Source: Halobacillus shinanisalinarum
GTDB taxonomy: Bacteria; Bacillota; Bacilli; Bacillales; Halobacillaceae
Assembly (NCBI RefSeq): GCF_022919835.1
Contig: NZ_CP095074.1
Location: 3,512,001 to 3,576,000 of the forward strand
Reading direction: 5' to 3'
Length of the DNA stretch: 64,000 bases
In this document: positions 1-64,000 of the stretch, piece by piece
Layout of the letters: every line of letters starts with the position of its first letter
How positions within the stretch are numbered: position 1 is the first letter of the stretch
Translations under genes and position numbers: made by a program
The notes under the pieces: generated by a model
The model's input: the letters and a program-made list of their open reading frames with translations, nothing else
Databases searched by the model: none
Told to the model about the DNA's origin: nothing

Positions 1-1
1 A

Positions 2-652
2 GGTTTCGTGCGTTCAAACGAGGAAATCGATTACCCGAACTTGATGTTCCACTTCCTTCCGGTAGCAGTACGGTACGATGGACAAAAAGCGCCAACGGAT
101 CACGGGTTCCAAGTACACATCGGACCTATGTACTCTGATGCCCGCGGTTCATTAAAGATTCGTTCAAAAGATCCGAAAGAACATCCGAGCATGGTCTATA
201 ACTATCTTTCTACTGAACAAGACAAACGCGAGTGGGTGGAGGCAATCAGAATTACTCGTGAAATTATGTCTCAACCAGCTATGAAAAAGTACAATGCTGG
301 GGAACTTTCACCTGGCCCTACCGTTCAATCAGACGAGGAGATTTTGGAATGGGTGAAAGAAGATGCTGAGACTGCCCTTCACCCGTCTTGTACGGCCAAA
401 ATGGGACCAGATTCAGACCCTATGGCTGTCGTAGATCCGCAAACCATGAAGGTTCACGGACTCGAAAATGTACGAGTAGTCGATGCTTCTGCCATGCCTT
501 ATGTTACGAACGGCAATATTCATGCACCTGTATTGATGTTAGCAGAAAAGGCAGCGGACCTTATCCTTGGACGTAAACCGCTGGATCCTGATCATGCCGA
601 TTACTATCGTCATGGAGTACATCCTGAGGATGCAGGCACAGTATCTAAATAA
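2..652 (+). CDS. betA: Choline dehydrogenase (GMC oxidoreductase), C-terminal part
   Basis: C-terminal third of a FAD-dependent GMC oxidoreductase; the reading frame is open through the left edge of the window, so the true start lies outside and the first visible Val is internal. The segment carries the HPSCTAKMG motif, which holds the active-site His of the family, followed by the substrate-domain tail with [17 protein letters not shown], both typical of BetA. BetA oxidises choline to betaine aldehyde on the way to the compatible solute glycine betaine, in line with a salt-tolerant host. A hairpin terminator follows immediately. Other GMC alcohol dehydrogenases share parts of these motifs, but the full C-terminal pattern fits choline dehydrogenase best. 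Confidence 0.85.
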
Positions 653-665
653 CGCTTTCCGTAAT

Positions 666-735
666 AAGAAGGCCTCTTTCAAAATGTATTTGCTCTTGAA
701 GCATACATTTATGATAGAGAGCCTTCTCTTTTTTT
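666..735 (+). terminator. Rho-independent terminator after betA
   Basis: AGAAGGCCTCT pairs with AGAGCCTTCT (one bulge), with an inner ATGTAT/ATACAT stem, and is followed by a run of seven T. Confidence 0.7.
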
Positions 736-831
736 GGATCTCTTATTTCCTCTCTATACAACTCCTCTTACAAAATATAAATTTAATCACATCATCGCGA
801 TAATTATGGGACTCGGAGGGTACTTGTGTTT

Positions 832-893
832 ACGCTGGCGGATAAAGACGCCTGCCCCAGCGCGTTAATGTATTGACGCACTGGGGGCAGGCG
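832..893. repeat. GC-rich hairpin repeat, copy A
   Basis: Two overlapping inverted repeats. The core CGGATAAAGACGCCTG (839-854) lies between short GC-rich arms and recurs with one mismatch at 4218-4233. In addition 849-865 pairs with 876-893 (CGCCTGCCCC/GGGGGCAGGCG) to give a long stem without a T-run. The remaining intergenic DNA up to 1379 shows no recognisable gene; two mini-frames behind GGAGG-like sequences (near 1060 and 1127) are too short to call. Confidence 0.45.
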
Positions 894-1379
894 ACAATTT
901 TGACAAAGTATTAAAAATTCCTCCGTGGACCATACATTTGGGATTTAACGACACAAATGAAGGGCCCTGTAAATTATTCGGATTTTACTGAATATTATTT
1001 TAATTGCGAATACCTTCGTTTATACTGATTATACGTACCTTGGTGAGGTGAAAAGGGGATGATAAATGATCTGAGAATGTAAGAATTACCTCTAATGTTA
1101 AATAGACTGCAGAAGTTAGGAGGATAATGCAAGGTACGGCATTAAACCTGTTTTATTATTAAGCGGGGCAGGACACGATACTATATTTTTGTCTGGCAAG
1201 GATGGGAATAGCCATAACTCGAAGGGATAGTCAGCGCTAAATAATTAGTAAGGTCGGTACATATTATTAAACGTTTATCGAAACACAGAGGAAAAAATAT
1301 ATACGTTAAGGTAAGGGCGTGTGTGACTGAGAGACGTCTATAACCACAGTCTTTAGAGTAGAGAAATGGGGGAAACGAA

Positions 1380-2558
1380 GTGTTAAGTGAACCTGTAGTT
1401 GCAGCGATGTTGATGTTAGCGTTATTGGCAGTAGGTGAATTTTTGTCGATCATCTCAAGAGCAAGAATTCCAATGCTGCTTGTTGCTTTATTCGGTTATT
1501 TGATTTTAATCTGGATAGGCATTTTTCCGAAAGATCTTATTGACAAATCAAACCTTGCAACGTTCGGAGCTGTGATGGTTGCACCGCTCATTGTACATAT
1601 GGGAACGCTAGTACCTTTTCGGTTACTAAAAGGCCAGGTAAAAGCGATATTAATTTCCCTTTTCGGCGTGATATGTTCAACTGTTCTCATCCTTCTTATA
1701 GTCGCTCCGATTATTGGCTATGAAGAGGCTGTTTCTGGATCGGGGCCGCTGTCGGGAGGACTTGTTGCCACCCTTATTACGTTTGAAAAGCTTGAGGAAA
1801 TAGGCTTGGCAAGTATGGTTACGATTCCAGCGCTAGTCTATGGATGTCAAAAGTTAGTAGGTATGCCGCTTGCCTCCAATCTTTTGCGTCGTTATGCATT
1901 AAAACTTCGGGCTTCGATTGATGCTGGAACATTTGCGGCTGCTGGTAAACCAACTAGTGAAGTTTCCGCAACAACAGAAGAAAATGAAAACAGCTGGCTC
2001 CCGGAAAAGTATCAAACGAGCATTATTTTGTTGTTTCAATTGTTTATCGGTGGTTCTCTTTCCGTCTGGCTCGAAAGTCTTACAGGCATTCACTACAGTC
2101 TTTGGGCACTATTTATCGGGATTATCGGCACCTATTTCGGTTTTTATCAGCCTAGAATGATGCAACGCGCAAACACATTTGGTATTTCCATGGTAGGACT
2201 ACTTTTTGTAATTATATCTGCGATGAACGATATTACGATTGGTATGTTTGTCGATTATCTTCCCGCCGTTCTTTCGATTCTTGCCGTTGGAGCGTTTGGC
2301 ATTTTGGCCGGAGGTTTTCTTGCTTCAAAAGTGTTGAGATGGGATCCGTATTTAGGTGTTCCGGTAGCACTTACGGCTATGTTTGGATTTCCCGCAGGTT
2401 ATATCTTGGCTGAAGAAGTAAGTAGAAGTGTCGGCAGGGATGAAGAGGAACAACAAGTCATTCTCAATAACATTTTGACACCTATGCTTGTCGGCGGTTT
2501 TACAACGGTAACAACAGCCTCGATTGTTATTGCTACGATTTTGATGGGTACGCTTTAA
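1380..2558 (+). CDS. Putative multi-pass membrane carrier
   Basis: 392-residue protein, almost entirely hydrophobic, with about ten or eleven predicted membrane segments and one hydrophilic loop near residues 180-215 rich in Glu, Ser and Thr. GTG start at 1380 preceded by GGGGGAAA at a good distance. I do not recognise the family with certainty; the overall look (symmetric halves, Gly-rich segments such as SGSGPLSGGL and VGGFTTVTTAS) resembles secondary organic-anion carriers such as the GltS/MadM-like group. An M20 peptidase relic and an intact M20 peptidase follow directly, so uptake of a peptide or N-acyl amino acid that the peptidase then cleaves is a reasonable inference, not shown by the sequence. 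Confidence 0.6.
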   Translation: MLSEPVVAAMLMLALLAVGEFLSIISRARIPMLLVALFGYLILIWIGIFPKDLIDKSNLATFGAVMVAPLIVHMGTLVPFRLLKGQVKAILISLFGVICSTVLILLIVAPIIGYEEAVSGSGPLSGGLVATLITFEKLEEIGLASMVTIPALVYGCQKLVGMPLASNLLRRYALKLRASIDAGTFAAAGKPTSEVSATTEENENSWLPEKYQTSIILLFQLFIGGSLSVWLESLTGIHYSLWALFIGIIGTYFGFYQPRMMQRANTFGISMVGLLFVIISAMNDITIGMFVDYLPAVLSILAVGAFGILAGGFLASKVLRWDPYLGVPVALTAMFGFPAGYILAEEVSRSVGRDEEEQQVILNNILTPMLVGGFTTVTTASIVIATILMGTL

Positions 2559-2603
2559 CCGAAACGTTGGCGTAATTGGTGTACAAAAGTTTGCTAAGAG
2601 TAG

Positions 2604-2726
2604 TCTCGCAAGATTCTTGATGCACAAGCAATTATTATTGGTTTTGGAGCACCTTTCGCATTTGCGAATACGTATGCGTCGAACGAAAATATCGCCATTG
2701 ACAATTATCTGAGCGGTATTAATTAA
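2604..2726 (+). pseudogene. Relic of an M20 peptidase C-terminus
   Basis: A 40-codon open stretch ending at the TAA that overlaps the ATG at 2726. Its translation contains KILDAQAIIIGFG and ASNENIAIDNYLSGIN. This lines up with the very end of the neighbouring intact M20 peptidase (KILDLPSVVVPY and SPNENIGVNNFFNGIK), with the family's conserved NE pair and D/N-N-aromatic tail. Upstream the frame is closed by a TAG at 2601 and nothing else of the gene is left. It is best read as the tail of a deleted paralogue. Confidence 0.65.
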
Positions 2727-2767
2727 TGGCAACAATTTTATTACTAATATGGAAAGAGGGAAATGCA

Positions 2768-4129
2768 GTGAACTTATCTGAAATCTCGGATGTGGTTGAG
2801 AAACGAAAGGATCAATATTTGGAACAGTTATTCACATTACTGCGGCAGAAGAGCATTAGCGCACAAAATATTGGAATCAGAGACTGTGCCGAATTATTAA
2901 AAAGCATGATGGAGGATATTGGTATAAACACTCGCCTGATGGAAACTGACGGACATCCGGTGGTGTATGGTGAGGTTATAAAGGATCCTGATGCGTTTAC
3001 ATTATTAATTTACGGTCATTATGACGTTCAGCCGCCGGACCCGCTTGATGAGTGGTTATCACCCCCGTTTGAGCCAGCCATTCGCGACGGGAGAATTTTT
3101 TGCCGCGGTGCAGGTGATAACAAGGGACAATTGATGGCGCAAGTTTTGGCGATTAAAACTTATTTAGACACATGCGGTGAATTGCCGATTAACATCAAAA
3201 TGGTGTTTGAAGGTGAAGAAGAAAGTGCAAGCGTAAATCTCGCTTCTTTCGTTGAGAAAAACAAAGAACTTTTAAAAGCCGATCTCGTATACACATCGGA
3301 TGGTCCTATGCATGACAGCGGTGCACCGTACGTTTTACTTGGTGTCAGAGGGATGTTATACGTGGAATTGACGGCAAAAGGCGCTGATTGGGAAAACCAT
3401 TCCGGTAATAAAGGAAATATTGTCCCGAACCCCGCATGGAACTTGATTGATTTGTTAAGAACGATGCGTGATGAAAACGGACGGGTTTTAATCGAAGGAT
3501 TTTACGATGATATCCGCAAACCGACGGAGAAGGAAAAAGAGATTATTAAAGAGCTCCCGTTTGACAGAGAACAAGTTGCCGAAAAAATCGGCTATAAGCA
3601 ATTAGATATGAACGGAGAAGAGTATTATCATAAATTAACGATGGAACCGACATTTAATATTGCTGGGTTTACGAGCGGATACGGTGGAGAAGGAACGAAA
3701 ACGATTATTCCTTCACAAGCAACGATAAAAATGGATATGCGGCTTGTTGTTGATCAGGACCCATATGATATCTACAAGAAGTTCTGCGCTCATGTCGAAA
3801 AATATGCTCCTGATATTGAAGTCAAACATCTTGGAGACATGAAACCGTCAAGGACGCCAGCTGACCAGGAGGTTGTCGATGTTGTCACAGGGGCGGTGAG
3901 CGAATCCTTCAATCAGGAGACGATTTTGCAGCCGAGTCTTGGAGGAAGCCTTCCGGACTATGTATGGACAAAAATATTAGATTTGCCATCTGTCGTCGTT
4001 CCTTACGCGAATTTCGATGAAGCCAACCATTCTCCAAACGAGAATATTGGGGTTAACAACTTTTTCAACGGAATTAAATGCACGTGTAATGTCATTCATA
4101 AGCTTGGAAAGTATTCGACACAGTGCTAA
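2768..4129 (+). CDS. M20 family metallopeptidase (dipeptidase type)
   Basis: Zinc-dependent peptidase/deacylase of the M20/ArgE-DapE-CPG2 family. Visible ligands: the H of YGHYDVQPPDP, the D of RGAGDNKGQ, the EE pair in FEGEEESAS, the D of YTSDGP and the late His in EANHSPNENI. The lid/dimerisation domain lies between, roughly residues 195-330. I place the start at GTG 2768, which has AAAGAGGG seven bases upstream; the ATG at 2726 has no ribosome binding site and adds 14 atypical residues. About 453 residues, normal for the dipeptidase subgroup. Probably cotranscribed with the carrier at 1380. Exact substrate unknown; di- or oligopeptides or an N-acyl amino acid are likely. Confidence 0.85.
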   Translation: MNLSEISDVVEKRKDQYLEQLFTLLRQKSISAQNIGIRDCAELLKSMMEDIGINTRLMETDGHPVVYGEVIKDPDAFTLLIYGHYDVQPPDPLDEWLSPPFEPAIRDGRIFCRGAGDNKGQLMAQVLAIKTYLDTCGELPINIKMVFEGEEESASVNLASFVEKNKELLKADLVYTSDGPMHDSGAPYVLLGVRGMLYVELTAKGADWENHSGNKGNIVPNPAWNLIDLLRTMRDENGRVLIEGFYDDIRKPTEKEKEIIKELPFDREQVAEKIGYKQLDMNGEEYYHKLTMEPTFNIAGFTSGYGGEGTKTIIPSQATIKMDMRLVVDQDPYDIYKKFCAHVEKYAPDIEVKHLGDMKPSRTPADQEVVDVVTGAVSESFNQETILQPSLGGSLPDYVWTKILDLPSVVVPYANFDEANHSPNENIGVNNFFNGIKCTCNVIHKLGKYSTQC

Positions 4130-4202
4130 ACAACAAAGAGGTTCCGTTCTCAGAACTTCTTTCCATCTATTAGGGATACAGTCAACTTTTTATCACTCAA
4201 CT

Positions 4203-4242
4203 AACGGGCGGATCCTACGGATAAAGTCGCCTGACCGCCGTT
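4203..4242. repeat. GC-rich hairpin repeat, copy B
   Basis: AACGGGCGG and CCGCCGTT arms enclose CGGATAAAGTCGCCTG, which differs from copy A at 839-854 by one base. Both copies sit just downstream of genes. Confidence 0.4.
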
Positions 4243-4275
4243 TCGGTAGCGATTACGGAATTTTATAAAAAAATA

Positions 4276-4324
4276 AGAGCCTCTCAAGCGTCTCATGAAA
4301 AGGATGGCTTGTGAGGCTCTTTCT
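4276..4324. terminator. Bidirectional terminator
   Basis: AGAGCCTCTCAAGC pairs with GCTTGTGAGGCTCT with one mismatch; A-run on the left and T-rich on the right, between convergent genes (M20 peptidase and ycjW). Confidence 0.8.
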
Positions 4325-4350
4325 ATAACTATACATAGAACGGAGCCATC

Positions 4351-5379
4351 CTATTTCGGAAACGGCTGCGTTCTATACTTTGATCCTTGGACAGTCCTTG
4401 CGGTAGGAATGATAACTGTGCGATCATTTATAGCTTTGTTTTTAATAATCTTGAACAAGTGTTTCGTTGCCACTTCTCCGAGCTCATCTGTTGGGTTTTC
4501 TATCTGGATGATAGATGGGAATAGGAAAGATGTAATCTCCGTATTACTGTAGCCGCCAATAAGAATACCCGAAGGAGTCGAAATGCCATGCTCTTCTAAA
4601 TTCTTATATAAGCTAAGCAGTTTTAGATCATCTGTAGCAAAGATAGCTGTTGGGAGTTCTTGCTGCTCGAAAAGCTTTTGGGAATTTCGGTAAGCTTCGT
4701 TCATCGTAAAGCCACAGTCGATCATGAGCTCATCTTTAACAGGGATGTTGTTATCTTTTAGACATTGTATATAGCCTTTTAATCGATCAATCGACACATG
4801 ATATTCTTGTGGAGAATACAGGCATGCAATATCCTTATGTCCTAAATCGATCATGTATTGGACAAGGTTATAACTGTCTAAGAAGTTATCCGTGTCGACA
4901 GAGTATATGTTTTTATACTCCCCGGCAACTTTTCCGATGACAATGGTCGGAATGTTAAACTTATCGATTTCTTTGAAGTAGTCTTCATCGGAGGGAGAGC
5001 TAAGCATAATAATACCCTTCACAATTTTGGATGCGGTTTTTGCTATACAACGTTTGATTTCTTCCACATCATTTTGAGAGGTCTGGAGTATGACATCATA
5101 GTTTTCCTCGTCAGAAAATCTTGATATGACGTGAAGGATCTCAGAGAAGAAAGGGTTGTTTTTTGTTGTTGTCGTTGATCGAGAAACGACAAGAATAGCA
5201 TCGAAACCAGAAGAAAGTCCGCGGGCAATTTTGCTTGGTTGGTAATTCAGTTCTTCTATCGCTTTTTGTACTTTCTCTTTGCTTTTAGAAGATATATTAG
5301 GGTTATTATTTAATACTCTAGATACAGTCGACTTTGATACGTTCGCAGCCTTTGCTATATCATAGATCGTTGGATTCAT
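4351..5379 (-). CDS. ycjW: LacI-family transcriptional regulator of the ycj-type operon
   Basis: 342-residue LacI/GalR repressor. N-terminal helix-turn-helix IYDIAKAANVSKSTVSRVLN (residues 5-24) and hinge helix YQPSKIARGL, then a periplasmic-binding-protein-like effector domain. Start ATG at 5379 with an AGAGGTG ribosome binding site. It is divergent from the sugar operon beginning at 5711, and two LacI-type palindromes with a central CG lie between them (5397-5410 and 5620-5637). The one at 5397 sits next to its own start, so autoregulation is likely. The position matches ycjW of the E. coli ycj cluster; the effector is presumably a glucoside or disaccharide. Confidence 0.85.
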   Translation of the reverse strand: MNPTIYDIAKAANVSKSTVSRVLNNNPNISSKSKEKVQKAIEELNYQPSKIARGLSSGFDAILVVSRSTTTTKNNPFFSEILHVISRFSDEENYDVILQTSQNDVEEIKRCIAKTASKIVKGIIMLSSPSDEDYFKEIDKFNIPTIVIGKVAGEYKNIYSVDTDNFLDSYNLVQYMIDLGHKDIACLYSPQEYHVSIDRLKGYIQCLKDNNIPVKDELMIDCGFTMNEAYRNSQKLFEQQELPTAIFATDDLKLLSLYKNLEEHGISTPSGILIGGYSNTEITSFLFPSIIQIENPTDELGEVATKHLFKIIKNKAINDRTVIIPTARTVQGSKYRTQPFPK

Positions 5380-5396
5380 TATTGTTCACCTCTTTT

Positions 5397-5410
5397 TGGT
5401 ACCGGTTCCA
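5397..5410. promoter_or_regulatory. LacI-type operator near ycjW
   Basis: TGGTACCGGTTCCA, a palindrome with central CG and a single asymmetric pair, located 18 bp upstream of the regulator's start codon. Confidence 0.6.
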
Positions 5411-5551
5411 TTACATAGTATCAAACTTATTAAAGTATGTCACCAAATAGCTTTTATTTTAGGTTAGAAATAGAACGGGGTTTCCATAAATTAGTTAGTA
5501 TTTAACATGATATAAGTGGCTTCAAATAAGGAGTTTTACTGAAATATTATG

Positions 5552-5581
5552 TTGACAGCAAAACAAAAGATATATTATGAT
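5552..5581 (+). promoter_or_regulatory. Sigma-A promoter of the ycj-type operon
   Basis: TTGACA at 5552-5557 and TATGAT at 5576-5581, spacer 18. Transcription would begin near 5588, directly in front of the cre site. Confidence 0.6.
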
Positions 5582-5590
5582 TTTCACAAA

Positions 5591-5604
5591 TGGTAACGCT
5601 GTCA
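5591..5604. promoter_or_regulatory. cre site (CcpA, catabolite repression)
   Basis: TGGTAACGCTGTCA matches the cre consensus TGWNANCGNTNWCA at 13 of 14 positions, and overlaps the expected transcription start. CcpA repression of this sugar operon is the natural reading. Confidence 0.6.
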
Positions 5605-5619
5605 TATTTTTTGTAGGTT

Positions 5620-5637
5620 TTTGGGAGCGGTCCCTAA
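5620..5637. promoter_or_regulatory. LacI-type operator in the ycj-type leader
   Basis: TTTGGGAGCGGTCCCTAA, an 18-bp palindrome with central CG and two mismatched pairs, downstream of the promoter where it would block elongation or initiation. Confidence 0.55.
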
Positions 5638-5710
5638 AAGTGCGTCTAGTAAAAGGAGATATGGATTTCTCAGAGGTAGAAGCAGCAAAAACTATTCAGG
5701 AGGCTGACAC

Positions 5711-7009
5711 ATGAAACTAAAACTGTTTGGAATAATTGTTTTCATTGGACTCTCTGCAGCTTTAATCGGCTGCTCTAGTGAAACTGGCCAATCGAAGGGG
5801 GGAGAAGTAACCATTGAGTTTATGCATACTTCTGTAGAGCAGGAACGCTTAAAGGTAGTAAATGGGTTAATACAAAAATTTGAAGAGGACAATCCCAATA
5901 TAAATATTGATCCAGTGGTCGTCGAGGAAGGCAGTCTGTCGACAAAAATCATTACATTAGCTCAGGCGGGCGAGTTGCCAGAGGTTATTGAGGTTGGGCA
6001 GCAGCATGCAAAGATGCTGGATAAAAACGCTCTTGTCGATACGGATGCTTTGAAAAGCGTCATTGAGGATATTGGGAAAGAAGAATACTTTGACGGGACA
6101 TTGAAGCTTGTACGTACTGAGGACGGTAAGGGGTTTAGAGGCGTCCCTATCAGCGGGTGGGTACAGGGCATATGGTACAACAAAGAAATGCTAGCTTCCA
6201 AAGGTTTTGAGGAGCCTCAGAACTGGGAGGAGCTGCTAGAGATTGCGGAAGCATTTACAGATAAGGCCAATCAAAAGTATGGGATTGCTTTACCAACTGT
6301 AGAGGGGAATCTCTCTGAGCAAGCTTTCTCACAGTTTGCCCTATCGAATAATGCCAACATCTTAAATGCTAACGGGGAGATCACTCTAAGTACTCCAGAG
6401 ATGAAAGAATCCTTAACGTATTATAAAAAATTGTCGCAATATACGATGCCTGGCTCAAATGGCGTGACCGAGGTAAAAGACGCGTTTATGAATGGTACAG
6501 CACCAATGGCCATCTATTCTACGTACATTTTACCCGCTGTTTACGCTCAAGGTGACCCTAGTAACCTTGGATATGCCATTCCGAAAAAAGAACAAGAGGC
6601 GGTTTTTGGTACAGTCAGTTCTTTAACGATTCCATCTGGGCTAGAAGAACAAAAGAAAAAAGCGGCGCAAACGTTTGTAAAATACCTTTCCAAAACTGAA
6701 AACGCAACCGAATGGATACTCATGGCTCCAGGTGGTGCTCAGCCAGTACATAAAAGTGTAGTAGCGAGTGAAACCTATCAATCTAATAAAGTCATTAACG
6801 CATTTGGTGATTTATCTACTGAGATTGCCGAATCCTTTAATGAAATTCAAGTATTCGGTTTAGTAGAGAATAAGAACTTCGTGAAAATGGGTGACATTTC
6901 AAGTTCTAATGCGATTCCTATCATGATGAATCAAGTAACGGTTGGTGATGCTAGTGTTGAAGAAGGGATAAAGGCGGCGCAAGAACAGTTGGATAAAGTC
7001 CTTGAATAA
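5711..7009 (+). CDS. ycjN: ABC sugar transporter, substrate-binding lipoprotein
   Basis: 432 residues. Lipoprotein signal peptide with lipobox LIGC, lipidated Cys at residue 21, then a cluster-B/MalE-like extracellular solute-binding domain (WVQGIWYNKEMLASKGFEEP and a PxNWEEL-like segment are typical). AGGAGG ribosome binding site at 5698. Captures an oligosaccharide or glucoside outside the membrane and hands it to the two permeases that follow. It occupies the position of ycjN in the E. coli ycj cluster. No ATPase gene is present in the operon, so a shared MsmX/MsmK-type ATPase from elsewhere must power it (known for related Bacillus importers). Confidence 0.85.
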   Translation: MKLKLFGIIVFIGLSAALIGCSSETGQSKGGEVTIEFMHTSVEQERLKVVNGLIQKFEEDNPNINIDPVVVEEGSLSTKIITLAQAGELPEVIEVGQQHAKMLDKNALVDTDALKSVIEDIGKEEYFDGTLKLVRTEDGKGFRGVPISGWVQGIWYNKEMLASKGFEEPQNWEELLEIAEAFTDKANQKYGIALPTVEGNLSEQAFSQFALSNNANILNANGEITLSTPEMKESLTYYKKLSQYTMPGSNGVTEVKDAFMNGTAPMAIYSTYILPAVYAQGDPSNLGYAIPKKEQEAVFGTVSSLTIPSGLEEQKKKAAQTFVKYLSKTENATEWILMAPGGAQPVHKSVVASETYQSNKVINAFGDLSTEIAESFNEIQVFGLVENKNFVKMGDISSSNAIPIMMNQVTVGDASVEEGIKAAQEQLDKVLE

Positions 7010-7093
7010 GTGTAGTCTCTTCTAAAATATTAGGTGCGGATTAAGATTCCTCCTGCAGCCAGTTAAATCTTGTTTAGAAAGGTGGTCAACCTA

Positions 7094-7975
7094 TTGTTTA
7101 AGGTCAAACGAGAAACTTCCGATGGAAAATTAGCATTGATTTTATTATTACCGAGCTCACTTTTAATCTTATTGCTAATTGGCTACCCAATGCTCTCCAA
7201 TTTCTATATAAGCTTTTTTGAGCAACCCATTAACCCTGAGTTTCCTGCAGAGTTTATAGGACTTGAAAACTACATAGAAACATTGACGAATATTGAGTTC
7301 TATAAATCCCTAGGTATTACTCTTCTTTACACACTGTTGGTGGTTGTGGGTAGTACAGCTCTAGGTCTTTATGTAGCGATCATGTTTAATCGTCCATTTC
7401 GGTTTAGAAAGATTGCACGTTCGCTGATCATTTTATCTTATGTCACTCCGTCCATTTCACTGATCTTTGTTTGGAAATACATGTTCAACAGTGGATATGG
7501 GATTATCAATTACATTGGCAGGGATATGTTGCATATATTTGATCGGGCACCTCTCTGGTTTGATAATCCTACCAGTGCTTTCATTCTTGTCGTGTTATTT
7601 GCGATTTGGAGGTATTTCCCTTATGCCTTTATCGCGTTCTTGGCCATTCTTCAAACGATATCACCAACTTTATATGAAGCAGCAGAAATGGATGGCGCGA
7701 ACGTCTGGCAAAAGTTTAAAACGGTTACGTTACCTGCCATCATGCCGGTCATGCTTACGGTGATCACGTTACGAACGATCTGGATGTTCTATATGTTTGA
7801 GGACGTCTATTTATTAACAAACAAAGTAAATGTACTAGGAGTCTATTTATATGAAACCGCGTTTGCCTTTAATGATTTAGGCAAAGCATCAGCGATTTCC
7901 GTTCTTCTATTCTTAATCATTAGTACATTAATTATTGCTATTAGGAAGAAGGTGAACTTAAATGCCAGCAGTTAA
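7094..7975 (+). CDS. ycjO: ABC sugar transporter permease (MalF type)
   Basis: About 293 residues, six predicted membrane segments, with the ABC permease EAA loop YEAAEMDGANVWQKFKTVTL near residues 195-215. No ATG is available at the N-terminus; TTG at 7094 has AAAGGTGG eight bases upstream and is preferred to the TTG at 7070. Forms the channel with the second permease, whose gene overlaps its 3' end by 14 bp. Equivalent to YcjO. Confidence 0.85.
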   Translation: MFKVKRETSDGKLALILLLPSSLLILLLIGYPMLSNFYISFFEQPINPEFPAEFIGLENYIETLTNIEFYKSLGITLLYTLLVVVGSTALGLYVAIMFNRPFRFRKIARSLIILSYVTPSISLIFVWKYMFNSGYGIINYIGRDMLHIFDRAPLWFDNPTSAFILVVLFAIWRYFPYAFIAFLAILQTISPTLYEAAEMDGANVWQKFKTVTLPAIMPVMLTVITLRTIWMFYMFEDVYLLTNKVNVLGVYLYETAFAFNDLGKASAISVLLFLIISTLIIAIRKKVNLNASS

Positions 7976-8816
7976 TACAAGATCGACGAAAATGGCAAAG
8001 AGAGCGTCCTTTTATATAGGAATAATCGTTCTATTATGCGTTTGTCTATTTCCTTTCTTTATCATGCTTATGACGGCATTTAAAGGCTCTGAAGAAGCTA
8101 TTTCAAGGAACCCAACATTTTTCCCGAAGGATTGGACGGTCCAGCACTTTCTCGACATCTTTGACCCAACGATCTTCCCTTACCTTCATTATTTACAAAA
8201 CAGTTTTATCGTTTCCGTAACAGCATCTGTCATCTCTGTCGGGATCGCTATATTCGGGGCTTATGCCCTTTCACGGTTGAACTTCAGAGGGCGTCTGACG
8301 ATCAACGCTAGCTTTTACACAGTATATATGTTTTCAGGCATTCTTTTGGTTGTGCCCTTGTTTAAGGTTATCTCCGGGCTAGGTCTGTACGATACAAAAA
8401 CATCACTCATTATCGTAATGATTGTTCAGACTTTGCCCACAGCCATATTGATGCTAAATAGTTATTTTGAAACGATCCCTAAGGATTTAGAGGAAGCAGC
8501 AAAAATAGATGGATTAAATCGAGTGAAAGTGATTTTCTACATTATCATTCCGCTTTCATTTACAGGGATTGTTTCCGTTTTTGTTTATTGCTTTATGGTC
8601 GCCTGGAATGATTTCCTGTTCGCTTCGATTTTCTTTTCGGGATCAGAGAATTTTACTTTACCTGTAGGGTTATATGCATTATTCAGTAACCCTGATTACG
8701 TTTGGGGAAGAATGATGGCCGCGTCGATTATTACAGCACTGCCTGTGGTCATTATGTATGCTATATCAGAAAACTTAATTAAAGGAAATGTAACAGATGG
8801 AGGGGTTAAAGGATGA
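7962..8816 (+). CDS. ycjP: ABC sugar transporter permease (MalG type)
   Basis: 284 residues with six membrane segments and the EAA loop LEEAAKIDGLNRVKVIFYII near residues 175-195. ATG 7962 has AAGAAGGTG upstream and overlaps the end of the preceding permease gene, indicating translational coupling. Partner of the MalF-type permease; equivalent to YcjP. Confidence 0.88.
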   Translation: MPAVNTRSTKMAKRASFYIGIIVLLCVCLFPFFIMLMTAFKGSEEAISRNPTFFPKDWTVQHFLDIFDPTIFPYLHYLQNSFIVSVTASVISVGIAIFGAYALSRLNFRGRLTINASFYTVYMFSGILLVVPLFKVISGLGLYDTKTSLIIVMIVQTLPTAILMLNSYFETIPKDLEEAAKIDGLNRVKVIFYIIIPLSFTGIVSVFVYCFMVAWNDFLFASIFFSGSENFTLPVGLYALFSNPDYVWGRMMAASIITALPVVIMYAISENLIKGNVTDGGVKG

Positions 8817-9886
8817 TTCAAAAAGAACAAATCAAAACGCTAGTCGCTACAAAACCAAGGGAAGCAGCCTTTCTAAATGTTGATGCACCTGAATTAGGGG
8901 AAGAAGAAGTGAAAATCAAGGTTGAATTTTCAGCTCCGAAACACGGGACGGAGGTCGTCGATTTTCGAGGGATTACTCCTTTCATGGATGAAGAGTTTTC
9001 AGAGGAGTGGAGAAGCTTTATTCCAAGGGAAGATACCTCGGAAAAAGGAATTGTGTTCGGTGAGTTCAAGCTAGGAAATATGATAGTCGGTGAAATCGTA
9101 GAAACCGGCCATAAGGTCACGGATGTTTCGGTAGGGGATCGTGTTTGCACGTATGGACCAATCTCTGAGTATGTGATTGTGAATGCTAGTAACAACCATA
9201 GACTATTAAAAATGCCGGAGCACGGAAAATGGCAAAATGCAGTTTGTTATGACCCTGCCCAGTTTGCGCTAGGTGCCGTGAGAGATGCGCATATTAGACC
9301 AGGTGACTGTGTCGCTATTTCTGGCTTAGGAGCGATTGGTCAAATTGCGATTCAGCTCGTGAAAAAAATGGGAGCCAGCTTAGTGATAGGTGTTGATCCT
9401 ATTGAACATCGAAGGGAGATTGCTAGAGAAGGAGGGGCTGATGTGTGCCTGGATCCCACTAGCTGCGACGCCGGTTTTGAAGTGAAAAAACTGACGGATA
9501 AACAGGGTGTGGATGCTTGGGTTGAGACAAGCGGGATCAGCAGTGCCCTTCAGGATGCGTTAAAAGGAACCGGTTATGCTGGTACGATCTCCTATATCGC
9601 ATTTGCTAAGCCTTTTCCAGAGGGACTTAATTTTGGACGGGAAGCCCATTTCAACAATGCCAACCTTGTATTCTCAAGGGTAGCGAGTGAACCGAATCGT
9701 GATTATCCGCGCTGGGATCGGAAGCGGATTGAACGAACGTGCTGGCAGTTACTCATGAACGGTCATCTGGACTGTGAAAAAATCATTGATCCGGTTGTAA
9801 GCTTTGAAGATAGTGCAGAGGCTTATATGAAATATGTCGATCAATCACCAAATCTTAGTATCAAGCTTGGAGTCCAACACGGATAA
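8813..9886 (+). CDS. ycjQ: MDR-family dehydrogenase, probable D-guloside 3-dehydrogenase
   Basis: 357 residues of the medium-chain dehydrogenase/reductase (alcohol dehydrogenase) fold. GroES-like N-domain, then a Rossmann domain with the NAD-binding glycine motif SGLGAIGQIAIQL near residue 170. The structural four-Cys zinc cluster of classical ADHs is absent. Start ATG overlaps the permease stop (ATGA). In E. coli, YcjQ works with YcjR and YcjS to interconvert gulosides and glucosides through 3-keto sugars (established for the E. coli proteins). The same QRS gene order here supports the same role; the exact aglycone is unknown. Confidence 0.78.
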   Translation: MIQKEQIKTLVATKPREAAFLNVDAPELGEEEVKIKVEFSAPKHGTEVVDFRGITPFMDEEFSEEWRSFIPREDTSEKGIVFGEFKLGNMIVGEIVETGHKVTDVSVGDRVCTYGPISEYVIVNASNNHRLLKMPEHGKWQNAVCYDPAQFALGAVRDAHIRPGDCVAISGLGAIGQIAIQLVKKMGASLVIGVDPIEHRREIAREGGADVCLDPTSCDAGFEVKKLTDKQGVDAWVETSGISSALQDALKGTGYAGTISYIAFAKPFPEGLNFGREAHFNNANLVFSRVASEPNRDYPRWDRKRIERTCWQLLMNGHLDCEKIIDPVVSFEDSAEAYMKYVDQSPNLSIKLGVQHG

Positions 9887-9902
9887 AGAAAGGATGGAGA
9901 GT

Positions 9903-10699
9903 ATGAAACTCGCAACGCAAAATCAGAGCTTTTTTCCTGAAGGGATCATCGAGAAATTTCACTACATTAAAAAGCTTGGCTTTGACGCGTTTGAAATAGA
10001 CGGGAAGCTATTAGTGGATCATAAAGAGGAAATTAAAAACGCCATCGATGAAACAGGCGTTGTCGTCAATGCCGCTTGCGGGGATATGACGGCTGGATTG
10101 GTGATTTCTCAGAAGAGAAACGTCAAAATGGTTTAAAGGAAATCACGGAAATCTTAAAAGCTCTTCAATATGTAGGAGGAAAAGGAATTGTCGTTCCGGC
10201 AGCCTGGGGAATGTTTACGTACCGCTTACCTCCAATGGAATCACCGCGAAGTCAGGAAGAGGACTGGAAAGCTGTTAGTGATTCTCTGCTTCATTTAGAA
10301 AAAGCAGCAGAGGAAACCGGTACGACGATTTTTCTCGAACCTTTAAACCGTTACCAAGACCATATGATCAATACGATTGCCGATGCTCGACAATACATTG
10401 AAGAGAATGGGGTGCAACACACAAAAATCATTGGTGACTTTTATCATATGAACATTGAAGAGGATAGTCTCGTTGGATCATTGCACGCCAATCGAGACGT
10501 AATCGAACATATTCATATCGCGGATAATCACCGCTACCAGCCAGGTACTGGATCGATTGATTTCGAGGAATGCTTTGCTCAGCTTCGTCAGGATAACTAT
10601 GCAGGCTATGTAACGATCGAGGGACGGATCAGAGGCGAGCATCAGGAAGAAGCGTATAAGCAATCGATCGCTTATCTAAAGTCATTACTGAATAGCTGA
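9903..10699 (+). pseudogene. ycjR: TIM-barrel sugar epimerase, frameshifted
   Basis: AP-endonuclease-2/xylose-isomerase-like TIM barrel of about 265 residues, equivalent to YcjR, the 3-dehydro-guloside/glucoside 4-epimerase in E. coli. Metal-site segments are visible: FLEPLNRYQDHMINT, IGDFYHMNIEED and HIADNHRYQPG. ATG at 9903 follows GGATGGAG. The frame breaks in the G-run 10080-10083: one extra G restores CGGYDGWIGDF, expected for the family; without it the first part stops at 10136. The rest is intact and well conserved, so a sequencing error is at least as likely as a real mutation. Confidence 0.82.
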
Positions 10700-10712
10700 A
10701 GGAGGGTATCCA

Positions 10713-11756
10713 TTGAAATCAATGAGGGTCGCGATCATTGGTGGCGGGGATGTAGCCGAGAAGAAACACCTTCCGAATTACCGGAGTTATGAAGGTGTTG
10801 AAGTCGTTGCTGTACTGAACAGAAGGGAAGAGAAGGCTCGTTCATTCGCTGAGCGCAATCAAATTGACCATGCCTACACTGACCTGGAAGAAATGCTGAG
10901 TACGGAAAAGCCGGATATCGTCAGTGTCTGCACACCGAATAAATATCATTACCATCATGTTATGGAAGCCCTGAAAGCGAATTGTCATGTGCTTTGTGAA
11001 AAACCTCCGAGTATAGCTGCTTCTGAGGCTAAAGAAATGAATGACCTAGCCAAAGAGAAAGGCTTGGTGCTAGCTTATAACTTTCAACATCGTTTTTCAG
11101 AGGAAACGGCTATTCTGCGTAACAAAGTTCAAGAAGGGATGCTTGGTGACATCTATTACACCAAGCTCTCTGCCTTAAGAAGGTCCGGTGTGCCAGGCTG
11201 GGGGAATTTTATTAGTAAAGACCTTCAAGGGGGCGGTCCCTTAATCGATATAGGCATACATATGCTGGATAGCGCTTTTTTCATCATGGGATTTCCAGAA
11301 GTGAAAAAGGTAACGGCGAACATGTTTCAGAAGATTGGACCGTATAAATCAGAAGGTTCTTTTGGCACATGGAATCCTGATCAATATGGGGTAGAAGACT
11401 CGCTGTTCGGCTCGATTGAACTTAAGAACGGCGGGTTAATCCAAATCGACACGTCCTTTGCGCTTCATATGAAACAAACGAAAAAGCTGAATATCGAGTT
11501 TGCTGGAGATCAAGCGGGTGCCACCTTGTATCCTTTAGAAATTTATACAGACGAGAAGGGTGAACTCGTAACTCTGTTTGAAAAAGGCCCTGCCGATACA
11601 GATGACCGTGAACGACTTTCGATTCATTCTTTTATCCATAAATGCTTAGGATCACAGGAAGAATGGATTACAAACGGTGCAGAAGGATATGAAATTCAGA
11701 AACTAGTTGAAGCGTTATACAGATCTGCTGAAATAGGAGAGAGTATTTATTTATGA
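10713..11756 (+). CDS. ycjS: Gfo/Idh/MocA oxidoreductase, probable D-glucoside 3-dehydrogenase
   Basis: 347 residues. N-terminal Rossmann fold with VAIIGGGDVAEKKHLPNY (residues 6-23), the family signature EKPPSIAASEAKEM including the catalytic-region Lys (EKP), and the C-terminal substrate domain with the GGGPLIDIGIHMLD helix that carries the active-site Asp/His. TTG start at 10713, AAGGAGGG seven bases upstream. In E. coli YcjS oxidises glucosides at C3 with NAD. The 3' end overlaps the GH65 gene (ATGA), part of one transcript. Confidence 0.85.
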   Translation: MKSMRVAIIGGGDVAEKKHLPNYRSYEGVEVVAVLNRREEKARSFAERNQIDHAYTDLEEMLSTEKPDIVSVCTPNKYHYHHVMEALKANCHVLCEKPPSIAASEAKEMNDLAKEKGLVLAYNFQHRFSEETAILRNKVQEGMLGDIYYTKLSALRRSGVPGWGNFISKDLQGGGPLIDIGIHMLDSAFFIMGFPEVKKVTANMFQKIGPYKSEGSFGTWNPDQYGVEDSLFGSIELKNGGLIQIDTSFALHMKQTKKLNIEFAGDQAGATLYPLEIYTDEKGELVTLFEKGPADTDDRERLSIHSFIHKCLGSQEEWITNGAEGYEIQKLVEALYRSAEIGESIYL

Positions 11757-14002
11757 GGAATTTGAAGCTTTCCGAAGACCATTTCGATCTCAAAAAACTA
11801 AACAAATATGCGACGCTCATGACACTCGGAAATGGATACATGGGCATTCGGGGCACACATGAGGAAGACTATCCTATTCAAAAGCGTGGATTATTTGTCG
11901 CAGGCATTTATAACAATTCGAGCACAGAAGAACCTGAGGAAATAGTAAATCTCCCAGATGTCATGGGGATGGACCTGGAAATTGATGGAGAAGTCTTTTC
12001 TTCATTGAAAGGAAAAACGATTTCTTATGACCGAACACTCCATATGGATAGAGGAGAACTAACAAAGGATGTTGTTTGGGAAAGAGAAGATGGCCTGCGT
12101 CTGCAATTTACGTTTCGCAGACTAGCTGCTAAACATGATGTCCATGTGCTAGCTTCAAAAGTGAGTATTGAGAGCTTGAACAGGGACGTAACGATTACAG
12201 TGCGGACAGGCATTGATGCGCAGCAAACGAACTTTGGCCGCCAGCATTTGCTGGAAGATCATGTTCAAGTCCATGACGAAACCTATATGCAAGGTACGTA
12301 TACAACAACACGATCGCATCAAACCATTGGCTTATTCTCGACATGCACCTATTCAAAGAGCTGTGATGTCCATTTTTTTGCGGAAAATCGCCAGCTGCTA
12401 TGTGAATCTACGGCTTCATTGAAGAAAAATGAACCATTTCATATGGAAAAACTCAATGCGGTGTATACAAGTATCGATCAAAAAGTTGACGAGTTAAACG
12501 ATATCGGTTTAGCGAAGGTGAAAAATTTATCGGAAGAAGGATATGAACGGATTCTACAACAATCAGAAAACACTTGGAAGGATTTCTGGAACGAACGGCG
12601 AATTGAGATCCATTCCAGCAACCCCATGGATCAGCAGGCGATTGATTTTGCCCAGTATCACTTGGAGATTATGGCTCCGAAACATAACCCTAATCTTAGT
12701 GTGGCAGCTAAAGGATTAACGGGTGAAGGCTATAAAGGACACGTTTTCTGGGATGCGGAAATCTTCGTCTTACCTTATCATCTTTACAATGATCCTAAGG
12801 CAGCTAAACAATTGCTGGAATACCGGTATAATAGATTACCAGAAGCCAGAGAGCGAGCGAAGGCAAATGGACATGAGGGTGCCCAGTTTCCATGGGAGAG
12901 TGCACGAACGGGCAAGGAAGAGACCCCTGCTTATGCGGCCATCAATATAAAAACTGGCGAACGGCAAAAAGTGGCCTCAGCCTTAGCGGAGCATCACATT
13001 GTAGCCGATATCGCCTATGCTGTTCTCCATTTTTATCACGTAACCGATGACGAGGAGTTCATGACCGCGAAAGGGCTAACGATGCTTGAAGAAACGAGCA
13101 AGTTTTGGCTGAGCCGCACATCAGAACGTGACGGACAACTGCACCTTTTAAATGTCATCGGTCCAGATGAATATACAGAGTTTATTGATAACAACGCTTA
13201 TACGAATTACATGGCCCATCATGTTGTAAAACAAACGCTGCAAGTATTGGATACATTCAACAAGCTAGATGAAGAATTTCGAAAGGCAGCGGAAGATTTT
13301 CTAAACCGATTGTATTTACCGAAAGAGAACGCTGACCAGCTTATTCCCCAAGATGATACGTTTTTAAGAAAACCTGCGATTGACTTATCCAAGTATAAAA
13401 AGAATCAAGGCAGCCAATCGATCCTGCTTGATTACTCCAGAGGCGAAGTAAACGAGATGCAAATCTTGAAGCAAGCGGATGTTGTCATGCTGTTATATCT
13501 GTTCCCTGATATATTTTCTAAAGAAGTGGTCGAGAAGAACTTTACGTATTATGAAGATAAAACGATCCATGATTCTTCGCTAAGTAAAGCAATTCATTCC
13601 ATTTTGGCGATGAGATGTGATCAAGAGGAACTGGCCTGCCAACTCTTCCAGGAAGCGTGCTTAATTGATCTCGGACCGAACCCTCACTCTTCAGATGAAG
13701 GGATTCATGCGGCCTCATTAGGTTCCATCTGGTTAGCTGTCTTTAGCTTCTTGAATTTATCGTTTGAACAGGAAGGGATTAAACTGAATCCTACGCTTCC
13801 TGCAGCATGGTCTTCCTTTAAACTGCCCTTTCATTATAAAGGCAGAAAAATTACGGTAGAGATGAATCAGAATACGTTATGCATTGAGAAAGTTGGGGGA
13901 GACCCAATTGATGCCGAAATTGGGAAGCAACATTATCGTTTAATTGATCAACTTGAAATTCCCCTGCATAGGGATAATGAATTGCACAAAGAAAGGACTT
14001 AA
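11753..14002 (+). CDS. ycjT: Glycoside hydrolase family 65 disaccharide phosphorylase (kojibiose phosphorylase type)
   Basis: 749 residues, the usual length for GH65 phosphorylases: N-terminal beta-sandwich, (alpha/alpha)6 barrel and small C-terminal sheet domain. The general acid Glu lies in VIGPDEYTEFIDNNAYTN (about residue 473), and the phosphate-binding region HSSDEGIHAASLGSIW is present near residue 640. GH65 phosphorylases cleave alpha-glucobioses with phosphate to beta-glucose-1-phosphate. E. coli YcjT is a kojibiose phosphorylase, and this gene holds the same place. Trehalose, nigerose or maltose phosphorylase activity cannot be excluded by eye. Confidence 0.87.
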   Translation: MRNLKLSEDHFDLKKLNKYATLMTLGNGYMGIRGTHEEDYPIQKRGLFVAGIYNNSSTEEPEEIVNLPDVMGMDLEIDGEVFSSLKGKTISYDRTLHMDRGELTKDVVWEREDGLRLQFTFRRLAAKHDVHVLASKVSIESLNRDVTITVRTGIDAQQTNFGRQHLLEDHVQVHDETYMQGTYTTTRSHQTIGLFSTCTYSKSCDVHFFAENRQLLCESTASLKKNEPFHMEKLNAVYTSIDQKVDELNDIGLAKVKNLSEEGYERILQQSENTWKDFWNERRIEIHSSNPMDQQAIDFAQYHLEIMAPKHNPNLSVAAKGLTGEGYKGHVFWDAEIFVLPYHLYNDPKAAKQLLEYRYNRLPEARERAKANGHEGAQFPWESARTGKEETPAYAAINIKTGERQKVASALAEHHIVADIAYAVLHFYHVTDDEEFMTAKGLTMLEETSKFWLSRTSERDGQLHLLNVIGPDEYTEFIDNNAYTNYMAHHVVKQTLQVLDTFNKLDEEFRKAAEDFLNRLYLPKENADQLIPQDDTFLRKPAIDLSKYKKNQGSQSILLDYSRGEVNEMQILKQADVVMLLYLFPDIFSKEVVEKNFTYYEDKTIHDSSLSKAIHSILAMRCDQEELACQLFQEACLIDLGPNPHSSDEGIHAASLGSIWLAVFSFLNLSFEQEGIKLNPTLPAAWSSFKLPFHYKGRKITVEMNQNTLCIEKVGGDPIDAEIGKQHYRLIDQLEIPLHRDNELHKERT

Positions 14003-14005
14003 TCG

Positions 14006-14695
14006 ATGACATCACAACACATAGAAGCCGTCGTTTTTGATCTGGATGGGGTGATAACTGATACCGCCCATTATCATTATTTAGCTTGGAAGCAGCTGGC
14101 CGATGAATTAGGGATACATTTTGATGAGAGCTTTAATGAAAACCTTAAAGGTGTAAGCCGAGTCGAGTCTCTTACACTGATTCTAGCCAATGGAAACCAG
14201 GCAGATGCTTATACAAATTCGGAAATAGAAGACTTAGCCAATCGAAAGAATGAGTACTATAAAAGATTGATCCAGCAGCTTGCTCCAGAGGACATTTTAC
14301 CTGGCATGAAGGAACTTATTGAAGAGATCAGAAGTGAATCCATTCCGGTTGGGTTAGCTTCAGTCTCGAAAAATGCCCAAACCGTCCTGCATGCCTTGGA
14401 AATCGAGCACTTATTTGATTACTGTGCAGATGCAGCTAAAATTAAGCAATCGAAACCAGATCCGGAAATTTTCCTAACGGTATGTGAAGCTTTGGGAGCG
14501 GATCCTGCGCACTCGATTGGGGTCGAAGATGCAAAGGTTGGCGTTCAGTCGATCCAAGCGAGCGGTATGTTTGCGGTAGGTGTGGGATCATATCTTAAAC
14601 AAGCGGATCTGATAGTAAATGATACAACAGAGCTTTCTTGGACGCAGGTTAAACACGCTTATTTCAATAGTCAGCAAAGGAGGGGACTTTCATGA
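14006..14695 (+). CDS. ycjU: Beta-phosphoglucomutase
   Basis: 229-residue HAD-superfamily phosphomutase. Nucleophile Asp12 and acid/base Asp14 in VVFDLDGVITD, cap domain after DTAHYHYLAWK, motif II Ser in ASVSKNA and motif III/IV in KQSKPDPEIF and GVEDAKVG. Converts beta-glucose-1-phosphate from the GH65 enzyme to glucose-6-phosphate. Lies 3 bp after the GH65 gene and overlaps the next gene by 4 bp. Confidence 0.92.
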   Translation: MTSQHIEAVVFDLDGVITDTAHYHYLAWKQLADELGIHFDESFNENLKGVSRVESLTLILANGNQADAYTNSEIEDLANRKNEYYKRLIQQLAPEDILPGMKELIEEIRSESIPVGLASVSKNAQTVLHALEIEHLFDYCADAAKIKQSKPDPEIFLTVCEALGADPAHSIGVEDAKVGVQSIQASGMFAVGVGSYLKQADLIVNDTTELSWTQVKHAYFNSQQRRGLS

Positions 14696-16380
14696 AAGAA
14701 GAACTTATCGATCAGATTGCCGATCATCTTGAAGATATTTATGGCAAGAAGGATGTCGAGGTGATAAATAAATTCCAAAGGCTGATTGAACAATGGTCAA
14801 GAAAAAAGTGGACTGCCCCAGCTGCGCCGACAGAACAGAACATTTACCTCATTACATATGGTGACAGCATATATGAAGAGGGGGGACCAACTCTCCCGAC
14901 ATTACACCAATTTTTGAAGGAAGAAGTCGGCGACACCATTACCGATGTTCACCTCTTACCGATGTTCCCTTACACTTCGGATGATGGTTTTTCCGTAAGC
15001 GACTATAGAACGATTCATCCAGAGTTAGGGGACTGGAGTGACATTCAGAACTTTTCCGATGATTATCGGTTGATGTTTGATTTTGTAGCCAACCATATGT
15101 CGCAATCCAGCGAATGGTTTCGAAAGTATCTTGAAGATGATCCGACGTATAAAGACTTCTTTATCCCTAAGGATCCAGAGTTTAATAGTGAGCATGTGGT
15201 CAGACCTAGAACCTCGCCACTCTATCATGAATACGGCACGGAAGGCAAAACAGCCTGGACAACCTTTAGCAAGGATCAAGTAGACGTTAACTTTTCGAAT
15301 CCTGATGTGCTAATTGAAATGACAGATATCCTGCTGTCCTATGCCCATCAAGGGGCAACCAGTATCCGGTTAGATGCGATCGGCTTTATATGGAAGGAAT
15401 CAGGAACGTCCTGCATTCACTTGCCACAGGCTCATGCCATTATTCAGTTATGGAATACGGTCATGAATGCATTTCAACCCCATACCCAAATCATTACAGA
15501 GACGAACGTTCCACATGTAGAAAATATCAGCTACTTTGGGAGCGGAGCGAATGAAGCCAACATGGTGTACCAGTTTACACTGCCCCCACTGGTTCTTTAT
15601 AGTTTCATGAAGCATGATGCATCAAAGCTAACTCAGTGGGCTCAAACCATTGAACCCGTTTCGAAGGAAGCTACTTATTTCAATTTCCTTGCCAGTCACG
15701 ATGGCATAGGTATGCGCCCTACAGAAGGATTGTTGAAGGAAGACGAAAAGCAGGAGCTCATCAATCAAGTAAAAGTAAACGGCGGAGATGTTTCGTATAA
15801 AAGTAATCCAGACGGAAGCCAATCTGTCTATGAGCTAAACATCAATTATTCGGAAGCCTTAAAGAATAAGGAAGAAGACCTTACCGTAGAAGATGAAGTA
15901 CAAAAGATGCTAGCGGCCCATTCCGTGTTACTATCCGTCATCGGTGTACCCGCTATTTACTATCACTCCTTATTAGGGTCAAAAAATGATGAGGAGGGGA
16001 TGGCGGAGTCAGGGATTCCACGGCGAATTAATAGAGAAAAACTCCAAGTTGATACGATTCATGAAGAACTCCAAACGGATCCACGCCGGTCCGGTATTTT
16101 TTCAGGTCTTCAAGAAATGATAGAAATTCGAAAAAAAGAAGCAGCCTTTTCACCGTATGCGGATCAAGAAGTGCTTGATTTAGATCCCCGTCTTTTTGCA
16201 TTAAAAAGAATTTCACCTAGTTCAGGGGAGGAAGTTTTCTTTGTCGTTAACACCTCAAGAGAAGAGGTTGAGGTGCCCTTGCCATTCAAAGGAACTGACT
16301 TATTCGATAATAGAAAGGTAGAAGGTTCTGTTGTGCTTTCACGTTATGGATATACGTGGGTCAAGAAATTTATGATATAG
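14692..16380 (+). CDS. ycjM: GH13_18 sucrose-phosphorylase-like enzyme (glucosylglycerate phosphorylase type)
   Basis: 562-residue retaining alpha-amylase-family phosphorylase. Catalytic residues visible: nucleophile Asp about 228 in SIRLDAIGF, acid/base Glu about 270 in IITETNVPH, transition-state Asp about 337 in LASHDGIG. Members use phosphate to release alpha-glucose-1-phosphate from sucrose, sucrose-6-phosphate, glucosylglycerate or glucosylglycerol. E. coli YcjM acts on glucosylglycerate, and the surrounding operon is the ycj cluster. Glucosylglycerate and glucosylglycerol are osmolytes, plausible food in saline habitats. ycjM is the first gene in E. coli but the last one here. Confidence 0.8.
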   Translation: MKEELIDQIADHLEDIYGKKDVEVINKFQRLIEQWSRKKWTAPAAPTEQNIYLITYGDSIYEEGGPTLPTLHQFLKEEVGDTITDVHLLPMFPYTSDDGFSVSDYRTIHPELGDWSDIQNFSDDYRLMFDFVANHMSQSSEWFRKYLEDDPTYKDFFIPKDPEFNSEHVVRPRTSPLYHEYGTEGKTAWTTFSKDQVDVNFSNPDVLIEMTDILLSYAHQGATSIRLDAIGFIWKESGTSCIHLPQAHAIIQLWNTVMNAFQPHTQIITETNVPHVENISYFGSGANEANMVYQFTLPPLVLYSFMKHDASKLTQWAQTIEPVSKEATYFNFLASHDGIGMRPTEGLLKEDEKQELINQVKVNGGDVSYKSNPDGSQSVYELNINYSEALKNKEEDLTVEDEVQKMLAAHSVLLSVIGVPAIYYHSLLGSKNDEEGMAESGIPRRINREKLQVDTIHEELQTDPRRSGIFSGLQEMIEIRKKEAAFSPYADQEVLDLDPRLFALKRISPSSGEEVFFVVNTSREEVEVPLPFKGTDLFDNRKVEGSVVLSRYGYTWVKKFMI

Positions 16381-16426
16381 AAGTCATGTATTCTATTAGC
16401 ATCGATCCGAATTCTGTAATAAGGAT

Positions 16427-16470
16427 GAACCAAGCTTCGTTGGTGTGAACGATAGCTTGGTTCTTTCTTT
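16427..16470 (+). terminator. Terminator of the ycj-type operon
   Basis: GAACCAAGCT pairs perfectly with AGCTTGGTTC and is followed by TTTCTTT. Confidence 0.8.
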
Positions 16471-16495
16471 GGGAAAAAACCTTTGCTTCAAGTAC

Positions 16496-18121
16496 TTATC
16501 TGACCTCTTCAGAAGTTTTTTTCCACACTACTTCGCCATTCATTAAGGTTAGTTCTACTTGCGTTTCAAGAATTTTTCGTTCAGGCTCTTCAAACAAGTT
16601 GCAATCCAATACTACTAAATCTGCAAGTTTATCTGTTTCAATTGTTCCAAGCTCATCTTCTCTAAACACGCTATAGGCAGAACCGGATGTATATGCCTTT
16701 AAAGCTTCTGCTAACGTTACCTTTTCCTGCTCATTCCACGTTTCATTAAGCGTAAAGTCTTTTCGTGTCACGGCATGATAGATTTCCTTCATCGGTTCAA
16801 GCGGAGCAATCGGGTAATCAGTGCTGTAAGAAACTTTTGCTCCTGATTCAATTAAAGATGCGTTTGGGTAAATATATTGTTGCTTCTCTTCACTTACACG
16901 GGTTGTATGACTCTCTCTTGGCATAAGTGCCATATGATAAGGCTGAATAGAAGGCATGACACCAAGTTGTTTAAAACGCGGAATATCTTCTGGTGCAATG
17001 ACTTCAATATGCTCAAGAGCGTGACGCGCATCCCGTTTACCATTGATCTGCTGTGCTTTTTCATATAAATCCAGTCCGAGACGAACCGCCCCATCACCGA
17101 TTGCGTGAAAACGAATTTGAAAGCCTGCTTGATCTGCTTCAGTTACCCATTCTTCAAGCTGTTTTTCCGTATAGGCTGTTTCACCTTTCGTTTCCAATTT
17201 ATCTGTATAGGGGTCAAGCATATAGGCTGTATAACCGGTTACTACTCCATCAATAAATTGTTTCAATCCTGCTAATCGCAGTTTTTCTGAAGAGTATTTC
17301 TCCCTGAGATCATTTGCTTGTTCGATTTGGCCATTCAATGGTGGATAAAGATGAATCCTGCTAGATAGCTTTCCTTCATCCTCTAGTTCTTTGTAAACAG
17401 AATAAGATTCAAGCTTCTCATGGGCACGACTGGCATACAAATCATTTACGGATGTTACCCCTAACTTTGCTGCCTGCTTTAAGAAAGCTTCAACCATATC
17501 CCGATACTGATCTTTCGAAAAATTGTAAGCAAAATCTGAAGTTAAAGCAATGGCTGTCTCGATTAAGATACCTGTTGGATTTCCTTTATCATCTTTATAA
17601 ATAACTCCATAATCAGGGTCTTTTGTATCTTCTGTTATATCAGCGATTTCAAGTGCCTTTGAATTTACCCAACCATAATGTCCTTCTGCATGTAAAAGCA
17701 TAACTGGTCGGTCAGGCAGCTCCTGATCTAATATAAAACGATCGGGGAATACCTTTTCCTCCCATGCTGTGTGGTCCCACCCTGTACCAATAATCCAATT
17801 TCTTTCAGGGTGCTCTTCCGCATACTCTCTCACTTTGACAGCAGCTTCTTCGGCAGATTTTACATCAGCTAAAGATACACAGTAATCACTGAATAAACTC
17901 CCAAGCAAGATGTGAAGGTGCGCATCATGTAATCCCGGAATAATAAGCTTATTCCCAACGTCTATAACTTCTGTTTTATTACCTATAAAAATATCAATCT
18001 CCTCTTTTGTGTCAACTCCAAGAATTTTGTTGCCTCTAACAGCTACAGCCAGTGATTCTGGCTTGTCCTTTAATCCAGTAAAAACAGCATCACTTACAAG
18101 AATTAAATCAGCTTTAGTCAT
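16496..18121 (-). CDS. Amidohydrolase family protein (YtcJ type)
   Basis: 541-residue metal-dependent hydrolase with composite beta-sandwich plus TIM barrel. Metal ligands: HDAHLHILLG (residues 64-73), the His residues of IRFHAIGDGA and HALEHIEV, and the Asp of YSTDYPIAP. Resembles YtcJ and the N-substituted formamide deformylase group, which hydrolyse amides, cyclic ureas or N-formyl compounds; substrate unknown. Lies 26 bp downstream of an APC permease on the same strand, so permease and hydrolase form an uptake-and-cleavage pair. The shared promoter is of sigma-54 type. Confidence 0.85.
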   Translation of the reverse strand: MTKADLILVSDAVFTGLKDKPESLAVAVRGNKILGVDTKEEIDIFIGNKTEVIDVGNKLIIPGLHDAHLHILLGSLFSDYCVSLADVKSAEEAAVKVREYAEEHPERNWIIGTGWDHTAWEEKVFPDRFILDQELPDRPVMLLHAEGHYGWVNSKALEIADITEDTKDPDYGVIYKDDKGNPTGILIETAIALTSDFAYNFSKDQYRDMVEAFLKQAAKLGVTSVNDLYASRAHEKLESYSVYKELEDEGKLSSRIHLYPPLNGQIEQANDLREKYSSEKLRLAGLKQFIDGVVTGYTAYMLDPYTDKLETKGETAYTEKQLEEWVTEADQAGFQIRFHAIGDGAVRLGLDLYEKAQQINGKRDARHALEHIEVIAPEDIPRFKQLGVMPSIQPYHMALMPRESHTTRVSEEKQQYIYPNASLIESGAKVSYSTDYPIAPLEPMKEIYHAVTRKDFTLNETWNEQEKVTLAEALKAYTSGSAYSVFREDELGTIETDKLADLVVLDCNLFEEPERKILETQVELTLMNGEVVWKKTSEEVR

Positions 18122-18147
18122 GAATTCATTCTCCTTTTCGATTAATA

Positions 18148-19482
18148 TTAAGCCGACAGATCCATTCCAGGCGGCTTTTGTTTAAATCCTTTCGTTAAGA
18201 TGGCCATATAGATAAAGCCCAGGGCGAACCAAATCCCACCAAGTACTAGCGAATTAACATCCAAGTTAATCAGCAGCCATAGGTCTAGTAGAGCTCCAAT
18301 AGATGGGATAATCAAATACAGGACTATACCTTTCTTAGAACGTTCTTTTCTTTTTATAAAATAGAAGGCAATGACAGAGATGTTGACGCCTGTAAATGCT
18401 AGAAATGCCCCGAAATTAATAAATGAGGCGACTAAGGATAAGCTTAAAAACAAGGCGAGAAGGGAGATGGCACTAATTAATAAAATGTTATTTACTGGTG
18501 TGTTATATTTCGAGTGCAGAGCGCCGAAGAACTTTTTGGGGAGTTGTCCATCTCGACCCATAGCATATAACACTCGGGCTGCACTTGCTTGTGAAGACAT
18601 GGCCGAACCAAAAGCTGTAATAGCATATATAGCCAGAAATAAGGAAGCAAATGTCTTTCCTCCCACAAAAGTAATGATCTCATGAGCAGCGGAATCGGGG
18701 TTTGTAAACGTTTCATATGCTGGCCAGACATTTTGAGCAAAGTATGAAACGGCAATAAAAATGACTCCTCCAACGAGCGTGATGATAAAGACGGCACGAG
18801 GGATCGTTTTTTCGGGATTGATAGTTTCCTCCGCAAAAGTTGTAGCTGAATCAAACCCAAGAAATGAAAAACATAAAAGAGCCGCACCAGCTACAATAAA
18901 CGAAATTGACTCTTCGGGGTTATAAAATGGTTTTAAAGATAGTAAAGTACCGGTTCCTGCTCCTCCTAGAACTTCTTCAATAGATAAACCTATAAAAAGA
19001 AGGATAAACGAAATAGAAAAAATGGTGATCAAAGCGTTCGCTTTAGTCGCTAATTTCACACCTCTCATGTTTGTCAAGGTAACTAAGACGAGTATTCCTA
19101 GTATCCAAACATACTTAGGAATAGTTGGAAAGGCTGCAGAAAAGAAAATACCGAATAGCAAGTAATTAACCATTGGAATGAATAAATAATCCATCAGAAT
19201 GGACCAACCAACAAGAAATCCTACGTACGGATTTATTGATCTTTGTGTATAAGCATATGCTGACCCGGCTGATGGAATGGCTTTTGACATCTGACCATAA
19301 CTATATGCTGTAAAAAGCATGACAATAAGGGCAACTAAATAAGCCCCAGGTACCATTCCATGTGACAATTGGGCAGCGATACCGTATGTGCTAAAGACCG
19401 TAGCAAGAGCCATAAACGAAAAACCAAATAACACAATATGAATAAGCTTTAGAGATCTTTTCATTTCCTTCGTTTCTGACAT
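18148..19482 (-). CDS. APC-family amino acid/amine permease
   Basis: 444 residues, twelve predicted membrane segments, with the APC first-helix pattern and the consensus SAYAYTQRSINPYVGFLVGW in helices 3-4. Start ATG 19482 with AAAGGAGGAAG upstream. First gene of a two-gene operon with the amidohydrolase; imports an amino acid, amine or amide. Substrate cannot be told from sequence. Confidence 0.87.
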   Translation of the reverse strand: MSETKEMKRSLKLIHIVLFGFSFMALATVFSTYGIAAQLSHGMVPGAYLVALIVMLFTAYSYGQMSKAIPSAGSAYAYTQRSINPYVGFLVGWSILMDYLFIPMVNYLLFGIFFSAAFPTIPKYVWILGILVLVTLTNMRGVKLATKANALITIFSISFILLFIGLSIEEVLGGAGTGTLLSLKPFYNPEESISFIVAGAALLCFSFLGFDSATTFAEETINPEKTIPRAVFIITLVGGVIFIAVSYFAQNVWPAYETFTNPDSAAHEIITFVGGKTFASLFLAIYAITAFGSAMSSQASAARVLYAMGRDGQLPKKFFGALHSKYNTPVNNILLISAISLLALFLSLSLVASFINFGAFLAFTGVNISVIAFYFIKRKERSKKGIVLYLIIPSIGALLDLWLLINLDVNSLVLGGIWFALGFIYMAILTKGFKQKPPGMDLSA

Positions 19483-19510
19483 ATACTTCCTCCTTTTACC
19501 TTATCTATAA

Positions 19511-19527
19511 TGCAAATATTGTGCCAA
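19511..19527 (-). promoter_or_regulatory. Sigma-54 (SigL) promoter of the permease-amidohydrolase operon
   Basis: Minus strand reads TTGGCACAATATTTGCA. It has the -24 TGGCAC and -12 TTGC elements, and the GG and GC dinucleotides are exactly 10 bases apart, as required. It ends about 28 bp before the permease start codon. This predicts control by a sigma-54 enhancer-binding activator, whose gene is not in the window. Confidence 0.65.
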
Positions 19528-19593
19528 TTCAGAAAACCGCCTTAGAACGTGGAGTGAAGTATTTTTACTTTCATGAATTATTAAATTCTGCAT

Positions 19594-19617
19594 ACTTTAT
19601 GCATATTGGAATAAAGT
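19594..19617. promoter_or_regulatory. Possible enhancer (UAS) for the sigma-54 promoter
   Basis: ACTTTAT and ATAAAGT arms separated by 10 bp, about 95-115 bp upstream of the predicted start site. A second inverted repeat, TACCACT/AGTGGTA at 19723-19745, lies further up. The rest of the 19483-19821 gap shows no gene and presumably also carries the promoter of the helicase gene. Confidence 0.35.
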
Positions 19618-19821
19618 GTATATCTCTACGAAATGGACCAATTTTTCTTATGGAATCAATGGAGTGGAATAACCATGGAGTGAATCGATAATGAGAAAAT
19701 GTTTCTATACTAAATGGATTACTACCACTCATTACAATAGTGGTATTGGTGTTAGATAAGACAAAAGTTTGATAAAATTGTAAGAAGAGTAAATCGACAA
19801 AAGTAAAGTGGGGTATTTCGT

Positions 19822-22800
19822 TTGGAATCAATTAACACCATGGAGAAAGCTAAGAATTTTTTCGAATATATGCTTTCCTTGAATAAACTTGTTGGGAAAG
19901 TAGTTAGAGATTATAAAGAATTTGATAAGAACTGGGACTTAAATGAACTTAATGATTTGGAAGGCTGTTATACCTTCGGAGATTGTCAGAAAGAGGGGCA
20001 TGTTCTAGAGATACATAGACCGGTCATTAACGAAAGAGATGAAAAACCTCCAAAGCCAGACAAGTTAATCTCTCGGTGGATTAATTTTGATTATAACAAT
20101 GAAACTAGCAATCCATCATATAAAGTTGAAAAAGTTGCTACAGATGATGATGGAAACGAAATAAAAGAAATATTTTCTGAAAACAGTAAGCGAAAGCAAT
20201 CCTACCAGGTGTGGGTTGCTGAATGGAAGGAATGGGCGGCTAATTTAAAAGAGAAAAGAACTGTCTTGCGTCTTTATGAGGAGTACTTTGAGCTGATCTC
20301 TCGTTTTGAAAAAGAGGGAGAGGCTCTCGAATTTATTTATGGAACTGGACTTTTCTGCTGGCAGCATCCGGACCCTAAAATTGGAACCATTCGCTCTCCA
20401 CTTATTACAACAAAACTGGAACTGGAGCTTGATGCTGATAGAGGTATCATCACTGCCAATCAAGTCGATGAAACCATAAAGGTTGAGAATGAAATGTTCT
20501 CGGGGGTGCAACTGCCTAATATGGACCAAGTGAATGAATTGACTTCTAGCATCCAAGCTAGCGGGATTACCGAAGACTTTTCGGACTTCTATACCCAATT
20601 CGTTAATTTAATAGATGCCAATGGGGAGTACATAGCAGAACCTACTAATATCAAGCCACAAAAACATCCTATTATTTATGATTATTCTATTTTTTCTTTA
20701 AGAAGCAAAAATACCAGAGTTTTACGAGAGGATTTAGAGCAAATAATCGAAGAAATCTCTTCAGGTGAAGAATTTGAGCTTTCTGAAACGGTGCTATCCA
20801 TTTTGGGTGAGGAAAGTGACCTTTCAAAAGATAATGCGAAAGGGTTTGAAAAAGATGGATTAAATTCAGTTGAGAAAAATCTATATTTCCCCCTAGAGTC
20901 TAATGAACAACAAAAAGAAATCGTTAATAGGGTTGAACATCATCATGGTGTCACTGTTCAAGGACCTCCAGGAACAGGGAAAACTCATACAATCGCGAAT
21001 CTCGTATCGCATTTTCTCTCTGAAGGGAAAAAGATATTAATCACCAGTCAAAAGGAGAGTCCTTTAAAAGTATTAAAGAACAAGATACCTAAAGAAATTC
21101 GTGATTTATGTGTACCTGTACTTGGCGGAGGAAGAGAATCCCTGCAAGGAATTGAGCAATCTATTCGTACCATTAGTGAAAAGCTAGGAGAAGTAGATGT
21201 TCAAAAGCTTGAAAGAGTGATTGAGAGAAATAAGGATAATTTAGATCGAAGCAAGCGAAATGAATCAAAGTTAAAAAGCCAAATCAAAGAATATGCGGAA
21301 AAAGAGGGAACTTCCATTCAATATAAAGGAGAAAGATTATATAAGTATGACGTAGCTAAACGTCTTTCAGAATCTACTATTGATTACTCCTGGATTCAAG
21401 ATGATGTGCCTCTAGATGGGAAATTTTCGTTGCAAGCTCCAGATTTTAAAGAAATGTGGGCATTAAGGGGTGAGTTACATAAAGGCGATTTATCTTTAGT
21501 TCATAAGGAACTTCCAGTGGTAGATGAACAGATTAGGAATAGTGAATCGTTCTCCTCTTTCATGGACGGAGGAGAAAGTTTAGTTGATTCTAACGATGTT
21601 GGAAAGAACATTTTGGAAACCTATCAGCTTCCGAGTGATGAAACTGTACTTGAACCATTACTAGCGAGTATTAATGCAACAATCCATGTTTCAGAGATCT
21701 TAAGTGATAATGAATACCAGGCTGTTATTGAAGATTTTCGTGCGGGAGGCGGACGCGAGCAGCGTTGGCGGACATTAATTGAGGAAACGGAAGATGCGAA
21801 GCAACAACTATTTGAATACTACAACCAACTTGTTACTCATAAAGTAGATCTACCTCATAAAGACTTATCCTTTTTAAGAGAAGAATTAGAAATTGCAAAA
21901 GAACGCTTAAAGACTGGCAAAAAACCAAATTTCTTCTTTTTTATGCTTAAGGGAAAATCATGCAAGTATTTGTTTGAAAAGCCTGTGGTTGATGGAAAAT
22001 CAGTCAACACGTTAGAGGATATTGTGCCACTTGAAACCTACTTGAAGTATGAAGAGCTAAAACAAGAAACAGCTCGTAAATTCAATGGAAATATGGAAGA
22101 GATAGGGCATTCCATCATAGAACTGGAAGAGAAAAGGTTCCCTTACCTTTTAGAGGATCGGTTAAATGAGCTCAAATCAATCCAAGAATCGATTGATGCA
22201 GTTATTTCATTTAAAGAAAAAATTGCAGATTATAACCTTGATGAACTTGATCCATACTCACCAATAGATAATAAAAAGGTAAAAGCAGAGATGGAAACAG
22301 CGATTGAACATCTAAAATACCGTAAATGGGACCAGGAGTTTTACAAGGAACATCAACTGTTAAGAGAATTAAGTGACGAGGAAAAGATGCACCCGATTAC
22401 AGAAGAGTTTACGGCTGCCTTTGAATCGAAGGATCGTGCTAAATGGAGCGACCTTTTGACAAGATTACAAACATTGCAAGAGAAACAATTGAACGTAAAA
22501 CAGTTTTATCAGCTGCTCGATCCATTAAAACCATCCTTACCTCTAACTAGAAAGTGGATCGAATTTTCAGTTGGAAAACTAATTGATTTTCCAGAAGATT
22601 ATAAAGAAGCTTTTGAGCTTAAGAAGTTGCAAACGTGGTTGGATGAAACAAAAGATATGAATGTTGCCCTTCTTAAAGGCCAGATAGAAGACGAGCATAA
22701 AGAACAAAGAAGGCTCGTGCGTGAAATCGTAAGTGCAGCCACCTGGAAGAACCAAGTGCAATCTATAACAGCGAGGGAGAAGAGAGCGCTGTCTGCATGG

Positions 22801-24171
22801 AAGTCTTATATTAAGCGGTTTGGTCAGGGTACAGGTAAGTATGCGCAGAACCATTTACAGGATGCTAGAGAAGAAATGAAAACAGCTCAAAGCGCGATCC
22901 CTGTATGGATTATGCCAGTTAACCAAGTGATCGAAAACTTCCCTGTTACAAACGACAAGTTTGACGTCATTATTTTTGATGAAAGCAGCCAATGCGACTT
23001 GTTTTCCGTCAATGTATTAATGCGAGGAAATAAAGTAATTGTAGTGGGCGATGATGAACAAATTAGTCCTCAATCGATTGGAATCAATCAAGAGGATGTC
23101 TATGACCTGACGAGACGGTACATGACGGGGATTCCGAATGCAACCTTGTTTGATGGGAATATTTCGTTATATGAAATTGCTGAACAAACCTTCCCTAAAG
23201 AAGGTAAATTAATGCTGCGAGAACACTTCCGTTGTGTACCCGAGATCATCCAATATTCCAATGACTTAAGCTACGGTGGGGAAATGATTCCTTTGCGATT
23301 GCCGTTAGAAGATGAAAAAATTGATCCACCCGTGCACGCTGTAAAAGTCGATGAAGGCTACAATGATGAGAGGAATAAAGACATTAACCTTCCAGAAGCG
23401 GAGGCCATCGTTGGTGACATCGGAGAAATGATCGAAGACCCTAAATTTGATGATCAAACGATTGGAGTCATAACCCTCCAAGGTCTGAAACAACATAGAC
23501 TAATCGAGAATTTGATTCGTGAAAAAATTGGGGACCGTGAGTTTGTAAAACGTAAAATCATTTGCGGGAATCCTTACACCTTACAAGGGGATGAAAGAGA
23601 TATAGTATTTCTATCCATGGTCGTAGCTCCTGATCGGAATTTTAGAGCCTTAACAAAATCCTCTGATAAACAACGTTTTAATGTTGCGGCAAGTCGAGCC
23701 AAGAACCAGATGAGACTCTACCACTCCGTAGAATTAGAACGGTTAAATCCAGATGATTTACGATATAAATTGTTGAGCTACTGTAAGAATCCAACACGTC
23801 TTAATGAACAAGTCGAAAACTTAGAAGAGCAGTGTGATTCTCCATTTGAAATTGACGTCCTTCGAATGATCCTATCTAAAGGATATAAAGTAACTCCACA
23901 GGTGCAAGTAGGGCGTTATCGAATCGATTTTGTGATTGAAGGATTACGTGATCGATTAGCTGTTGAATGCGATGGGGAGAAGTGGCATGGTCCTGAGAAG
24001 TTTGAGGAAGACATGCAGCGTCAGGAATCGCTAGAACGTGCTGGTTGGTTGTTTTGGAGAGTCCGGGGCCGAGAATTCTATTTTGATCGAACAAAGGCAA
24101 TGGAAAGTTTATGGGAACAATTGAGTGAGATGGGGATTGAACCTGTTTATGATCATTCAGTGCTTAGTTAG
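19822..24171 (+). CDS. Large SF1 helicase with C-terminal Vsr/REase-like nuclease domain
   Basis: 1449 residues. Walker A GPPGTGKTHTIANL near residue 381, followed by a roughly 600-residue insertion rich in charged heptads (probable coiled coil). The DEAD-box-like Walker B VIIFDESSQCD is near residue 1050, and later SF1 motifs are GDDEQISPQS, LREHFRC, TLQGDERDIVFLS and FNVAASRAKNQM. The last 110 residues form a restriction-endonuclease-like domain with FEIDVLRM, YRIDFVIEG and LAVECDGEKWHG (D...ExD/K type). Architecture is like Upf1/Dna2-type helicases with an MTES_1575/Vsr nuclease, often found in defence islands. TTG start preceded by GTGGGG; the ATG six codons later is an alternative. A stand-alone antiphage role is inference. 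Confidence 0.8.
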   Translation: MESINTMEKAKNFFEYMLSLNKLVGKVVRDYKEFDKNWDLNELNDLEGCYTFGDCQKEGHVLEIHRPVINERDEKPPKPDKLISRWINFDYNNETSNPSYKVEKVATDDDGNEIKEIFSENSKRKQSYQVWVAEWKEWAANLKEKRTVLRLYEEYFELISRFEKEGEALEFIYGTGLFCWQHPDPKIGTIRSPLITTKLELELDADRGIITANQVDETIKVENEMFSGVQLPNMDQVNELTSSIQASGITEDFSDFYTQFVNLIDANGEYIAEPTNIKPQKHPIIYDYSIFSLRSKNTRVLREDLEQIIEEISSGEEFELSETVLSILGEESDLSKDNAKGFEKDGLNSVEKNLYFPLESNEQQKEIVNRVEHHHGVTVQGPPGTGKTHTIANLVSHFLSEGKKILITSQKESPLKVLKNKIPKEIRDLCVPVLGGGRESLQGIEQSIRTISEKLGEVDVQKLERVIERNKDNLDRSKRNESKLKSQIKEYAEKEGTSIQYKGERLYKYDVAKRLSESTIDYSWIQDDVPLDGKFSLQAPDFKEMWALRGELHKGDLSLVHKELPVVDEQIRNSESFSSFMDGGESLVDSNDVGKNILETYQLPSDETVLEPLLASINATIHVSEILSDNEYQAVIEDFRAGGGREQRWRTLIEETEDAKQQLFEYYNQLVTHKVDLPHKDLSFLREELEIAKERLKTGKKPNFFFFMLKGKSCKYLFEKPVVDGKSVNTLEDIVPLETYLKYEELKQETARKFNGNMEEIGHSIIELEEKRFPYLLEDRLNELKSIQESIDAVISFKEKIADYNLDELDPYSPIDNKKVKAEMETAIEHLKYRKWDQEFYKEHQLLRELSDEEKMHPITEEFTAAFESKDRAKWSDLLTRLQTLQEKQLNVKQFYQLLDPLKPSLPLTRKWIEFSVGKLIDFPEDYKEAFELKKLQTWLDETKDMNVALLKGQIEDEHKEQRRLVREIVSAATWKNQVQSITAREKRALSAWKSYIKRFGQGTGKYAQNHLQDAREEMKTAQSAIPVWIMPVNQVIENFPVTNDKFDVIIFDESSQCDLFSVNVLMRGNKVIVVGDDEQISPQSIGINQEDVYDLTRRYMTGIPNATLFDGNISLYEIAEQTFPKEGKLMLREHFRCVPEIIQYSNDLSYGGEMIPLRLPLEDEKIDPPVHAVKVDEGYNDERNKDINLPEAEAIVGDIGEMIEDPKFDDQTIGVITLQGLKQHRLIENLIREKIGDREFVKRKIICGNPYTLQGDERDIVFLSMVVAPDRNFRALTKSSDKQRFNVAASRAKNQMRLYHSVELERLNPDDLRYKLLSYCKNPTRLNEQVENLEEQCDSPFEIDVLRMILSKGYKVTPQVQVGRYRIDFVIEGLRDRLAVECDGEKWHGPEKFEEDMQRQESLERAGWLFWRVRGREFYFDRTKAMESLWEQLSEMGIEPVYDHSVLS

Positions 24172-24185
24172 TTTGCAAGTGTTTT

Positions 24186-24223
24186 AAGCCTGTTCTCATT
24201 TTAAATGGGGGCAGGCTTATTTA
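24186..24223 (+). terminator. Terminator after the helicase gene
   Basis: AAGCCTG...CATTT pairs with AAATGGGGGCAGGCTT (several G-U pairs), then ATTTA. The gap to 24586 beyond it holds no gene. Confidence 0.55.
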
Positions 24224-24455
24224 GAAAGATGAGACCTACTCTATTTGAAGGGTTACGTTTTGAATTTACAGCGCGCTGAGCAATCCGACAGCTACAAAGA
24301 TATCCTTGTTTAGGCGTCCTCATACCAAACATTTTGTTGCTGTGGTCATACTGCTGGCGTCTATTGGAATTGATAAGAGAAACTCCTTTGAAGGATTTAT
24401 AAGGACTATCAGTGAAAGCTAATCTTTAGAATGTAACGTACATTCATCTGTATGT

Positions 24456-24503
24456 ACAGGGTACACCCTGTTCAAACAAAATAAAACCCTGTTATGCCAG
24501 GGT
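24456..24503. repeat. Tandem small hairpins with CAGGGT/ACCCTG arms
   Basis: Perfect inverted repeat ACAGGGTACACCCTGT at 24456-24471, then ACCCTGTTATGCCAGGGT about 15 bp further on. Both hairpins use the same arm sequence. Function unknown; the surrounding 24224-24586 shows no gene. Confidence 0.35.
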
Positions 24504-24586
24504 ATAAAGTGTTCATTCAAGGTTGTTCAATTTAATTGAGGTGAAAATAATGATATTTGGATACGAACGAGTGAGTCCAAGTAATT

Positions 24587-24632
24587 AAAAATCCCTCCCT
24601 ACCAAGCTTTATTGAGCAAAGTAAAGGAAGGA
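24587..24632 (-). terminator. Terminator after the EamA transporter gene
   Basis: On the minus strand TCCTTCCTTTAC pairs with GGTAGGGAGGGA (G-U pairs), followed by TTTTT. Confidence 0.5.
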
Positions 24633-24693
24633 TATATAGGCTCGGGCACTAACAAGAGTAATTTTCTTTAGACCATTTCAGTTGCTAAACTTG

Positions 24694-25626
24694 TTAAGTG
24701 ATTTTTTTATTAGATGATAACTGGTTCCTTTTAAAATCTTTCTTCAAACTTCTATGAAAAGGAAGGCGAAACCCCATTGCAATAGCAGCCCCAACACAAC
24801 CAAGTAAGCATCCGAAAAATAAATATAAAGTTGGCTTTGAGTCCCCGATTATAACGGATGCAATCCCTCCTATAGCAGGGAAAAGGGCAACCATGTAGCT
24901 GCTAAGTGATGCACCGATTCGCTCGACAAGTTTGAGGTAGAACATCCATGCGACAAAGGATGCAAGTATCGTTAACCAAGCCAACGCTGCAAGATAAGAG
25001 GTTGATGTTGGGATGTAGAAATTCTGGCCTTCGAAGGCGCAGATAATAAATAGAAGAAGTGCTGCTACAATCCCACCCACACTATTTGAATAGACGGGAT
25101 TAACTCCCCGGTTGGCGTTTCGAGCTGAACTTGCATCACCAACCGATGTCAACAAGGTACCGAGTAATGCCATTCCTATCCCTTTTAGGTAAGCTGAATT
25201 GAATTCTTCCGATAAAAGAGGGTAAATCACCACACAAACAGCAATAATACCAACAATTCCCCCTATAAGAATTCGAGGATGTAACTTCTCTCCAAGAAAT
25301 ACACGCAATGCAATAGGAGTCAATATAGCTTTCATTGAAAACATTAATGTCACCAGCGCTGCTGAACTCCAGATTGTGCCATAATACAAAAAGAGGTAAC
25401 TTAATGCAAAGTTGCAAACTCCAAATGTAATAATGGGCAAAGCATCACTACGTGAAGGCCGGCCAGATGGGCGAGACAGGCAAGCTAAGATAACGAACAA
25501 CAAGGCAGCTCCTGCAATGCGGTAGGTCAATGACACTTCAAGGCTTATAGGTGTACCCTGAATTTTGACTGCTATAAAATTCAGCCCCCATACAAGGAGG
25601 CAGAAAATGTACATAAAAACTGTCAT
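24694..25626 (-). CDS. EamA (drug/metabolite) family transporter
   Basis: 310 residues, ten predicted membrane segments in two EamA repeats; second repeat begins near residue 150 and the C-terminus is basic. Start ATG overlaps the last bases of the 5-aminolevulinate-synthase-like gene, so the two are translationally coupled. Family members usually export amino acids or metabolites, so export of the partner enzyme's product or a derivative is a fair guess. Confidence 0.82.
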
Positions 25627-26855
25627 TGGAAAGTCACATCTGTACGTTCCACAAATGAAATGTCAAAGTGATGGAAAACTTCAATCAAAGCATCTGTTAG
25701 TTGTAAAATTTGTTCCTCGGTGTGATTAGGTGTAACGTTAACACGAAAGCGCTCTGTTCCTACAGGGGCGGTTGGCGAGTTAATAGGTTGTAAGTAGACA
25801 CGATGCTTTTCCAGCAAGCGCTTAGCCGCATCCTTACACTTTTTGGCATCCCCAACTAAGACCGGAAGAATATGAGTTTCACTCGATTTCATGATAGGGA
25901 TACCTGCTTGATAAAGTTCATCCCTTAAGATTTTCGTTTTTCTATGTAGAGTATTTCTTTCCTCATCTGATTTCTTTAAGTGTTCAACACTTGCGTTACA
26001 AGCTGCTACTATAGATGGAGGAAGTGATGTAGTAAAAATAAACCCAGAGGCAAAGGAGCGAATGGCGTCAACCATTTCTTCTGATGCAGCAATATACCCT
26101 CCTATTACTCCAATTCCTTTTGCCATGGTCCCTTGGATGATATCCAATTGATTCTCTACGCCTAGTTCCGCAGCTATACCTGCCCCGCGTGGACCATACA
26201 TTCCAATAGCATGTACCTCATCTATAAATGTTAAAGCGTTATACTTCTTAGCGAGGCTACAAATTTCTTTAATCGGGGATACATCTCCGTCCATAGAGTA
26301 CACGGACTCGAATACAATGATTTTTGGCCGATCAATGGGTTGTGCCGCAAGTAATCCCTCTAAATGCTCCACGTCATTATGTCGGAAAACTGCACGGTCG
26401 GTTTTAGTACTACGGATTCCATTAATGATTGAAGCATGATTTAGTTCGTCAGAAAAGATGATGCATTCAGGGAATAGCCGTAGTAAGCATTGTAATGTGG
26501 CATCATTTGATCCGTACCCTGTTGGGTAAACTAAAGCTGCCTCTTTATTGTGCCAGTCTGCAAGTGAGGATTCCAATAAGTTATAATGTTGATGGGTACC
26601 TCCTATGTTTCTCGACCCGCCAGAACCTGCCCCGAACAACTGGATTGCCTCGTGTGCAGCTTCGGTTACAGCTGAATGTTGTGACATACCAAGGTAGTCA
26701 TTGCTACACCAAACAACAACTGATTGCTCTTCTTCTTGTCCACTTAACATTGCTAAGGGATATTGTCCGCGTATACGGTTAATTGTAACGAATTCCCGAT
26801 ATTGTCCACTTTCTTTTAAAGATTGGATCTTGTTGTTCATCATTTCAGCATACAT
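25623..26855 (-). CDS. 5-aminolevulinate synthase-like alpha-oxoamine synthase
   Basis: About 410 residues, PLP-dependent. Condenses glycine with an acyl-CoA, succinyl-CoA if it is a true ALAS. ALAS-like signatures: YREF near the N-terminus (the Arg that binds the succinyl carboxylate), [23 protein letters not shown] (Asn where AONS enzymes have Leu), [28 protein letters not shown], the PLP-lysine loop [17 protein letters not shown], and GTERFRV. Start chosen at ATG 26855, AGGAGGA six bases upstream; the longer frame to 26891 lacks a ribosome binding site. Most Bacillota make aminolevulinate by the C5 route, so this enzyme is unusual here, and with its exporter and nearby recombinase it suggests transfer. 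Alternatives: CqsA- or AONS-like enzyme with another acyl-CoA. Confidence 0.75.
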
Positions 26856-27140
26856 AACTTGTCCTCCTAGTGTATCTAGTCCAATAGTCAATCCCTATAA
26901 TAAAATATAAATGTTAAGCAGAAATGCGCTAAACTTGAATAATATGTAAATCGACGAGGAGTCGCAATACATTCCTCCTCTTCCGTTATATGGATATTGG
27001 GGCACCTAAATAAATTATCATGTGAATGAGATTAGTCAATATTATTTACTTAAATTGGTAATAAGCTACCAACTTTACAGATTATTTAAAAATTTGTACT
27101 TGCGTATGAGACCTTGCAGGATATGTTTAGATAAATAGGA

Positions 27141-27198
27141 AGGGTAGCGTCCGGGGAAATGCGCTTAACGTTGTAAATTCGCATCCGGACGCTACCCT
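27141..27198. repeat. Strong hairpin downstream of the recombinase gene
   Basis: AGGGTAGCGTCCGG at 27141 pairs perfectly with CCGGACGCTACCCT, with an inner ATGCG/CGCAT stem. There is no long T-run, so it is either a poor terminator for the recombinase gene or a mobile small repeat. Nothing else is seen between 26856 and 27265. Confidence 0.5.
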
Positions 27199-27265
27199 GT
27201 TTGGCTAACTGCCTTTAAATTATATAGAAGAGACGAAATCCGTTCTTGAGGGGAATAATAGGGTG

Positions 27266-27820
27266 TTAACGATTACTTAAATATCTATAAAAAGTAGCTC
27301 TGCTAATGTCAGCTGCATTCAGTATTTCCTCTATACTATACTCTTTACTATCATACATGCGAAAGGCCATATCCAGTTTAGATTGGGATTTATTTGGTCG
27401 TCCCCCTTTTCTACCCCGGGCTCTCGCAGCATCCAAACCAGATTTCGTTCGTTCTGATATAATGTCACGTTCAAACTGCGCTAATCCACTAAAAATTGTG
27501 AATACCAATTTTCCCATTGCTGTTGTGGTATCAATTTTCTCATTAATAGAAACAAAGTTAATGCCTTTTTCATGAAAGTCATTGATTAGATCTACCAAGT
27601 GTTTTGTGCTACGACCAATTCGATCGAGTTTATAAACGACTACCGTATCTCCTTCACGTAGATATTTAATCATTTCCGTGAATGCCGGACGATCCTTTTT
27701 CGTTCCCGTAATTTTTTCTGAGTAAATGTTTTTCTCTTCTAAGCCATATCTTTTTAACGCGTCAAACTGCATATGTAAATTTTGATCTTTTGTACTGACC
27801 CGGGCATATCCAAATAACAT
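27266..27820 (-). CDS. Serine recombinase (resolvase/invertase family)
   Basis: 184 residues. Catalytic Ser9 in YARVSTKDQNL, Arg residues in KLDRIGRSTKHLVDL, and QFERDIISERTKSGLDAARARGRKGGRP leading to the C-terminal Hin-type helix-turn-helix IEEILNAADISRATFYRYL. Length is typical of Tn3-family and plasmid resolvases. Start ATG 27820 with AAAGGAG upstream. No transposase is seen nearby, so it is either a remnant of an element or a stand-alone recombinase. Repeats that might be its sites lie just upstream. Confidence 0.9.
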   Translation of the reverse strand: MLFGYARVSTKDQNLHMQFDALKRYGLEEKNIYSEKITGTKKDRPAFTEMIKYLREGDTVVVYKLDRIGRSTKHLVDLINDFHEKGINFVSINEKIDTTTAMGKLVFTIFSGLAQFERDIISERTKSGLDAARARGRKGGRPNKSQSKLDMAFRMYDSKEYSIEEILNAADISRATFYRYLSNR

Positions 27821-27856
27821 ATTTTGTAACTCCTTTTTGAAATTCGTTACTTATAT

Positions 27857-27988
27857 ATTATCAAAAAGGTTATTAGGAGTATATATTAATACTTTGTTTT
27901 TGATACGACTTTTAAAACTTGAGTTCAGCCCAAGATACGGTGATTTTTAAGAGTTTCACATGGCTCATACCACCTGTATCAAAAACGA
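27857..27988. repeat. Repeated TATCAAAAA motifs upstream of the recombinase
   Basis: Copies at about 27858 (+), 27893-27903 (inverted, GTTTTTGATAC) and 27974-27984 (GTATCAAAAAC). The last two form an 11-bp perfect inverted repeat 70 bp apart. Location and spacing suit a resolvase res site, but the match to any known subsite is unproven. Confidence 0.35.
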
Positions 27989-28014
27989 ATGTTATTGATA
28001 AGTATGCGCTACTC

Positions 28015-28254
28015 TTAAGGTTTAAAGGGTATGTTCCGTAAATGAGACATCGTATCATAAGGTGAACCAGTCATTTCTGGTTGTCCTATTTTATGGGTAA
28101 TATTCTTGAGGAAGCCGGGGGTAGAACGAACGTGCCAATGGGACTGTCGATCCCATCCATAAAAAAATGTGTGATGCTGGTTGGGACACTCAATACTCAG
28201 TAAGGAATGATCTCGTATAACAAGCGAAGATATGAAACTACTAAATTGTTTCAT
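28015..28254 (-). CDS. Hypothetical 79-residue protein or gene remnant
   Basis: Unrecognised. Rich in His, Trp and Pro (PNQHHTFFYGWDRQSHWH), which looks more like a real protein fragment than a random frame, but there is no convincing ribosome binding site before its ATG at 28254. May be decayed cargo next to the recombinase. Confidence 0.3.
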   Translation of the reverse strand: MKQFSSFISSLVIRDHSLLSIECPNQHHTFFYGWDRQSHWHVRSTPGFLKNITHKIGQPEMTGSPYDTMSHLRNIPFKP

Positions 28255-28354
28255 AGGGGAATTATATCATTATATGGTATAGACAACTATATTTATAATT
28301 GGTAGACTTATTTTGTGCATTAATTTTTGAAAATTCTGTTTAGGGAGTGGTCAT

Positions 28355-30138
28355 TTGAAGAAGTTAGTCACAAAAGTATGCTGTTTAATGGTTTTCTTGT
28401 TAGTAGTCGCTTCGCCAAGTGCGGCATTTACAAAATCACAATCATCAGAGGAACATTTTAAACATTCAGATCCCCCATCGGACAAGGCAAATAAGGGAAT
28501 GGCCAGAAGAATCATTGCCCATATGACCATGAAAGAAAAAATCGGCCAGCTGGTTATGCCCGTTACCCACCCTCAACATGCAATTGATGAAATGCCAAAT
28601 GATAACACACGTGAAATCATTCAAGATTATCATGCGGGCTCTGTCATTATTGCAAACAAAAAAGATCCTGAATTTATGTCCAAATACAACAATCAACTGC
28701 AAGAATGGGCAAGCGAAACACGTCTTGGTATTCCACTTATCATCTCGGCGGACCTTGAATATGGCACTACACATAATGTGATTCAAGGGACAACGACATT
28801 TCCTCATCAAATGGGGATTGGGGCAACGCGTAGCACAAAGGTTGCAGAAACTGTGGCGAGCATCACTGCTGAAGAAGCCAAGGCCATGGGGTTTAGCTGG
28901 AACTTTTCCCCTTTGGCGGATGTCAATACGAATCCCAAGAATCCCGTCATAGGTGTCCGTTCTTTCGGGGAAAAAAGTGACCTCGTTTCTGAGATGACGA
29001 GTGCGATGATCAAAGGATATCAATCAGAAGGTGTTATTACTTCTGTCAAGCATTTTCCTGGCCACGGCAATACCGAGGTCGATTCACATTTTGGCTTGCC
29101 AACGGTTACATACGACCGTGAAACGCTTAAAGAAGTTCACCTCGCACCATTTAAAGCAGCGATAGATGTAGGGGTCGACTCTATCATGACCGCCCATGTG
29201 ATTATTGAAGCCATTGATCCAAAGTTGCCGGCGACATTGTCTAAAAAAGTGTTAACGGGATTACTTCGGGAAGAGATGAATTTTGATGGGATCATTATTA
29301 CAGACGCAATGAGCATGGATGCTATTGATGAAAGATGGGGTCAGGGCACGCCGCAGTCATGGCTTTAAAAGCCGGTGCGGATATTATAATGGCTACTGGT
29401 TCTCATGAAGAACAAGTAGAAACCTTCGAATCACTCTATCAAGCGGTAGAATCTGGTGAACTATCTAAAAAACGAATCAATGAATCAGTTGAGCGCGTAC
29501 TGATGCAAAAATTGAAACACGACTTATTTGAAAATCGCTTTGTGGATCCAGAAAAAGCAAAAGAAATTGCGGCCCAACCTGACTTTCAGGAAAAAGCTGC
29601 AGAAGTAGCACGACAGTCCATTACTCTTGTTAAAAACGATAATGTTTTACCCTTCGATAAACATACTGAACAGAATATTTTTGTAGCAGGTGTAACCGAG
29701 GTGGATTCTGTTGCTAGTGCGGTGCAAAACATAAGTGAGGCCAACGTCACTTCTTGGCAGGCGTCATCCCATACCCCAAAGGAGGAGGAGGTTCAAGAAG
29801 CAGCTGCATTAGCTGAGAATGCGGACAAAATCATCGTTGCAACATACTCAAAAAGCGGACTGCCCGATGAACAAGCGCAACTTGTCAAAGAGCTTCAGGA
29901 CACTGGTAAACCAGTTGTTGCTGTCAGCCTTGGGTTGCCTTATGATGTTGCCGAATATCCAAAAGTCGATGGTTATCTTACTTCTTATGCGATTGATAAG
30001 TGGGGAAGTGATAATCCAACGGTTTTACCTGCATTAAAAGCCTCTGTGGATGTGATCTTTGGTGCTCAGCCGGGCGGTAAACTTCCGGTTACGATTGAAG
30101 ATCTGTATCCTTACGGGCATGGTTTAAGTTACAAATAG
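28355..30138 (+). pseudogene. nagZ: Exported GH3 beta-N-acetylhexosaminidase (NagZ-like), frameshifted
   Basis: Signal peptide in the first 25 residues (VFLLVVASPSAAF), then a GH3 TIM barrel with the NagZ signature KHFPGHGNTEVDSHFGLP, whose His/Asp pair is the acid-base system, the nucleophile Asp in IITDAMSMDAI, and a second alpha/beta domain. NagZ releases GlcNAc from muropeptides during wall recycling. ATG at 28355 follows GGGAGTGG. The frame shifts in the G-run 29337-29340: one more G gives RWGSGHAAVMALKAGADI, the expected sequence. Corrected length about 594 residues, as in B. subtilis NagZ-like proteins. Sequencing error is likely. Confidence 0.82.
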
Positions 30139-30177
30139 TAATAATTGATATATGCCCTTTGAACACACCACTCCCCT

Positions 30178-30396
30178 AAAAAGGAAGATGATTTGATTGA
30201 GGCTTTACAGAACCGAGAAATTATTGGAGCGGCTATAGATACTTTTGATATCGAACCTCTTGAAGGTGACAGTCCATTTTTAAAACTGGATAATATAACG
30301 ATGACTGCTCACATTGCGGGTAGTACACAGGATGCTTTTAGGAATACACCGAAGAAGTTAGCTGTGAGGATATTAGAGCATTTGCGGTATCGATGA
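30178..30396 (+). pseudogene. C-terminal fragment of a D-2-hydroxyacid dehydrogenase (SerA-like)
   Basis: The translation EDDLIEALQNREIIGAAIDT followed by EPLEGDSPFLKLDNITMTAHIAG is the end of the NAD-binding domain of D-isomer 2-hydroxyacid dehydrogenases, including the catalytic His in AHIAG. The first 230 or so residues are missing and there is no start with a ribosome binding site, so this is a deletion remnant. Confidence 0.75.
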
Positions 30397-30436
30397 ACTG
30401 CGTTAAACCTAAAAATAAAAGTAAAAAATACATGTA

Positions 30437-30470
30437 TCCCTTCACCATAATTATGGTGAAGGGATTTTTT
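30437..30470 (+). terminator. Rho-independent terminator
   Basis: TCCCTTCACCAT pairs perfectly with ATGGTGAAGGGA, four-base loop, followed by TTTTTT. Confidence 0.85.
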
Positions 30471-30718
30471 CGTGAAGAGGGTAATCATTAATCAAAATGT
30501 AATTCAGAGATATCTAAGTTAAGCAGGTCATGATCCGTAAAAATAAATTAACGAGTTATCAGGAATATTATCGGCTCTGATATATAAGAGAAGTTTCTGT
30601 ATCCCGTTAGTGTACTGAAGTTAAAGTAATCCTGGATAACAAACGAAATTAATAAGTTTATAAATTAGGACAAACGAACAAAAAATAAGTAAAATGATTT
30701 ACTTTGTTAAATAAATGT

Positions 30719-30747
30719 TTGACATAATTTTCCCTGTTTTGTATTAT
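30719..30747 (+). promoter_or_regulatory. Sigma-A promoter of the tct operon
   Basis: TTGACA at 30719-30724 and TATTAT at 30742-30747, 17-bp spacer, about 125 bp upstream of the tctC start. A 10-bp palindrome AACGGCCGTT at 30800-30809 lies in the leader and could be an operator. The stretch 30471-30718 shows no gene. Confidence 0.55.
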
Positions 30748-30871
30748 GTGAATAATAATAATTTTTAAAATATTTTAGTCGGAGGGAGGATGCACTAGTA
30801 ACGGCCGTTCTTTTACAAGGGTAATGTGGTCTCGTAATTCTAAAACAGTCCTAAAAGAGGAGGAACTGAAT

Positions 30872-31852
30872 TTGAAAAAAAGTATTTATATTACAATTCT
30901 AAGCCTTATGATGATCTTCGTTCTATCTGCTTGCGGTTCAGAAACCAGTTCGGAAGGACAAGCCTCTAATTATCCTAATAAAACGATTCAATTGGTCGTA
31001 CCATGGGATGCTGGTGGGGATACAGATGCTATCAATAGGTTAGTAGCAAAAGAGTTGGAAAAAGATTTAGAGGTAGATGTCGTTGTCAAAAATGTTGCAG
31101 GTGGCAGCGGTGTTGTAGGCGCGCAACAGGTTTTAAACGCTAAAAATGATGGGTACACACTCCTTTCTATACATGACTCTGTGGCTATGTCTCAACTTAC
31201 TGGTCAATCTGATTTTGGTTATTTTGATTTTGAACCCATTGCATTAATGACATCAACTTATGATGCGATTGCAACACATCCAAGTAGTCCTTGGGATTCA
31301 ATGGAGGATGTTGTAAAAGCAGCAAAGGAAAATCCAGGATCAATATCCTATGCAGCATCAATAGGTTCAACATCACAGCTGGAGCCTGCATTGATTCAAA
31401 CAGCGGCAGATATAAAGTTTAATATTGTCGGTTTTGATGGAACGGCTAAACGTATGAAAGCTGTTGTCGGTAATGATGTAGATTTGGGTGGTGTATCAGT
31501 CGTGGCAGGGAAAGATTACCTTGCGGATGACCGTATGAAGCTGCTGGGTTACACGGGTGAAGAAAGAAGTGAGGTATTACCAGATGTACCTACCCTTAAG
31601 GAACAAGGTATTGATGTGGTCTCAGCTACGAACAGAGGTATTGTTGCCCCTAAAGGCACGCCAGAAGAAATTGTAAAAAAGCTTAGCGATGCTCTTAAGA
31701 AAGTAGCAAACAGTGAGTCGTTCAAGAGTAAAATGGACGAATTGGGTACGGACGTCAACTTCCAAGGAACAGAAGAATACACTGAGTTTTTGAAGAAAAA
31801 TGAGAAAGATATGAAAGATTCACTAGAAAAAAGTGGCTTATTAGCAGAATAG
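30872..31852 (+). CDS. tctC: Tripartite tricarboxylate transporter substrate-binding protein
   Basis: Lipoprotein of about 326 residues with lipobox LSAC (Cys21), then a Bug/TctC-type periplasmic-binding fold: PNKTIQLVVPWDAGGDTDAI at the mature N-terminus and the ligand loops VKNVAGGSG and YAASIGSTSQLE. TTG start at 30872 has AGAGGAGG eight bases upstream; the longer ATG frame would put residues in front of the signal peptide. First gene of a TctCBA uptake system; ligands of the family are citrate, other carboxylates or aromatic acids. Confidence 0.88.
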   Translation: MKKSIYITILSLMMIFVLSACGSETSSEGQASNYPNKTIQLVVPWDAGGDTDAINRLVAKELEKDLEVDVVVKNVAGGSGVVGAQQVLNAKNDGYTLLSIHDSVAMSQLTGQSDFGYFDFEPIALMTSTYDAIATHPSSPWDSMEDVVKAAKENPGSISYAASIGSTSQLEPALIQTAADIKFNIVGFDGTAKRMKAVVGNDVDLGGVSVVAGKDYLADDRMKLLGYTGEERSEVLPDVPTLKEQGIDVVSATNRGIVAPKGTPEEIVKKLSDALKKVANSESFKSKMDELGTDVNFQGTEEYTEFLKKNEKDMKDSLEKSGLLAE

Positions 31853-31867
31853 AAGGGGCGATTCAGC

Positions 31868-32347
31868 ATGGTAAGTACAAAGCGTGACCTGATCAACGCA
31901 CTGTTACTATTATTTTTCTGCTGTTTTGCCTACTATGAATCCTCATTAATATCAGAACGTAATCTAGGTAAAACAGAAGCGGATTTTTTTCCGAATATAG
32001 TGATTATCGTATTAGCCATTCTGAGCTTATGTTTATTGGTAAAAAGTATATACGGGATGGTCCGAGCGAAGGATTATCATTTCAAGTTCTCGTTTAGAAA
32101 TCTCCTCCAAGAAAATAAGAAAGTGATTCTAACCTTTGCGATCTTTGGTTTATATGTTCTTCTACTAGACTATATCGGTTACTTTCTTTCATCAATTTTG
32201 TTTTTATTTACCTTGTATCTACTGCTTTCGAATAATAAACAAAAGCTTTGGGCTGTATTGCTAGGGATGGTGGCGTTCACTCTCGTATTGTATGTAGTTT
32301 TCCAAAATGGACTGTCGGTTTTCCTTCCTACAGGGCAGCTGTTTTAA
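31868..32347 (+). CDS. tctB: Tripartite tricarboxylate transporter small membrane subunit
   Basis: 159 residues, four predicted membrane segments, TctB family (helix 1 near residues 7-25, then ERNLGKTEADFFP, a family hallmark). Small subunit that assembles with TctA. Starts 16 bp after tctC with AGAAGGGGCG upstream. Confidence 0.85.
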   Translation: MVSTKRDLINALLLLFFCCFAYYESSLISERNLGKTEADFFPNIVIIVLAILSLCLLVKSIYGMVRAKDYHFKFSFRNLLQENKKVILTFAIFGLYVLLLDYIGYFLSSILFLFTLYLLLSNNKQKLWAVLLGMVAFTLVLYVVFQNGLSVFLPTGQLF

Positions 32348-32362
32348 AGGGAGTAACTAATT

Positions 32363-33870
32363 ATGGAACATATACTATTAAGCTTTGAAACGATCTTAAA
32401 TGTTCAAACCATCATGATTCTATTTATAGGCGTTGTTGCCGGGATCATTGTAGGGAGCATTCCCGGATTTACGATAACAATGGGTGTTGCCCTGACATTA
32501 CCTTTTAGTTTTAGCATGGATCCAGTAAATGGTATTGCCCTTATGATGGGTGTTCAAGTAGGGGGGAGCTCTGGGGGCTGATCACGGCGTGCCTGCTCGG
32601 CATTCCGGGAACCCCCTCTGCGATGGCGACTACTTTTGATGGCTACCCAATGGTAAAGAACGGGGAGCCGGGTAAAGCATTGGCTATTGGATTATGGGCA
32701 TCGTTTATAGGTTCTATCATTTCTGGCATTATCTTAATTTTTACTGCGCCGCTGTTAGCTGAGTGGGCTCTTAAATTCGGTCCATGGGAAATGTTTGCCC
32801 TCATGTTGTTTGGAATTAGTGCGATATCAAGTTTAAGCGAGGGGTCTTTAATAAAAGGACTGATTGCCGGGGCTTTAGGGATTATGTTTGCCCTTGTTGG
32901 CTCAGACCCTTTAATGGGCACACCAAGATTTACATTCGGATTTAGTCAATTATTAGCAGGGTTTAATTTTCTGCCTGTGTTAATTGGACTTTTTGCATTT
33001 TCCCAACTGTTAGGAGATATCAAGAAACCACCCAAGCCTTATAACATTGACGATAAAACAAGTGTTACCTATCCTATTAGAAAGCTTTTTAGGGATATGT
33101 GGAAGTCAAAAGGAAATACGGTTAGGTCAAGTTTGATCGGAACATTCGTTGGGATCCTTCCTGCAGCGGGCGGGAGTATTGCAAACATTCTAAGCTATGA
33201 TATTGCTAAAAAGTTTTCTAAAAATCCTTCTAAATTTGGGAATGGTTCGAAGGATGGTGTGATAGCTGCTGAATCAGCCAATAACTCTTCAGTTGGTGGT
33301 GCTTTAGTTCCTATGTTGGCTTTCGGTATTCCGGGAGACGCAGTAACAGCCATGATGTTAGGGGCTTTACTTATCCACGGTATTCAACCAGGTCCATTAC
33401 TCGTACAAAATCAGCCGATTCTAGTATATGGAGTGTTCATTTCATTTTTCTTAGCGGCCTTCTTAATGTTAATTGTACAAAGCTTTGGGATCAAAATGTT
33501 TTTGAAAATCAATCAAATTCCTTTTCACTATTTAGTACCTGTCATTCTAATGTTATGTGTCCTTGGTAGTTTTGCAGTGAATAATCGCATTTTTGATGTC
33601 TGGGTTTTATTAATATTTGGTCTTATTGGTTATTGGATGAAGATGAACAGTTTTCCTTTGCCGCCATTTATCTTAGGAATTATTTTAGGCCCGATGATTG
33701 AGTCAAATTTACGTCAATCCATCTCATTGGACCCCAGCTTAATGGTATTTCTCACACGTCCAATATCAGCAACTTTAATTGTTTTATCTATTCTATCAAT
33801 GGCATATGGGATTTTTAGCAATTATAAAAGCAATCAAAGGAATCAAAGTGATAATAAAATATCTGCTTAA
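32363..33870 (+). pseudogene. tctA: Tripartite tricarboxylate transporter large membrane subunit, frameshifted
   Basis: About 502 residues and eleven or twelve membrane segments when corrected. The family signature GIPGDAVTAMMLGALLIHGI and the N-terminal GSIPGFTITMGVALTLPFSF are present. The frame breaks in the G-run 32573-32577: adding one G gives SSGGLITACLLGIPGTPS, as expected for TctA. Without it translation stops at 32581. The remaining gene is intact and sits in a complete CBA operon, so a sequencing error is likely. Confidence 0.85.
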
Positions 33871-33915
33871 TTCATATGGACTATGAGCTACAGTATCTTT
33901 CTAAGGAGTGTTTAT

Positions 33916-35532
33916 ATGTTTTCTTTTAACCATCAATCTCACCCTTATCCAATAACGCGAAATGCAACATATGCGAGTAATGGTATGGTGTCCACCTCAC
34001 AACCGCTTGCCTCCCAGGCAGGATTGGATATTTTAAAAAAAGGCGGCAACGCAATTGATGCAGCCATTGCTACAGCAGCATGTCTTACGGTTGTAGAACC
34101 AACCTCAAATGGAATTGGAGGAGACGCCTTTGCATTAGTTTGGACAAAGGGAGAACTTCATGGTCTCAACGGAAGTGGCTCATCACCGAAGAGTATTTCC
34201 ATTGACGCCGTCAAAAATGCAGGGCATGAAGAAATTCCTAAGTATGGATGGATACCCGTCACTGTACCGGGTGCGCCAGGTGCATGGGCGAAACTTTCAG
34301 CGAGATTCGGAAAGCTTCCATTAAAAGAAGTATTACAGCCGGCGATCACGTATGCCTCCGAAGGTTTCCCTGTTTCACTCACATTGAGTAAGTACTGGGA
34401 CAAGGGCTATCAAAACTTTAAAGAGCATTTAAAGGATCCTGTTTTTAACCATTGGTTTGAGACCTTTTCTCCAAAAGGGAGAGCACCTAAACCTGGAGAA
34501 ATATGGTCATCTTTAGATCATGCAGAAACATTGCGTTCCATTGCTGAAACGAATGCGGAATCATTTTATCGTGGTTCAATAGCCGATAGAATTAGTAATT
34601 TCTCAAAAGAAAACGGAGGCTATTTAACTGCTGAGGATCTTGCTGCCTATGAAGCTGAGTGGGTTGATCCGATATCCGTGAATTATCGTGGGTATGATGT
34701 GTGGGAGATCCCGCCAAATGGTCAAGGGATCGTAGCGCTTCAAGCATTAAATATTTTAAAAGGATTTGACTTTACTGAAAAGGAATCAGCAGATACATAT
34801 CATAAACAGATAGAAGCTATTAAACTAGCATTTGCTGATGGTCATCAATATGTAACAGAAGAAAGTCATATGAATTACACAACAGATCATTTATTAAATG
34901 AAGAATATGGAGAAGGACGAAGAAAAATGATTGGTGAAGAGGCACTATTACCTAAGGCTGGAGAACCTTCATTAAGTGGAACCGTTTATTTAGCGGCAGC
35001 TGACGATGAGGGAAACATGGTCTCATTTATTCAAAGTAACTACATGGGCTTTGGATCTGGACTCGTCGTACCAGGAACGGGAATTGCCTTGCAAAATCGC
35101 GGCCATAATTTCTCAATGGATCCTGATCACGTGAACGCTTTACATGGTGGAAAGAGAACGTACCATACGATTATCCCTGGTTTTCTAACGAAAGATCGCC
35201 AGCCGATTGGTCCATTTGGCGTGATGGGTGGTTTCATGCAGCCGCAAGGGCATGTTCAAGTTGTGATGAACATGATTGACTTTGGTCTGAACCCACAGGC
35301 CAGCTTAGATGCTCCTCGCTGGCAATGGTTGAAAGACAAAACGGTTGAAGTAGAAAACAGATTTTCTCACCATCTTGCCCAAGCTTTGGCAGAAAGAGGG
35401 CATAATGTACAAATTGCGCTCGAACCAAATAACTTCGGACGCGGGCAAATTATCTTGCGAGACTCGGAAACAGGTGTATTGATAGGGGCACAGAGTCTCG
35501 AACAGATGGTACTGTTGCGGCATGGTAAGTAA
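33916..35532 (+). CDS. ywrD: Gamma-glutamyltransferase family protein (YwrD type)
   Basis: 538-residue Ntn-hydrolase precursor, no signal peptide, so cytosolic like B. subtilis YwrD. Autoprocessing/nucleophile Thr about 356 in SLSGTVYLAAAD, with downstream SNYMGFGSGLVVPGTGIALQ and GGFMQPQGHVQV. Cleaves or transfers gamma-glutamyl groups. Start ATG 33916 with AAGGAG eight bases upstream; the track-length version from 33883 has none. Lies 45 bp after tctA and just before two chromate-type transporter genes; B. subtilis also clusters ywrD with ywrA/ywrB. Confidence 0.87.
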   Translation: MFSFNHQSHPYPITRNATYASNGMVSTSQPLASQAGLDILKKGGNAIDAAIATAACLTVVEPTSNGIGGDAFALVWTKGELHGLNGSGSSPKSISIDAVKNAGHEEIPKYGWIPVTVPGAPGAWAKLSARFGKLPLKEVLQPAITYASEGFPVSLTLSKYWDKGYQNFKEHLKDPVFNHWFETFSPKGRAPKPGEIWSSLDHAETLRSIAETNAESFYRGSIADRISNFSKENGGYLTAEDLAAYEAEWVDPISVNYRGYDVWEIPPNGQGIVALQALNILKGFDFTEKESADTYHKQIEAIKLAFADGHQYVTEESHMNYTTDHLLNEEYGEGRRKMIGEEALLPKAGEPSLSGTVYLAAADDEGNMVSFIQSNYMGFGSGLVVPGTGIALQNRGHNFSMDPDHVNALHGGKRTYHTIIPGFLTKDRQPIGPFGVMGGFMQPQGHVQVVMNMIDFGLNPQASLDAPRWQWLKDKTVEVENRFSHHLAQALAERGHNVQIALEPNNFGRGQIILRDSETGVLIGAQSLEQMVLLRHGK

Positions 35533-35551
35533 AACAGAAGGCAAGCCATCT

Positions 35552-36135
35552 ATGAAAACACACTGGGATTTATTTATTGCCTTTTTCAGGATTGGCATGC
35601 TTGGATATGGGGAGGGCCGGGGTCCATTCCTCTTATCCATAAAGAGGTGGTAGATAAATACAAATGGATGAATGATGAAGATTTTGGCGACCTTTTAGCG
35701 TTGGCTAATACGTTGCCAGGACCGATTGCGACCAAACTAGCTGGCTATATTGGACATAGAGTCTCCGGTGTCATGGGGATGTTAAATGCAGTGTTAGCCA
35801 CCATTCTACCTACTATTGTTTTGATGATCGTTTTATTAACTTCACTATCATCTATAAAGGATGTGGGGTGGGTGCAAGGTATGACTGCAGCTGTTATACC
35901 TGTCGTTGGTGTCATGCTTGCTGTGTTGACATGGCAATTTCTTAATAAGGCAGGGAAGGGGATGGGCTGGACGAAAACTGGCATCATGTCTGCTGTCATT
36001 TTTGGTCTGCTGTTCTTTTTGAACGTACATCCAGGAATAATCATTGGGATTCTAATTGTGACTGCACTAGTTCAGAAAGATAAAACACAGGAAACAGAGC
36101 AACAAGTCATGAAGAAGGAAGGTCAATCATCATGA
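35552..36135 (+). pseudogene. ywrB: Half-size chromate/anion transporter (CHR family), frameshifted
   Basis: Short-chain CHR-family protein of about 195 residues with one CHR domain (LALANTLPGPIATKLAGYIG). The frame breaks in the G-run 35609-35612; one more G gives MLGYGGGPGSIPLI, the conserved N-terminal motif, matching the paralogue that follows (GILGYGGGPASIPLV). Half-size members work as heterodimers encoded side by side. Which of the two corresponds to ywrA or ywrB is not certain. Confidence 0.78.
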
Positions 36136-36659
36136 AGTATTGGGAGATTTTTTTAGCCTTTTTCATCCCGGGTATTCTTGGCTATGGTGGAGGCCCAGCT
36201 TCCATCCCCTTAGTTGAAAATGAGGTTGTAGACCGGTACGAATGGATGACAGTGCAAGAGTTTAGTGAAATGCTGGCATTAGCCAACTCACTACCTGGAC
36301 CTATTGCAACTAAGATGGCGGGGTACATAGGCTATGATGAAGGTGGGGTATTAGGTGCCCTAATCGGTGTTTTTGCAACAGTTGCCCCTTCATTGATTAT
36401 TATGATTTTATTGTTAGGTATTCTATATAAATATAAGGATTCTAATAAAGTGAAAAGAATGACACAATATGTTCGCCCTGTGATTGCTATATTGCTAGGG
36501 ATTATGGCATGGAGTTTTTTCCGAGAATCATATAATGGGATAGGACTATGGCAAACCGCATTAATTATAATTAGCAGTTACTTATTAATTGAACAGCTAA
36601 AGGTTCATCCCGCATTCGTAATTGCAGTAGCTCTTGTTTACGGGGGATTTATGTTGTAA
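36132..36659 (+). CDS. ywrA: Half-size chromate/anion transporter (CHR family)
   Basis: 175 residues, five or six membrane segments, CHR domain with GYGGGPASIPLVENEV and LALANSLPGPIATKMAGYIG. Overlaps the previous gene by 4 bp (ATGA), giving a matched pair that likely forms a heterodimeric exporter of chromate or another oxyanion. Confidence 0.82.
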   Translation: MKYWEIFLAFFIPGILGYGGGPASIPLVENEVVDRYEWMTVQEFSEMLALANSLPGPIATKMAGYIGYDEGGVLGALIGVFATVAPSLIIMILLLGILYKYKDSNKVKRMTQYVRPVIAILLGIMAWSFFRESYNGIGLWQTALIIISSYLLIEQLKVHPAFVIAVALVYGGFML

Positions 36660-36731
36660 AAATAGGGGAAGGTAGTGGCAAGTAAAGCCGGGTTTTGAAT
36701 ATACTAGTAATGGTCAGGGCAAACTAATTAG

Positions 36732-36772
36732 GTCTCCAAGGAGTATTTGTAATTGCTCCTTAGGGACTTTTT
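36732..36772 (+). terminator. Terminator after the CHR pair
   Basis: GTCTCCAAGGAG pairs with CTCCTTAGGGAC (two mismatched or wobble pairs), then TTTTT. Between 36773 and 37091 nothing beyond likely promoter DNA for mqo is seen. Confidence 0.6.
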
Positions 36773-37091
36773 GGTATTAGTAGATGTAGAAATAACCTCG
36801 GTTCTCTCATTTTACTAAATGGCTTAAGTTGCACCCAATAACGCTTGATTATTCAAACTGAATCATGGTGTTGAGGATTTATTATGTGTTCCTGAAACCT
36901 AATGGCCCCACTTCTAACCAGCTTTTTGGTAATATATAATTTAATTTTTAAATCAATAATGATACACTAGAATATGGTTGAGTCAGAAAACATATGTGAT
37001 TAGGTTGCTCCCTGGATTGCTGTGATGGCCTAAGTAGGAGCGCCTATATACTTACGCTTTCTGCAAATCTTAGGAATAAGGGATGAAAAAA

Positions 37092-38630
37092 ATGAGCAAC
37101 AGCCAGACTAAAACAGACGTTATTTTAATTGGTGCTGGAATCATGAGTGCAACATTGGGAGCATTGTTGAAAGAATTGGTGCCGGAGTGGAATATTCGCG
37201 TGTTTGAAAGGCTCGGAACTGGAGGAGAAGAAAGCTCGAACGTATGGAATAATGCGGGAACGGGACATGCTGCTCTGTGTGAGCTGAACTACACGAAAGA
37301 ACAGCCGGACGGCTCTATTGATATTTCTAAAGCAATTAAAGTGAATGAACAATTTCAGGTTTCCAAGCAATTTTGGTCTTATCTTGTAAACAGTAATCTG
37401 ATTCGTAACCCTCAGGAATTCATCAAACCATTGCCTCATATGAGTTTGGTGCAAGGGAAACAGAATGTTAAGTTCCTAAGAAAGCGCTTTAAAACCATGG
37501 CCAACAATCCATTATTTGAAGGGATGGAATTTTCCGATGACCCGGAAAAGCTGAAAGAATGGATTCCGCTGATTATGAAAGACCGGACATCGAATGAAGC
37601 GATAGCCGCTACAAAAATTGATGCAGGAACAGATGTTAACTTTGGAGTGTTAACGCGTAAGTTGTTTGACACCTTGGAAAGTACTGACCTTGATGTCAAT
37701 TACAAGCATAGTGTTGAGGATATCAAGCGAACTGACGATGGCGCTTGGGAAGTGACGGTCCAGGATCTCGCTAATGAAAAACTTGAAACCCATACGTCTG
37801 ATTTTGTGTTTATCGGCGGGGGCGGTGGAAGTCTGCACTTGCTGCAAAAGACTGGTATTCCTGAGTCCAAACATATCGGAGGTTTCCCGGTAAGCGGACA
37901 ATTCATGGTGTGTAACAATCCAGAAGTGATCGAACAGCATCATGCCAAAGTGTACGGCAAAGCCAAGGTGGGAGCTCCGCCAATGTCTGTGCCTCATTTG
38001 GATACACGTTTTATCGACAATAAAACATCGCTGCTGTTTGGACCGTTTGCCGGCTTTTCACCGAAGTTTTTAAAAACGGGCTCCTTGCTTGATTTGATAA
38101 CATCTGTACGCAAGGATAATCTTGCAACGATGATCGCGGCAGGCGTAAAAAACGCTTCGTTGACGAAATATTTGATTGAACAAGTCATTTTATCAAAAGA
38201 AAAACGTATGGAACAGTTACGTGAGTTTATTCCAAACGCCAAGAGCGAGGATTGGGATTTAGTCACAGCGGGCCAACGTGTGCAAGTCATCAAAGATACG
38301 AAAGACGGCGGCAAAGGAACTCTTCAATTTGGTACGGAACTGGTCAATTCTGCTGACGGCTCGATCGCGGCTTTGCTTGGAGCGTCTCCAGGTGCTTCTA
38401 CAGCCGTTTCTGTCATGCTTGAATTAATGGAAAAGTGTTTTCCGCAACATATCAAAGAATGGGAACCGAAAATCAGAGAAATGATTCCTTCTTATGGCAA
38501 GAAGCTAGTGGAAAACCCAGAATTGATCGAGGAAATCCATACGTCAACAGCGCAGGCGCTTGACTTAGTCGATCAAAAAAAAACGGATGAATCTCCGGAA
38601 AAAGAAACTCGTGTCTTACAAGAAGCATAA
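37092..38630 (+). CDS. mqo: Malate:quinone oxidoreductase
   Basis: About 512 residues. FAD-binding glycine motif [15 protein letters not shown] at the N-terminus, then [17 protein letters not shown] and the C-terminal [18 protein letters not shown], all diagnostic of Mqo. Membrane-associated; oxidises malate to oxaloacetate and passes electrons to the quinone pool. I prefer ATG 37092, with AAGGGA nine bases upstream, over ATG 37083, where the Shine-Dalgarno would touch the start codon. Confidence 0.95.
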
Positions 38631-38663
38631 ATAGCCGTTTTGGCTATTTATGCTTTCTTTTTT
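38624..38663 (+). terminator. Terminator of mqo
   Basis: AGCATAAATAGCC pairs perfectly with GGCTATTTATGCT, followed by TTCTTTTTT; the stem includes the mqo stop codon. Confidence 0.85.
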
Positions 38664-38831
38664 CTAGTTGTCTTGATTAATGATATAGATACATAACAAG
38701 GGATATATTATTAATTGGATAGAGGGAAGAAGGTTCCAAGCCAAGAGAGGTTGCGGTAGTATGTAGTCTTAAAACAAATTACCTTAATACATAGTCATTT
38801 GATTTTTGAGATGGGTGAATCCTATCATTTC

Positions 38832-38840
38832 TGCTATAAT
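38832..38840 (+). promoter_or_regulatory. Extended -10 promoter of the toxin locus
   Basis: TGCTATAAT, a consensus -10 with the extended TG, about 75 bp upstream of the toxin start. No convincing -35 was found. Confidence 0.5.
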
Positions 38841-38914
38841 AATACTAGTATGATAGGGCTTTCATGGGTGGCGGTTCATTCCCCTAACTGTAAGATGAAA
38901 GGGGGTGATCCGAT

Positions 38915-38995
38915 ATGACAGTATTCGAAACACTGTTTCTGATGATTTCTTTCGGAACTTTAATTGTTGCTATACTGTCAAACCATAAAAAATAA
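38915..38995 (+). CDS. Putative holin-like toxin (type I toxin-antitoxin)
   Basis: 26-residue peptide MTVFETLFLMISFGTLIVAI followed by LSNHKK: one membrane helix and a short basic tail. This is the pattern of the small holin-like toxins found in many Bacillus and Lactobacillus genomes. Very strong ribosome binding site AAAGGGGGTGAT. A structured 3' region follows, with hairpins at 38991-39032 and 39078-39111, as in known loci where an overlapping antisense RNA is the antitoxin. The antisense RNA itself is inferred; I cannot place its promoter with certainty. Confidence 0.72.
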   Translation: MTVFETLFLMISFGTLIVAILSNHKK

Positions 38996-39032
38996 CCACC
39001 CATAGGCCTGGCAAGCATGTGGGTAGTTATTT
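38991..39032 (+). terminator. Hairpin overlapping the toxin stop codon
   Basis: AATAACCACCCA pairs with TGGGTAGTTATT with one wobble; weak T-run. May terminate one of the two overlapping transcripts. Confidence 0.45.
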
Positions 39033-39077
39033 CCAAAAACTCTATGTGAGCCGCCCCCTTGAAGGGCTATTGTACCT

Positions 39078-39111
39078 GATCGTTGGTGTGACAGCACCAA
39101 CGGTCTTTTTT
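39078..39111 (+). terminator. Terminator of the toxin mRNA
   Basis: GATCGTTGGTG pairs with CACCAACGGTC (one G-U), followed by TTTTTT. Confidence 0.75.
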
Positions 39112-39208
39112 AGTATATGCAACTATTCTAATCTCATTATAACCTATTTTTTAAAATTGTAAAATTGACTTGCACTTTATTAAGAGAAGGATTTCAACTA
39201 TATAAGTC

Positions 39209-39246
39209 AAAAAAGGAACTCTTTACCTCAGGAAGAGTTCCTTTTT
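39209..39246. terminator. Bidirectional terminator
   Basis: AAAAAGGAACTCTT pairs with AAGAGTTCCTTTTT, between the toxin locus and the convergent regulator gene. Confidence 0.8.
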
Positions 39247-39265
39247 CTATATCAACCAGACTCAA

Positions 39266-40603
39266 TTAACTGAATTGATCAATCGGTAAATTGATTTCAT
39301 AAATCGCCCTTGGCCGCCCCTTTTGATAAGTTTTCTCTTCTCCGATAATCTGTAAATATTGATGGTCGGAGAACTTTTTTAATATCCTTTCTGAGGTACG
39401 CCGGCTGACTGCTAAATACTCAGCCAGGTCATATGAGGTGAAGCGGTGTGAGTTCCTCGATTTGATGAATTGAATCACTTTATCGACATTGGTTGTACTC
39501 AAATGCAATGTTTTGGCGAGAGTTTGTAACTGATGGTTTTCTGTTTTTAATCGATGGTATTTTTTATTTTCGTTCAAAGGACCGATTACTTTTTTATCCT
39601 CTGTCACAATAAATGCACTGCTGTTTGGGAGTGCCTTCGCTTCGTTCAAGGCAATGGCTGCATGGTTTTCCGCTTCCTTTGTCGTCAAACCAAAGCCAAA
39701 TCCTGCACTGATTGATGTTTGCATGTTGTTTTCAACTTCAGAGAGGAGAGGCATCGTCTGGAAGTGTTCCGTAATGAACTCAATTCCGCCTTTTGTACCG
39801 TAGATGACGAAGCGGTCTTTTCGCAGATGCTGAACCGATGCGTTAATTTTCCTGGCAAACTGATCGAGTGGTTGACGGATCTTTGCGATGTATTCTTGCT
39901 GATATACGACAGGCACGTTCTCAACCAAACTGTCATAGTCGTCAATGGAAATCAGACCTACAGCGATTTGTGAGGATTCACTTTTTTGCAATTTGCCAGC
40001 GACCTTGGCTTTGATGAGGGAATCGGCAATATGTTTTTCAGACTCGATCATTTTCATACAGTTGATGCCCTGTTCAGTTAAACGGTCATATACGGCGTGG
40101 ATACTGGTCAGAACGATCTCCACTTCACCTGCTTCCCACAGGTGAGTATGGAATTGGATGATTTCCTCTAAATCGAATGAGCTTTCATCGTCTTCTAAGA
40201 TCTCTTGATAATCTTTAATATGAAGGGGTTCTGCGAGAATGTCTACATAGTTTAATACGTTATACACATCGTTTTTATCGGTTACGTCAATGGCTATACG
40301 ACTTATTGGGATGTGATAATGATGTTGAATATAGAAAAGAGACAAGCTCAGAGAGATTTCGTCTAAGGATGCATAAACAACGGGGACATCTAACTTTTTA
40401 AGTTCTGCTTTTGAGAAAAAGTAAGGTAAAAAACCTGAGAAATAAAATACATCACAGTGTGCAGCTTGTTGAATCAATTGTAAGGATTCACGGGGATGAT
40501 TGTAGGAATAAGGAATGAGTTCAATGTTACTGATGTCTTTTTCATATTTTTTTATGTGATGAATAAAGTCGGTGGAGCCGAATACAGCGATTTTCACTAC
40601 CAT
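39266..40603 (-). CDS. Transcriptional regulator of the dipeptide epimerase operon (family not recognised)
   Basis: About 445 residues. N-terminal alpha/beta sensor-like half starting VVKIAVFGSTDFIHHI. The middle region (about 215-340) looks like a degenerate nucleotide-cyclase/GGDEF-type domain (VGLISIDDYDSLV, AGFGFGLTTKEAENHAAIAL). The C-terminal helix-turn-helix is FTSYDLAEYLAVSRRTSERILKKF written in two parts: FTSYDLAEYLAV and SRRTSERILKKF. Start ATG 40603, AAGAGGGG seven bases upstream; the longer frame to 40678 would begin upstream of the promoter at 40634-40662. Divergent from the epimerase operon, which it probably controls. Confidence 0.7.
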   Translation of the reverse strand: MVVKIAVFGSTDFIHHIKKYEKDISNIELIPYSYNHPRESLQLIQQAAHCDVFYFSGFLPYFFSKAELKKLDVPVVYASLDEISLSLSLFYIQHHYHIPISRIAIDVTDKNDVYNVLNYVDILAEPLHIKDYQEILEDDESSFDLEEIIQFHTHLWEAGEVEIVLTSIHAVYDRLTEQGINCMKMIESEKHIADSLIKAKVAGKLQKSESSQIAVGLISIDDYDSLVENVPVVYQQEYIAKIRQPLDQFARKINASVQHLRKDRFVIYGTKGGIEFITEHFQTMPLLSEVENNMQTSISAGFGFGLTTKEAENHAAIALNEAKALPNSSAFIVTEDKKVIGPLNENKKYHRLKTENHQLQTLAKTLHLSTTNVDKVIQFIKSRNSHRFTSYDLAEYLAVSRRTSERILKKFSDHQYLQIIGEEKTYQKGRPRAIYEINLPIDQFS

Positions 40604-40633
40604 TATGTAACCCCTCTTGAGAGTAATAGTCTC

Positions 40634-40662
40634 ATTATAACTTATACCATCACCTGTTTCAA
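40634..40662 (-). promoter_or_regulatory. Sigma-A promoter of the regulator gene
   Basis: Minus strand TTGAAA, 17-bp spacer, TATAAT. It places the transcript start near 40627 and so supports the ATG at 40603. Confidence 0.7.
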
Positions 40663-40763
40663 AAATGTTGATTGACAAATCTGAAAATTCAAGATAAGGT
40701 GTTTATTAATATTAAACGTCTACCAAGCGACATGTTTTATTTTGTCGATTAAAAGGAGATAGA

Positions 40764-41878
40764 ATGGCCATGAAAATCACATCGATCAGTATTTTTGGCA
40801 TAAAACTGCCGTTGAAAGAACCATTCATAATTAGTTATGAAACGTACACAACGATGCCGAGCGTTATCGTTAAAGTGGAGACAGATCAAGGCGTTGTCGG
40901 TTATGGGGAGGGGGTAGCCGATGAACATGTAACCGGCGAGACGTGGGAAAGTATCTTTCAGGTACTTAAACATACACTGGCTCCGGCTGTTTTAGGAGAA
41001 AATCCCTTTCATCTTGAGAAAATCCATGAAATTATGGATCGAAGTATCTATCAGTCAGCTACAGCGAAGGCTGCGATTGATATTGCCTGCTATGACATTA
41101 TGGGCAAAACGATAAATCAACCGGTCTATAATCTATTAGGGGAAGGTATCACGAAAGGTTCCCTTTGACTCACGTACTAAGCATACAAGAGCCGGAAGTA
41201 ATGGCCGATGAGGCGGCTCAAGCTGTTGAGAAAGGCTACCAGATCCTGAAAATGAAAGTAGGGATCGATAGACAGAAAGATGTGAAGCGGATTAAAAACG
41301 TACGTCAAAGAGTTGGAGAGGATATTCGGATTAGAATTGACGCCAATCAGGGCTGGAAAACCAGTGCTGATTCGTTAGATATCATCAAACAAATTGAAAG
41401 CGAAGGTGTGGAATGGATTGAGCAGCCTGTAGTTGCTGACGACATTGATGCCTTAGCGGAAGTGAAACAAAAAGCGCACATTCCATTAATGATTGACGAA
41501 GGTCTTAAAGGAACGAGGGAGATGCGTGAAGTGATCAGCAAGCGTGCAGTCGATAAGGTAAACATTAAACTAATGAAATGCGGCGGTATTTATCCAGCCG
41601 TAAAACTTGTACACCAGGCAGGTATGGCTGGGATGAGCTGTCAGATTGGTTCGATGGTTGAATCATCAGTTGGCTCGGCGGCAGGTTTTCACGTAGCTTT
41701 TGCAAAAAAAGACATTACCAGTGTGGAGTTAACAGGTCCGTTGAAATTTTCCAAAGATATCGGAGCACTGGCGTATGATGTTCCTTTTATTGAATTACGT
41801 GATCGTCTGGGGCTGGGCATCGATGTTGATGAGCAAATACTAGAAGAATTAACGGAAATGCATGACAAGGTTGAGTAA
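40764..41878 (+). pseudogene. ykfB: Dipeptide epimerase (enolase superfamily), frameshifted
   Basis: Muconate-lactonising/L-Ala-D/L-Glu epimerase subgroup, about 372 residues when corrected. Catalytic pair and metal site: KMK in ILKMKVGI, IRIDANQGW, IEQPV, MIDEGLK and VNIKLMKCGG. The epimerase interconverts L-Ala-D-Glu and L-Ala-L-Glu from murein. ATG 40764 has AAAAGGAG upstream. The frame breaks in the G-run 41139-41142; one extra G gives LLGGRYHERFPLTHVLS, the expected barrel entry. Otherwise intact, so sequencing error is likely. Substrate is inferred from the ykf-like context of peptide enzymes. Confidence 0.8.
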
Positions 41879-41914
41879 AGATAACGTTATCGATTTTGAA
41901 AAGAGGGGAAAGGC

Positions 41915-42628
41915 ATGGACGTCTTGTATCAAGGAGAGGTAACGAACAGGGCCAATGGAATGCAGGAAGACTTTCAAGTGAGCAGGCTAGAGTCTGAGCA
42001 TTTATCGGATATTTCACAAGTGCAGGATACTGTTTTCGAACAGCTGCAAGTCAAAGAATCTTTGCAGGCGTTGACGCAAGAAGAGTTAACACAGCTATTC
42101 TACGGTAAAGGGCTGGTACTCGGTGTGTTCGTGCAGGAGCAGCTGATCGCCTTTCGAGCGCTTCTATACCCGGGTGATGATGAGGAAAATTTAGGGCGTG
42201 ATTTAGGTTTATCTAAAACAGAGCAAATGAAGGTTGTCCACCAGGAAATAACCTGTATTCTCCCTGAATATCGCGGGAATGGCCTGCAGAAGAAATTGGC
42301 TAAATGGATAATGACAGAGTTTAATCGAACTTCGAATGAGTACCGATATCTTTGCTGTACCGTTTTTCCTACAAATTATCCAAGCTTGAAAGATAAATTG
42401 GCTCAAGGAATGATGATTGCACAAATCAAAGGCATGTATGGCGGCCTACTACGGTATGTGCTCTACAAAGATTTACGAAGGGACATGACCATAGACGGGC
42501 GTACATATTCAGCAGTAGCAGTCGAAGATTATCAGCAGCAAAAGCAGCTTTTGAAGAATGGTTACTATGGTTATGGACTAAGAGAAACGGACGGAACCAT
42601 GATGATTTTATTCGGGAAGGTGCTATAA
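41915..42628 (+). CDS. GNAT-family N-acetyltransferase
   Basis: 237 residues. GNAT core with the acetyl-CoA-binding loop LPEYRGNGLQKKLAKWIM near residues 112-129 (Q/RxxGxG/A pattern). Sits between the epimerase and an M20 amidohydrolase, with the next gene's ATG directly after its stop. Could acetylate a dipeptide or amino acid that the M20 enzyme later deacetylates; this is a guess from context. Confidence 0.8.
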   Translation: MDVLYQGEVTNRANGMQEDFQVSRLESEHLSDISQVQDTVFEQLQVKESLQALTQEELTQLFYGKGLVLGVFVQEQLIAFRALLYPGDDEENLGRDLGLSKTEQMKVVHQEITCILPEYRGNGLQKKLAKWIMTEFNRTSNEYRYLCCTVFPTNYPSLKDKLAQGMMIAQIKGMYGGLLRYVLYKDLRRDMTIDGRTYSAVAVEDYQQQKQLLKNGYYGYGLRETDGTMMILFGKVL

Positions 42629-43753
42629 ATGATGGTGAAGCAGATTGTAGAAACGATCCAACCAGACATCCATAACGTTTTTGACCATCTTCATACAAAT
42701 CCTGAAGTCAGCTGGAAAGAAGAAAATACGACAACTTATATTAAACAAGTACTAGAGGAAAAAGGAGTAAAGGTTACAACTTTTCCGGACTCAACCGGAC
42801 TGATTGCTGAAATCGGCAGCGGTAAGCCGGTTGTAGCGGTACGTGCGGATATGGATGCCCTTTGGCAGGAAGTAGGGGGAGTTTTCCAGGCTAATCATTC
42901 CTGTGGGCATGATGCCCATATGAGTATGGCCGTTGGAGTCCTGCTTACGCTTCTTATGAAAGGGGTTCCAAAGGGAAGTGTTCGATTTATTTTTCAACCT
43001 GCTGAAGAAACAGGAAATGGTGCATTAAGGATGGTTGAAAATGGTGTAGTTGATGATGTTGATTATTTGTATGGAGTTCACTTGAGGCCAGTGCAGGAAA
43101 TGGAAGGTGGCCAAGCTTCACCGGCCATCATTCACGGTGCGGGACTGTTTATGGAAGGGAAAATTGCAGGTGAAGATACACATGGGGCACGTCCGCATTT
43201 AGGAGTCAATGCCATTGAAGCTGGTTCCGCCATTGTGGAGTTAGTGAAAGGGATTTACCTTGATCCGATGATCCCTTATTCAGCCAAAGTAACCAAATTT
43301 CAAGCTGGAGGGAACAATCCAAATATCATTCCAGGGTCTGCCGTATTCAGCCTCGATTTACGCGCGCAATCCAATGAGGCTCTTCAGCAGCTTCGTGAAC
43401 AGGTAGAAGGGAAAATTGAAGCTGTGGAAAAAGCCTACAACCTTCCTATTACGCTTCGAGTTATGGACTATGTGCCGGCTGCAGAGACTGACAGTCAAGC
43501 TCAAGGGTATATGGGAGAGGCGATTAAAGAGGTCCTCGGAGATGAACATACGATGGCCCCCCTCGTGACATCTGGAGGAGATGATTTTCATTTCTATACC
43601 ATTAATCGTCCCCATTTAAAAGCAACGATGCTAGGGTTAGGGGCGAATCTAAAGCCTGGTCTCCACCATCCGCAGATGACATTTGATCGGAAAGCTATTT
43701 TTTCTGGGATTGAGATCCTGGCTCACACGATATTAAAGACGTTAGATCAGTAG
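42629..43753 (+). CDS. M20 family amidohydrolase (IAA/N-acyl-amino-acid hydrolase type)
   Basis: 374 residues. Metal ligands visible: Cys and His in NHSCGHDAHM, the EE pair of QPAEETGNGA, His in YGVHLRPV and a late His. ADMDAL and the small lid domain are family-typical. Cleaves N-acyl amino acids or dipeptides; cytosolic. Immediately follows the acetyltransferase gene and precedes an NhaC antiporter. Confidence 0.87.
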   Translation: MMVKQIVETIQPDIHNVFDHLHTNPEVSWKEENTTTYIKQVLEEKGVKVTTFPDSTGLIAEIGSGKPVVAVRADMDALWQEVGGVFQANHSCGHDAHMSMAVGVLLTLLMKGVPKGSVRFIFQPAEETGNGALRMVENGVVDDVDYLYGVHLRPVQEMEGGQASPAIIHGAGLFMEGKIAGEDTHGARPHLGVNAIEAGSAIVELVKGIYLDPMIPYSAKVTKFQAGGNNPNIIPGSAVFSLDLRAQSNEALQQLREQVEGKIEAVEKAYNLPITLRVMDYVPAAETDSQAQGYMGEAIKEVLGDEHTMAPLVTSGGDDFHFYTINRPHLKATMLGLGANLKPGLHHPQMTFDRKAIFSGIEILAHTILKTLDQ

Positions 43754-43811
43754 AAGAAGCTGAACTTTTGCAACTTCCATTTTCGAAAAATTTTAAAAAA
43801 GGGGGATCAGT

Positions 43812-45241
43812 ATGGTGGAAACACGTAAAAAAGAAATGACGTTTGGACTTGCAATTATCCCACTGGTTCTTATGATTGTCGCTATGCTTGTTACGATCGT
43901 TGTACTGGAAGGAAGCCCTCATATCCCTTTAATTTTCGGAACAGCCGTAGCGGCTTTCATTGCCTGGAGAAGTGGTTATAACTGGAACGAAATTGAAGAA
44001 AGCATGTATAAAGGTATACGGCTAGCTCTACCTGCTGTCGTCATCATCATGTTGGTCGGACTTACGATTGGAGTGTGGATTGGTGGCGGTATTGTGGCAA
44101 CGATGATCTACTACGGGTTAAAACTTATTACGCCGTCCATGTTTTTGGTAGCGATTACAATCATTTGTGCTGTTGTGGCCCTTGCAATTGGGAGTTCCTG
44201 GTCCACCATGGGAACCATCGGAGTAGCCGGCATGGGGATAGGGGTCAGCATGGGAATCTCTGCACCAATGGTTGCGGGTGCTATTATTTCCGGTTCTTAT
44301 TTTGGCGATAAAATGTCCCCATTATCGGATACAACGAACCTTGCTTCAGGGTTAACGGGGACGAATTTATTTGAACATATTCGCCACATGCTGTACACCA
44401 CTGTTCCAGCTTTAATCATTGCTCTCGGGTGTATTGGTTCTTGGGGAGAGGGTTTGGTTCGGAATCCGTCAATATGGAAAATATTCAACAAACCATGAAG
44501 GTTATGAATGAAAACTTTGTGATTTCCCCGTGGCTGCTTCTTGTTCCATTAGCTGTAATTCTGCTTGTAATTCGGAAAGTTCCTGCAGTCCCTGCACTTA
44601 TAGCTGGTATACTATTAGGTTTTTTATGTCAAATCGCTATCCAGGGCGATGCCATGAGTAATACAGTTCAGACACTTCAGGCGGGTTTTGCCATTGATTC
44701 AGGCAATCAAATGGTGGATAACCTTTTTAACCGTGGCGGTCTGGATTCCATGATGTACACGGTGTCCATGACCATCGTTGCCATGACGTTTGGAGGTATT
44801 CTGGAGAATACAGGAATGTTAAAAGTGATTGTTGATCAAATTTTGAAATTAGCAAAATCTGCGAGAAGTCTCGTACCAACAACAATTCTATCGTGCTTTG
44901 CGACAAATGCTACCTGTTCGGAACAATATATTTCCATCGTTGTTCCAGCGAGAATGTATGCCAAAGTCTATACAAAGAAAAAGCTCCACTCCAAAAATCT
45001 TTCGCGCGCTTTGGAAGACGGCGGGACATTAACATCTGTCTTTATCCCCTGGAATACCTGTGGCGTATTTATCCTTGGAACATTAGGCGTTCATGCTTTT
45101 GAATACGCCCCTTATGCGATTTTGAATTTTACTGTTCCTATTTTATCGATGATTTATGCTGGGATCGGATTTTCAATCGTCAAGTTGTCGGATTCGGAAC
45201 AGGAAGAAATGGAAGAACAGTTAGAACGTAACACGGTGTGA
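43812..45241 (+). pseudogene. nhaC: NhaC-type Na+/H+ antiporter, frameshifted
   Basis: About 477 residues, 11-12 membrane segments. NhaC hallmarks: ALAIGSSWSTMGTIGVAG, SGSYFGDKMSPLSDTTNLA and the second-half SCFATNATCSEQYISIV. Starts 58 bp after the M20 gene with AAAAAGGGGGA upstream. The frame breaks in the G-run 44427-44429; a fourth G gives IIALGVYWFLGRGFGS. Relatives include amino-acid and malate/lactate exchangers, so it may carry the operon's substrate instead of serving pH homeostasis. Sequencing error likely. Confidence 0.83.
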
Positions 45242-45281
45242 CCTCATTTTTTCGGAGGAAATCGTATAGGTTAGTGTATTC

Positions 45282-45325
45282 ATGAAGTCCCTGTTCCCTG
45301 TTGTATGAAGGAACAGGGACTTCAT
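45282..45325. terminator. Bidirectional terminator
   Basis: ATGAAGTCCCTGTTCC pairs perfectly (16 bp) with GGAACAGGGACTTCAT between the convergent nhaC and monooxygenase genes. Confidence 0.85.
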
Positions 45326-45329
45326 TCAT

Positions 45330-46712
45330 TTAAGTAAACGAATACCTATATCGACTCCCTGGATGATCCTCAGGCAGCACACTTTCTCCATGCGGAAACA
45401 GCTTCTCCCTCAACGTACCATCTTGATAATCTTTCTTATACAACCCACGCTCTTGCAGCTCCGGTATTACCAGGTCCACAAAATCTTCCAGATCCCCAGG
45501 CGTTACTAGATGGTTTAAGTTGAAACCGTCTACGCCTGATTCTTCAAACTGGAATTGGATCGCGTCTGCGACTTCTTTCGGATTTCCTACGATAATACTG
45601 TTACGATCTGGTGATTCAAATCGGTTAAGCACTTCGCCGACAGTTAGTTTTTTAGGGGCATCTTTAGTTAGTGTTGCCGCTTTATAGTGTCCGCCTTCTG
45701 TAGACTTCGTGTATTCAAATGGAAGGTCGGGATCCATTTCTTCATATTCGGCGATGTCGTAGCCGCTTGCTCCGTACTGTGCTTTGGCGGCGTCCGGGCT
45801 CCAGTGGCGCGCGTATTCTTCAAACTTCCGCTCCGCTTCCTCAGTCGTTTCGCCAACAATCACGCTGAGAAAAGAAAAGATTTTAATGTTTTCTGGATTC
45901 CGTCCATGGTTTTCGGCCCGCTTGCGAATATCATCAGCATAGTAGCGAATTCGCTCAGGTGTCGGTCCTCCGACAAAGATGCACTCGGCATGTTTGGAGG
46001 CGAATTCACGTCCTCGTTCGGATGTGCCGGCTTGATAGATGACAGGTGTCCGTTGTAAGGATGGTTCACTTAAGTGCGGACCTTCCACGGAAAAGTACTT
46101 TCCTTCGTGATTAATTTCATGAACTTTCTCCGGATCAACTAGTGTGTTGTTTTCGGCATCTTCTACAAATGCGTCATCTTCCCAGCTTGTCTCCCAGAGC
46201 TTGTAGGATACATCAAGGTATTCATCGGCGATATCGTAACGTTCGTCGTGTTTGATCATATTTTCAAGCCCAAAGTTACGTGCGGCATTTGGCAAGTAAG
46301 AGGTCACAACATTCCAGGCGACTCGCCCTTTTGTCAGGTGATCGAGGGTGGAGAAGCGCCTGGCGTTTCCGAATGGAGCTTCATAAGTGGTGCTCACCGT
46401 CATCGCAAACGATAGATGCTTGGTCACACTGGCCATCGCCGGGATCACAAGGGCGGGATCATTTAATGGCACTTGCAATCCATCACGAATTGATGGGTCT
46501 TTACTTTTTTTATAAACATCGTAGATTCCTAGCACATCAGCAAGGAAGACGGCATCAAATTTGCCTCTTTCTAGTAATCTCGCTAAGTCCATCCAATAAT
46601 CTAAGTCTTTATAGCGGCGGTGACGCTCATTTCTCGGATGCTTCCATAGTCCGTGAGAATTGTGCATCGCGCTGTTCATTTCAAAAGCATTTAAGATCAT
46701 TTGTTTCCTCAT
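45330..46712 (-). CDS. LLM-class flavin-dependent monooxygenase (NtaA/SoxA type)
   Basis: 460-residue FMNH2-dependent monooxygenase of the nitrilotriacetate/dibenzothiophene-sulfone/sulfonate group: TIM barrel with FDAVFLADVLGIYD, the VSTTYEAPFGNARRFSTLDH region and VVTSYLPNAARNFG. Needs a flavin reductase, not present here. ATG 46712 with AAGGAGG upstream. A SAM riboswitch and terminator precede it, so it is expressed when SAM is low; oxidative release of sulfur from an organosulfur compound is the likely role (inference from control). Confidence 0.87.
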   Translation of the reverse strand: MRKQMILNAFEMNSAMHNSHGLWKHPRNERHRRYKDLDYWMDLARLLERGKFDAVFLADVLGIYDVYKKSKDPSIRDGLQVPLNDPALVIPAMASVTKHLSFAMTVSTTYEAPFGNARRFSTLDHLTKGRVAWNVVTSYLPNAARNFGLENMIKHDERYDIADEYLDVSYKLWETSWEDDAFVEDAENNTLVDPEKVHEINHEGKYFSVEGPHLSEPSLQRTPVIYQAGTSERGREFASKHAECIFVGGPTPERIRYYADDIRKRAENHGRNPENIKIFSFLSVIVGETTEEAERKFEEYARHWSPDAAKAQYGASGYDIAEYEEMDPDLPFEYTKSTEGGHYKAATLTKDAPKKLTVGEVLNRFESPDRNSIIVGNPKEVADAIQFQFEESGVDGFNLNHLVTPGDLEDFVDLVIPELQERGLYKKDYQDGTLREKLFPHGESVLPEDHPGSRYRYSFT

Positions 46713-46764
46713 TGTGATTCCTCCTTAAGTTCTCACTTTATGTAAATAAGCTTCAGTTACATGA

Positions 46765-46798
46765 AAAAGCCCCTTCTTTTAAAAGAAAAAGAAGAGGC
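46765..46798 (-). terminator. Riboswitch-controlled terminator (monooxygenase)
   Basis: Minus strand AGCCTCTTCTT pairs with AAGAAGGGGCT, then TTTTT; lies between aptamer and gene. Confidence 0.8.
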
Positions 46799-46825
46799 TG
46801 ATAACCGTACATGTATGAGAGCTCT

Positions 46826-46930
46826 TCCTTATCTTTCAAGCGTTCCCGCCTGCTGGAATTGGCACAGTACTTGATGCAGTCTGTTGCCGAGGTTTCAAAG
46901 GGCCAGTCCCTCCACCTCTCGGGATAAGAA
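46826..46930 (-). ncRNA. SAM-I (S-box) riboswitch upstream of the monooxygenase
   Basis: Minus strand carries the S-box core: CTTATC (P1), GAGAGGTGGAGGGACTGGCC, CTTTGAAACCTCGGCAAC, GTGCCAATTCCAGCA and GAAAGATAAG closing P1. Binding of SAM should favour the downstream terminator. Confidence 0.92.
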
Positions 46931-47080
46931 ATATCATTAAATATTAAGTTGATGAAAAATATACAGCATATCCGAAAAGGTGTCAATCACTACTTTGAAA
47001 ATATTCTGCAATTTACCCTGCGGTGGTGCAGGTTAAGAGAATTCTAATCATTTAAGTTAAAAATGGTATTTCATATTAGT

Positions 47081-47201
47081 AGTTGACATACACGAAGACT
47101 CCTATGGGAACAGCGTCCAAAGGGAGACCCCGCAGAACGGAACGTAGTGACGTTCGAGGAGGCTCGCTGGCCGCCCATGGAAAGCGAAGTGTATGTCAAC
47201 T
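47081..47201. repeat. Bacillaceae-type palindromic repeat element
   Basis: A 121-bp imperfect stem-loop bounded by 13-bp perfect inverted repeats AGTTGACATACAC / GTGTATGTCAACT. The interior (GAAGACTCCTATGGG, GACCCCGCAG, GAGGAGGCTCGCTGGCCGCC, AAAGCGAAG) resembles the multi-copy hairpin repeats of Bacillaceae genomes, as far as I recall them. It sits between the two riboswitch leaders and contains no credible gene, although a 66-codon frame crosses it. Confidence 0.65.
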
Positions 47202-47304
47202 GCGGATTCGGAATTTGAAGCTAATGTTAGTGTTGACAGGGAATTCCTACCTCTGCTATGATGCTTTTTATCAGATTATTTGAACTAATTTTATAACGAA
47301 TTCG

Positions 47305-47413
47305 CTCTTATCAAGAGTTGGCTGAGGGATTTGGCCCTATGACGCCCGGCAACCACCCTACAAGGGGAACGGTGCTACTTCCAACAGACAGATTGATGTC
47401 TGGAAGATAAGAG
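47305..47413 (+). ncRNA. SAM-I (S-box) riboswitch upstream of the symporter operon
   Basis: CTCTTATCAAGAG, GAGGGATTTGGCCCTATGA, CCCGGCAACC, GGTGCTACTTCCA and GGAAGATAAGAG closing P1, all in S-box order. Confidence 0.93.
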
Positions 47414-47433
47414 GTTGAAGCAGTACATATTTC

Positions 47434-47463
47434 AGCCTCTTTCTTTTGAAAGGGGCTTTTTTA
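47434..47463 (+). terminator. Riboswitch-controlled terminator (symporter operon)
   Basis: AGCCTCTTTC pairs with GAAAGGGGCT, then TTTTTT. A competing antiterminator GAGGTTGAA/TTCAGCCTC is visible just upstream. Confidence 0.85.
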
Positions 47464-47527
47464 TATGGTCCTGTAAGATGTTGCGGTACAGAAGAATTTT
47501 TATTATTAGAGAAAAGGAGAGAGGCAT

Positions 47528-47629
47528 ATGTTTACAATCTATTGGATCGCATTAGCTGTTTTCTGGGGAATTGGTTTACTCATTTGGAATCATAGCTATG
47601 GAAAATCTACCCAAGGGGGGCGCAACTAA
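47528..47629 (+). CDS. Symporter small accessory protein
   Basis: 33-residue protein starting MFTIYWIALAVFWGIGLLIW, one membrane helix and a short polar tail. AAAAGGAGAGAGG ribosome binding site. Its TAA overlaps the ATG of the sodium:solute symporter (TAATG), so the two are coupled. Tiny one-helix partners are found next to other symporters of this family. Confidence 0.7.
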   Translation: MFTIYWIALAVFWGIGLLIWNHSYGKSTQGGRN

Positions 47630-49131
47630 TGCAACTCGTTACGGGACCACTATTATGGACACTAGTCAGCCTGTTAGCTCTGTACTTTGTTTTTGTGACG
47701 TGGATTGGAAAAAAGGGGAACCAGCATAGTAAATCGATGAACGGTTTTGCAACGGCAAGAGGGAAAGTAAGTCCATGGCTGGTAGGGGCTAGCTATGCAG
47801 CAAGCTTCGCCAGTGCCAACTTGTTTATCGGTGTGCCTGGATTAGCTTATGAGCATGGAGTCTCCGTACTATGGTACACGCTGGGTGGCTTTGGGGCTGG
47901 CTGGATCGCCCTGCTGTTGTTTGCTAAGAAGTTTTGGAAATATGGCAAGAAGTTCGGCGGGGTTTCCACACTTCCTGAATGGCTGGGGAGAAGATATAAC
48001 AGCAAAACTTTGCAAGTACTAGTCACTTGTTTGGTGCTGTTTAATGTGTACTATATTGTCGGTCAAAATGTCGGGTTAGCCACGATTTTTGAATCCGTTA
48101 TCGGCATTCCTTATTTCTGGGGCATTCTGATTGGTGTGACCATTACGATTCTTTATATCGGACTTGGAGGTGCCTTCGCGCAAATTGTTACGGATGGCAT
48201 TCAAGGAACTCTGATGGTTATTACTTCCATTCTGATCTTTGTGTCGTTATTCTGGACCATAGGTGGGGGGCTGAATGTATTCGGGGAACTTTCTAGTAAA
48301 CTGGAGGCGATTGATCCGGAGTTGGTCGCACCACTAAATGGACCTTACAATAGTGTCCTGGCCATTTTGTCCGTGCAATTTTTACATATCAGTTTTGTTG
48401 TTATGCCACACCTGCTTAATAAAGTGTTATCACTGGAAACCGAGGAGCAGCTCCGGCCATTTACGATGTCAGCGGGTCTCGGCATGTTCTTCATTACTGT
48501 GTTAATGGTATTGGGTGGTCTGGCAGCTAGAGTGCTGGCTCCATCGCTTAGTAGTGCGGACTCGGCCATTCCCGTCTATATATTAGAAGCCTTTCCGCCG
48601 ATCATTGCTGCGATTATTATCGTTGGAATTATTTCAGCCATTTTATCAAGTACAGACAGCTTGTATTTGAGCATTACATCAAGCATTGGAAACGATCTGT
48701 ACAAGGTGCTGGCTCCGATTCTATCAAAAGGGAAGTTATCACAGCATCAACTGGATGTACGCTCGGTAAAAGTAGCAAAAGGCTCACTCGTCTTTGTTGG
48801 TTTGGTCACCTTTTACCTGTCGCTCGATCGACCGGAGTCGCTGGCGATACTGATTCAGTTTAGTTTCTCAGCGATTATCAGTGGTCTCCTTGCGCCGATC
48901 GTATTGGGCTATTTATGGGGGAAATCCAATGGGAACGGTGCCATCGCATCATTGATTTCAGGTACTGGGCTCTATGTTATTTTTACTAGCCTGAACGTTT
49001 TTGAAAACATTTATATATCCCTGTTCCTTGCCGCTGCTGCTGGGTTTGTTGTGATGATTGTGACGAGCTTAGTCACAACGTCTAATGTAACAAAAGAGGA
49101 AGAGGATGTCTTTTTGAAAGATGTTCTTTAA
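47629..49131 (+). CDS. Sodium:solute symporter (SSS family), SAM-riboswitch controlled
   Basis: 500 residues, thirteen predicted membrane segments. SSS hallmarks: SPWLVGASYAASFASANLFI, GVSTLPEWLGRRY, LGGAFAQIVTDGIQGTLM and AILSSTDSLYLSITS. Under an S-box riboswitch, so it most likely imports methionine, a sulfur amino acid or another organosulfur compound, perhaps the one attacked by the monooxygenase on the other side of the repeat. Substrate is inferred from control only. Confidence 0.85.
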   Translation: MQLVTGPLLWTLVSLLALYFVFVTWIGKKGNQHSKSMNGFATARGKVSPWLVGASYAASFASANLFIGVPGLAYEHGVSVLWYTLGGFGAGWIALLLFAKKFWKYGKKFGGVSTLPEWLGRRYNSKTLQVLVTCLVLFNVYYIVGQNVGLATIFESVIGIPYFWGILIGVTITILYIGLGGAFAQIVTDGIQGTLMVITSILIFVSLFWTIGGGLNVFGELSSKLEAIDPELVAPLNGPYNSVLAILSVQFLHISFVVMPHLLNKVLSLETEEQLRPFTMSAGLGMFFITVLMVLGGLAARVLAPSLSSADSAIPVYILEAFPPIIAAIIIVGIISAILSSTDSLYLSITSSIGNDLYKVLAPILSKGKLSQHQLDVRSVKVAKGSLVFVGLVTFYLSLDRPESLAILIQFSFSAIISGLLAPIVLGYLWGKSNGNGAIASLISGTGLYVIFTSLNVFENIYISLFLAAAAGFVVMIVTSLVTTSNVTKEEEDVFLKDVL

Positions 49132-49362
49132 ACCTATGAAAAAATAACTCAACGTTGTAGGAAGTTATAGGATAGACAAGTTTTAGATAGGCTACACTCA
49201 GCTACAATCTGTACTTTATTTCTGTTGAAGAAGAGCTATGGATTTAGTCAGTAGCTCCAATTTGTTGTCAATGCTGTTCACAAGATTATCGTCTGAGTTT
49301 GAAAGGATTACAAACGGATACCTCAATATTCGTGTTAGACAAGCTAGTTATTAATTTAAGGA

Positions 49363-50505
49363 TTATTTATTATTCCTTTTATCTATTATATTTCTAAACG
49401 ACCAGAGGGCAATTTCCAGGGATAAGCGATCATATGAGGAGGTGAAATCTGTCTTCAAAAGTTTTTTGATCTTATCTAAGCGATGGTATAGGGTTTGGCG
49501 CACAATAAAGAGAGCGTTAGCCGTTTCTTGCTTGTTACATTGATGACTTAAATATGTATCTAGTGTAATAAGCAGGTTGCTATCGTTTTCTTGGTCATAC
49601 TTAATTAACGGGAAAAGATGGTCGTCAATTAGAGTTGAGAGTTTATTCTCTCTTATCAAGGGAACCACCAACTTCTCAATGAACAATTCATCATAGTGTA
49701 AGGTTCTTTTTCTTATTAATGAATGATAAATTTTATTTGTTTCCTTAAGGGTGTTAATTGAATGAGCGGCCTCATTCATACTGTGCATTTTTTGACCAAT
49801 AAGTACTAGGGAAGGTAGTGAGATGAAAAGTTTATCTAGCCTTTTACGAAGTGTATGGATCTCATCATTTAAATCGGACACTATAAGAAATACTCCAGTA
49901 GTTTTAGAGGCTAGATTAGTGAAGGTAATATCCAGTCCAAGTTCTTTTCCTAAGATACAAAAGTTAGGAACAGTCTCATCTGGATGAATCAAATAAAGGG
50001 AGGCAACCCCAGGATACATGGGATTTGTGGAAATGTCCGACATAACTGCGGTTGACGGATTATTCCACCATTGAATCAATCGCTGTTGGGACGTTAAGTT
50101 TTCGTCAGGGAAATAGAGTTGATCATAGATTTTCTTGGTAATATCGATAAATCGTACTTGATTCTCGAACACAATAATAGGGAAGTTGTTTTCTTCAGCG
50201 ATTTCTACCATCTCTTCGGGTATTTTCTCTACATAAGTGTTTAATTCTACACAGAGACCCGATGCTTGATTTTCAATTAATTCATCCAAAAGTTTTGCAC
50301 CTAGATGAGGCTTCTCTGCCCAGCCAATACCTGTCGTAAGTATTAATTCTCCTCCATTTATTAAGGCTTCGACCTGATTAACTTCGAGCACATGTGCCCA
50401 TTTCACGATTCGTTGGGTACCTTTCATCCCGCATACTACTTTAGATTTTTTAAAGCAGTCCATTCCTAATAACATTTCGATTGTGAGAAAGTTATTATCA
50501 TTCAT
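49363..50505 (-). CDS. PucR-family transcriptional regulator
   Basis: 380 residues. N-terminal PucR ligand domain (LTIEMLLGMDCFKKSKVVCG, GGELILTTGIGW, GLCVELNTYVEKIPEEMVEIA) and C-terminal PucR helix-turn-helix (TLDTYLSHQCNKQETANALF, VRQTLYHRLDKI). These proteins activate catabolic genes for purines and other nitrogen compounds. Divergent from the operon starting at 50832, with an 18-bp palindrome between them. Confidence 0.88.
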   Translation of the reverse strand: MNDNNFLTIEMLLGMDCFKKSKVVCGMKGTQRIVKWAHVLEVNQVEALINGGELILTTGIGWAEKPHLGAKLLDELIENQASGLCVELNTYVEKIPEEMVEIAEENNFPIIVFENQVRFIDITKKIYDQLYFPDENLTSQQRLIQWWNNPSTAVMSDISTNPMYPGVASLYLIHPDETVPNFCILGKELGLDITFTNLASKTTGVFLIVSDLNDEIHTLRKRLDKLFISLPSLVLIGQKMHSMNEAAHSINTLKETNKIYHSLIRKRTLHYDELFIEKLVVPLIRENKLSTLIDDHLFPLIKYDQENDSNLLITLDTYLSHQCNKQETANALFIVRQTLYHRLDKIKKLLKTDFTSSYDRLSLEIALWSFRNIIDKRNNK

Positions 50506-50571
50506 CTATTTTCCTCCCTCTTTACACACTGTCCAAAAATTTATATTAAGATCTCATGAACTGTCTAATGA

Positions 50572-50589
50572 AATGTAAGTGCTTACATT
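50572..50589. promoter_or_regulatory. Candidate operator of the PucR-type regulator
   Basis: AATGTAAGTGCTTACATT, 8-bp perfect arms with a 2-bp centre, in the divergent gap. The rest of 50506-50831 holds only a 17-codon mini-frame at about 50658 behind GAGAGGGG, which may be a leader peptide or chance. Confidence 0.5.
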
Positions 50590-50831
50590 ATACAATTAAG
50601 TTAATATTCAAAATAATCATACCAAAAATTCTTAAAAACCGATAGAGAGGGGCCAAAATGAACAGGATAAATACTGATGGGGTGTGGAAGAGGTTAGCGA
50701 ATCATAAATAACAAATACAGTAGCCCTGATCGCGTGACACATACGAATCAGTTTACAATCTGTCTAGTGGCGGTGTGACCTTTTATAAGGAAAGAAAAGT
50801 TACAATTCGTATTTAAACAGGGAGTGATGAG

Positions 50832-52172
50832 ATGAATGAGACGTTAGAATGGCAATGCAGAGATGAAAATAATGTTATGCACGCCCTAAAGCGAGCTAGT
50901 AAGCAACCACTTATAATTGAAAATGCAAAAGGATGCTTTATTAAAGATAGTGATGGTAATAAATATTTAGATGGCATGGGGGGGCTTTGGTGTGTCAATG
51001 TAGGATACGGAAGAGAAGAACTTGCTGAGGCAGCAGCAGAACAAATGAAAAATATGTCCTACTTCCCTATGACAAATAGTCATCTCCCAGCAATTGAGCT
51101 GGCTGAAAAACTTAACACCTGGCTTAATAATGATTACGTTATTTTTTTCTCCAATAGCGGATCTGAAGCGAATGAAATGGCGTTTAAGATCGCTAGACAA
51201 TATCACTCTCAAAATGATAGTTCGAGTAGACACAAGATTATTTCAAGATACCGGTCGTATCATGGGACAACAATGGGGGCTTTGGCTGCAACAGGTCAGG
51301 CTGAAAGAAAATATAAATACGAGCCATTAGCTGCAGGTTTTTTACACACAGTGCCTCCAGATTGTTATCATTGTCCATTAAATAAGCAACCATCTACTTG
51401 TAATCTTGAGTGCACAGACTTAATAGATCATACGATTACTTGGGAAGGGAAGGAAACTGTAGCGGCTATTATTATGGAACCCTATATTTCTGGAGGAGGC
51501 GTTCTAATTCCGCCAAGGGGATATATGGAAAGGGTAAAAGATATATGTGAAAAACATGGAGTACTCTTGATTGTAGATGAAGTGATTAATGGTTTTGGAC
51601 GAACAGGGGAAATGTTCGGTCACTTTCATGAGGATGTAACGCCAGATATCATAACAATGGCGAAAGGGCTTACTAGTGGGTATCTCCCATTATCGGTCAC
51701 AGCAATTCACAAAGACTGTTATGAAGCATTTGAAACCTCTGAAAAATATGACCACTTTCGAAGTGTAACAACCTTTGGGGGAAATCCAGCAGCCTGCGCA
51801 GTCGCGCTGAAAAATATCGAGATTATCGAGAGGGAGAAGTACATTGAGAATGCTTACAATCAAGGGGAGCAGCTTTACGAGGATATGAAAGAACTCCTTT
51901 CTCACCCTAATGTTGGGGATATTCGATATAAAGGATTAATGATGGGAATTGAACTTGTTGAAGATTCTATTAATAAAACACCCATTCACGAAGATAAGTT
52001 GAATTTGGTGCTAAGCAAGTGTAAAGAAAAGGGAGTTATTATTGGAAAAAATGGGGATACCGTAGCCGGTTTTAATAATGTGTTAACGATTGCCCCGCCA
52101 TTATCGATCGATGCAGGAACTATAAGATTCCTTAGTGGTGTCGTGAAAGCTTCCATTTACGAAACTTTATAA
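50832..52172 (+). CDS. Class III omega-aminotransferase, probable beta-alanine:pyruvate transaminase
   Basis: 446-residue PLP enzyme, fold type I class III. FFSNSGSEANEMAFKIAR binds the cofactor phosphate; LLIVDEVINGFGRTG holds the PLP Asp; the Schiff-base Lys is in ITMAKGLTSGYLPLS; TTFGGNPAAC is the partner-subunit loop. The close subgroup includes beta-alanine- and taurine-pyruvate aminotransferases. First gene of an operon that also imports a pantothenate-like substrate and hydrolyses an N-acyl amide, so beta-alanine released from pantothenate is the best candidate substrate (inference). GGGAGTGATG ribosome binding site. Confidence 0.8.
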   Translation: MNETLEWQCRDENNVMHALKRASKQPLIIENAKGCFIKDSDGNKYLDGMGGLWCVNVGYGREELAEAAAEQMKNMSYFPMTNSHLPAIELAEKLNTWLNNDYVIFFSNSGSEANEMAFKIARQYHSQNDSSSRHKIISRYRSYHGTTMGALAATGQAERKYKYEPLAAGFLHTVPPDCYHCPLNKQPSTCNLECTDLIDHTITWEGKETVAAIIMEPYISGGGVLIPPRGYMERVKDICEKHGVLLIVDEVINGFGRTGEMFGHFHEDVTPDIITMAKGLTSGYLPLSVTAIHKDCYEAFETSEKYDHFRSVTTFGGNPAACAVALKNIEIIEREKYIENAYNQGEQLYEDMKELLSHPNVGDIRYKGLMMGIELVEDSINKTPIHEDKLNLVLSKCKEKGVIIGKNGDTVAGFNNVLTIAPPLSIDAGTIRFLSGVVKASIYETL

Positions 52173-52192
52173 CTTAATGGGGAGGTGGGAAA

Positions 52193-52474
52193 ATGGCTCC
52201 AAAGAATCAAGACTATCGTTTTAAAATAGCAAACCGAGAGGCCTTAATCGGTGTTGCTTTAGCTATCATTAACTTCGTTTGGTGGTTTGCTTTTGCCTAT
52301 GGGTTAGGAAGTAAACCACCAGAAGAGTATAATTATGTGTTTGGTCTGCCATCATGGTTTTTTTATAGCTGCGTGGGTGGCTTTATTTTTATAACTGTTC
52401 TGGTTATTTTTATTGTTAAATTCTTTTTCGTAGAGGTGCCATTTGAAGATGAAGATAGGGGTGATCAATCATGA
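52193..52474 (+). CDS. yhdT: YhdT-like small membrane protein (DUF997)
   Basis: 93 residues, two membrane helices. The segment FGLPSWFFYSCVGG and the tail VKFFFVEVPFEDED match the YhdT/DUF997 pattern (GFPRWF and IYRDIPLEDDD in E. coli YhdT). yhdT lies directly before panF in E. coli and does so here, overlapping panF by 4 bp. Probable accessory subunit of the symporter. GGGGAGGTGGG ribosome binding site. Confidence 0.85.
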   Translation: MAPKNQDYRFKIANREALIGVALAIINFVWWFAFAYGLGSKPPEEYNYVFGLPSWFFYSCVGGFIFITVLVIFIVKFFFVEVPFEDEDRGDQS

Positions 52475-53940
52475 ATGTAGCCGTTATAGTACCACTATTA
52501 CTTTTTTTAGTTATTATTTTTGCGGTTGGATTTATGGCGAGTCGATCCCTTAATAAGTCTAATAATGACTTTATGCAAGAATACTTTCTAGGCGGTCGCC
52601 AGCTAGGTGGCTTTGTTCTAGCTATGACCATGATTGCCACTTACGGAAGTGCCAGTAGTTTTATTGGTGGGCCTGGAGTAGCTTATACACAAGGGTTTGG
52701 TTGGGTTTTGCTCTCCATGTCACAAGTGGCTACGGGATACTTTGTTCTTATGATTTTAGGAAAGAAATTCGCCATTATGGCAAGAAGGTATAATGCGGTC
52801 ACGTTAACAGATTTTTTAAAAGGTCGTTATCAGAGTAAATGGGTTGTGCTAACGGCGGCTTTTAGTATTATTATTTTTCTATTTTCTGCAATGGCAGCCC
52901 AATGGGTGGGTGGTGCAAGATTAATAGAATCTTTAACAGGAATATCTTACACTACATCCCTTTTTATTTTTGCTGTATCTGTGCTCATTTACGTAGTTAT
53001 CGGTGGGTTTAAGGCCGTTGCCTTAACGGATACTGTCCAAGGCGTGGTTATGTTTGTTGGAACCTTAGTCTTATTAATCGCTACGATTGTTGCTGGTGGT
53101 GGTATATCTAATATTATGGCAGACCTAACAGCAGAGAACCCAGATTTGATTACTCCATTTGGTGCAGATGGCAGTTTAACACCAACTTATGTTTCTTCCT
53201 TTTGGATCCTCGTTGGTGTAGCAGTAGTCGGGCTTCCTCAAGTTACAGTACGGGCTATGTCCTATAAAAGCTCGAAAGCGATGCACCGTGCCTTACTTAT
53301 AGGGACGATCGTGGTTGGATTTATTATGTTAAACATGCATCTAATTGGTGTCTTTGCGCGTCCGATCCTCCCAGGAATTGAAGTGGGGGATAAAGTTATG
53401 CCGCTGATCTCGTTAGAAGTGTTACCTGCTTGGCTAGCCGGGATTGTCTTAGCCGCCCCTATGGCTGCGATTATGTCAACAGTAGACTCTTTACTTCTTT
53501 TAGTTAGCTCATCGGTAGTTAAAGATATCTATATAAACTATATCAAACCAGATGCGTCACACCAAAGAGTAAAAAACTTAAGCTTCGGAGTGACTACTGT
53601 CTTAGGGGTACTCGTTTTCTTAATGGCACTTAATCCACCAGACCTGTTAATTTGGCTTAACCTATTTGCGTTTGGCGGTTTGGAAGCAACGTTTATTTGG
53701 CCGGTTGTCATGGGACTTTATTGGAAAACTGGCAATAAATACGGGGCACTCTCCTCTATGGCAGTTGGGATCGGCTCTTATATTATCATCGATCTCTTCT
53801 TTACATCACCATTTGGTATGCACAGTGTCGTTTTACCAGTTATTTTCTCCTTTATTGCATACGTAGTCGTTAGTTTAGCAACAAAAAATGTAGCTGTGAA
53901 TGATTATATCGCCCAACAAAAAATGGAAAGGAGCATGTAA
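52471..53940 (+). CDS. panF: Sodium/pantothenate-type symporter (SSS family)
   Basis: 489 residues, thirteen predicted membrane segments. SSS signatures: FLGGRQLGGFVLAMTMIATY, the Na+-site region SASSFIGGPG, AVTLTDFLKGRYQSK, GGFKAVALTDTVQG and AIMSTVDSLLLLVSSS. The PanF assignment rests on this sequence type plus the YhdT partner. In this operon it would bring in the compound that the following enzymes degrade. Other short organic acids remain possible. Confidence 0.8.
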   Translation: MNVAVIVPLLLFLVIIFAVGFMASRSLNKSNNDFMQEYFLGGRQLGGFVLAMTMIATYGSASSFIGGPGVAYTQGFGWVLLSMSQVATGYFVLMILGKKFAIMARRYNAVTLTDFLKGRYQSKWVVLTAAFSIIIFLFSAMAAQWVGGARLIESLTGISYTTSLFIFAVSVLIYVVIGGFKAVALTDTVQGVVMFVGTLVLLIATIVAGGGISNIMADLTAENPDLITPFGADGSLTPTYVSSFWILVGVAVVGLPQVTVRAMSYKSSKAMHRALLIGTIVVGFIMLNMHLIGVFARPILPGIEVGDKVMPLISLEVLPAWLAGIVLAAPMAAIMSTVDSLLLLVSSSVVKDIYINYIKPDASHQRVKNLSFGVTTVLGVLVFLMALNPPDLLIWLNLFAFGGLEATFIWPVVMGLYWKTGNKYGALSSMAVGIGSYIIIDLFFTSPFGMHSVVLPVIFSFIAYVVVSLATKNVAVNDYIAQQKMERSM

Positions 53941-55170
53941 ATGAAAACAAATCAACTCCATTCTCAACAAACGAGAGATCGTGAAGCTGTCATATCACTA
54001 ACTCAAGAATTAGTCAGAATCCCTAGTGTTTACCGCCCGGGAGTAGAGGGTGGGAATGAAGAAAAGGTAGCCAATTATGTAGCTGACTATTTGAAGCAAA
54101 AGGGAATTGAAGTTCATATAGAAGAAGTTGAACCGGGGCGGCCAAATGTCATAGGTGTTGTGGATTCTGGCAAACCTGGGAAAACGCTCCTTCTTGAGGG
54201 GCATACGGATGTGGTGACAGAGGGGGATCATAGTGCATGGAGATATGATCCGTTCGGAGCTGAAATTGTCGAGGGAAGGATGTATGGACGAGGAACGAAT
54301 GATACGAAAGGAAATCTGGCCTGTATGATTACAGCTGTAGACTCTATCTTGCAAGATGAGGAAGAATTTACAGGTAAAATTATTTTATGTATCCCTTGTG
54401 ATGAAGAAAGCATGATGATTGGAATCAAACATTTTATTAAAAATGGCTGGGCCGATAGAGTAGATGGTGCCATTATTTGTGAACCTGAGGAAAATCAAGT
54501 ATGTATAAGTCAACGCGGCGCTATGAGGATAGAACTGAAAACGTACGGGAAAATGGCTCATGGTGCGATCTCATGGAGTGGCATAAATCCTAATTGGAGG
54601 ATGGCACGAATAATTGTTGAACTTGAAAGGCTAGAAAAGAAAGAGCAAGAGCGTCTAGGTAAGCATCCAACACTAGGGTGGCCGAGTATTACCCCAACGA
54701 TCTTAACTGCACCAGTCAAAGGCGAGGCACAAATTAATGTTATTCCGGAACAGTGTATGACAACACTAGATATAAGGACGGTGCCGGGCCAAGACCACGA
54801 GGAACTTAAACAGGAGATTCTTGAGATTTTTACAAGACTTAAAAAAGATGATGAATATTTCAAAGCAGATTTTGAAGTGATAGAGGATCGTCCTTGGACA
54901 GAAACCGATAAAGAAGAGGCTGTGGTGGAAGCGGTCGCCAAAGCTGTAAAAGATGTGATGAAACAAGAACCTAAATATAATGGAGTTCCGGGAGCTACCG
55001 ATGGGACCTTTCTTCATATTGCTGGAGTTCCTATAGTGACTATTGGAGCTGGTGATCGAGAAATTCCCCATCAAATTAATGAATATGTGGATATAGAAGA
55101 ATTAGCTGAAACCACCCAAATCTATCGCCAAGCATGCTTGAACTTTCTTAATGAAGATGGTGACTATTAA
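53941..55170 (+). CDS. M20 family amide hydrolase (ArgE/DapE type), candidate pantothenate hydrolase
   Basis: 409 residues. Zinc ligands: His in LEGHTDVVTEGD, Asp in GRGTNDTKGN, the catalytic-region CDEES, the ICEPE segment and a late His in EIPHQINEYVD. ArgE/DapE enzymes cut N-acyl amino acids. Pantothenate is an N-acyl-beta-alanine, so this enzyme could supply the pantothenase step, giving pantoate and beta-alanine (inference from the operon). ATG follows the panF stop directly; ends overlapping the next gene by 1 bp. Confidence 0.82.
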   Translation: MKTNQLHSQQTRDREAVISLTQELVRIPSVYRPGVEGGNEEKVANYVADYLKQKGIEVHIEEVEPGRPNVIGVVDSGKPGKTLLLEGHTDVVTEGDHSAWRYDPFGAEIVEGRMYGRGTNDTKGNLACMITAVDSILQDEEEFTGKIILCIPCDEESMMIGIKHFIKNGWADRVDGAIICEPEENQVCISQRGAMRIELKTYGKMAHGAISWSGINPNWRMARIIVELERLEKKEQERLGKHPTLGWPSITPTILTAPVKGEAQINVIPEQCMTTLDIRTVPGQDHEELKQEILEIFTRLKKDDEYFKADFEVIEDRPWTETDKEEAVVEAVAKAVKDVMKQEPKYNGVPGATDGTFLHIAGVPIVTIGAGDREIPHQINEYVDIEELAETTQIYRQACLNFLNEDGDY

Positions 55171-56258
55171 TGCATAACATTGCTGTGATTCCAGGTGATG
55201 GAATTGGGCGGGAAGTTATGGAGGAAGCCTTATGCCTATTAGAAGAAATTTGCAAGACTAATTCTCTCCTTACCATCGAATGGGAAATATTTAGTTGGAG
55301 TTCAGAATATTACTTGCAGCATGGAGAAATGATGCCAAAGAATGGTCTGGACACCTTAAAAAAGTATGATGCTATATTGTTTGGAGCCATCGGTGACCCT
55401 CGTGTTGCAGACGAAGTGTCCATATGGGATTTAATCATGCCCATTCGTAAGGGGTTTGAGCAATATATTAACTTTCGGCCGATAAAACAATTAGCAGGTA
55501 TAAACGCTCCTCTACAAATTGATAAGGACATTGACTTTGTTATCATTCGTGAGAACGCAGAAGGGGAATACTCCAATATGGGAGGAAACCTCTATCAAGG
55601 TACATCTCAGGAAATGGCTGTCCAGAACACAGTCATGACGCGTGAAGGCGTGAAGAAGGCGAGTGCCTTTGCTTTTAAATATGCCCGGTCAAAGAATTAT
55701 AAAAAAGTAACGAGTGCTACGAAATCTAATGCGATTTTGCATACAATGAAGCTCTGGGATAGGGAAGTGGCATCCGTTTCTAGCAATTATGAAGATATCC
55801 ATTTTGAGTCTGTTTATATTGATGCCTTAACGGCTTACTTTGTCCAACGACCTGAGGAGTTTGGGGTAGTCTTAGCATCGAATTTGTTTGGCGATATTTT
55901 ATCTGATCTAGGTTCATCTATTGTGGGTGGTCTAGGAGTCTCGCCTTCAGCCAACATTAATCCTGAGGGGAACTACCCATCCATGTTTGAGCCTGTCCAT
56001 GGATCTGCTCCGGACATTGCAGGCCAAGGAATCGCAAACCCAATTGCACAAGTTTGGTCGTTAGCTCTTTTGCTCGAACATTTAGGATACGAACAACCCG
56101 CTGATGCCATTTTGCAATCGATTCAACATGTTATTCAAGAAGGGATCGTAACCCCGGATTTGGGAGGAACTTGCACGACTAAACAGGTAGGAAAAGCCAT
56201 TCGAGATCAAGTTAAGTCAAACTTGTTGGGGGCCGAAAAGTATGAAAGTTCAAGGTAA
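55170..56258 (+). CDS. Decarboxylating beta-hydroxyacid dehydrogenase (IMDH/tartrate/D-malate family)
   Basis: 362 residues. IAVIPGDGIGREVMEEAL at the N-terminus, LFGAIGDP, the substrate and metal residues in ENAEGEYSNMGG, the Lys of VTSATKSNAI, and NLFGDILSDLGSSIVGGLGV with the metal Asp. Closest in feel to tartrate/D-malate dehydrogenases, not to LeuB. Such enzymes oxidise a D-malate-type acid and decarboxylate it with NAD. In this operon the natural substrate would be 3,3-dimethyl-D-malate, giving 2-ketoisovalerate (inference). Confidence 0.82.
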   Translation: MHNIAVIPGDGIGREVMEEALCLLEEICKTNSLLTIEWEIFSWSSEYYLQHGEMMPKNGLDTLKKYDAILFGAIGDPRVADEVSIWDLIMPIRKGFEQYINFRPIKQLAGINAPLQIDKDIDFVIIRENAEGEYSNMGGNLYQGTSQEMAVQNTVMTREGVKKASAFAFKYARSKNYKKVTSATKSNAILHTMKLWDREVASVSSNYEDIHFESVYIDALTAYFVQRPEEFGVVLASNLFGDILSDLGSSIVGGLGVSPSANINPEGNYPSMFEPVHGSAPDIAGQGIANPIAQVWSLALLLEHLGYEQPADAILQSIQHVIQEGIVTPDLGGTCTTKQVGKAIRDQVKSNLLGAEKYESSR

Positions 56259-56988
56259 GACGATTGTGGTGACTGGAGCCAATGGAGGAATGGGAATAGC
56301 TGTCGTTAAACAATTACTTGAAGAGGGAGCCCAAGTAGTAGGCTGTGATTTGAAAGGTGATCAATTAACAGGGTTGGGACAAGAAAAGCTAGTGATTTTT
56401 GAAGGGGATTTACTAGAGGAGTCATTTGTCCGGCACGTATTTTCCAAAGCCAATGAACGTTTTGGGAAGATTGATGGATTGGTTAATGCGGCGGGTATGG
56501 CTCAACAAGCCACTCCCATAGAGGAAACTACACTAGATATGTGGCATAATCTATTAGATATTAATATGACTCTACTATTTTTAAGCTGTAGAGAAGCGGT
56601 CAATTATATGAAGAAACAACAGAATGGAACGATAGTCAATGTTGCATCCATATCGGCTGTACGGCCTCGTCCTGGATTACAATCATACATTGCATCTAAG
56701 GGCGGTGCAGAAAGTTTTTCAAGGGCGCTAGCTATCGAATTAGCGCATGAAAATATCCGAGTTAATACGGTTCATCCAGGTCCATGTGATACGAATATGC
56801 TTGAACAGTTTGCTGCTGAAGGTACGGATATGGAAAAGGCTAAAGAGGACATATTTAAGAAAAGTGTCCCTATGGGAAAACTGCTTACGCCCGAGAACAT
56901 TGCTTCATCAATCGTTTTTCTGCTATCTGAGGAAGCGGACATGGTGACAGGTGCTACCCTAAATGTAGATGGTGGAAGAGGAATATAA
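56242..56988 (+). CDS. Short-chain dehydrogenase/reductase, candidate pantoate 4-dehydrogenase
   Basis: 248 residues, classical SDR. NAD-binding VVTGANGGMGIAVV, DVxx-like acidic residue after strand 2 (CDLKGD), NAAGMA, catalytic Ser in NVASISAV and Tyr/Lys in SYIASKGGAES, closing with NVDGGRG. Overlaps the preceding gene by 17 bp. Oxidation of the 4-hydroxyl of pantoate to the aldehyde is the step the pathway would need; not provable from sequence. Confidence 0.82.
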   Translation: MKVQGKTIVVTGANGGMGIAVVKQLLEEGAQVVGCDLKGDQLTGLGQEKLVIFEGDLLEESFVRHVFSKANERFGKIDGLVNAAGMAQQATPIEETTLDMWHNLLDINMTLLFLSCREAVNYMKKQQNGTIVNVASISAVRPRPGLQSYIASKGGAESFSRALAIELAHENIRVNTVHPGPCDTNMLEQFAAEGTDMEKAKEDIFKKSVPMGKLLTPENIASSIVFLLSEEADMVTGATLNVDGGRGI

Positions 56989-57006
56989 AGAGAGAAAGGT
57001 GAAAAA

Positions 57007-58449
57007 ATGGATAATCTCTTGATGTATGTAGATGGGGAATGGAAAGCTAGTCTTTCTGGTAAGACCATTGAGTTTTTGGATCCTTCAAACCAACAACCGC
57101 TTGGGACTATACCAAGAGGTGAGAAGGTTGATGTCGATACTGCCGTGTCAGCTGCAAGGAAAGCTTTTGAAAGTGAGCTTTGGCGAACCATAAAACCTCA
57201 CGAAAGAGGCTATATATTAACGGAAATGGCTAACAAAATTAGGTTCAATAAAGATGAACTAGCAAATCTCGAAACGTTAGATGTGGGAAAGCCTTTATCG
57301 CAAGCTTATTCAGACGTAGAAGCTGCGGCAAGATATTTTGAATTTTATGCAGGAGCAGCAGATAAGATAATGGGGGAAACGATTCCTATAGAGGATGGAA
57401 TCATTGATTTTACCGTTCGTGATCCGATTGGTGTTACCGCTCATATTATCCCTTGGAACTATCCGATTCAAATTAGCTCCAGAAGTACGGCAGCGGCTAT
57501 AGCCACTGGAAATACAGTGGTTCTTAAAACAGCTGAAGATACGTCACTAACAGCATTAAAACTAGCAGAGTATTTTCACGAAACCAACTTACCAAGAGGA
57601 GTCTTCAATGTCATCACTGGACTGGGTCACGAGGCAGGGGCAGCCTTGTCTACACATCCTGATGTAAACCACATTACTTTCACAGGGTCTGTGGCCACAG
57701 GTAAGCAAATTATGAAATCAGCTGCTGAAAATATTGTTCCAGTCACATTAGAGTTAGGGGGCAAGTCTCCCAATATTGTATTTGCAGACTGTAATGAAGA
57801 GGAAGCACTTAATGGTGTGGTGAGATCTATAATTCAGAACGCAGGACAAACATGTTCAGCTGGATCGAGGCTACTTATTGAAGATAACTATAAAGATAGA
57901 TTCCTTTCTTTATTAAAAGAGAAATTTAAGAAAGTTACAATTGGACCTGGCAAAGATGATTATGATTTAGGACCTATTCTATCAAAAAATCAATTTGATA
58001 AAGTCTCTTCTTTCATTGAAAAGGCTCGGGAGGAAGGAGAGGTTATAACAGGAGGGGAAAGGGTAAATATAAAAGGTTTCGAAGATGGTTATTATTTGCA
58101 GCCTACCATTATCGACCACATATCCCATGAGAGTGATATAGCTCAACAAGAGATTTTTGGTCCGGTTTTATCGGTCTTTCCATTTGAAGATGAACAAAAG
58201 GCCGTTGAGTTAGCTAATGGTACCGACTATGGGTTAGTGACCGGAATTTGGACTGAGAATATCGGGAAGGCTCACCGAATAGCAGACAAAGTTCTTGCGG
58301 GCCAATTATTTATTAATAACTATGGAGCAGGTGGAGGAATTCAAATGCCTTTTGGTGGATATAAAAGAAGTGGCTTTGGCAGAGAAAAAGGGTTGATTGC
58401 ATTGAAAAATTATACTCAATTGAAAAACGTAGCTATTAAATATAAATAG
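57007..58449 (+). CDS. Aldehyde dehydrogenase, candidate dehydropantoate dehydrogenase
   Basis: 480-residue NAD(P)-dependent aldehyde dehydrogenase. IIPWNYPIQ at the cofactor site, catalytic Glu in VTLELGGKSPNIVF, catalytic Cys in NAGQTCSAGSRLLI, EIFGPVLSVFPF and the C-terminal PFGGYKRSGFGREKG. AAAGAGAGAAAGGTG upstream. Last gene of the operon. It could oxidise aldopantoate to dimethylmalate, or malonate semialdehyde formed by the transaminase. Confidence 0.85.
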   Translation: MDNLLMYVDGEWKASLSGKTIEFLDPSNQQPLGTIPRGEKVDVDTAVSAARKAFESELWRTIKPHERGYILTEMANKIRFNKDELANLETLDVGKPLSQAYSDVEAAARYFEFYAGAADKIMGETIPIEDGIIDFTVRDPIGVTAHIIPWNYPIQISSRSTAAAIATGNTVVLKTAEDTSLTALKLAEYFHETNLPRGVFNVITGLGHEAGAALSTHPDVNHITFTGSVATGKQIMKSAAENIVPVTLELGGKSPNIVFADCNEEEALNGVVRSIIQNAGQTCSAGSRLLIEDNYKDRFLSLLKEKFKKVTIGPGKDDYDLGPILSKNQFDKVSSFIEKAREEGEVITGGERVNIKGFEDGYYLQPTIIDHISHESDIAQQEIFGPVLSVFPFEDEQKAVELANGTDYGLVTGIWTENIGKAHRIADKVLAGQLFINNYGAGGGIQMPFGGYKRSGFGREKGLIALKNYTQLKNVAIKYK

Positions 58450-58510
58450 GATAGCTATAACCTAAGACCAATATGCACTAAGATTTTTAATAGCAACTGT
58501 GGTTCTGGGT

Positions 58511-58544
58511 CTGTCTCTCAGTGCTCAAAAGCATTGGGGGACAG
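58511..58544. repeat. Hairpin after the aldehyde dehydrogenase gene
   Basis: CTGTCTCTCAGTGCT pairs with AGCATTGGGGGACAG using three G-U pairs (on the plus-strand RNA), no T-run. May be a 3'-end structure of the operon or a copy of a small repeat. Confidence 0.4.
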
Positions 58545-58655
58545 TGAGATTATCCCCTTAAAGTAGACACTTTTAGAGTGAGGGTGTTACGTTGCCTTTA
58601 AAGAGTGATGCATCGTGGCGAAACATATACTGACTGATCCCCTTTTTACAACGCA

Positions 58656-58692
58656 AAATCATAAGCCCTAATATCCTTTGGGCTTATGATTT
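58656..58692. terminator. Convergent-gap terminator
   Basis: AAATCATAAGCCC pairs perfectly with GGGCTTATGATTT; T-rich on both sides. Confidence 0.7.
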
Positions 58693-58698
58693 ACTTAT

Positions 58699-59080
58699 TT
58701 ATTCGACCTTTTCTTCAACTTGTACTTTTTCTGCAGTAGAAGGCATAAACGTAAGGGTTAACAACATGATAAGAGAAAGAGGGAACCCGACGAAAACCGG
58801 ATGTATATCGAAAGGATCCCCTGCAAACTGCCAGCCTAAAGCTAGAATAATCCCTGACCACATAGAAGCAACGCCTGCTCAATTATCGGGTTTGTCCCAA
58901 AAAAGTCCGATTAAGATGGGAGCCAAAAGGCCGGCGACAAGAATAGCTGATCCTGTCATCCAAAGTTCTACCAATCTAGGAATAGCTAGTGCCAATAGTA
59001 GAGAAAAGATCGACATAGCAATAACTATCAATCTACTTAGGAGTAATAGTCTGGAGTCTGTCTGCTCTTTTTTCATTTGA
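58699..59080 (-). pseudogene. C-terminal remnant of a sodium:solute symporter
   Basis: Reading the minus strand from about 59080: RLLLLSRLIVIAMSIFSLLL, AGLLAPILIGLFWDKPDN, an in-frame TGA at 58879-58881, then AGVASMWSGIILALGWQFAG and a tail ending VEEKVE at 58699. These are the last two to three membrane segments of an SSS-family symporter. The N-terminal 350 or so residues are gone and the frame carries a nonsense codon, so it is a true relic. It lies directly behind the APC permease gene. Confidence 0.75.
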
Positions 59081-59140
59081 GACTGGCAGCCCCAATGGTT
59101 AGGAATGGGATGAGAATATCTCACGACCAACTCATCATTG

Positions 59141-60541
59141 TCAGCTGCTTTGCCTCTTATCAGCATCAGTTGAAAGTTCCCTTTTCGTTGGTCTAGTTCT
59201 TTTAACTCCAAACCAATATAAACCAAAACCAAGTAAGCACCATCCGCCTAAGATAGCCCATTCCATTGGCCAAAGAAGTCCTGATGGCATGCCTGGAAAA
59301 TAAAAACTAATAAAGAGGGTACTTAACATAATGGCAAGTATGCCGGTTGTTTTCCAATACTTTATCTTGTAGGGGCGTATCAACTCAGGTTCTATTTTTC
59401 TGAGTTTCAAAAAGGATATGGAAACAATCAAATATCCCACAACAATTCCGACACCGCCAGCATTTACGAACCAGTTTAGAGCAGATCGGCCTAATAGTGG
59501 CGCTAAGAAAGCAAGAATGCCTAAAAAAACAATAGCGTGTGTCGGTGTTTTGTATTTAGGATGGACGTGAGCAAACCATTTAGGGATCATATCCCTAATA
59601 GCCATTGCATATAGGATACGACTTCCGCCAATTATAAAGGCGTTCCAGCTAGTGATAATACCTGCAACACCGCCTAAAACAAGAATGGTTCCGAACAGCT
59701 GACTCCTGAATAGGTTGACCATTGCGTCGGCAGTAGCAAGTTCAGTGGTCATAAGTTCAAATGGCGTTAATCCAATTGAAACACCAAAAGCAATCAGCAC
59801 GTAAAAAATGATCGATGTAATAATCGATATGATCAATATCCGGCCGATGAACTTTGGGGGGGATTTTATTTCAGAGGCTATTTGCGGAATGACATCGAAA
59901 CCGACAAATAGAAACGGGATCATCACGAGAACTGACATTATACCTCCAAAACCATTATCAAATAATGGCTGCATGTTTTCCGCATCCCCGTTCTTTATAG
60001 CACCGAAGACTAGTAATAGGCCAATCAGAACAACTATAATTGTGAAAACACTCTGAAGGATAGTTGCTGGTTTAATTCCAAAATAGTTTAGCGATGTCAG
60101 TAGAAAGGCTCCAATCGATCCGATTAATACCCAAGTAAGGTAAACATCCCATCCCCCTAATGTCCACAGATATCCTTGGTGTTCGAAGGGAATGATGAAA
60201 TCAATTACTGTTGGCAACGCTACTGCTTCAAAGGTAATAACAGATACATAGCCGAACAAGACAGCCCAGGCAGACATGAAGCTAAGTTTTTTATTAAAAG
60301 CACGTAATACAAAGACTAGACCTCCACCGGTTTCAGGAATGGCAGAAGCTAGTTCTGCATACGTAAGACCGATAAAAATAACGAGTAATCCTCCCAAAAG
60401 AAACGCTATAGCGCTTCCAGCAAATCCGGCTGTGGATATCCACTGACCGGAAAGGACAACCCATCCCCAGCCAAGCATCGCGCCCATGGAAAGGAACAGA
60501 ACATCCACCAATGACATGGACTTTGAAAAACTTTTATCCAT
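59141..60541 (-). CDS. APC-family amino acid permease
   Basis: 466 residues, about twelve to thirteen membrane segments, APC pattern with MGAMLGWGWVVLSGQW in helix 1 and YAELASAIPETGGGLVFVLR in helix 3. ATG 60541 with AAAAAGGAG upstream. Lies beside gabD and gabT on the same strand but about 300 bp downstream, with its own promoter region. May import 4-aminobutyrate or another amine; substrate not provable. Confidence 0.85.
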   Translation of the reverse strand: MDKSFSKSMSLVDVLFLSMGAMLGWGWVVLSGQWISTAGFAGSAIAFLLGGLLVIFIGLTYAELASAIPETGGGLVFVLRAFNKKLSFMSAWAVLFGYVSVITFEAVALPTVIDFIIPFEHQGYLWTLGGWDVYLTWVLIGSIGAFLLTSLNYFGIKPATILQSVFTIIVVLIGLLLVFGAIKNGDAENMQPLFDNGFGGIMSVLVMIPFLFVGFDVIPQIASEIKSPPKFIGRILIISIITSIIFYVLIAFGVSIGLTPFELMTTELATADAMVNLFRSQLFGTILVLGGVAGIITSWNAFIIGGSRILYAMAIRDMIPKWFAHVHPKYKTPTHAIVFLGILAFLAPLLGRSALNWFVNAGGVGIVVGYLIVSISFLKLRKIEPELIRPYKIKYWKTTGILAIMLSTLFISFYFPGMPSGLLWPMEWAILGGWCLLGFGLYWFGVKRTRPTKRELSTDADKRQSS

Positions 60542-60629
60542 AGTATAGACTCCTTTTTTATGATAAGTGAATATACATACTCTTTAGTGTGTCAATGTTT
60601 TAGAAAAAGCTGTGGTTCATCCCATAGAT

Positions 60630-60645
60630 CACTAATTACTTAGTG
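60630..60645. promoter_or_regulatory. Inverted repeat upstream of the APC permease
   Basis: CACTAATTACTTAGTG, 6-bp perfect arms and a 4-bp centre, about 90 bp before the permease start. A related half CACTAAAGAG lies nearer the gene. Candidate operator; nothing else seen between 60542 and 60838 apart from a small CATTCAG/CTGAATG hairpin near 60755. Confidence 0.35.
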
Positions 60646-60838
60646 TAACTATTCCTGACTGTATTACTGCGGTTACTTCTTCTTTCATCATAAACTCTTC
60701 CTTTTCGCCATTATGAATTTGTAAGCGATTTCGGTTTTCACTGTGTAACTAGACATTCAGGGACTGACTGAATGCCGTGTCATTATGCTACTATCATCCA
60801 TCTTTATACAGTGAATCTTAAACTAGAGCGATCATCTC

Positions 60839-62233
60839 TTATGACAAATTCCCGATCGATACATACTTTGTTTCTAAGTACGGCTCGATTCCTTCCGAGC
60901 CGCCTTCACGGCCAAGACCGCTTTCTTTCATGCCCCCGAAAGGTGCATGAGCAGCGGAAGGAGCCCCATCGTTCCATCCGATAATGCCAAAATCTAAATG
61001 TTCATGGAAGAACGTACCTACTCTATAATCATTCGTAAAGAAATAGGCGGCAAGTCCAAAGGGAGTACTATTGGCAATCGTCACAGCTTGCTCATTTTCT
61101 TGATAGGTTGTAATCGGGATCACTGGTCCGAACGTTTCTTCATGCATGATCTTCATGTTCACATCTACATTTTTCAAAATAGTTGGATGAACGAAGAAGC
61201 AGCCTCTTTCCTTATTAGACTGATAGTGATTACCGTACAGCACTTCAGCCCCTTTATCAATCGCATCATTGACCTGGGACACAATTTTATCAAAGCCCTG
61301 TTCATTAATCACGGGTCCTACTTGGGTATCTTTCTCCAGTCCATCGCCCACTTTTAATTTGCGTACTTCGTTCGTTAATTTTTCTGCGTATTCTTCTGCA
61401 ATCCTTTCATGAACAAGGACTCGGTTGACGCAGATACATGTTTGCCCGGCATTTCTAAATTTGGAAGCGATAGTTTGCTCAACGGCCAGATTAAGATCAG
61501 CATCCTCGGCGATGATCAGCGGCGCGTGACCACCTAATTCCATGGAAACATGCTTCACCGTATCTGTACTGTTTTTAATTAGTAACTTTCCAACAGGTGT
61601 AGAACCAGTGAACGTCAATTTTCTTACATATTCACTGTCTGTAAATAGGGGACCAACTTCACTGCCGAAGCCATTGACGCATTGCAACACATCAGACGGG
61701 ATACCAGTCTCATGAGCAAGTTCGATTAATCTTATCGTAGTTAAGGGTGTTTCTTCTGCCGGTTTGATGACAAAAGTACAGCCGGCAGCCAAAGCTGGCG
61801 CGGCCTTCCTTGTCATCATGGCTGCAGGGAAGTTCCATGGGGTAATGGCTGCAACTAATCCTACGGGCTGCTTGCTTACGATAATTCGCTTTGATTCAGA
61901 ATGGGTGGGAACCGTACGTCCATATACTCGTTTGGCTTCTTCCGCATACCAATCAATGTAACTTGCGGCATAGTCGACCTCACCGAGCGATTCCTTGATA
62001 GGTTTTCCACTTTCTAGTGTCATAAGCTCTGCGATTTCTTCTTTATTTTCCTTTACCTTTCGTGACCAATCCTGTAACAATCTTGAACGTTCATGAGCAT
62101 TTACTTTGGACCATTTTTGAAAACTTTCATAACCTTTTTTTAAGGCCTGATTTATCTCTGTTTCCGTATTTGCCTTCACTTCTTGAATGAGTTCTCCTGT
62201 TGCAGGATTTGTTACGTTGATGGATGTTGCCAT
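60839..62233 (-). CDS. gabD: NAD(P)-dependent succinate-semialdehyde dehydrogenase
   Basis: 464-residue aldehyde dehydrogenase. [15 protein letters not shown], catalytic Glu in [12 protein letters not shown], catalytic Cys in [27 protein letters not shown] and the C-terminal [15 protein letters not shown]. The Arg in the NRVLV region and overall pattern fit GabD. Oxidises succinate semialdehyde to succinate in the GABA shunt. ATG 62233 with AAAGGAGG upstream, 27 bp after gabT. Confidence 0.92.
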
Positions 62234-62260
62234 ACATTTGAACCTCCTTTAGCCATCGTT

Positions 62261-63568
62261 TTAGTCAAAAGCTTTTTCTACTATCGATAGTCCTTTTGAT
62301 AACTCTTCATCTGTAATCACAAGTGGTGCTAAAAACCGAATCACATTTCCATTTAATCCGGCAGAAAGCAGCAGTAGTCCGTGTTCGTTTGCATATTTGG
62401 TAATTTCAGCTGTTTTATGTTTATTAGGTAACTTGTTCGAACGGTTATCAACGATTTCAACCGCAGCCATGGAACCTAAGCGGCGAATTTCTCCCACGTA
62501 TTCATGCCTGTCTTGTAATTCTTTCAGTTTACATTCAATGCTCTGTCCAAGCTTTTCCGACTTTGCCAGCAAATCTTCTTCTTGGATAGCATCAATGACA
62601 GCTAATGCAGCCGCACAGGCAACAGGGTTTCCCGCATACGTTCCACCTAATTCACCTGGGTTCGCTGCATTTAAAATCTCTGTTCTGCCGACAACTCCGC
62701 TTAATGGCAAGCCAGCAGCCAATGATTTAGAAACCGTCATGAGATCAGGGGTCACATTAAAATGTTCGATTCCAAATAACTTCCCTGTTCGGCCAAAACC
62801 TGTCTGAATCTCATCGGCAACAAAGGTCATGCCATGTTCTTTACAGAAATCACTTACAAACTGAACGAATCTCTTAGGAGGAATAACAAATCCACCTTCA
62901 CCTTGAACAGGTTCCATTACTACACAGGCAACGGTTTCCGGAGCAACTGTGGCCGTGAAAAACTCTTTGAATTCTTCAATTTTTAAATCAATATATTCGT
63001 TATCAGTCAAATTCTCTGGCTTGTGATACAGATAAGGAGAGGGAGCCTGGTATAATTCCGGTGTAAATGGACCGAATCCAAATTTGTATGGTTTCACTTT
63101 ACTGGTCATACCCATGGTCAAATTTGTTCTTCCATGAAAGCCGCGAGTAAAGGATACAACAGCTTGTCTGCCGGTATATTTACGGGAAACCTTTATCGCA
63201 TTTTCTACCGCTTCAGCACCTGAATTAAACAGCATGGCCTGTTTATCAAAATCACCCGGTGTAATTTGGCATAGTTTTTCGGCTAGATTAATATACCCCT
63301 CATACATCATGACATTAAATCCTGGGTGCAAAAATTTCTCAACCTGTTTATTTACTGCTTCTGTGACCTTTGGATGACTATGGCCCACATTCAATGTTCC
63401 GATGGCCCCTGCAAAATCAATCCATTCATTTTGATTTAAATCTGTTATCGTAGCCCCTTCTGCATGGTGCGCAATATTCAGATTCCCATTACTTACCCCT
63501 TTAGGGATATATTTGTTTCGTTTATTTTGAAGTTCTTCCGTTGTCGTTAGATTAACTACTGCCATCAT
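62261..63568 (-). CDS. gabT: 4-aminobutyrate aminotransferase
   Basis: 435-residue class III aminotransferase. LFNSGAEAVENAIKVSR, MTFVADEIQTGFGRTGKLFG, PLP Lys in LMTVSKSLAAGLPLSG, GTYAGNPVACAAAL. Moves the amino group of 4-aminobutyrate to 2-oxoglutarate, yielding succinate semialdehyde for gabD. GAGGAGG ribosome binding site. Divergent from gabR. Confidence 0.93.
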   Translation of the reverse strand: MMAVVNLTTTEELQNKRNKYIPKGVSNGNLNIAHHAEGATITDLNQNEWIDFAGAIGTLNVGHSHPKVTEAVNKQVEKFLHPGFNVMMYEGYINLAEKLCQITPGDFDKQAMLFNSGAEAVENAIKVSRKYTGRQAVVSFTRGFHGRTNLTMGMTSKVKPYKFGFGPFTPELYQAPSPYLYHKPENLTDNEYIDLKIEEFKEFFTATVAPETVACVVMEPVQGEGGFVIPPKRFVQFVSDFCKEHGMTFVADEIQTGFGRTGKLFGIEHFNVTPDLMTVSKSLAAGLPLSGVVGRTEILNAANPGELGGTYAGNPVACAAALAVIDAIQEEDLLAKSEKLGQSIECKLKELQDRHEYVGEIRRLGSMAAVEIVDNRSNKLPNKHKTAEITKYANEHGLLLLSAGLNGNVIRFLAPLVITDEELSKGLSIVEKAFD

Positions 63569-63616
63569 CGAACCTCCTCGTTTTTTAAGAGTATATCGAC
63601 TAGTGTGACAATTAAT

Positions 63617-63657
63617 TGGTATACTGAAAAGAACCAGGTGGAAATTATTTATGGTAC
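63617..63657. promoter_or_regulatory. Probable GabR binding site
   Basis: TGGTAT (63617-63622) and TGGTAC (63652-63657) in direct repeat 35 bp apart, that is ATACCA-like boxes on the minus strand. B. subtilis GabR is known to bind ATACCA direct repeats between gabR and gabT. Confidence 0.55.
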
Positions 63658-63676
63658 CAGAAGGATGAGATGGCTG

Positions 63677-64000
63677 ATGATTTTTATAAAATTAAATAAA
63701 GAAAACAACTCTACTTATATCTATCAACAGATTTATGAAGAATTAAAAAAAGGCATATTAGGACAAAAAATGATTAGCAACGAAAAGCTGCCTTCGAAAA
63801 GGAATTTGGCGGAGCAATTAAATGTAAGCATTAACTCTGTCTCAAACGCCTATGAACAATTATTGGCCGAGGGATATATTTACACGATTGAAAGAAAAGG
63901 GTACTATGTCGAAAATATTACCGAGTTTATTAATCAACAAGACACGGTCAAGCCTAATTTACCAAGTGACTTAAAAGAGCATGCCAGTCATAAGGAAGGC
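63677..64000 (+). CDS. gabR: GabR, MocR-type regulator of GABA catabolism (N-terminal part)
   Basis: 108 codons visible, open at the right edge. GntR-type winged helix: YIYQQIYEELKKGILG, LPSKRNLAEQLNVSINSVSN, YEQLLAEGYIYTIERKGYYV. The PLP-binding aminotransferase-like domain expected to follow lies outside. Start ATG 63677; ATG 63665 in the same frame has its Shine-Dalgarno too close. Known role: activates gabTD with GABA and PLP and represses itself. Confidence 0.88.
   Translation, partial: MIFIKLNKENNSTYIYQQIYEELKKGILGQKMISNEKLPSKRNLAEQLNVSINSVSNAYEQLLAEGYIYTIERKGYYVENITEFINQQDTVKPNLPSDLKEHASHKEG

Follow-up and report, generated by a model that had tools for sequence, protein, structure and literature searches.

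Pseudomonas fluorescens degrades pantothenate (vitamin B5) through pantothenase (EC 3.5.1.22), D-pantoate 4-dehydrogenase (EC 1.1.1.106), 4-dehydropantoate dehydrogenase (EC 1.2.1.33) and dimethylmalate dehydrogenase (EC 1.1.1.84). The Pseudomonas pantothenase acts via an acyl-enzyme, unlike the M20 metalloenzymes, and we know of no Pseudomonas gene for these enzymes. For uptake, E. coli carries panF and yhdT as paired pantothenate uptake genes. We found no gene assignment for pantothenate-degrading enzymes in the open-access literature; the accessible part of a 2023 paper, which cites the pantothenase references, calls the protein unknown (PMC10393543). ECF-type pantothenate uptake is described, in the accessible parts of two further papers, for B. 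subtilis ECF-PanU and lactobacillal ECF-PanT (PMC11487621, PMC11521937).

We analysed a 64,000-nucleotide stretch of DNA from the salt-loving Halobacillus shinanisalinarum (the window). ORF coordinates and profile searches place at 49363-58449 a PucR-family regulator gene divergent from seven packed + strand genes (Table 1). This is the layout that an earlier sequence-only reading had described, including overlaps of 1, 4 and 17 bp, which fall at the M20/IMDH, YhdT/PanF and IMDH/SDR junctions, respectively; the PanF and M20 genes abut, and the AT-YhdT and SDR-ALDH gaps are ~20 bp each. That reading had also claimed one gene type per step (amidase, pantoate dehydrogenase, aldehyde dehydrogenase, decarboxylating dehydrogenase), and the profiles agree. 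The gene types match each of the P. fluorescens reactions, in order, Pseudomonas offering the biochemistry without known genes and this Bacillota locus the genes alone. Judging from sequence, the window very probably holds an operon for the import and breakdown of pantothenate as food. PanF-YhdT would import pantothenate with sodium, and the M20 metalloenzyme would split its amide into D-pantoate and beta-alanine. The SDR would convert C4 of pantoate to an aldehyde, the ALDH would turn this aldehyde into (R)-3,3-dimethylmalate, from which oxidative decarboxylation by the IMDH-type enzyme would yield 2-ketoisovalerate and CO2. The AT would convert beta-alanine to malonate semialdehyde, at which the window operon alone ends; in some relatives, MmsA encoded next door could carry it on to acetyl-CoA. 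PucR, encoded divergently, is the likely regulator of the operon. The end products are those of the sequence-only reading, which gene context, orthology and transporter family support.

Table 1. Features of the putative pantothenate operon (positions in the window).
Feature	Position	Strand	Basis
PucR-family transcriptional regulator	49363..50505	-	PF07905 E 3e-33, HTH_30
Divergent intergenic region, 326 bp, presumed operator/promoter	50506..50831	.	Position
Class III aminotransferase (AT), proposed beta-alanine to malonate semialdehyde	50832..52172	+	PRK07678, 709 bits
YhdT (DUF997), small membrane protein	52193..52474	+	PF06196 E 3e-32
PanF sodium/pantothenate symporter	52471..53940	+	TIGR02119, 728 bits
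M20 ArgE/DapE-type amidohydrolase, proposed pantothenase	53941..55170	+	TIGR01910, 283.5 bits; invariant residues; gene context
Isocitrate/isopropylmalate-family (IMDH-type) decarboxylating dehydrogenase, proposed 3,3-dimethyl-D-malate dehydrogenase	55170..56258	+	TIGR02089; tree; residues 86-93
SDR, proposed D-pantoate 4-dehydrogenase	56242..56988	+	PRK07231, 225 bits; near M20 in 59/80 loci
Aldehyde dehydrogenase (ALDH), proposed 4-dehydropantoate dehydrogenase	57007..58449	+	PF00171 E 1e-164; near M20 in 59/80 loci

The gene set, which the sequence-only reading had proposed to look for elsewhere, recurs over many genera. M20 is present in 17 of 44 genomes of the same family, and in all 17 the genes for YhdT, PanF, M20, IMDH, SDR and ALDH form one cluster, arranged in either of two orders, so that the clustering is more than chance. 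We also examined 80 named loci, the best 80 of 533 relatives, whose counts are not phylogenetically independent, nor additive with those of the other genomes compared, some of which are the same genomes; two of them (L174 and L175) are contigs of one species with identical gene content. A pathway-type gene (PanF, EcfS, S58, the IMDH-SDR-ALDH trio, AT or MmsA) lies within 9 kb of M20 in 79 of the 80, versus none of 13 paralogue loci (13 of 14 listed M20 paralogues, from six genomes), the thresholds and a second reference set (L222) having been chosen after viewing the loci. At least two trio genes are found within this distance in 59 loci, in varied order, and all three in 55; against the pathway reading, 3 loci have a single trio gene, which in L181 is an IMDH belonging to the type placed outside the pathway clade (its copy L055 in the tree), and 18 have none. 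Gene by gene, the counts near M20 are 58 for IMDH, 59 each for SDR and ALDH, 37 for S58 and 21 for OppA. PucR homologues occur within 9 kb in 11 of the 80, and promoter-like sites are not enriched across the divergent region of the window (31 versus a shuffle mean of 27.2). At the phylum level, two of seven new loci have only an OppA-type neighbour, at 30%.

The sequence-only reading had named a symporter of another substrate class as an objection to itself; the window PanF instead scores far above all other classes, with 728 bits against TIGR02119 (cut-off 328) and only 212 against the PutP model, and is 51% identical to an E. coli PanF. As in E. coli, YhdT is encoded directly upstream of the PanF equivalog; unlike the E. 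coli pair, the window pair shares its operon with catabolic enzymes. YhdT accompanies PanF in all 41 PanF-bearing named loci and is presumably its partner. The genome of the window has a second, stand-alone yhdT-panF pair (L026), and second PanF copies occur in eight family genomes, every one with M20. Since PanF is present in 40 of the 44 family genomes and M20 in 17, PanF alone is no marker of catabolism. Exactly one of three unrelated uptake types is found in 77 of the 80 named loci (PanF-YhdT in 41, ECF in 15, an Opp-type ABC system in 21), the other three having none of these. The ECF S component of L051, the only one tested, has as best solved match 4RFS (E 1.4e-7), which is ECF-PanT, though no NCBIfam model names this S component. 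Unlike the lone S component of ECF-PanU and ECF-PanT, the variant clusters encode a complete ECF set adjoining the amidase gene. Auxotrophy does not explain the uptake genes, because PanC is encoded in 20 of 20 cluster genomes tested.

The M20 enzyme resembles ArgE/DapE-type deacylases in family score (283.5 bits against TIGR01910, cut-off 217.6) and in its active-site residues, which align with those of solved DapE structures (3IC1, 7UOI). Across 19 sequences, H88, D90, D121, E155, E156, E181, H207, R279 and H377 are invariant; these include the metal ligands and the catalytic Glu, with roles as in DapE. It differs from these deacylases in its own neighbours, in its proposed substrate and in forming a separate orthologue group: within the class, where 20 of 44 other matches were fetched, cluster copies score at least 517 bits and the next paralogue at most 207. 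We propose that it is a pantothenase, predicted to cleave pantothenate into D-pantoate and beta-alanine; a DapE role was considered and held less likely. As one works via an acyl-enzyme and the other is a metalloenzyme, the Pseudomonas pantothenase and M20 may be unrelated. Such M20 proteins are automatically named 'succinyl-diaminopimelate desuccinylase', and membership of the M20, SDR and ALDH families says little on substrate.

The IMDH-type enzyme clears TIGR02089 (tartrate dehydrogenase) narrowly (481.7 versus 470.4 bits), and its best solved match is the tartrate dehydrogenase 3FLK. It is akin to tartrate/D-malate dehydrogenases (TtuC, DmlA), with 43-51% identity to plasmid relatives (60 listed of 444 records), many of them named tartrate dehydrogenase. 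Unlike these, it falls in a tree group of its own: in a midpoint-rooted tree, 37 pathway rows (support 96/92), the window enzyme among them, exclude nine outside rows, the putative D-malate/tartrate-type paralogues. Residues 86-93 read W-[EDQ]-[LF]-[IL]-[ML]-P-I-R in the pathway group versus W-G-S-L-L-K-F-R in 3FLK. A pathway-type IMDH (at least 458 bits) is found in 17 of 17 M20-bearing family genomes versus 1 of 27 others (Fisher p 2.6e-11, ignoring relatedness). In favour of the proposed substrate, D-pantoate has the 2R configuration, as do the D-malate-type substrates on which this family acts.

For the remaining enzymes, the SDR scores 225 bits against PRK07231 (cut-off 215) with no solved-structure match at the limit set, and the ALDH passes no NCBIfam cut-off among 25 models shown. 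The AT scores 709 bits against PRK07678 (cut-off 488), a subfamily that names no substrate, and the solved-structure matches of AT and ALDH named no fitting one. Each step of the sequence-only assignment has a fitting gene type, but the AT is only accessory: it is the least conserved member, adjoining the cluster in 3 of 17 family genomes (the window, L027 and L037). Of the 80 named loci, 10 have an AT at least 50% identical close to M20, 7 have MmsA (malonate-semialdehyde dehydrogenase; all 4 copies tested score above its cut-off) and 6 have both. The uptake swaps and the MmsA and AT neighbours indicate pantothenate and beta-alanine as substrates.

Could the M20 enzyme serve mainly beta-alanine recycling or nitrogen supply, the pantoate branch being secondary? 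Loci of Cytobacillus type (L168-L170) and of Bacillus sp. J33 (L166) combine YhdT, PanF, M20 and AT, and six Brevibacillus loci combine ECF, S58 and M20, all without a nearby trio; according to the accessible part of one paper, moreover, pantothenate-making bacteria were found to cleave pantothenate provided to them and to resynthesise it with the beta-alanine released (PMC10393543). Yet the window operon contains the whole pantoate branch, and genome G661, with an M20 locus (L103) of the ECF type that lacks the trio, encodes the trio elsewhere with a TRAP system, and we hold this explanation to be quite unlikely. Slightly less likely again is that M20 acts on another pantothenate-like conjugate or an N-acyl-beta-alanine, S58 or another enzyme being the real pantothenase. 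In 37 of the 80 loci an S58 gene is found no more than 9 kb from M20, and S58 enzymes work via an acyl-enzyme, like the Pseudomonas pantothenase, which we count in favour of this view, as we do the pyrimidine-degradation genes near a distant Deinococcus M20 relative (42%). However, the window operon and 39 of 41 PanF-type loci lack S58, whereas M20 is constant, though M20 was the search anchor. Also against this view, ThnT, the S58 relative of the thienamycin pathway, cuts a pantetheinyl group to cysteamine. The S58 of variant cluster L051 scores 180-182 bits with ThnT, but its best solved match is a nylon hydrolase (249 bits).

A separate route through the trio, for D-malate, tartrate or 2,4-dihydroxybutyrate, with PanF-M20 merely an unrelated neighbour, is the least likely of these explanations; such routes were considered and held less likely than pantothenate breakdown. 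They would fit the TIGR02089 annotation, a split locus (L143) and two trios without M20. One of the latter, L149, the only locus of its kind, joins the trio to a PanS-like pantoate carrier and also counts in favour of a pantoate route; in the other, L270, a GlcD-like oxidase and a TRAP system take the place of M20, so that the trio may take other substrates. A PanS homologue alone is no marker, since five plasmid copies inspected (60 listed of 71 records) sit in unrelated surroundings. Against a separate route stand the recurrence of at least two trio genes near M20, in several orders, and the clustering of pathway IMDHs, which leaves outside three paralogues from the window's own genome, two of which are encoded next to TRAP or DASS carriers.

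Beyond the window, we consider it reasonably probable that pantothenate breakdown is a modular system for feeding on the vitamin portion of coenzyme A, one that is common across Bacillota and extends to Thermus. It would combine swappable uptake (PanF-YhdT, PanT-like ECF, Opp and others), a ThnT-like S58 that releases pantothenate from pantetheine, M20 enzymes as a new pantothenase family, a pantoate module that can move independently, accompanied by PanS- or TRAP-type carriers, and a module of AT and MmsA leading from beta-alanine to acetyl-CoA. If so, four gene-less enzymes (pantothenase, D-pantoate 4-dehydrogenase, 4-dehydropantoate dehydrogenase and dimethylmalate dehydrogenase) would gain candidate genes, M20 enzymes would gain pantothenate as a new substrate, and the names 'succinyl-diaminopimelate desuccinylase' and 'tartrate dehydrogenase' would be wrong in such clusters. 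PanF inside an operon may then signal a vitamin burned, not saved, with a bearing on community vitamin exchange and on vitamin B5 production strains.

On plasmids, an M20 search at E<=1e-70 returned, outside Bacillota, only Thermus, Deinococcus and Nonomuraea. PanF occurs in 16 plasmid records, and the one neighbourhood inspected, in Cytobacillus spongiae, has YhdT-PanF without adjoining M20. The full gene set is absent at seven annotated plasmid IMDH loci (six from Proteobacteria, one archaeal) and one unannotated. Among plasmid loci, that of Caballeronia NK8 has IMDH-ALDH with a DUF2520 protein and an alpha-hydroxy acid oxidase, that of Burkholderia cepacia has, besides the IMDH, an M20 aminoacylase and ALDH genes on the opposite strand, and that of Mesorhizobium has an SDR 1.5 kb beyond the IMDH.

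The operon (PucR, class III aminotransferase AT, YhdT, PanF, M20, IMDH-type dehydrogenase, SDR and ALDH) is predicted, with high confidence, to be a pantothenate catabolic pathway. The pathway is already known from biochemistry; what is new is its candidate genes. A bolder reading, that the operon belongs to a wider modular system including S58, we consider somewhat probable. Open-access literature searched by pathway and enzyme names yielded no gene assignment, and neither pantothenase nor catabol- is used in a review from 2025 on coenzyme A metabolism (PMC12570885). All positions and overlaps that the sequence-only reading had claimed for the eight ORFs are as it stated, and profile searches bore out the gene families it had named. 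Its PanF-like symporter scores 728 bits on the PanF model versus 212 on the PutP model, which argues for pantothenate as the substrate. The same conclusion is drawn from Brevibacillus, Fictibacillus and others, where a complete ECF transporter replaces PanF-YhdT; its S component, tested in the ECF-variant cluster L051, received no name from NCBIfam models and has 4RFS as its best solved match (E 1.4e-7; next 0.37). The protein in 4RFS is the ECF-PanT complex from Levilactobacillus brevis (PMC11521937), and B. subtilis imports pantothenate by ECF with PanU (PMC11487621). The S58 protein adjoining M20 in L051 also points to pantothenate, since it matches ThnT at 180-182 bits, although nylon hydrolase matches better (249); ThnT cuts the pantetheinyl group, once on the carbapenem, to cysteamine (PMC6097109). 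On the beta-alanine side, the ALDH adjoining AT is a CoA-acylating methylmalonate-semialdehyde dehydrogenase (MmsA) in four of four clusters tested (604-626 bits, cut-off 448.5), again arguing for pantothenate. This family also accepts malonate semialdehyde, which transamination of beta-alanine yields. Bacillus sp. P14.5 has the most complete set (PucR, MmsA, AT, YhdT, PanF, M20, IMDH, SDR, ALDH), and the Thermus plasmid locus L062 suggests that the module extends to Deinococcota.

Further support for this substrate comes from genome G464, because there IMDH, SDR and ALDH (the trio) form with a PanS-like carrier a second operon without M20 (L149), a candidate pantoate-only operon. Against the PanS model this carrier reaches 284.5, below the cut-off of 400; among solved structures it matches 3ZUX best, an entry described as a transporter, which we take to be Neisseria ASBT. 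A pantoate complex of Neisseria ASBT is reported in PMC10645422. The M20 locus of G661 is trio-less, and the trio lies elsewhere with a TRAP system.

Coordinates of loci and neighbouring genes
Locus	Coordinates	Strand	Content
Window	47629-49131		Second sodium:solute symporter just outside the operon; TIGR02119 172 bits, below cut-off
Window	59141-63568	minus	By eye: amino acid permease, aldehyde dehydrogenase, class III aminotransferase; resembles a GABA-type operon
L026, window genome	8133-9880		Second, stand-alone yhdT-panF pair
L149, G464	7986-12375		GntR-linked SDR-ALDH-BASS carrier (PanS-like)-IMDH
L270	3521-11919		GntR, GlcD-like oxidase, TRAP DctPQM, IMDH, SDR, ALDH; without M20
L060, Caballeronia plasmid	7989-12548		IMDH-ALDH-DUF2520 protein-alpha-hydroxy acid oxidase
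L062, Thermus plasmid	1011-10407		Divergent PucR, then consecutive MmsA, AT, SDR, M20; ABC system with OppA relative (30%)
L063, Deinococcus	6013-12670		M20 relative (42%); dihydropyrimidine dehydrogenase and dihydropyrimidinase nearby
L226, Brevibacillus fortis	11332-13125		M3-family oligoendopeptidase directly 3' of M20

The six-gene set recurs in other family genomes, but PanF by itself does not mark it: M20 occurs in 17 of the 44 family genomes, with YhdT, PanF, IMDH, SDR and ALDH beside it in 17 of 17 (two gene orders), while PanF alone occurs in 40 of 44 and is therefore often a salvage gene. Two PanF copies are present in eight of the 44, all eight with M20. In the window genome, the PanF of the stand-alone pair is 86% identical to the operon copy and a PanC gene is present; the genome thus encodes a further importer for the vitamin and probably also its synthesis. 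The symporter just outside the operon, which has a 93% homologue near the cluster in locus L027 and a 70% homologue in L036/L164, may carry a related substrate. Pathway-type IMDH (at least 458 bits) is found in the same 17 genomes and in one other, G039; there a TRAP system, SDR, ALDH and a GlcD-like oxidase accompany it, and M20 is absent. The L270 operon perhaps serves another stereoisomer or relative of pantoate; L060 echoes its oxidase. At the order level, M20 was detected in 12/299 genomes (E<=1e-120), and PanF-YhdT or the ECF set adjoins it in 8/8 new loci; two order-level loci, L054 and L055, are without IMDH or without the trio in place. Every one of the 20 class-level loci read contains PanF, an ECF set or two or more genes of the trio. 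Eight of 398 genomes match at the phylum level (E<=1e-75), giving seven new loci: four with YhdT-PanF (49-52%), one with EcfS, IMDH (49%) and MmsA, and two whose sole marker is an OppA-type neighbour (30%).

M20 behaves as a distinct orthologue. Its nearest relative is in Halobacillus naozhouensis (96%), which suggests that the window comes from this genus or a near neighbour, and cluster copies score 517 to 937 bits in 12 genomes versus at most 207 for the other M20 matches listed (E<=1e-25), a gap that is a within-class measure, copies beyond the class being weaker (410 to 518). All 45 of the 398 class genomes with a match (E<=1e-110) reach at least 517 bits. An alignment of 19 diverse members, including the Thermus plasmid copy (43%), keeps H88, D90, D121, E155, E156, E181, H207, R279 and H377 invariant, as well as the stretch GVPGATDGTF; the invariant residues align with the DapE active site and presumably have the corresponding ligand roles. 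The Deinococcus relative at L063 is perhaps another beta-alanine-releasing enzyme.

The IMDH has four paralogues in the window genome, three TtuC-like (49-50%) and one LeuB-like (33%). A midpoint-rooted tree of 46 rows unites the pathway IMDHs, the split one and that of the PanS operon in a single group of 37 (support 96/92) and leaves the nine other rows outside; L112 forms a long branch in it. Pathway rows read W-[EDQ]-[LF]-[IL]-[ML]-P-I-R at residues 86-93, whereas six of the nine outside rows have W-G, and 3FLK reads W-G-S-L-L-K-F-R, unlike the pathway rows. This stretch presumably touches the malate side chain, as in isopropylmalate dehydrogenase.

Among the best 80 of 533 M20 relatives in named genomes (Halobacillus, Thalassobacillus, Lentibacillus, Virgibacillus, Oceanobacillus, Bhargavaea, Planococcus, Lysinibacillus, Psychrobacillus, Viridibacillus, Cytobacillus, Fictibacillus, Brevibacillus and Aneurinibacillus among others), markers were counted within 9 kb of M20, with thresholds chosen after viewing the loci: YhdT 41, PanF 41, EcfS 15, OppA 21, S58 37, IMDH 58 (taking in that of L181, which falls outside the pathway clade), SDR 59, ALDH 59, AT 10, MmsA 7, and both AT and MmsA 6. 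All three trio genes are present at 55 loci, at least two at 59, exactly one at 3 and none at 18. PanF, EcfS and OppA are mutually exclusive, one being present in 77 of these 80, and S58 accompanies 14/15 EcfS, 21/21 OppA and 2/41 PanF loci. By comparison, 13 control loci of paralogous M20 (25-33% identity, six cluster genomes) carried none of the markers (0/13). Only the Peribacillus simplex locus among the 80 is without PanF, EcfS, S58, trio, AT and MmsA; its M20 is preceded by ATPase genes of Opp-like kind. The record of L168 bears the name Pseudomonas sp. ISL-84; its cluster resembles that of Cytobacillus oceanisediminis (L169), with similar identities to the window throughout, and the organism label looks wrong. 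Other Brevibacillus loci have ORFs of similar size to the L226 oligoendopeptidase after M20.
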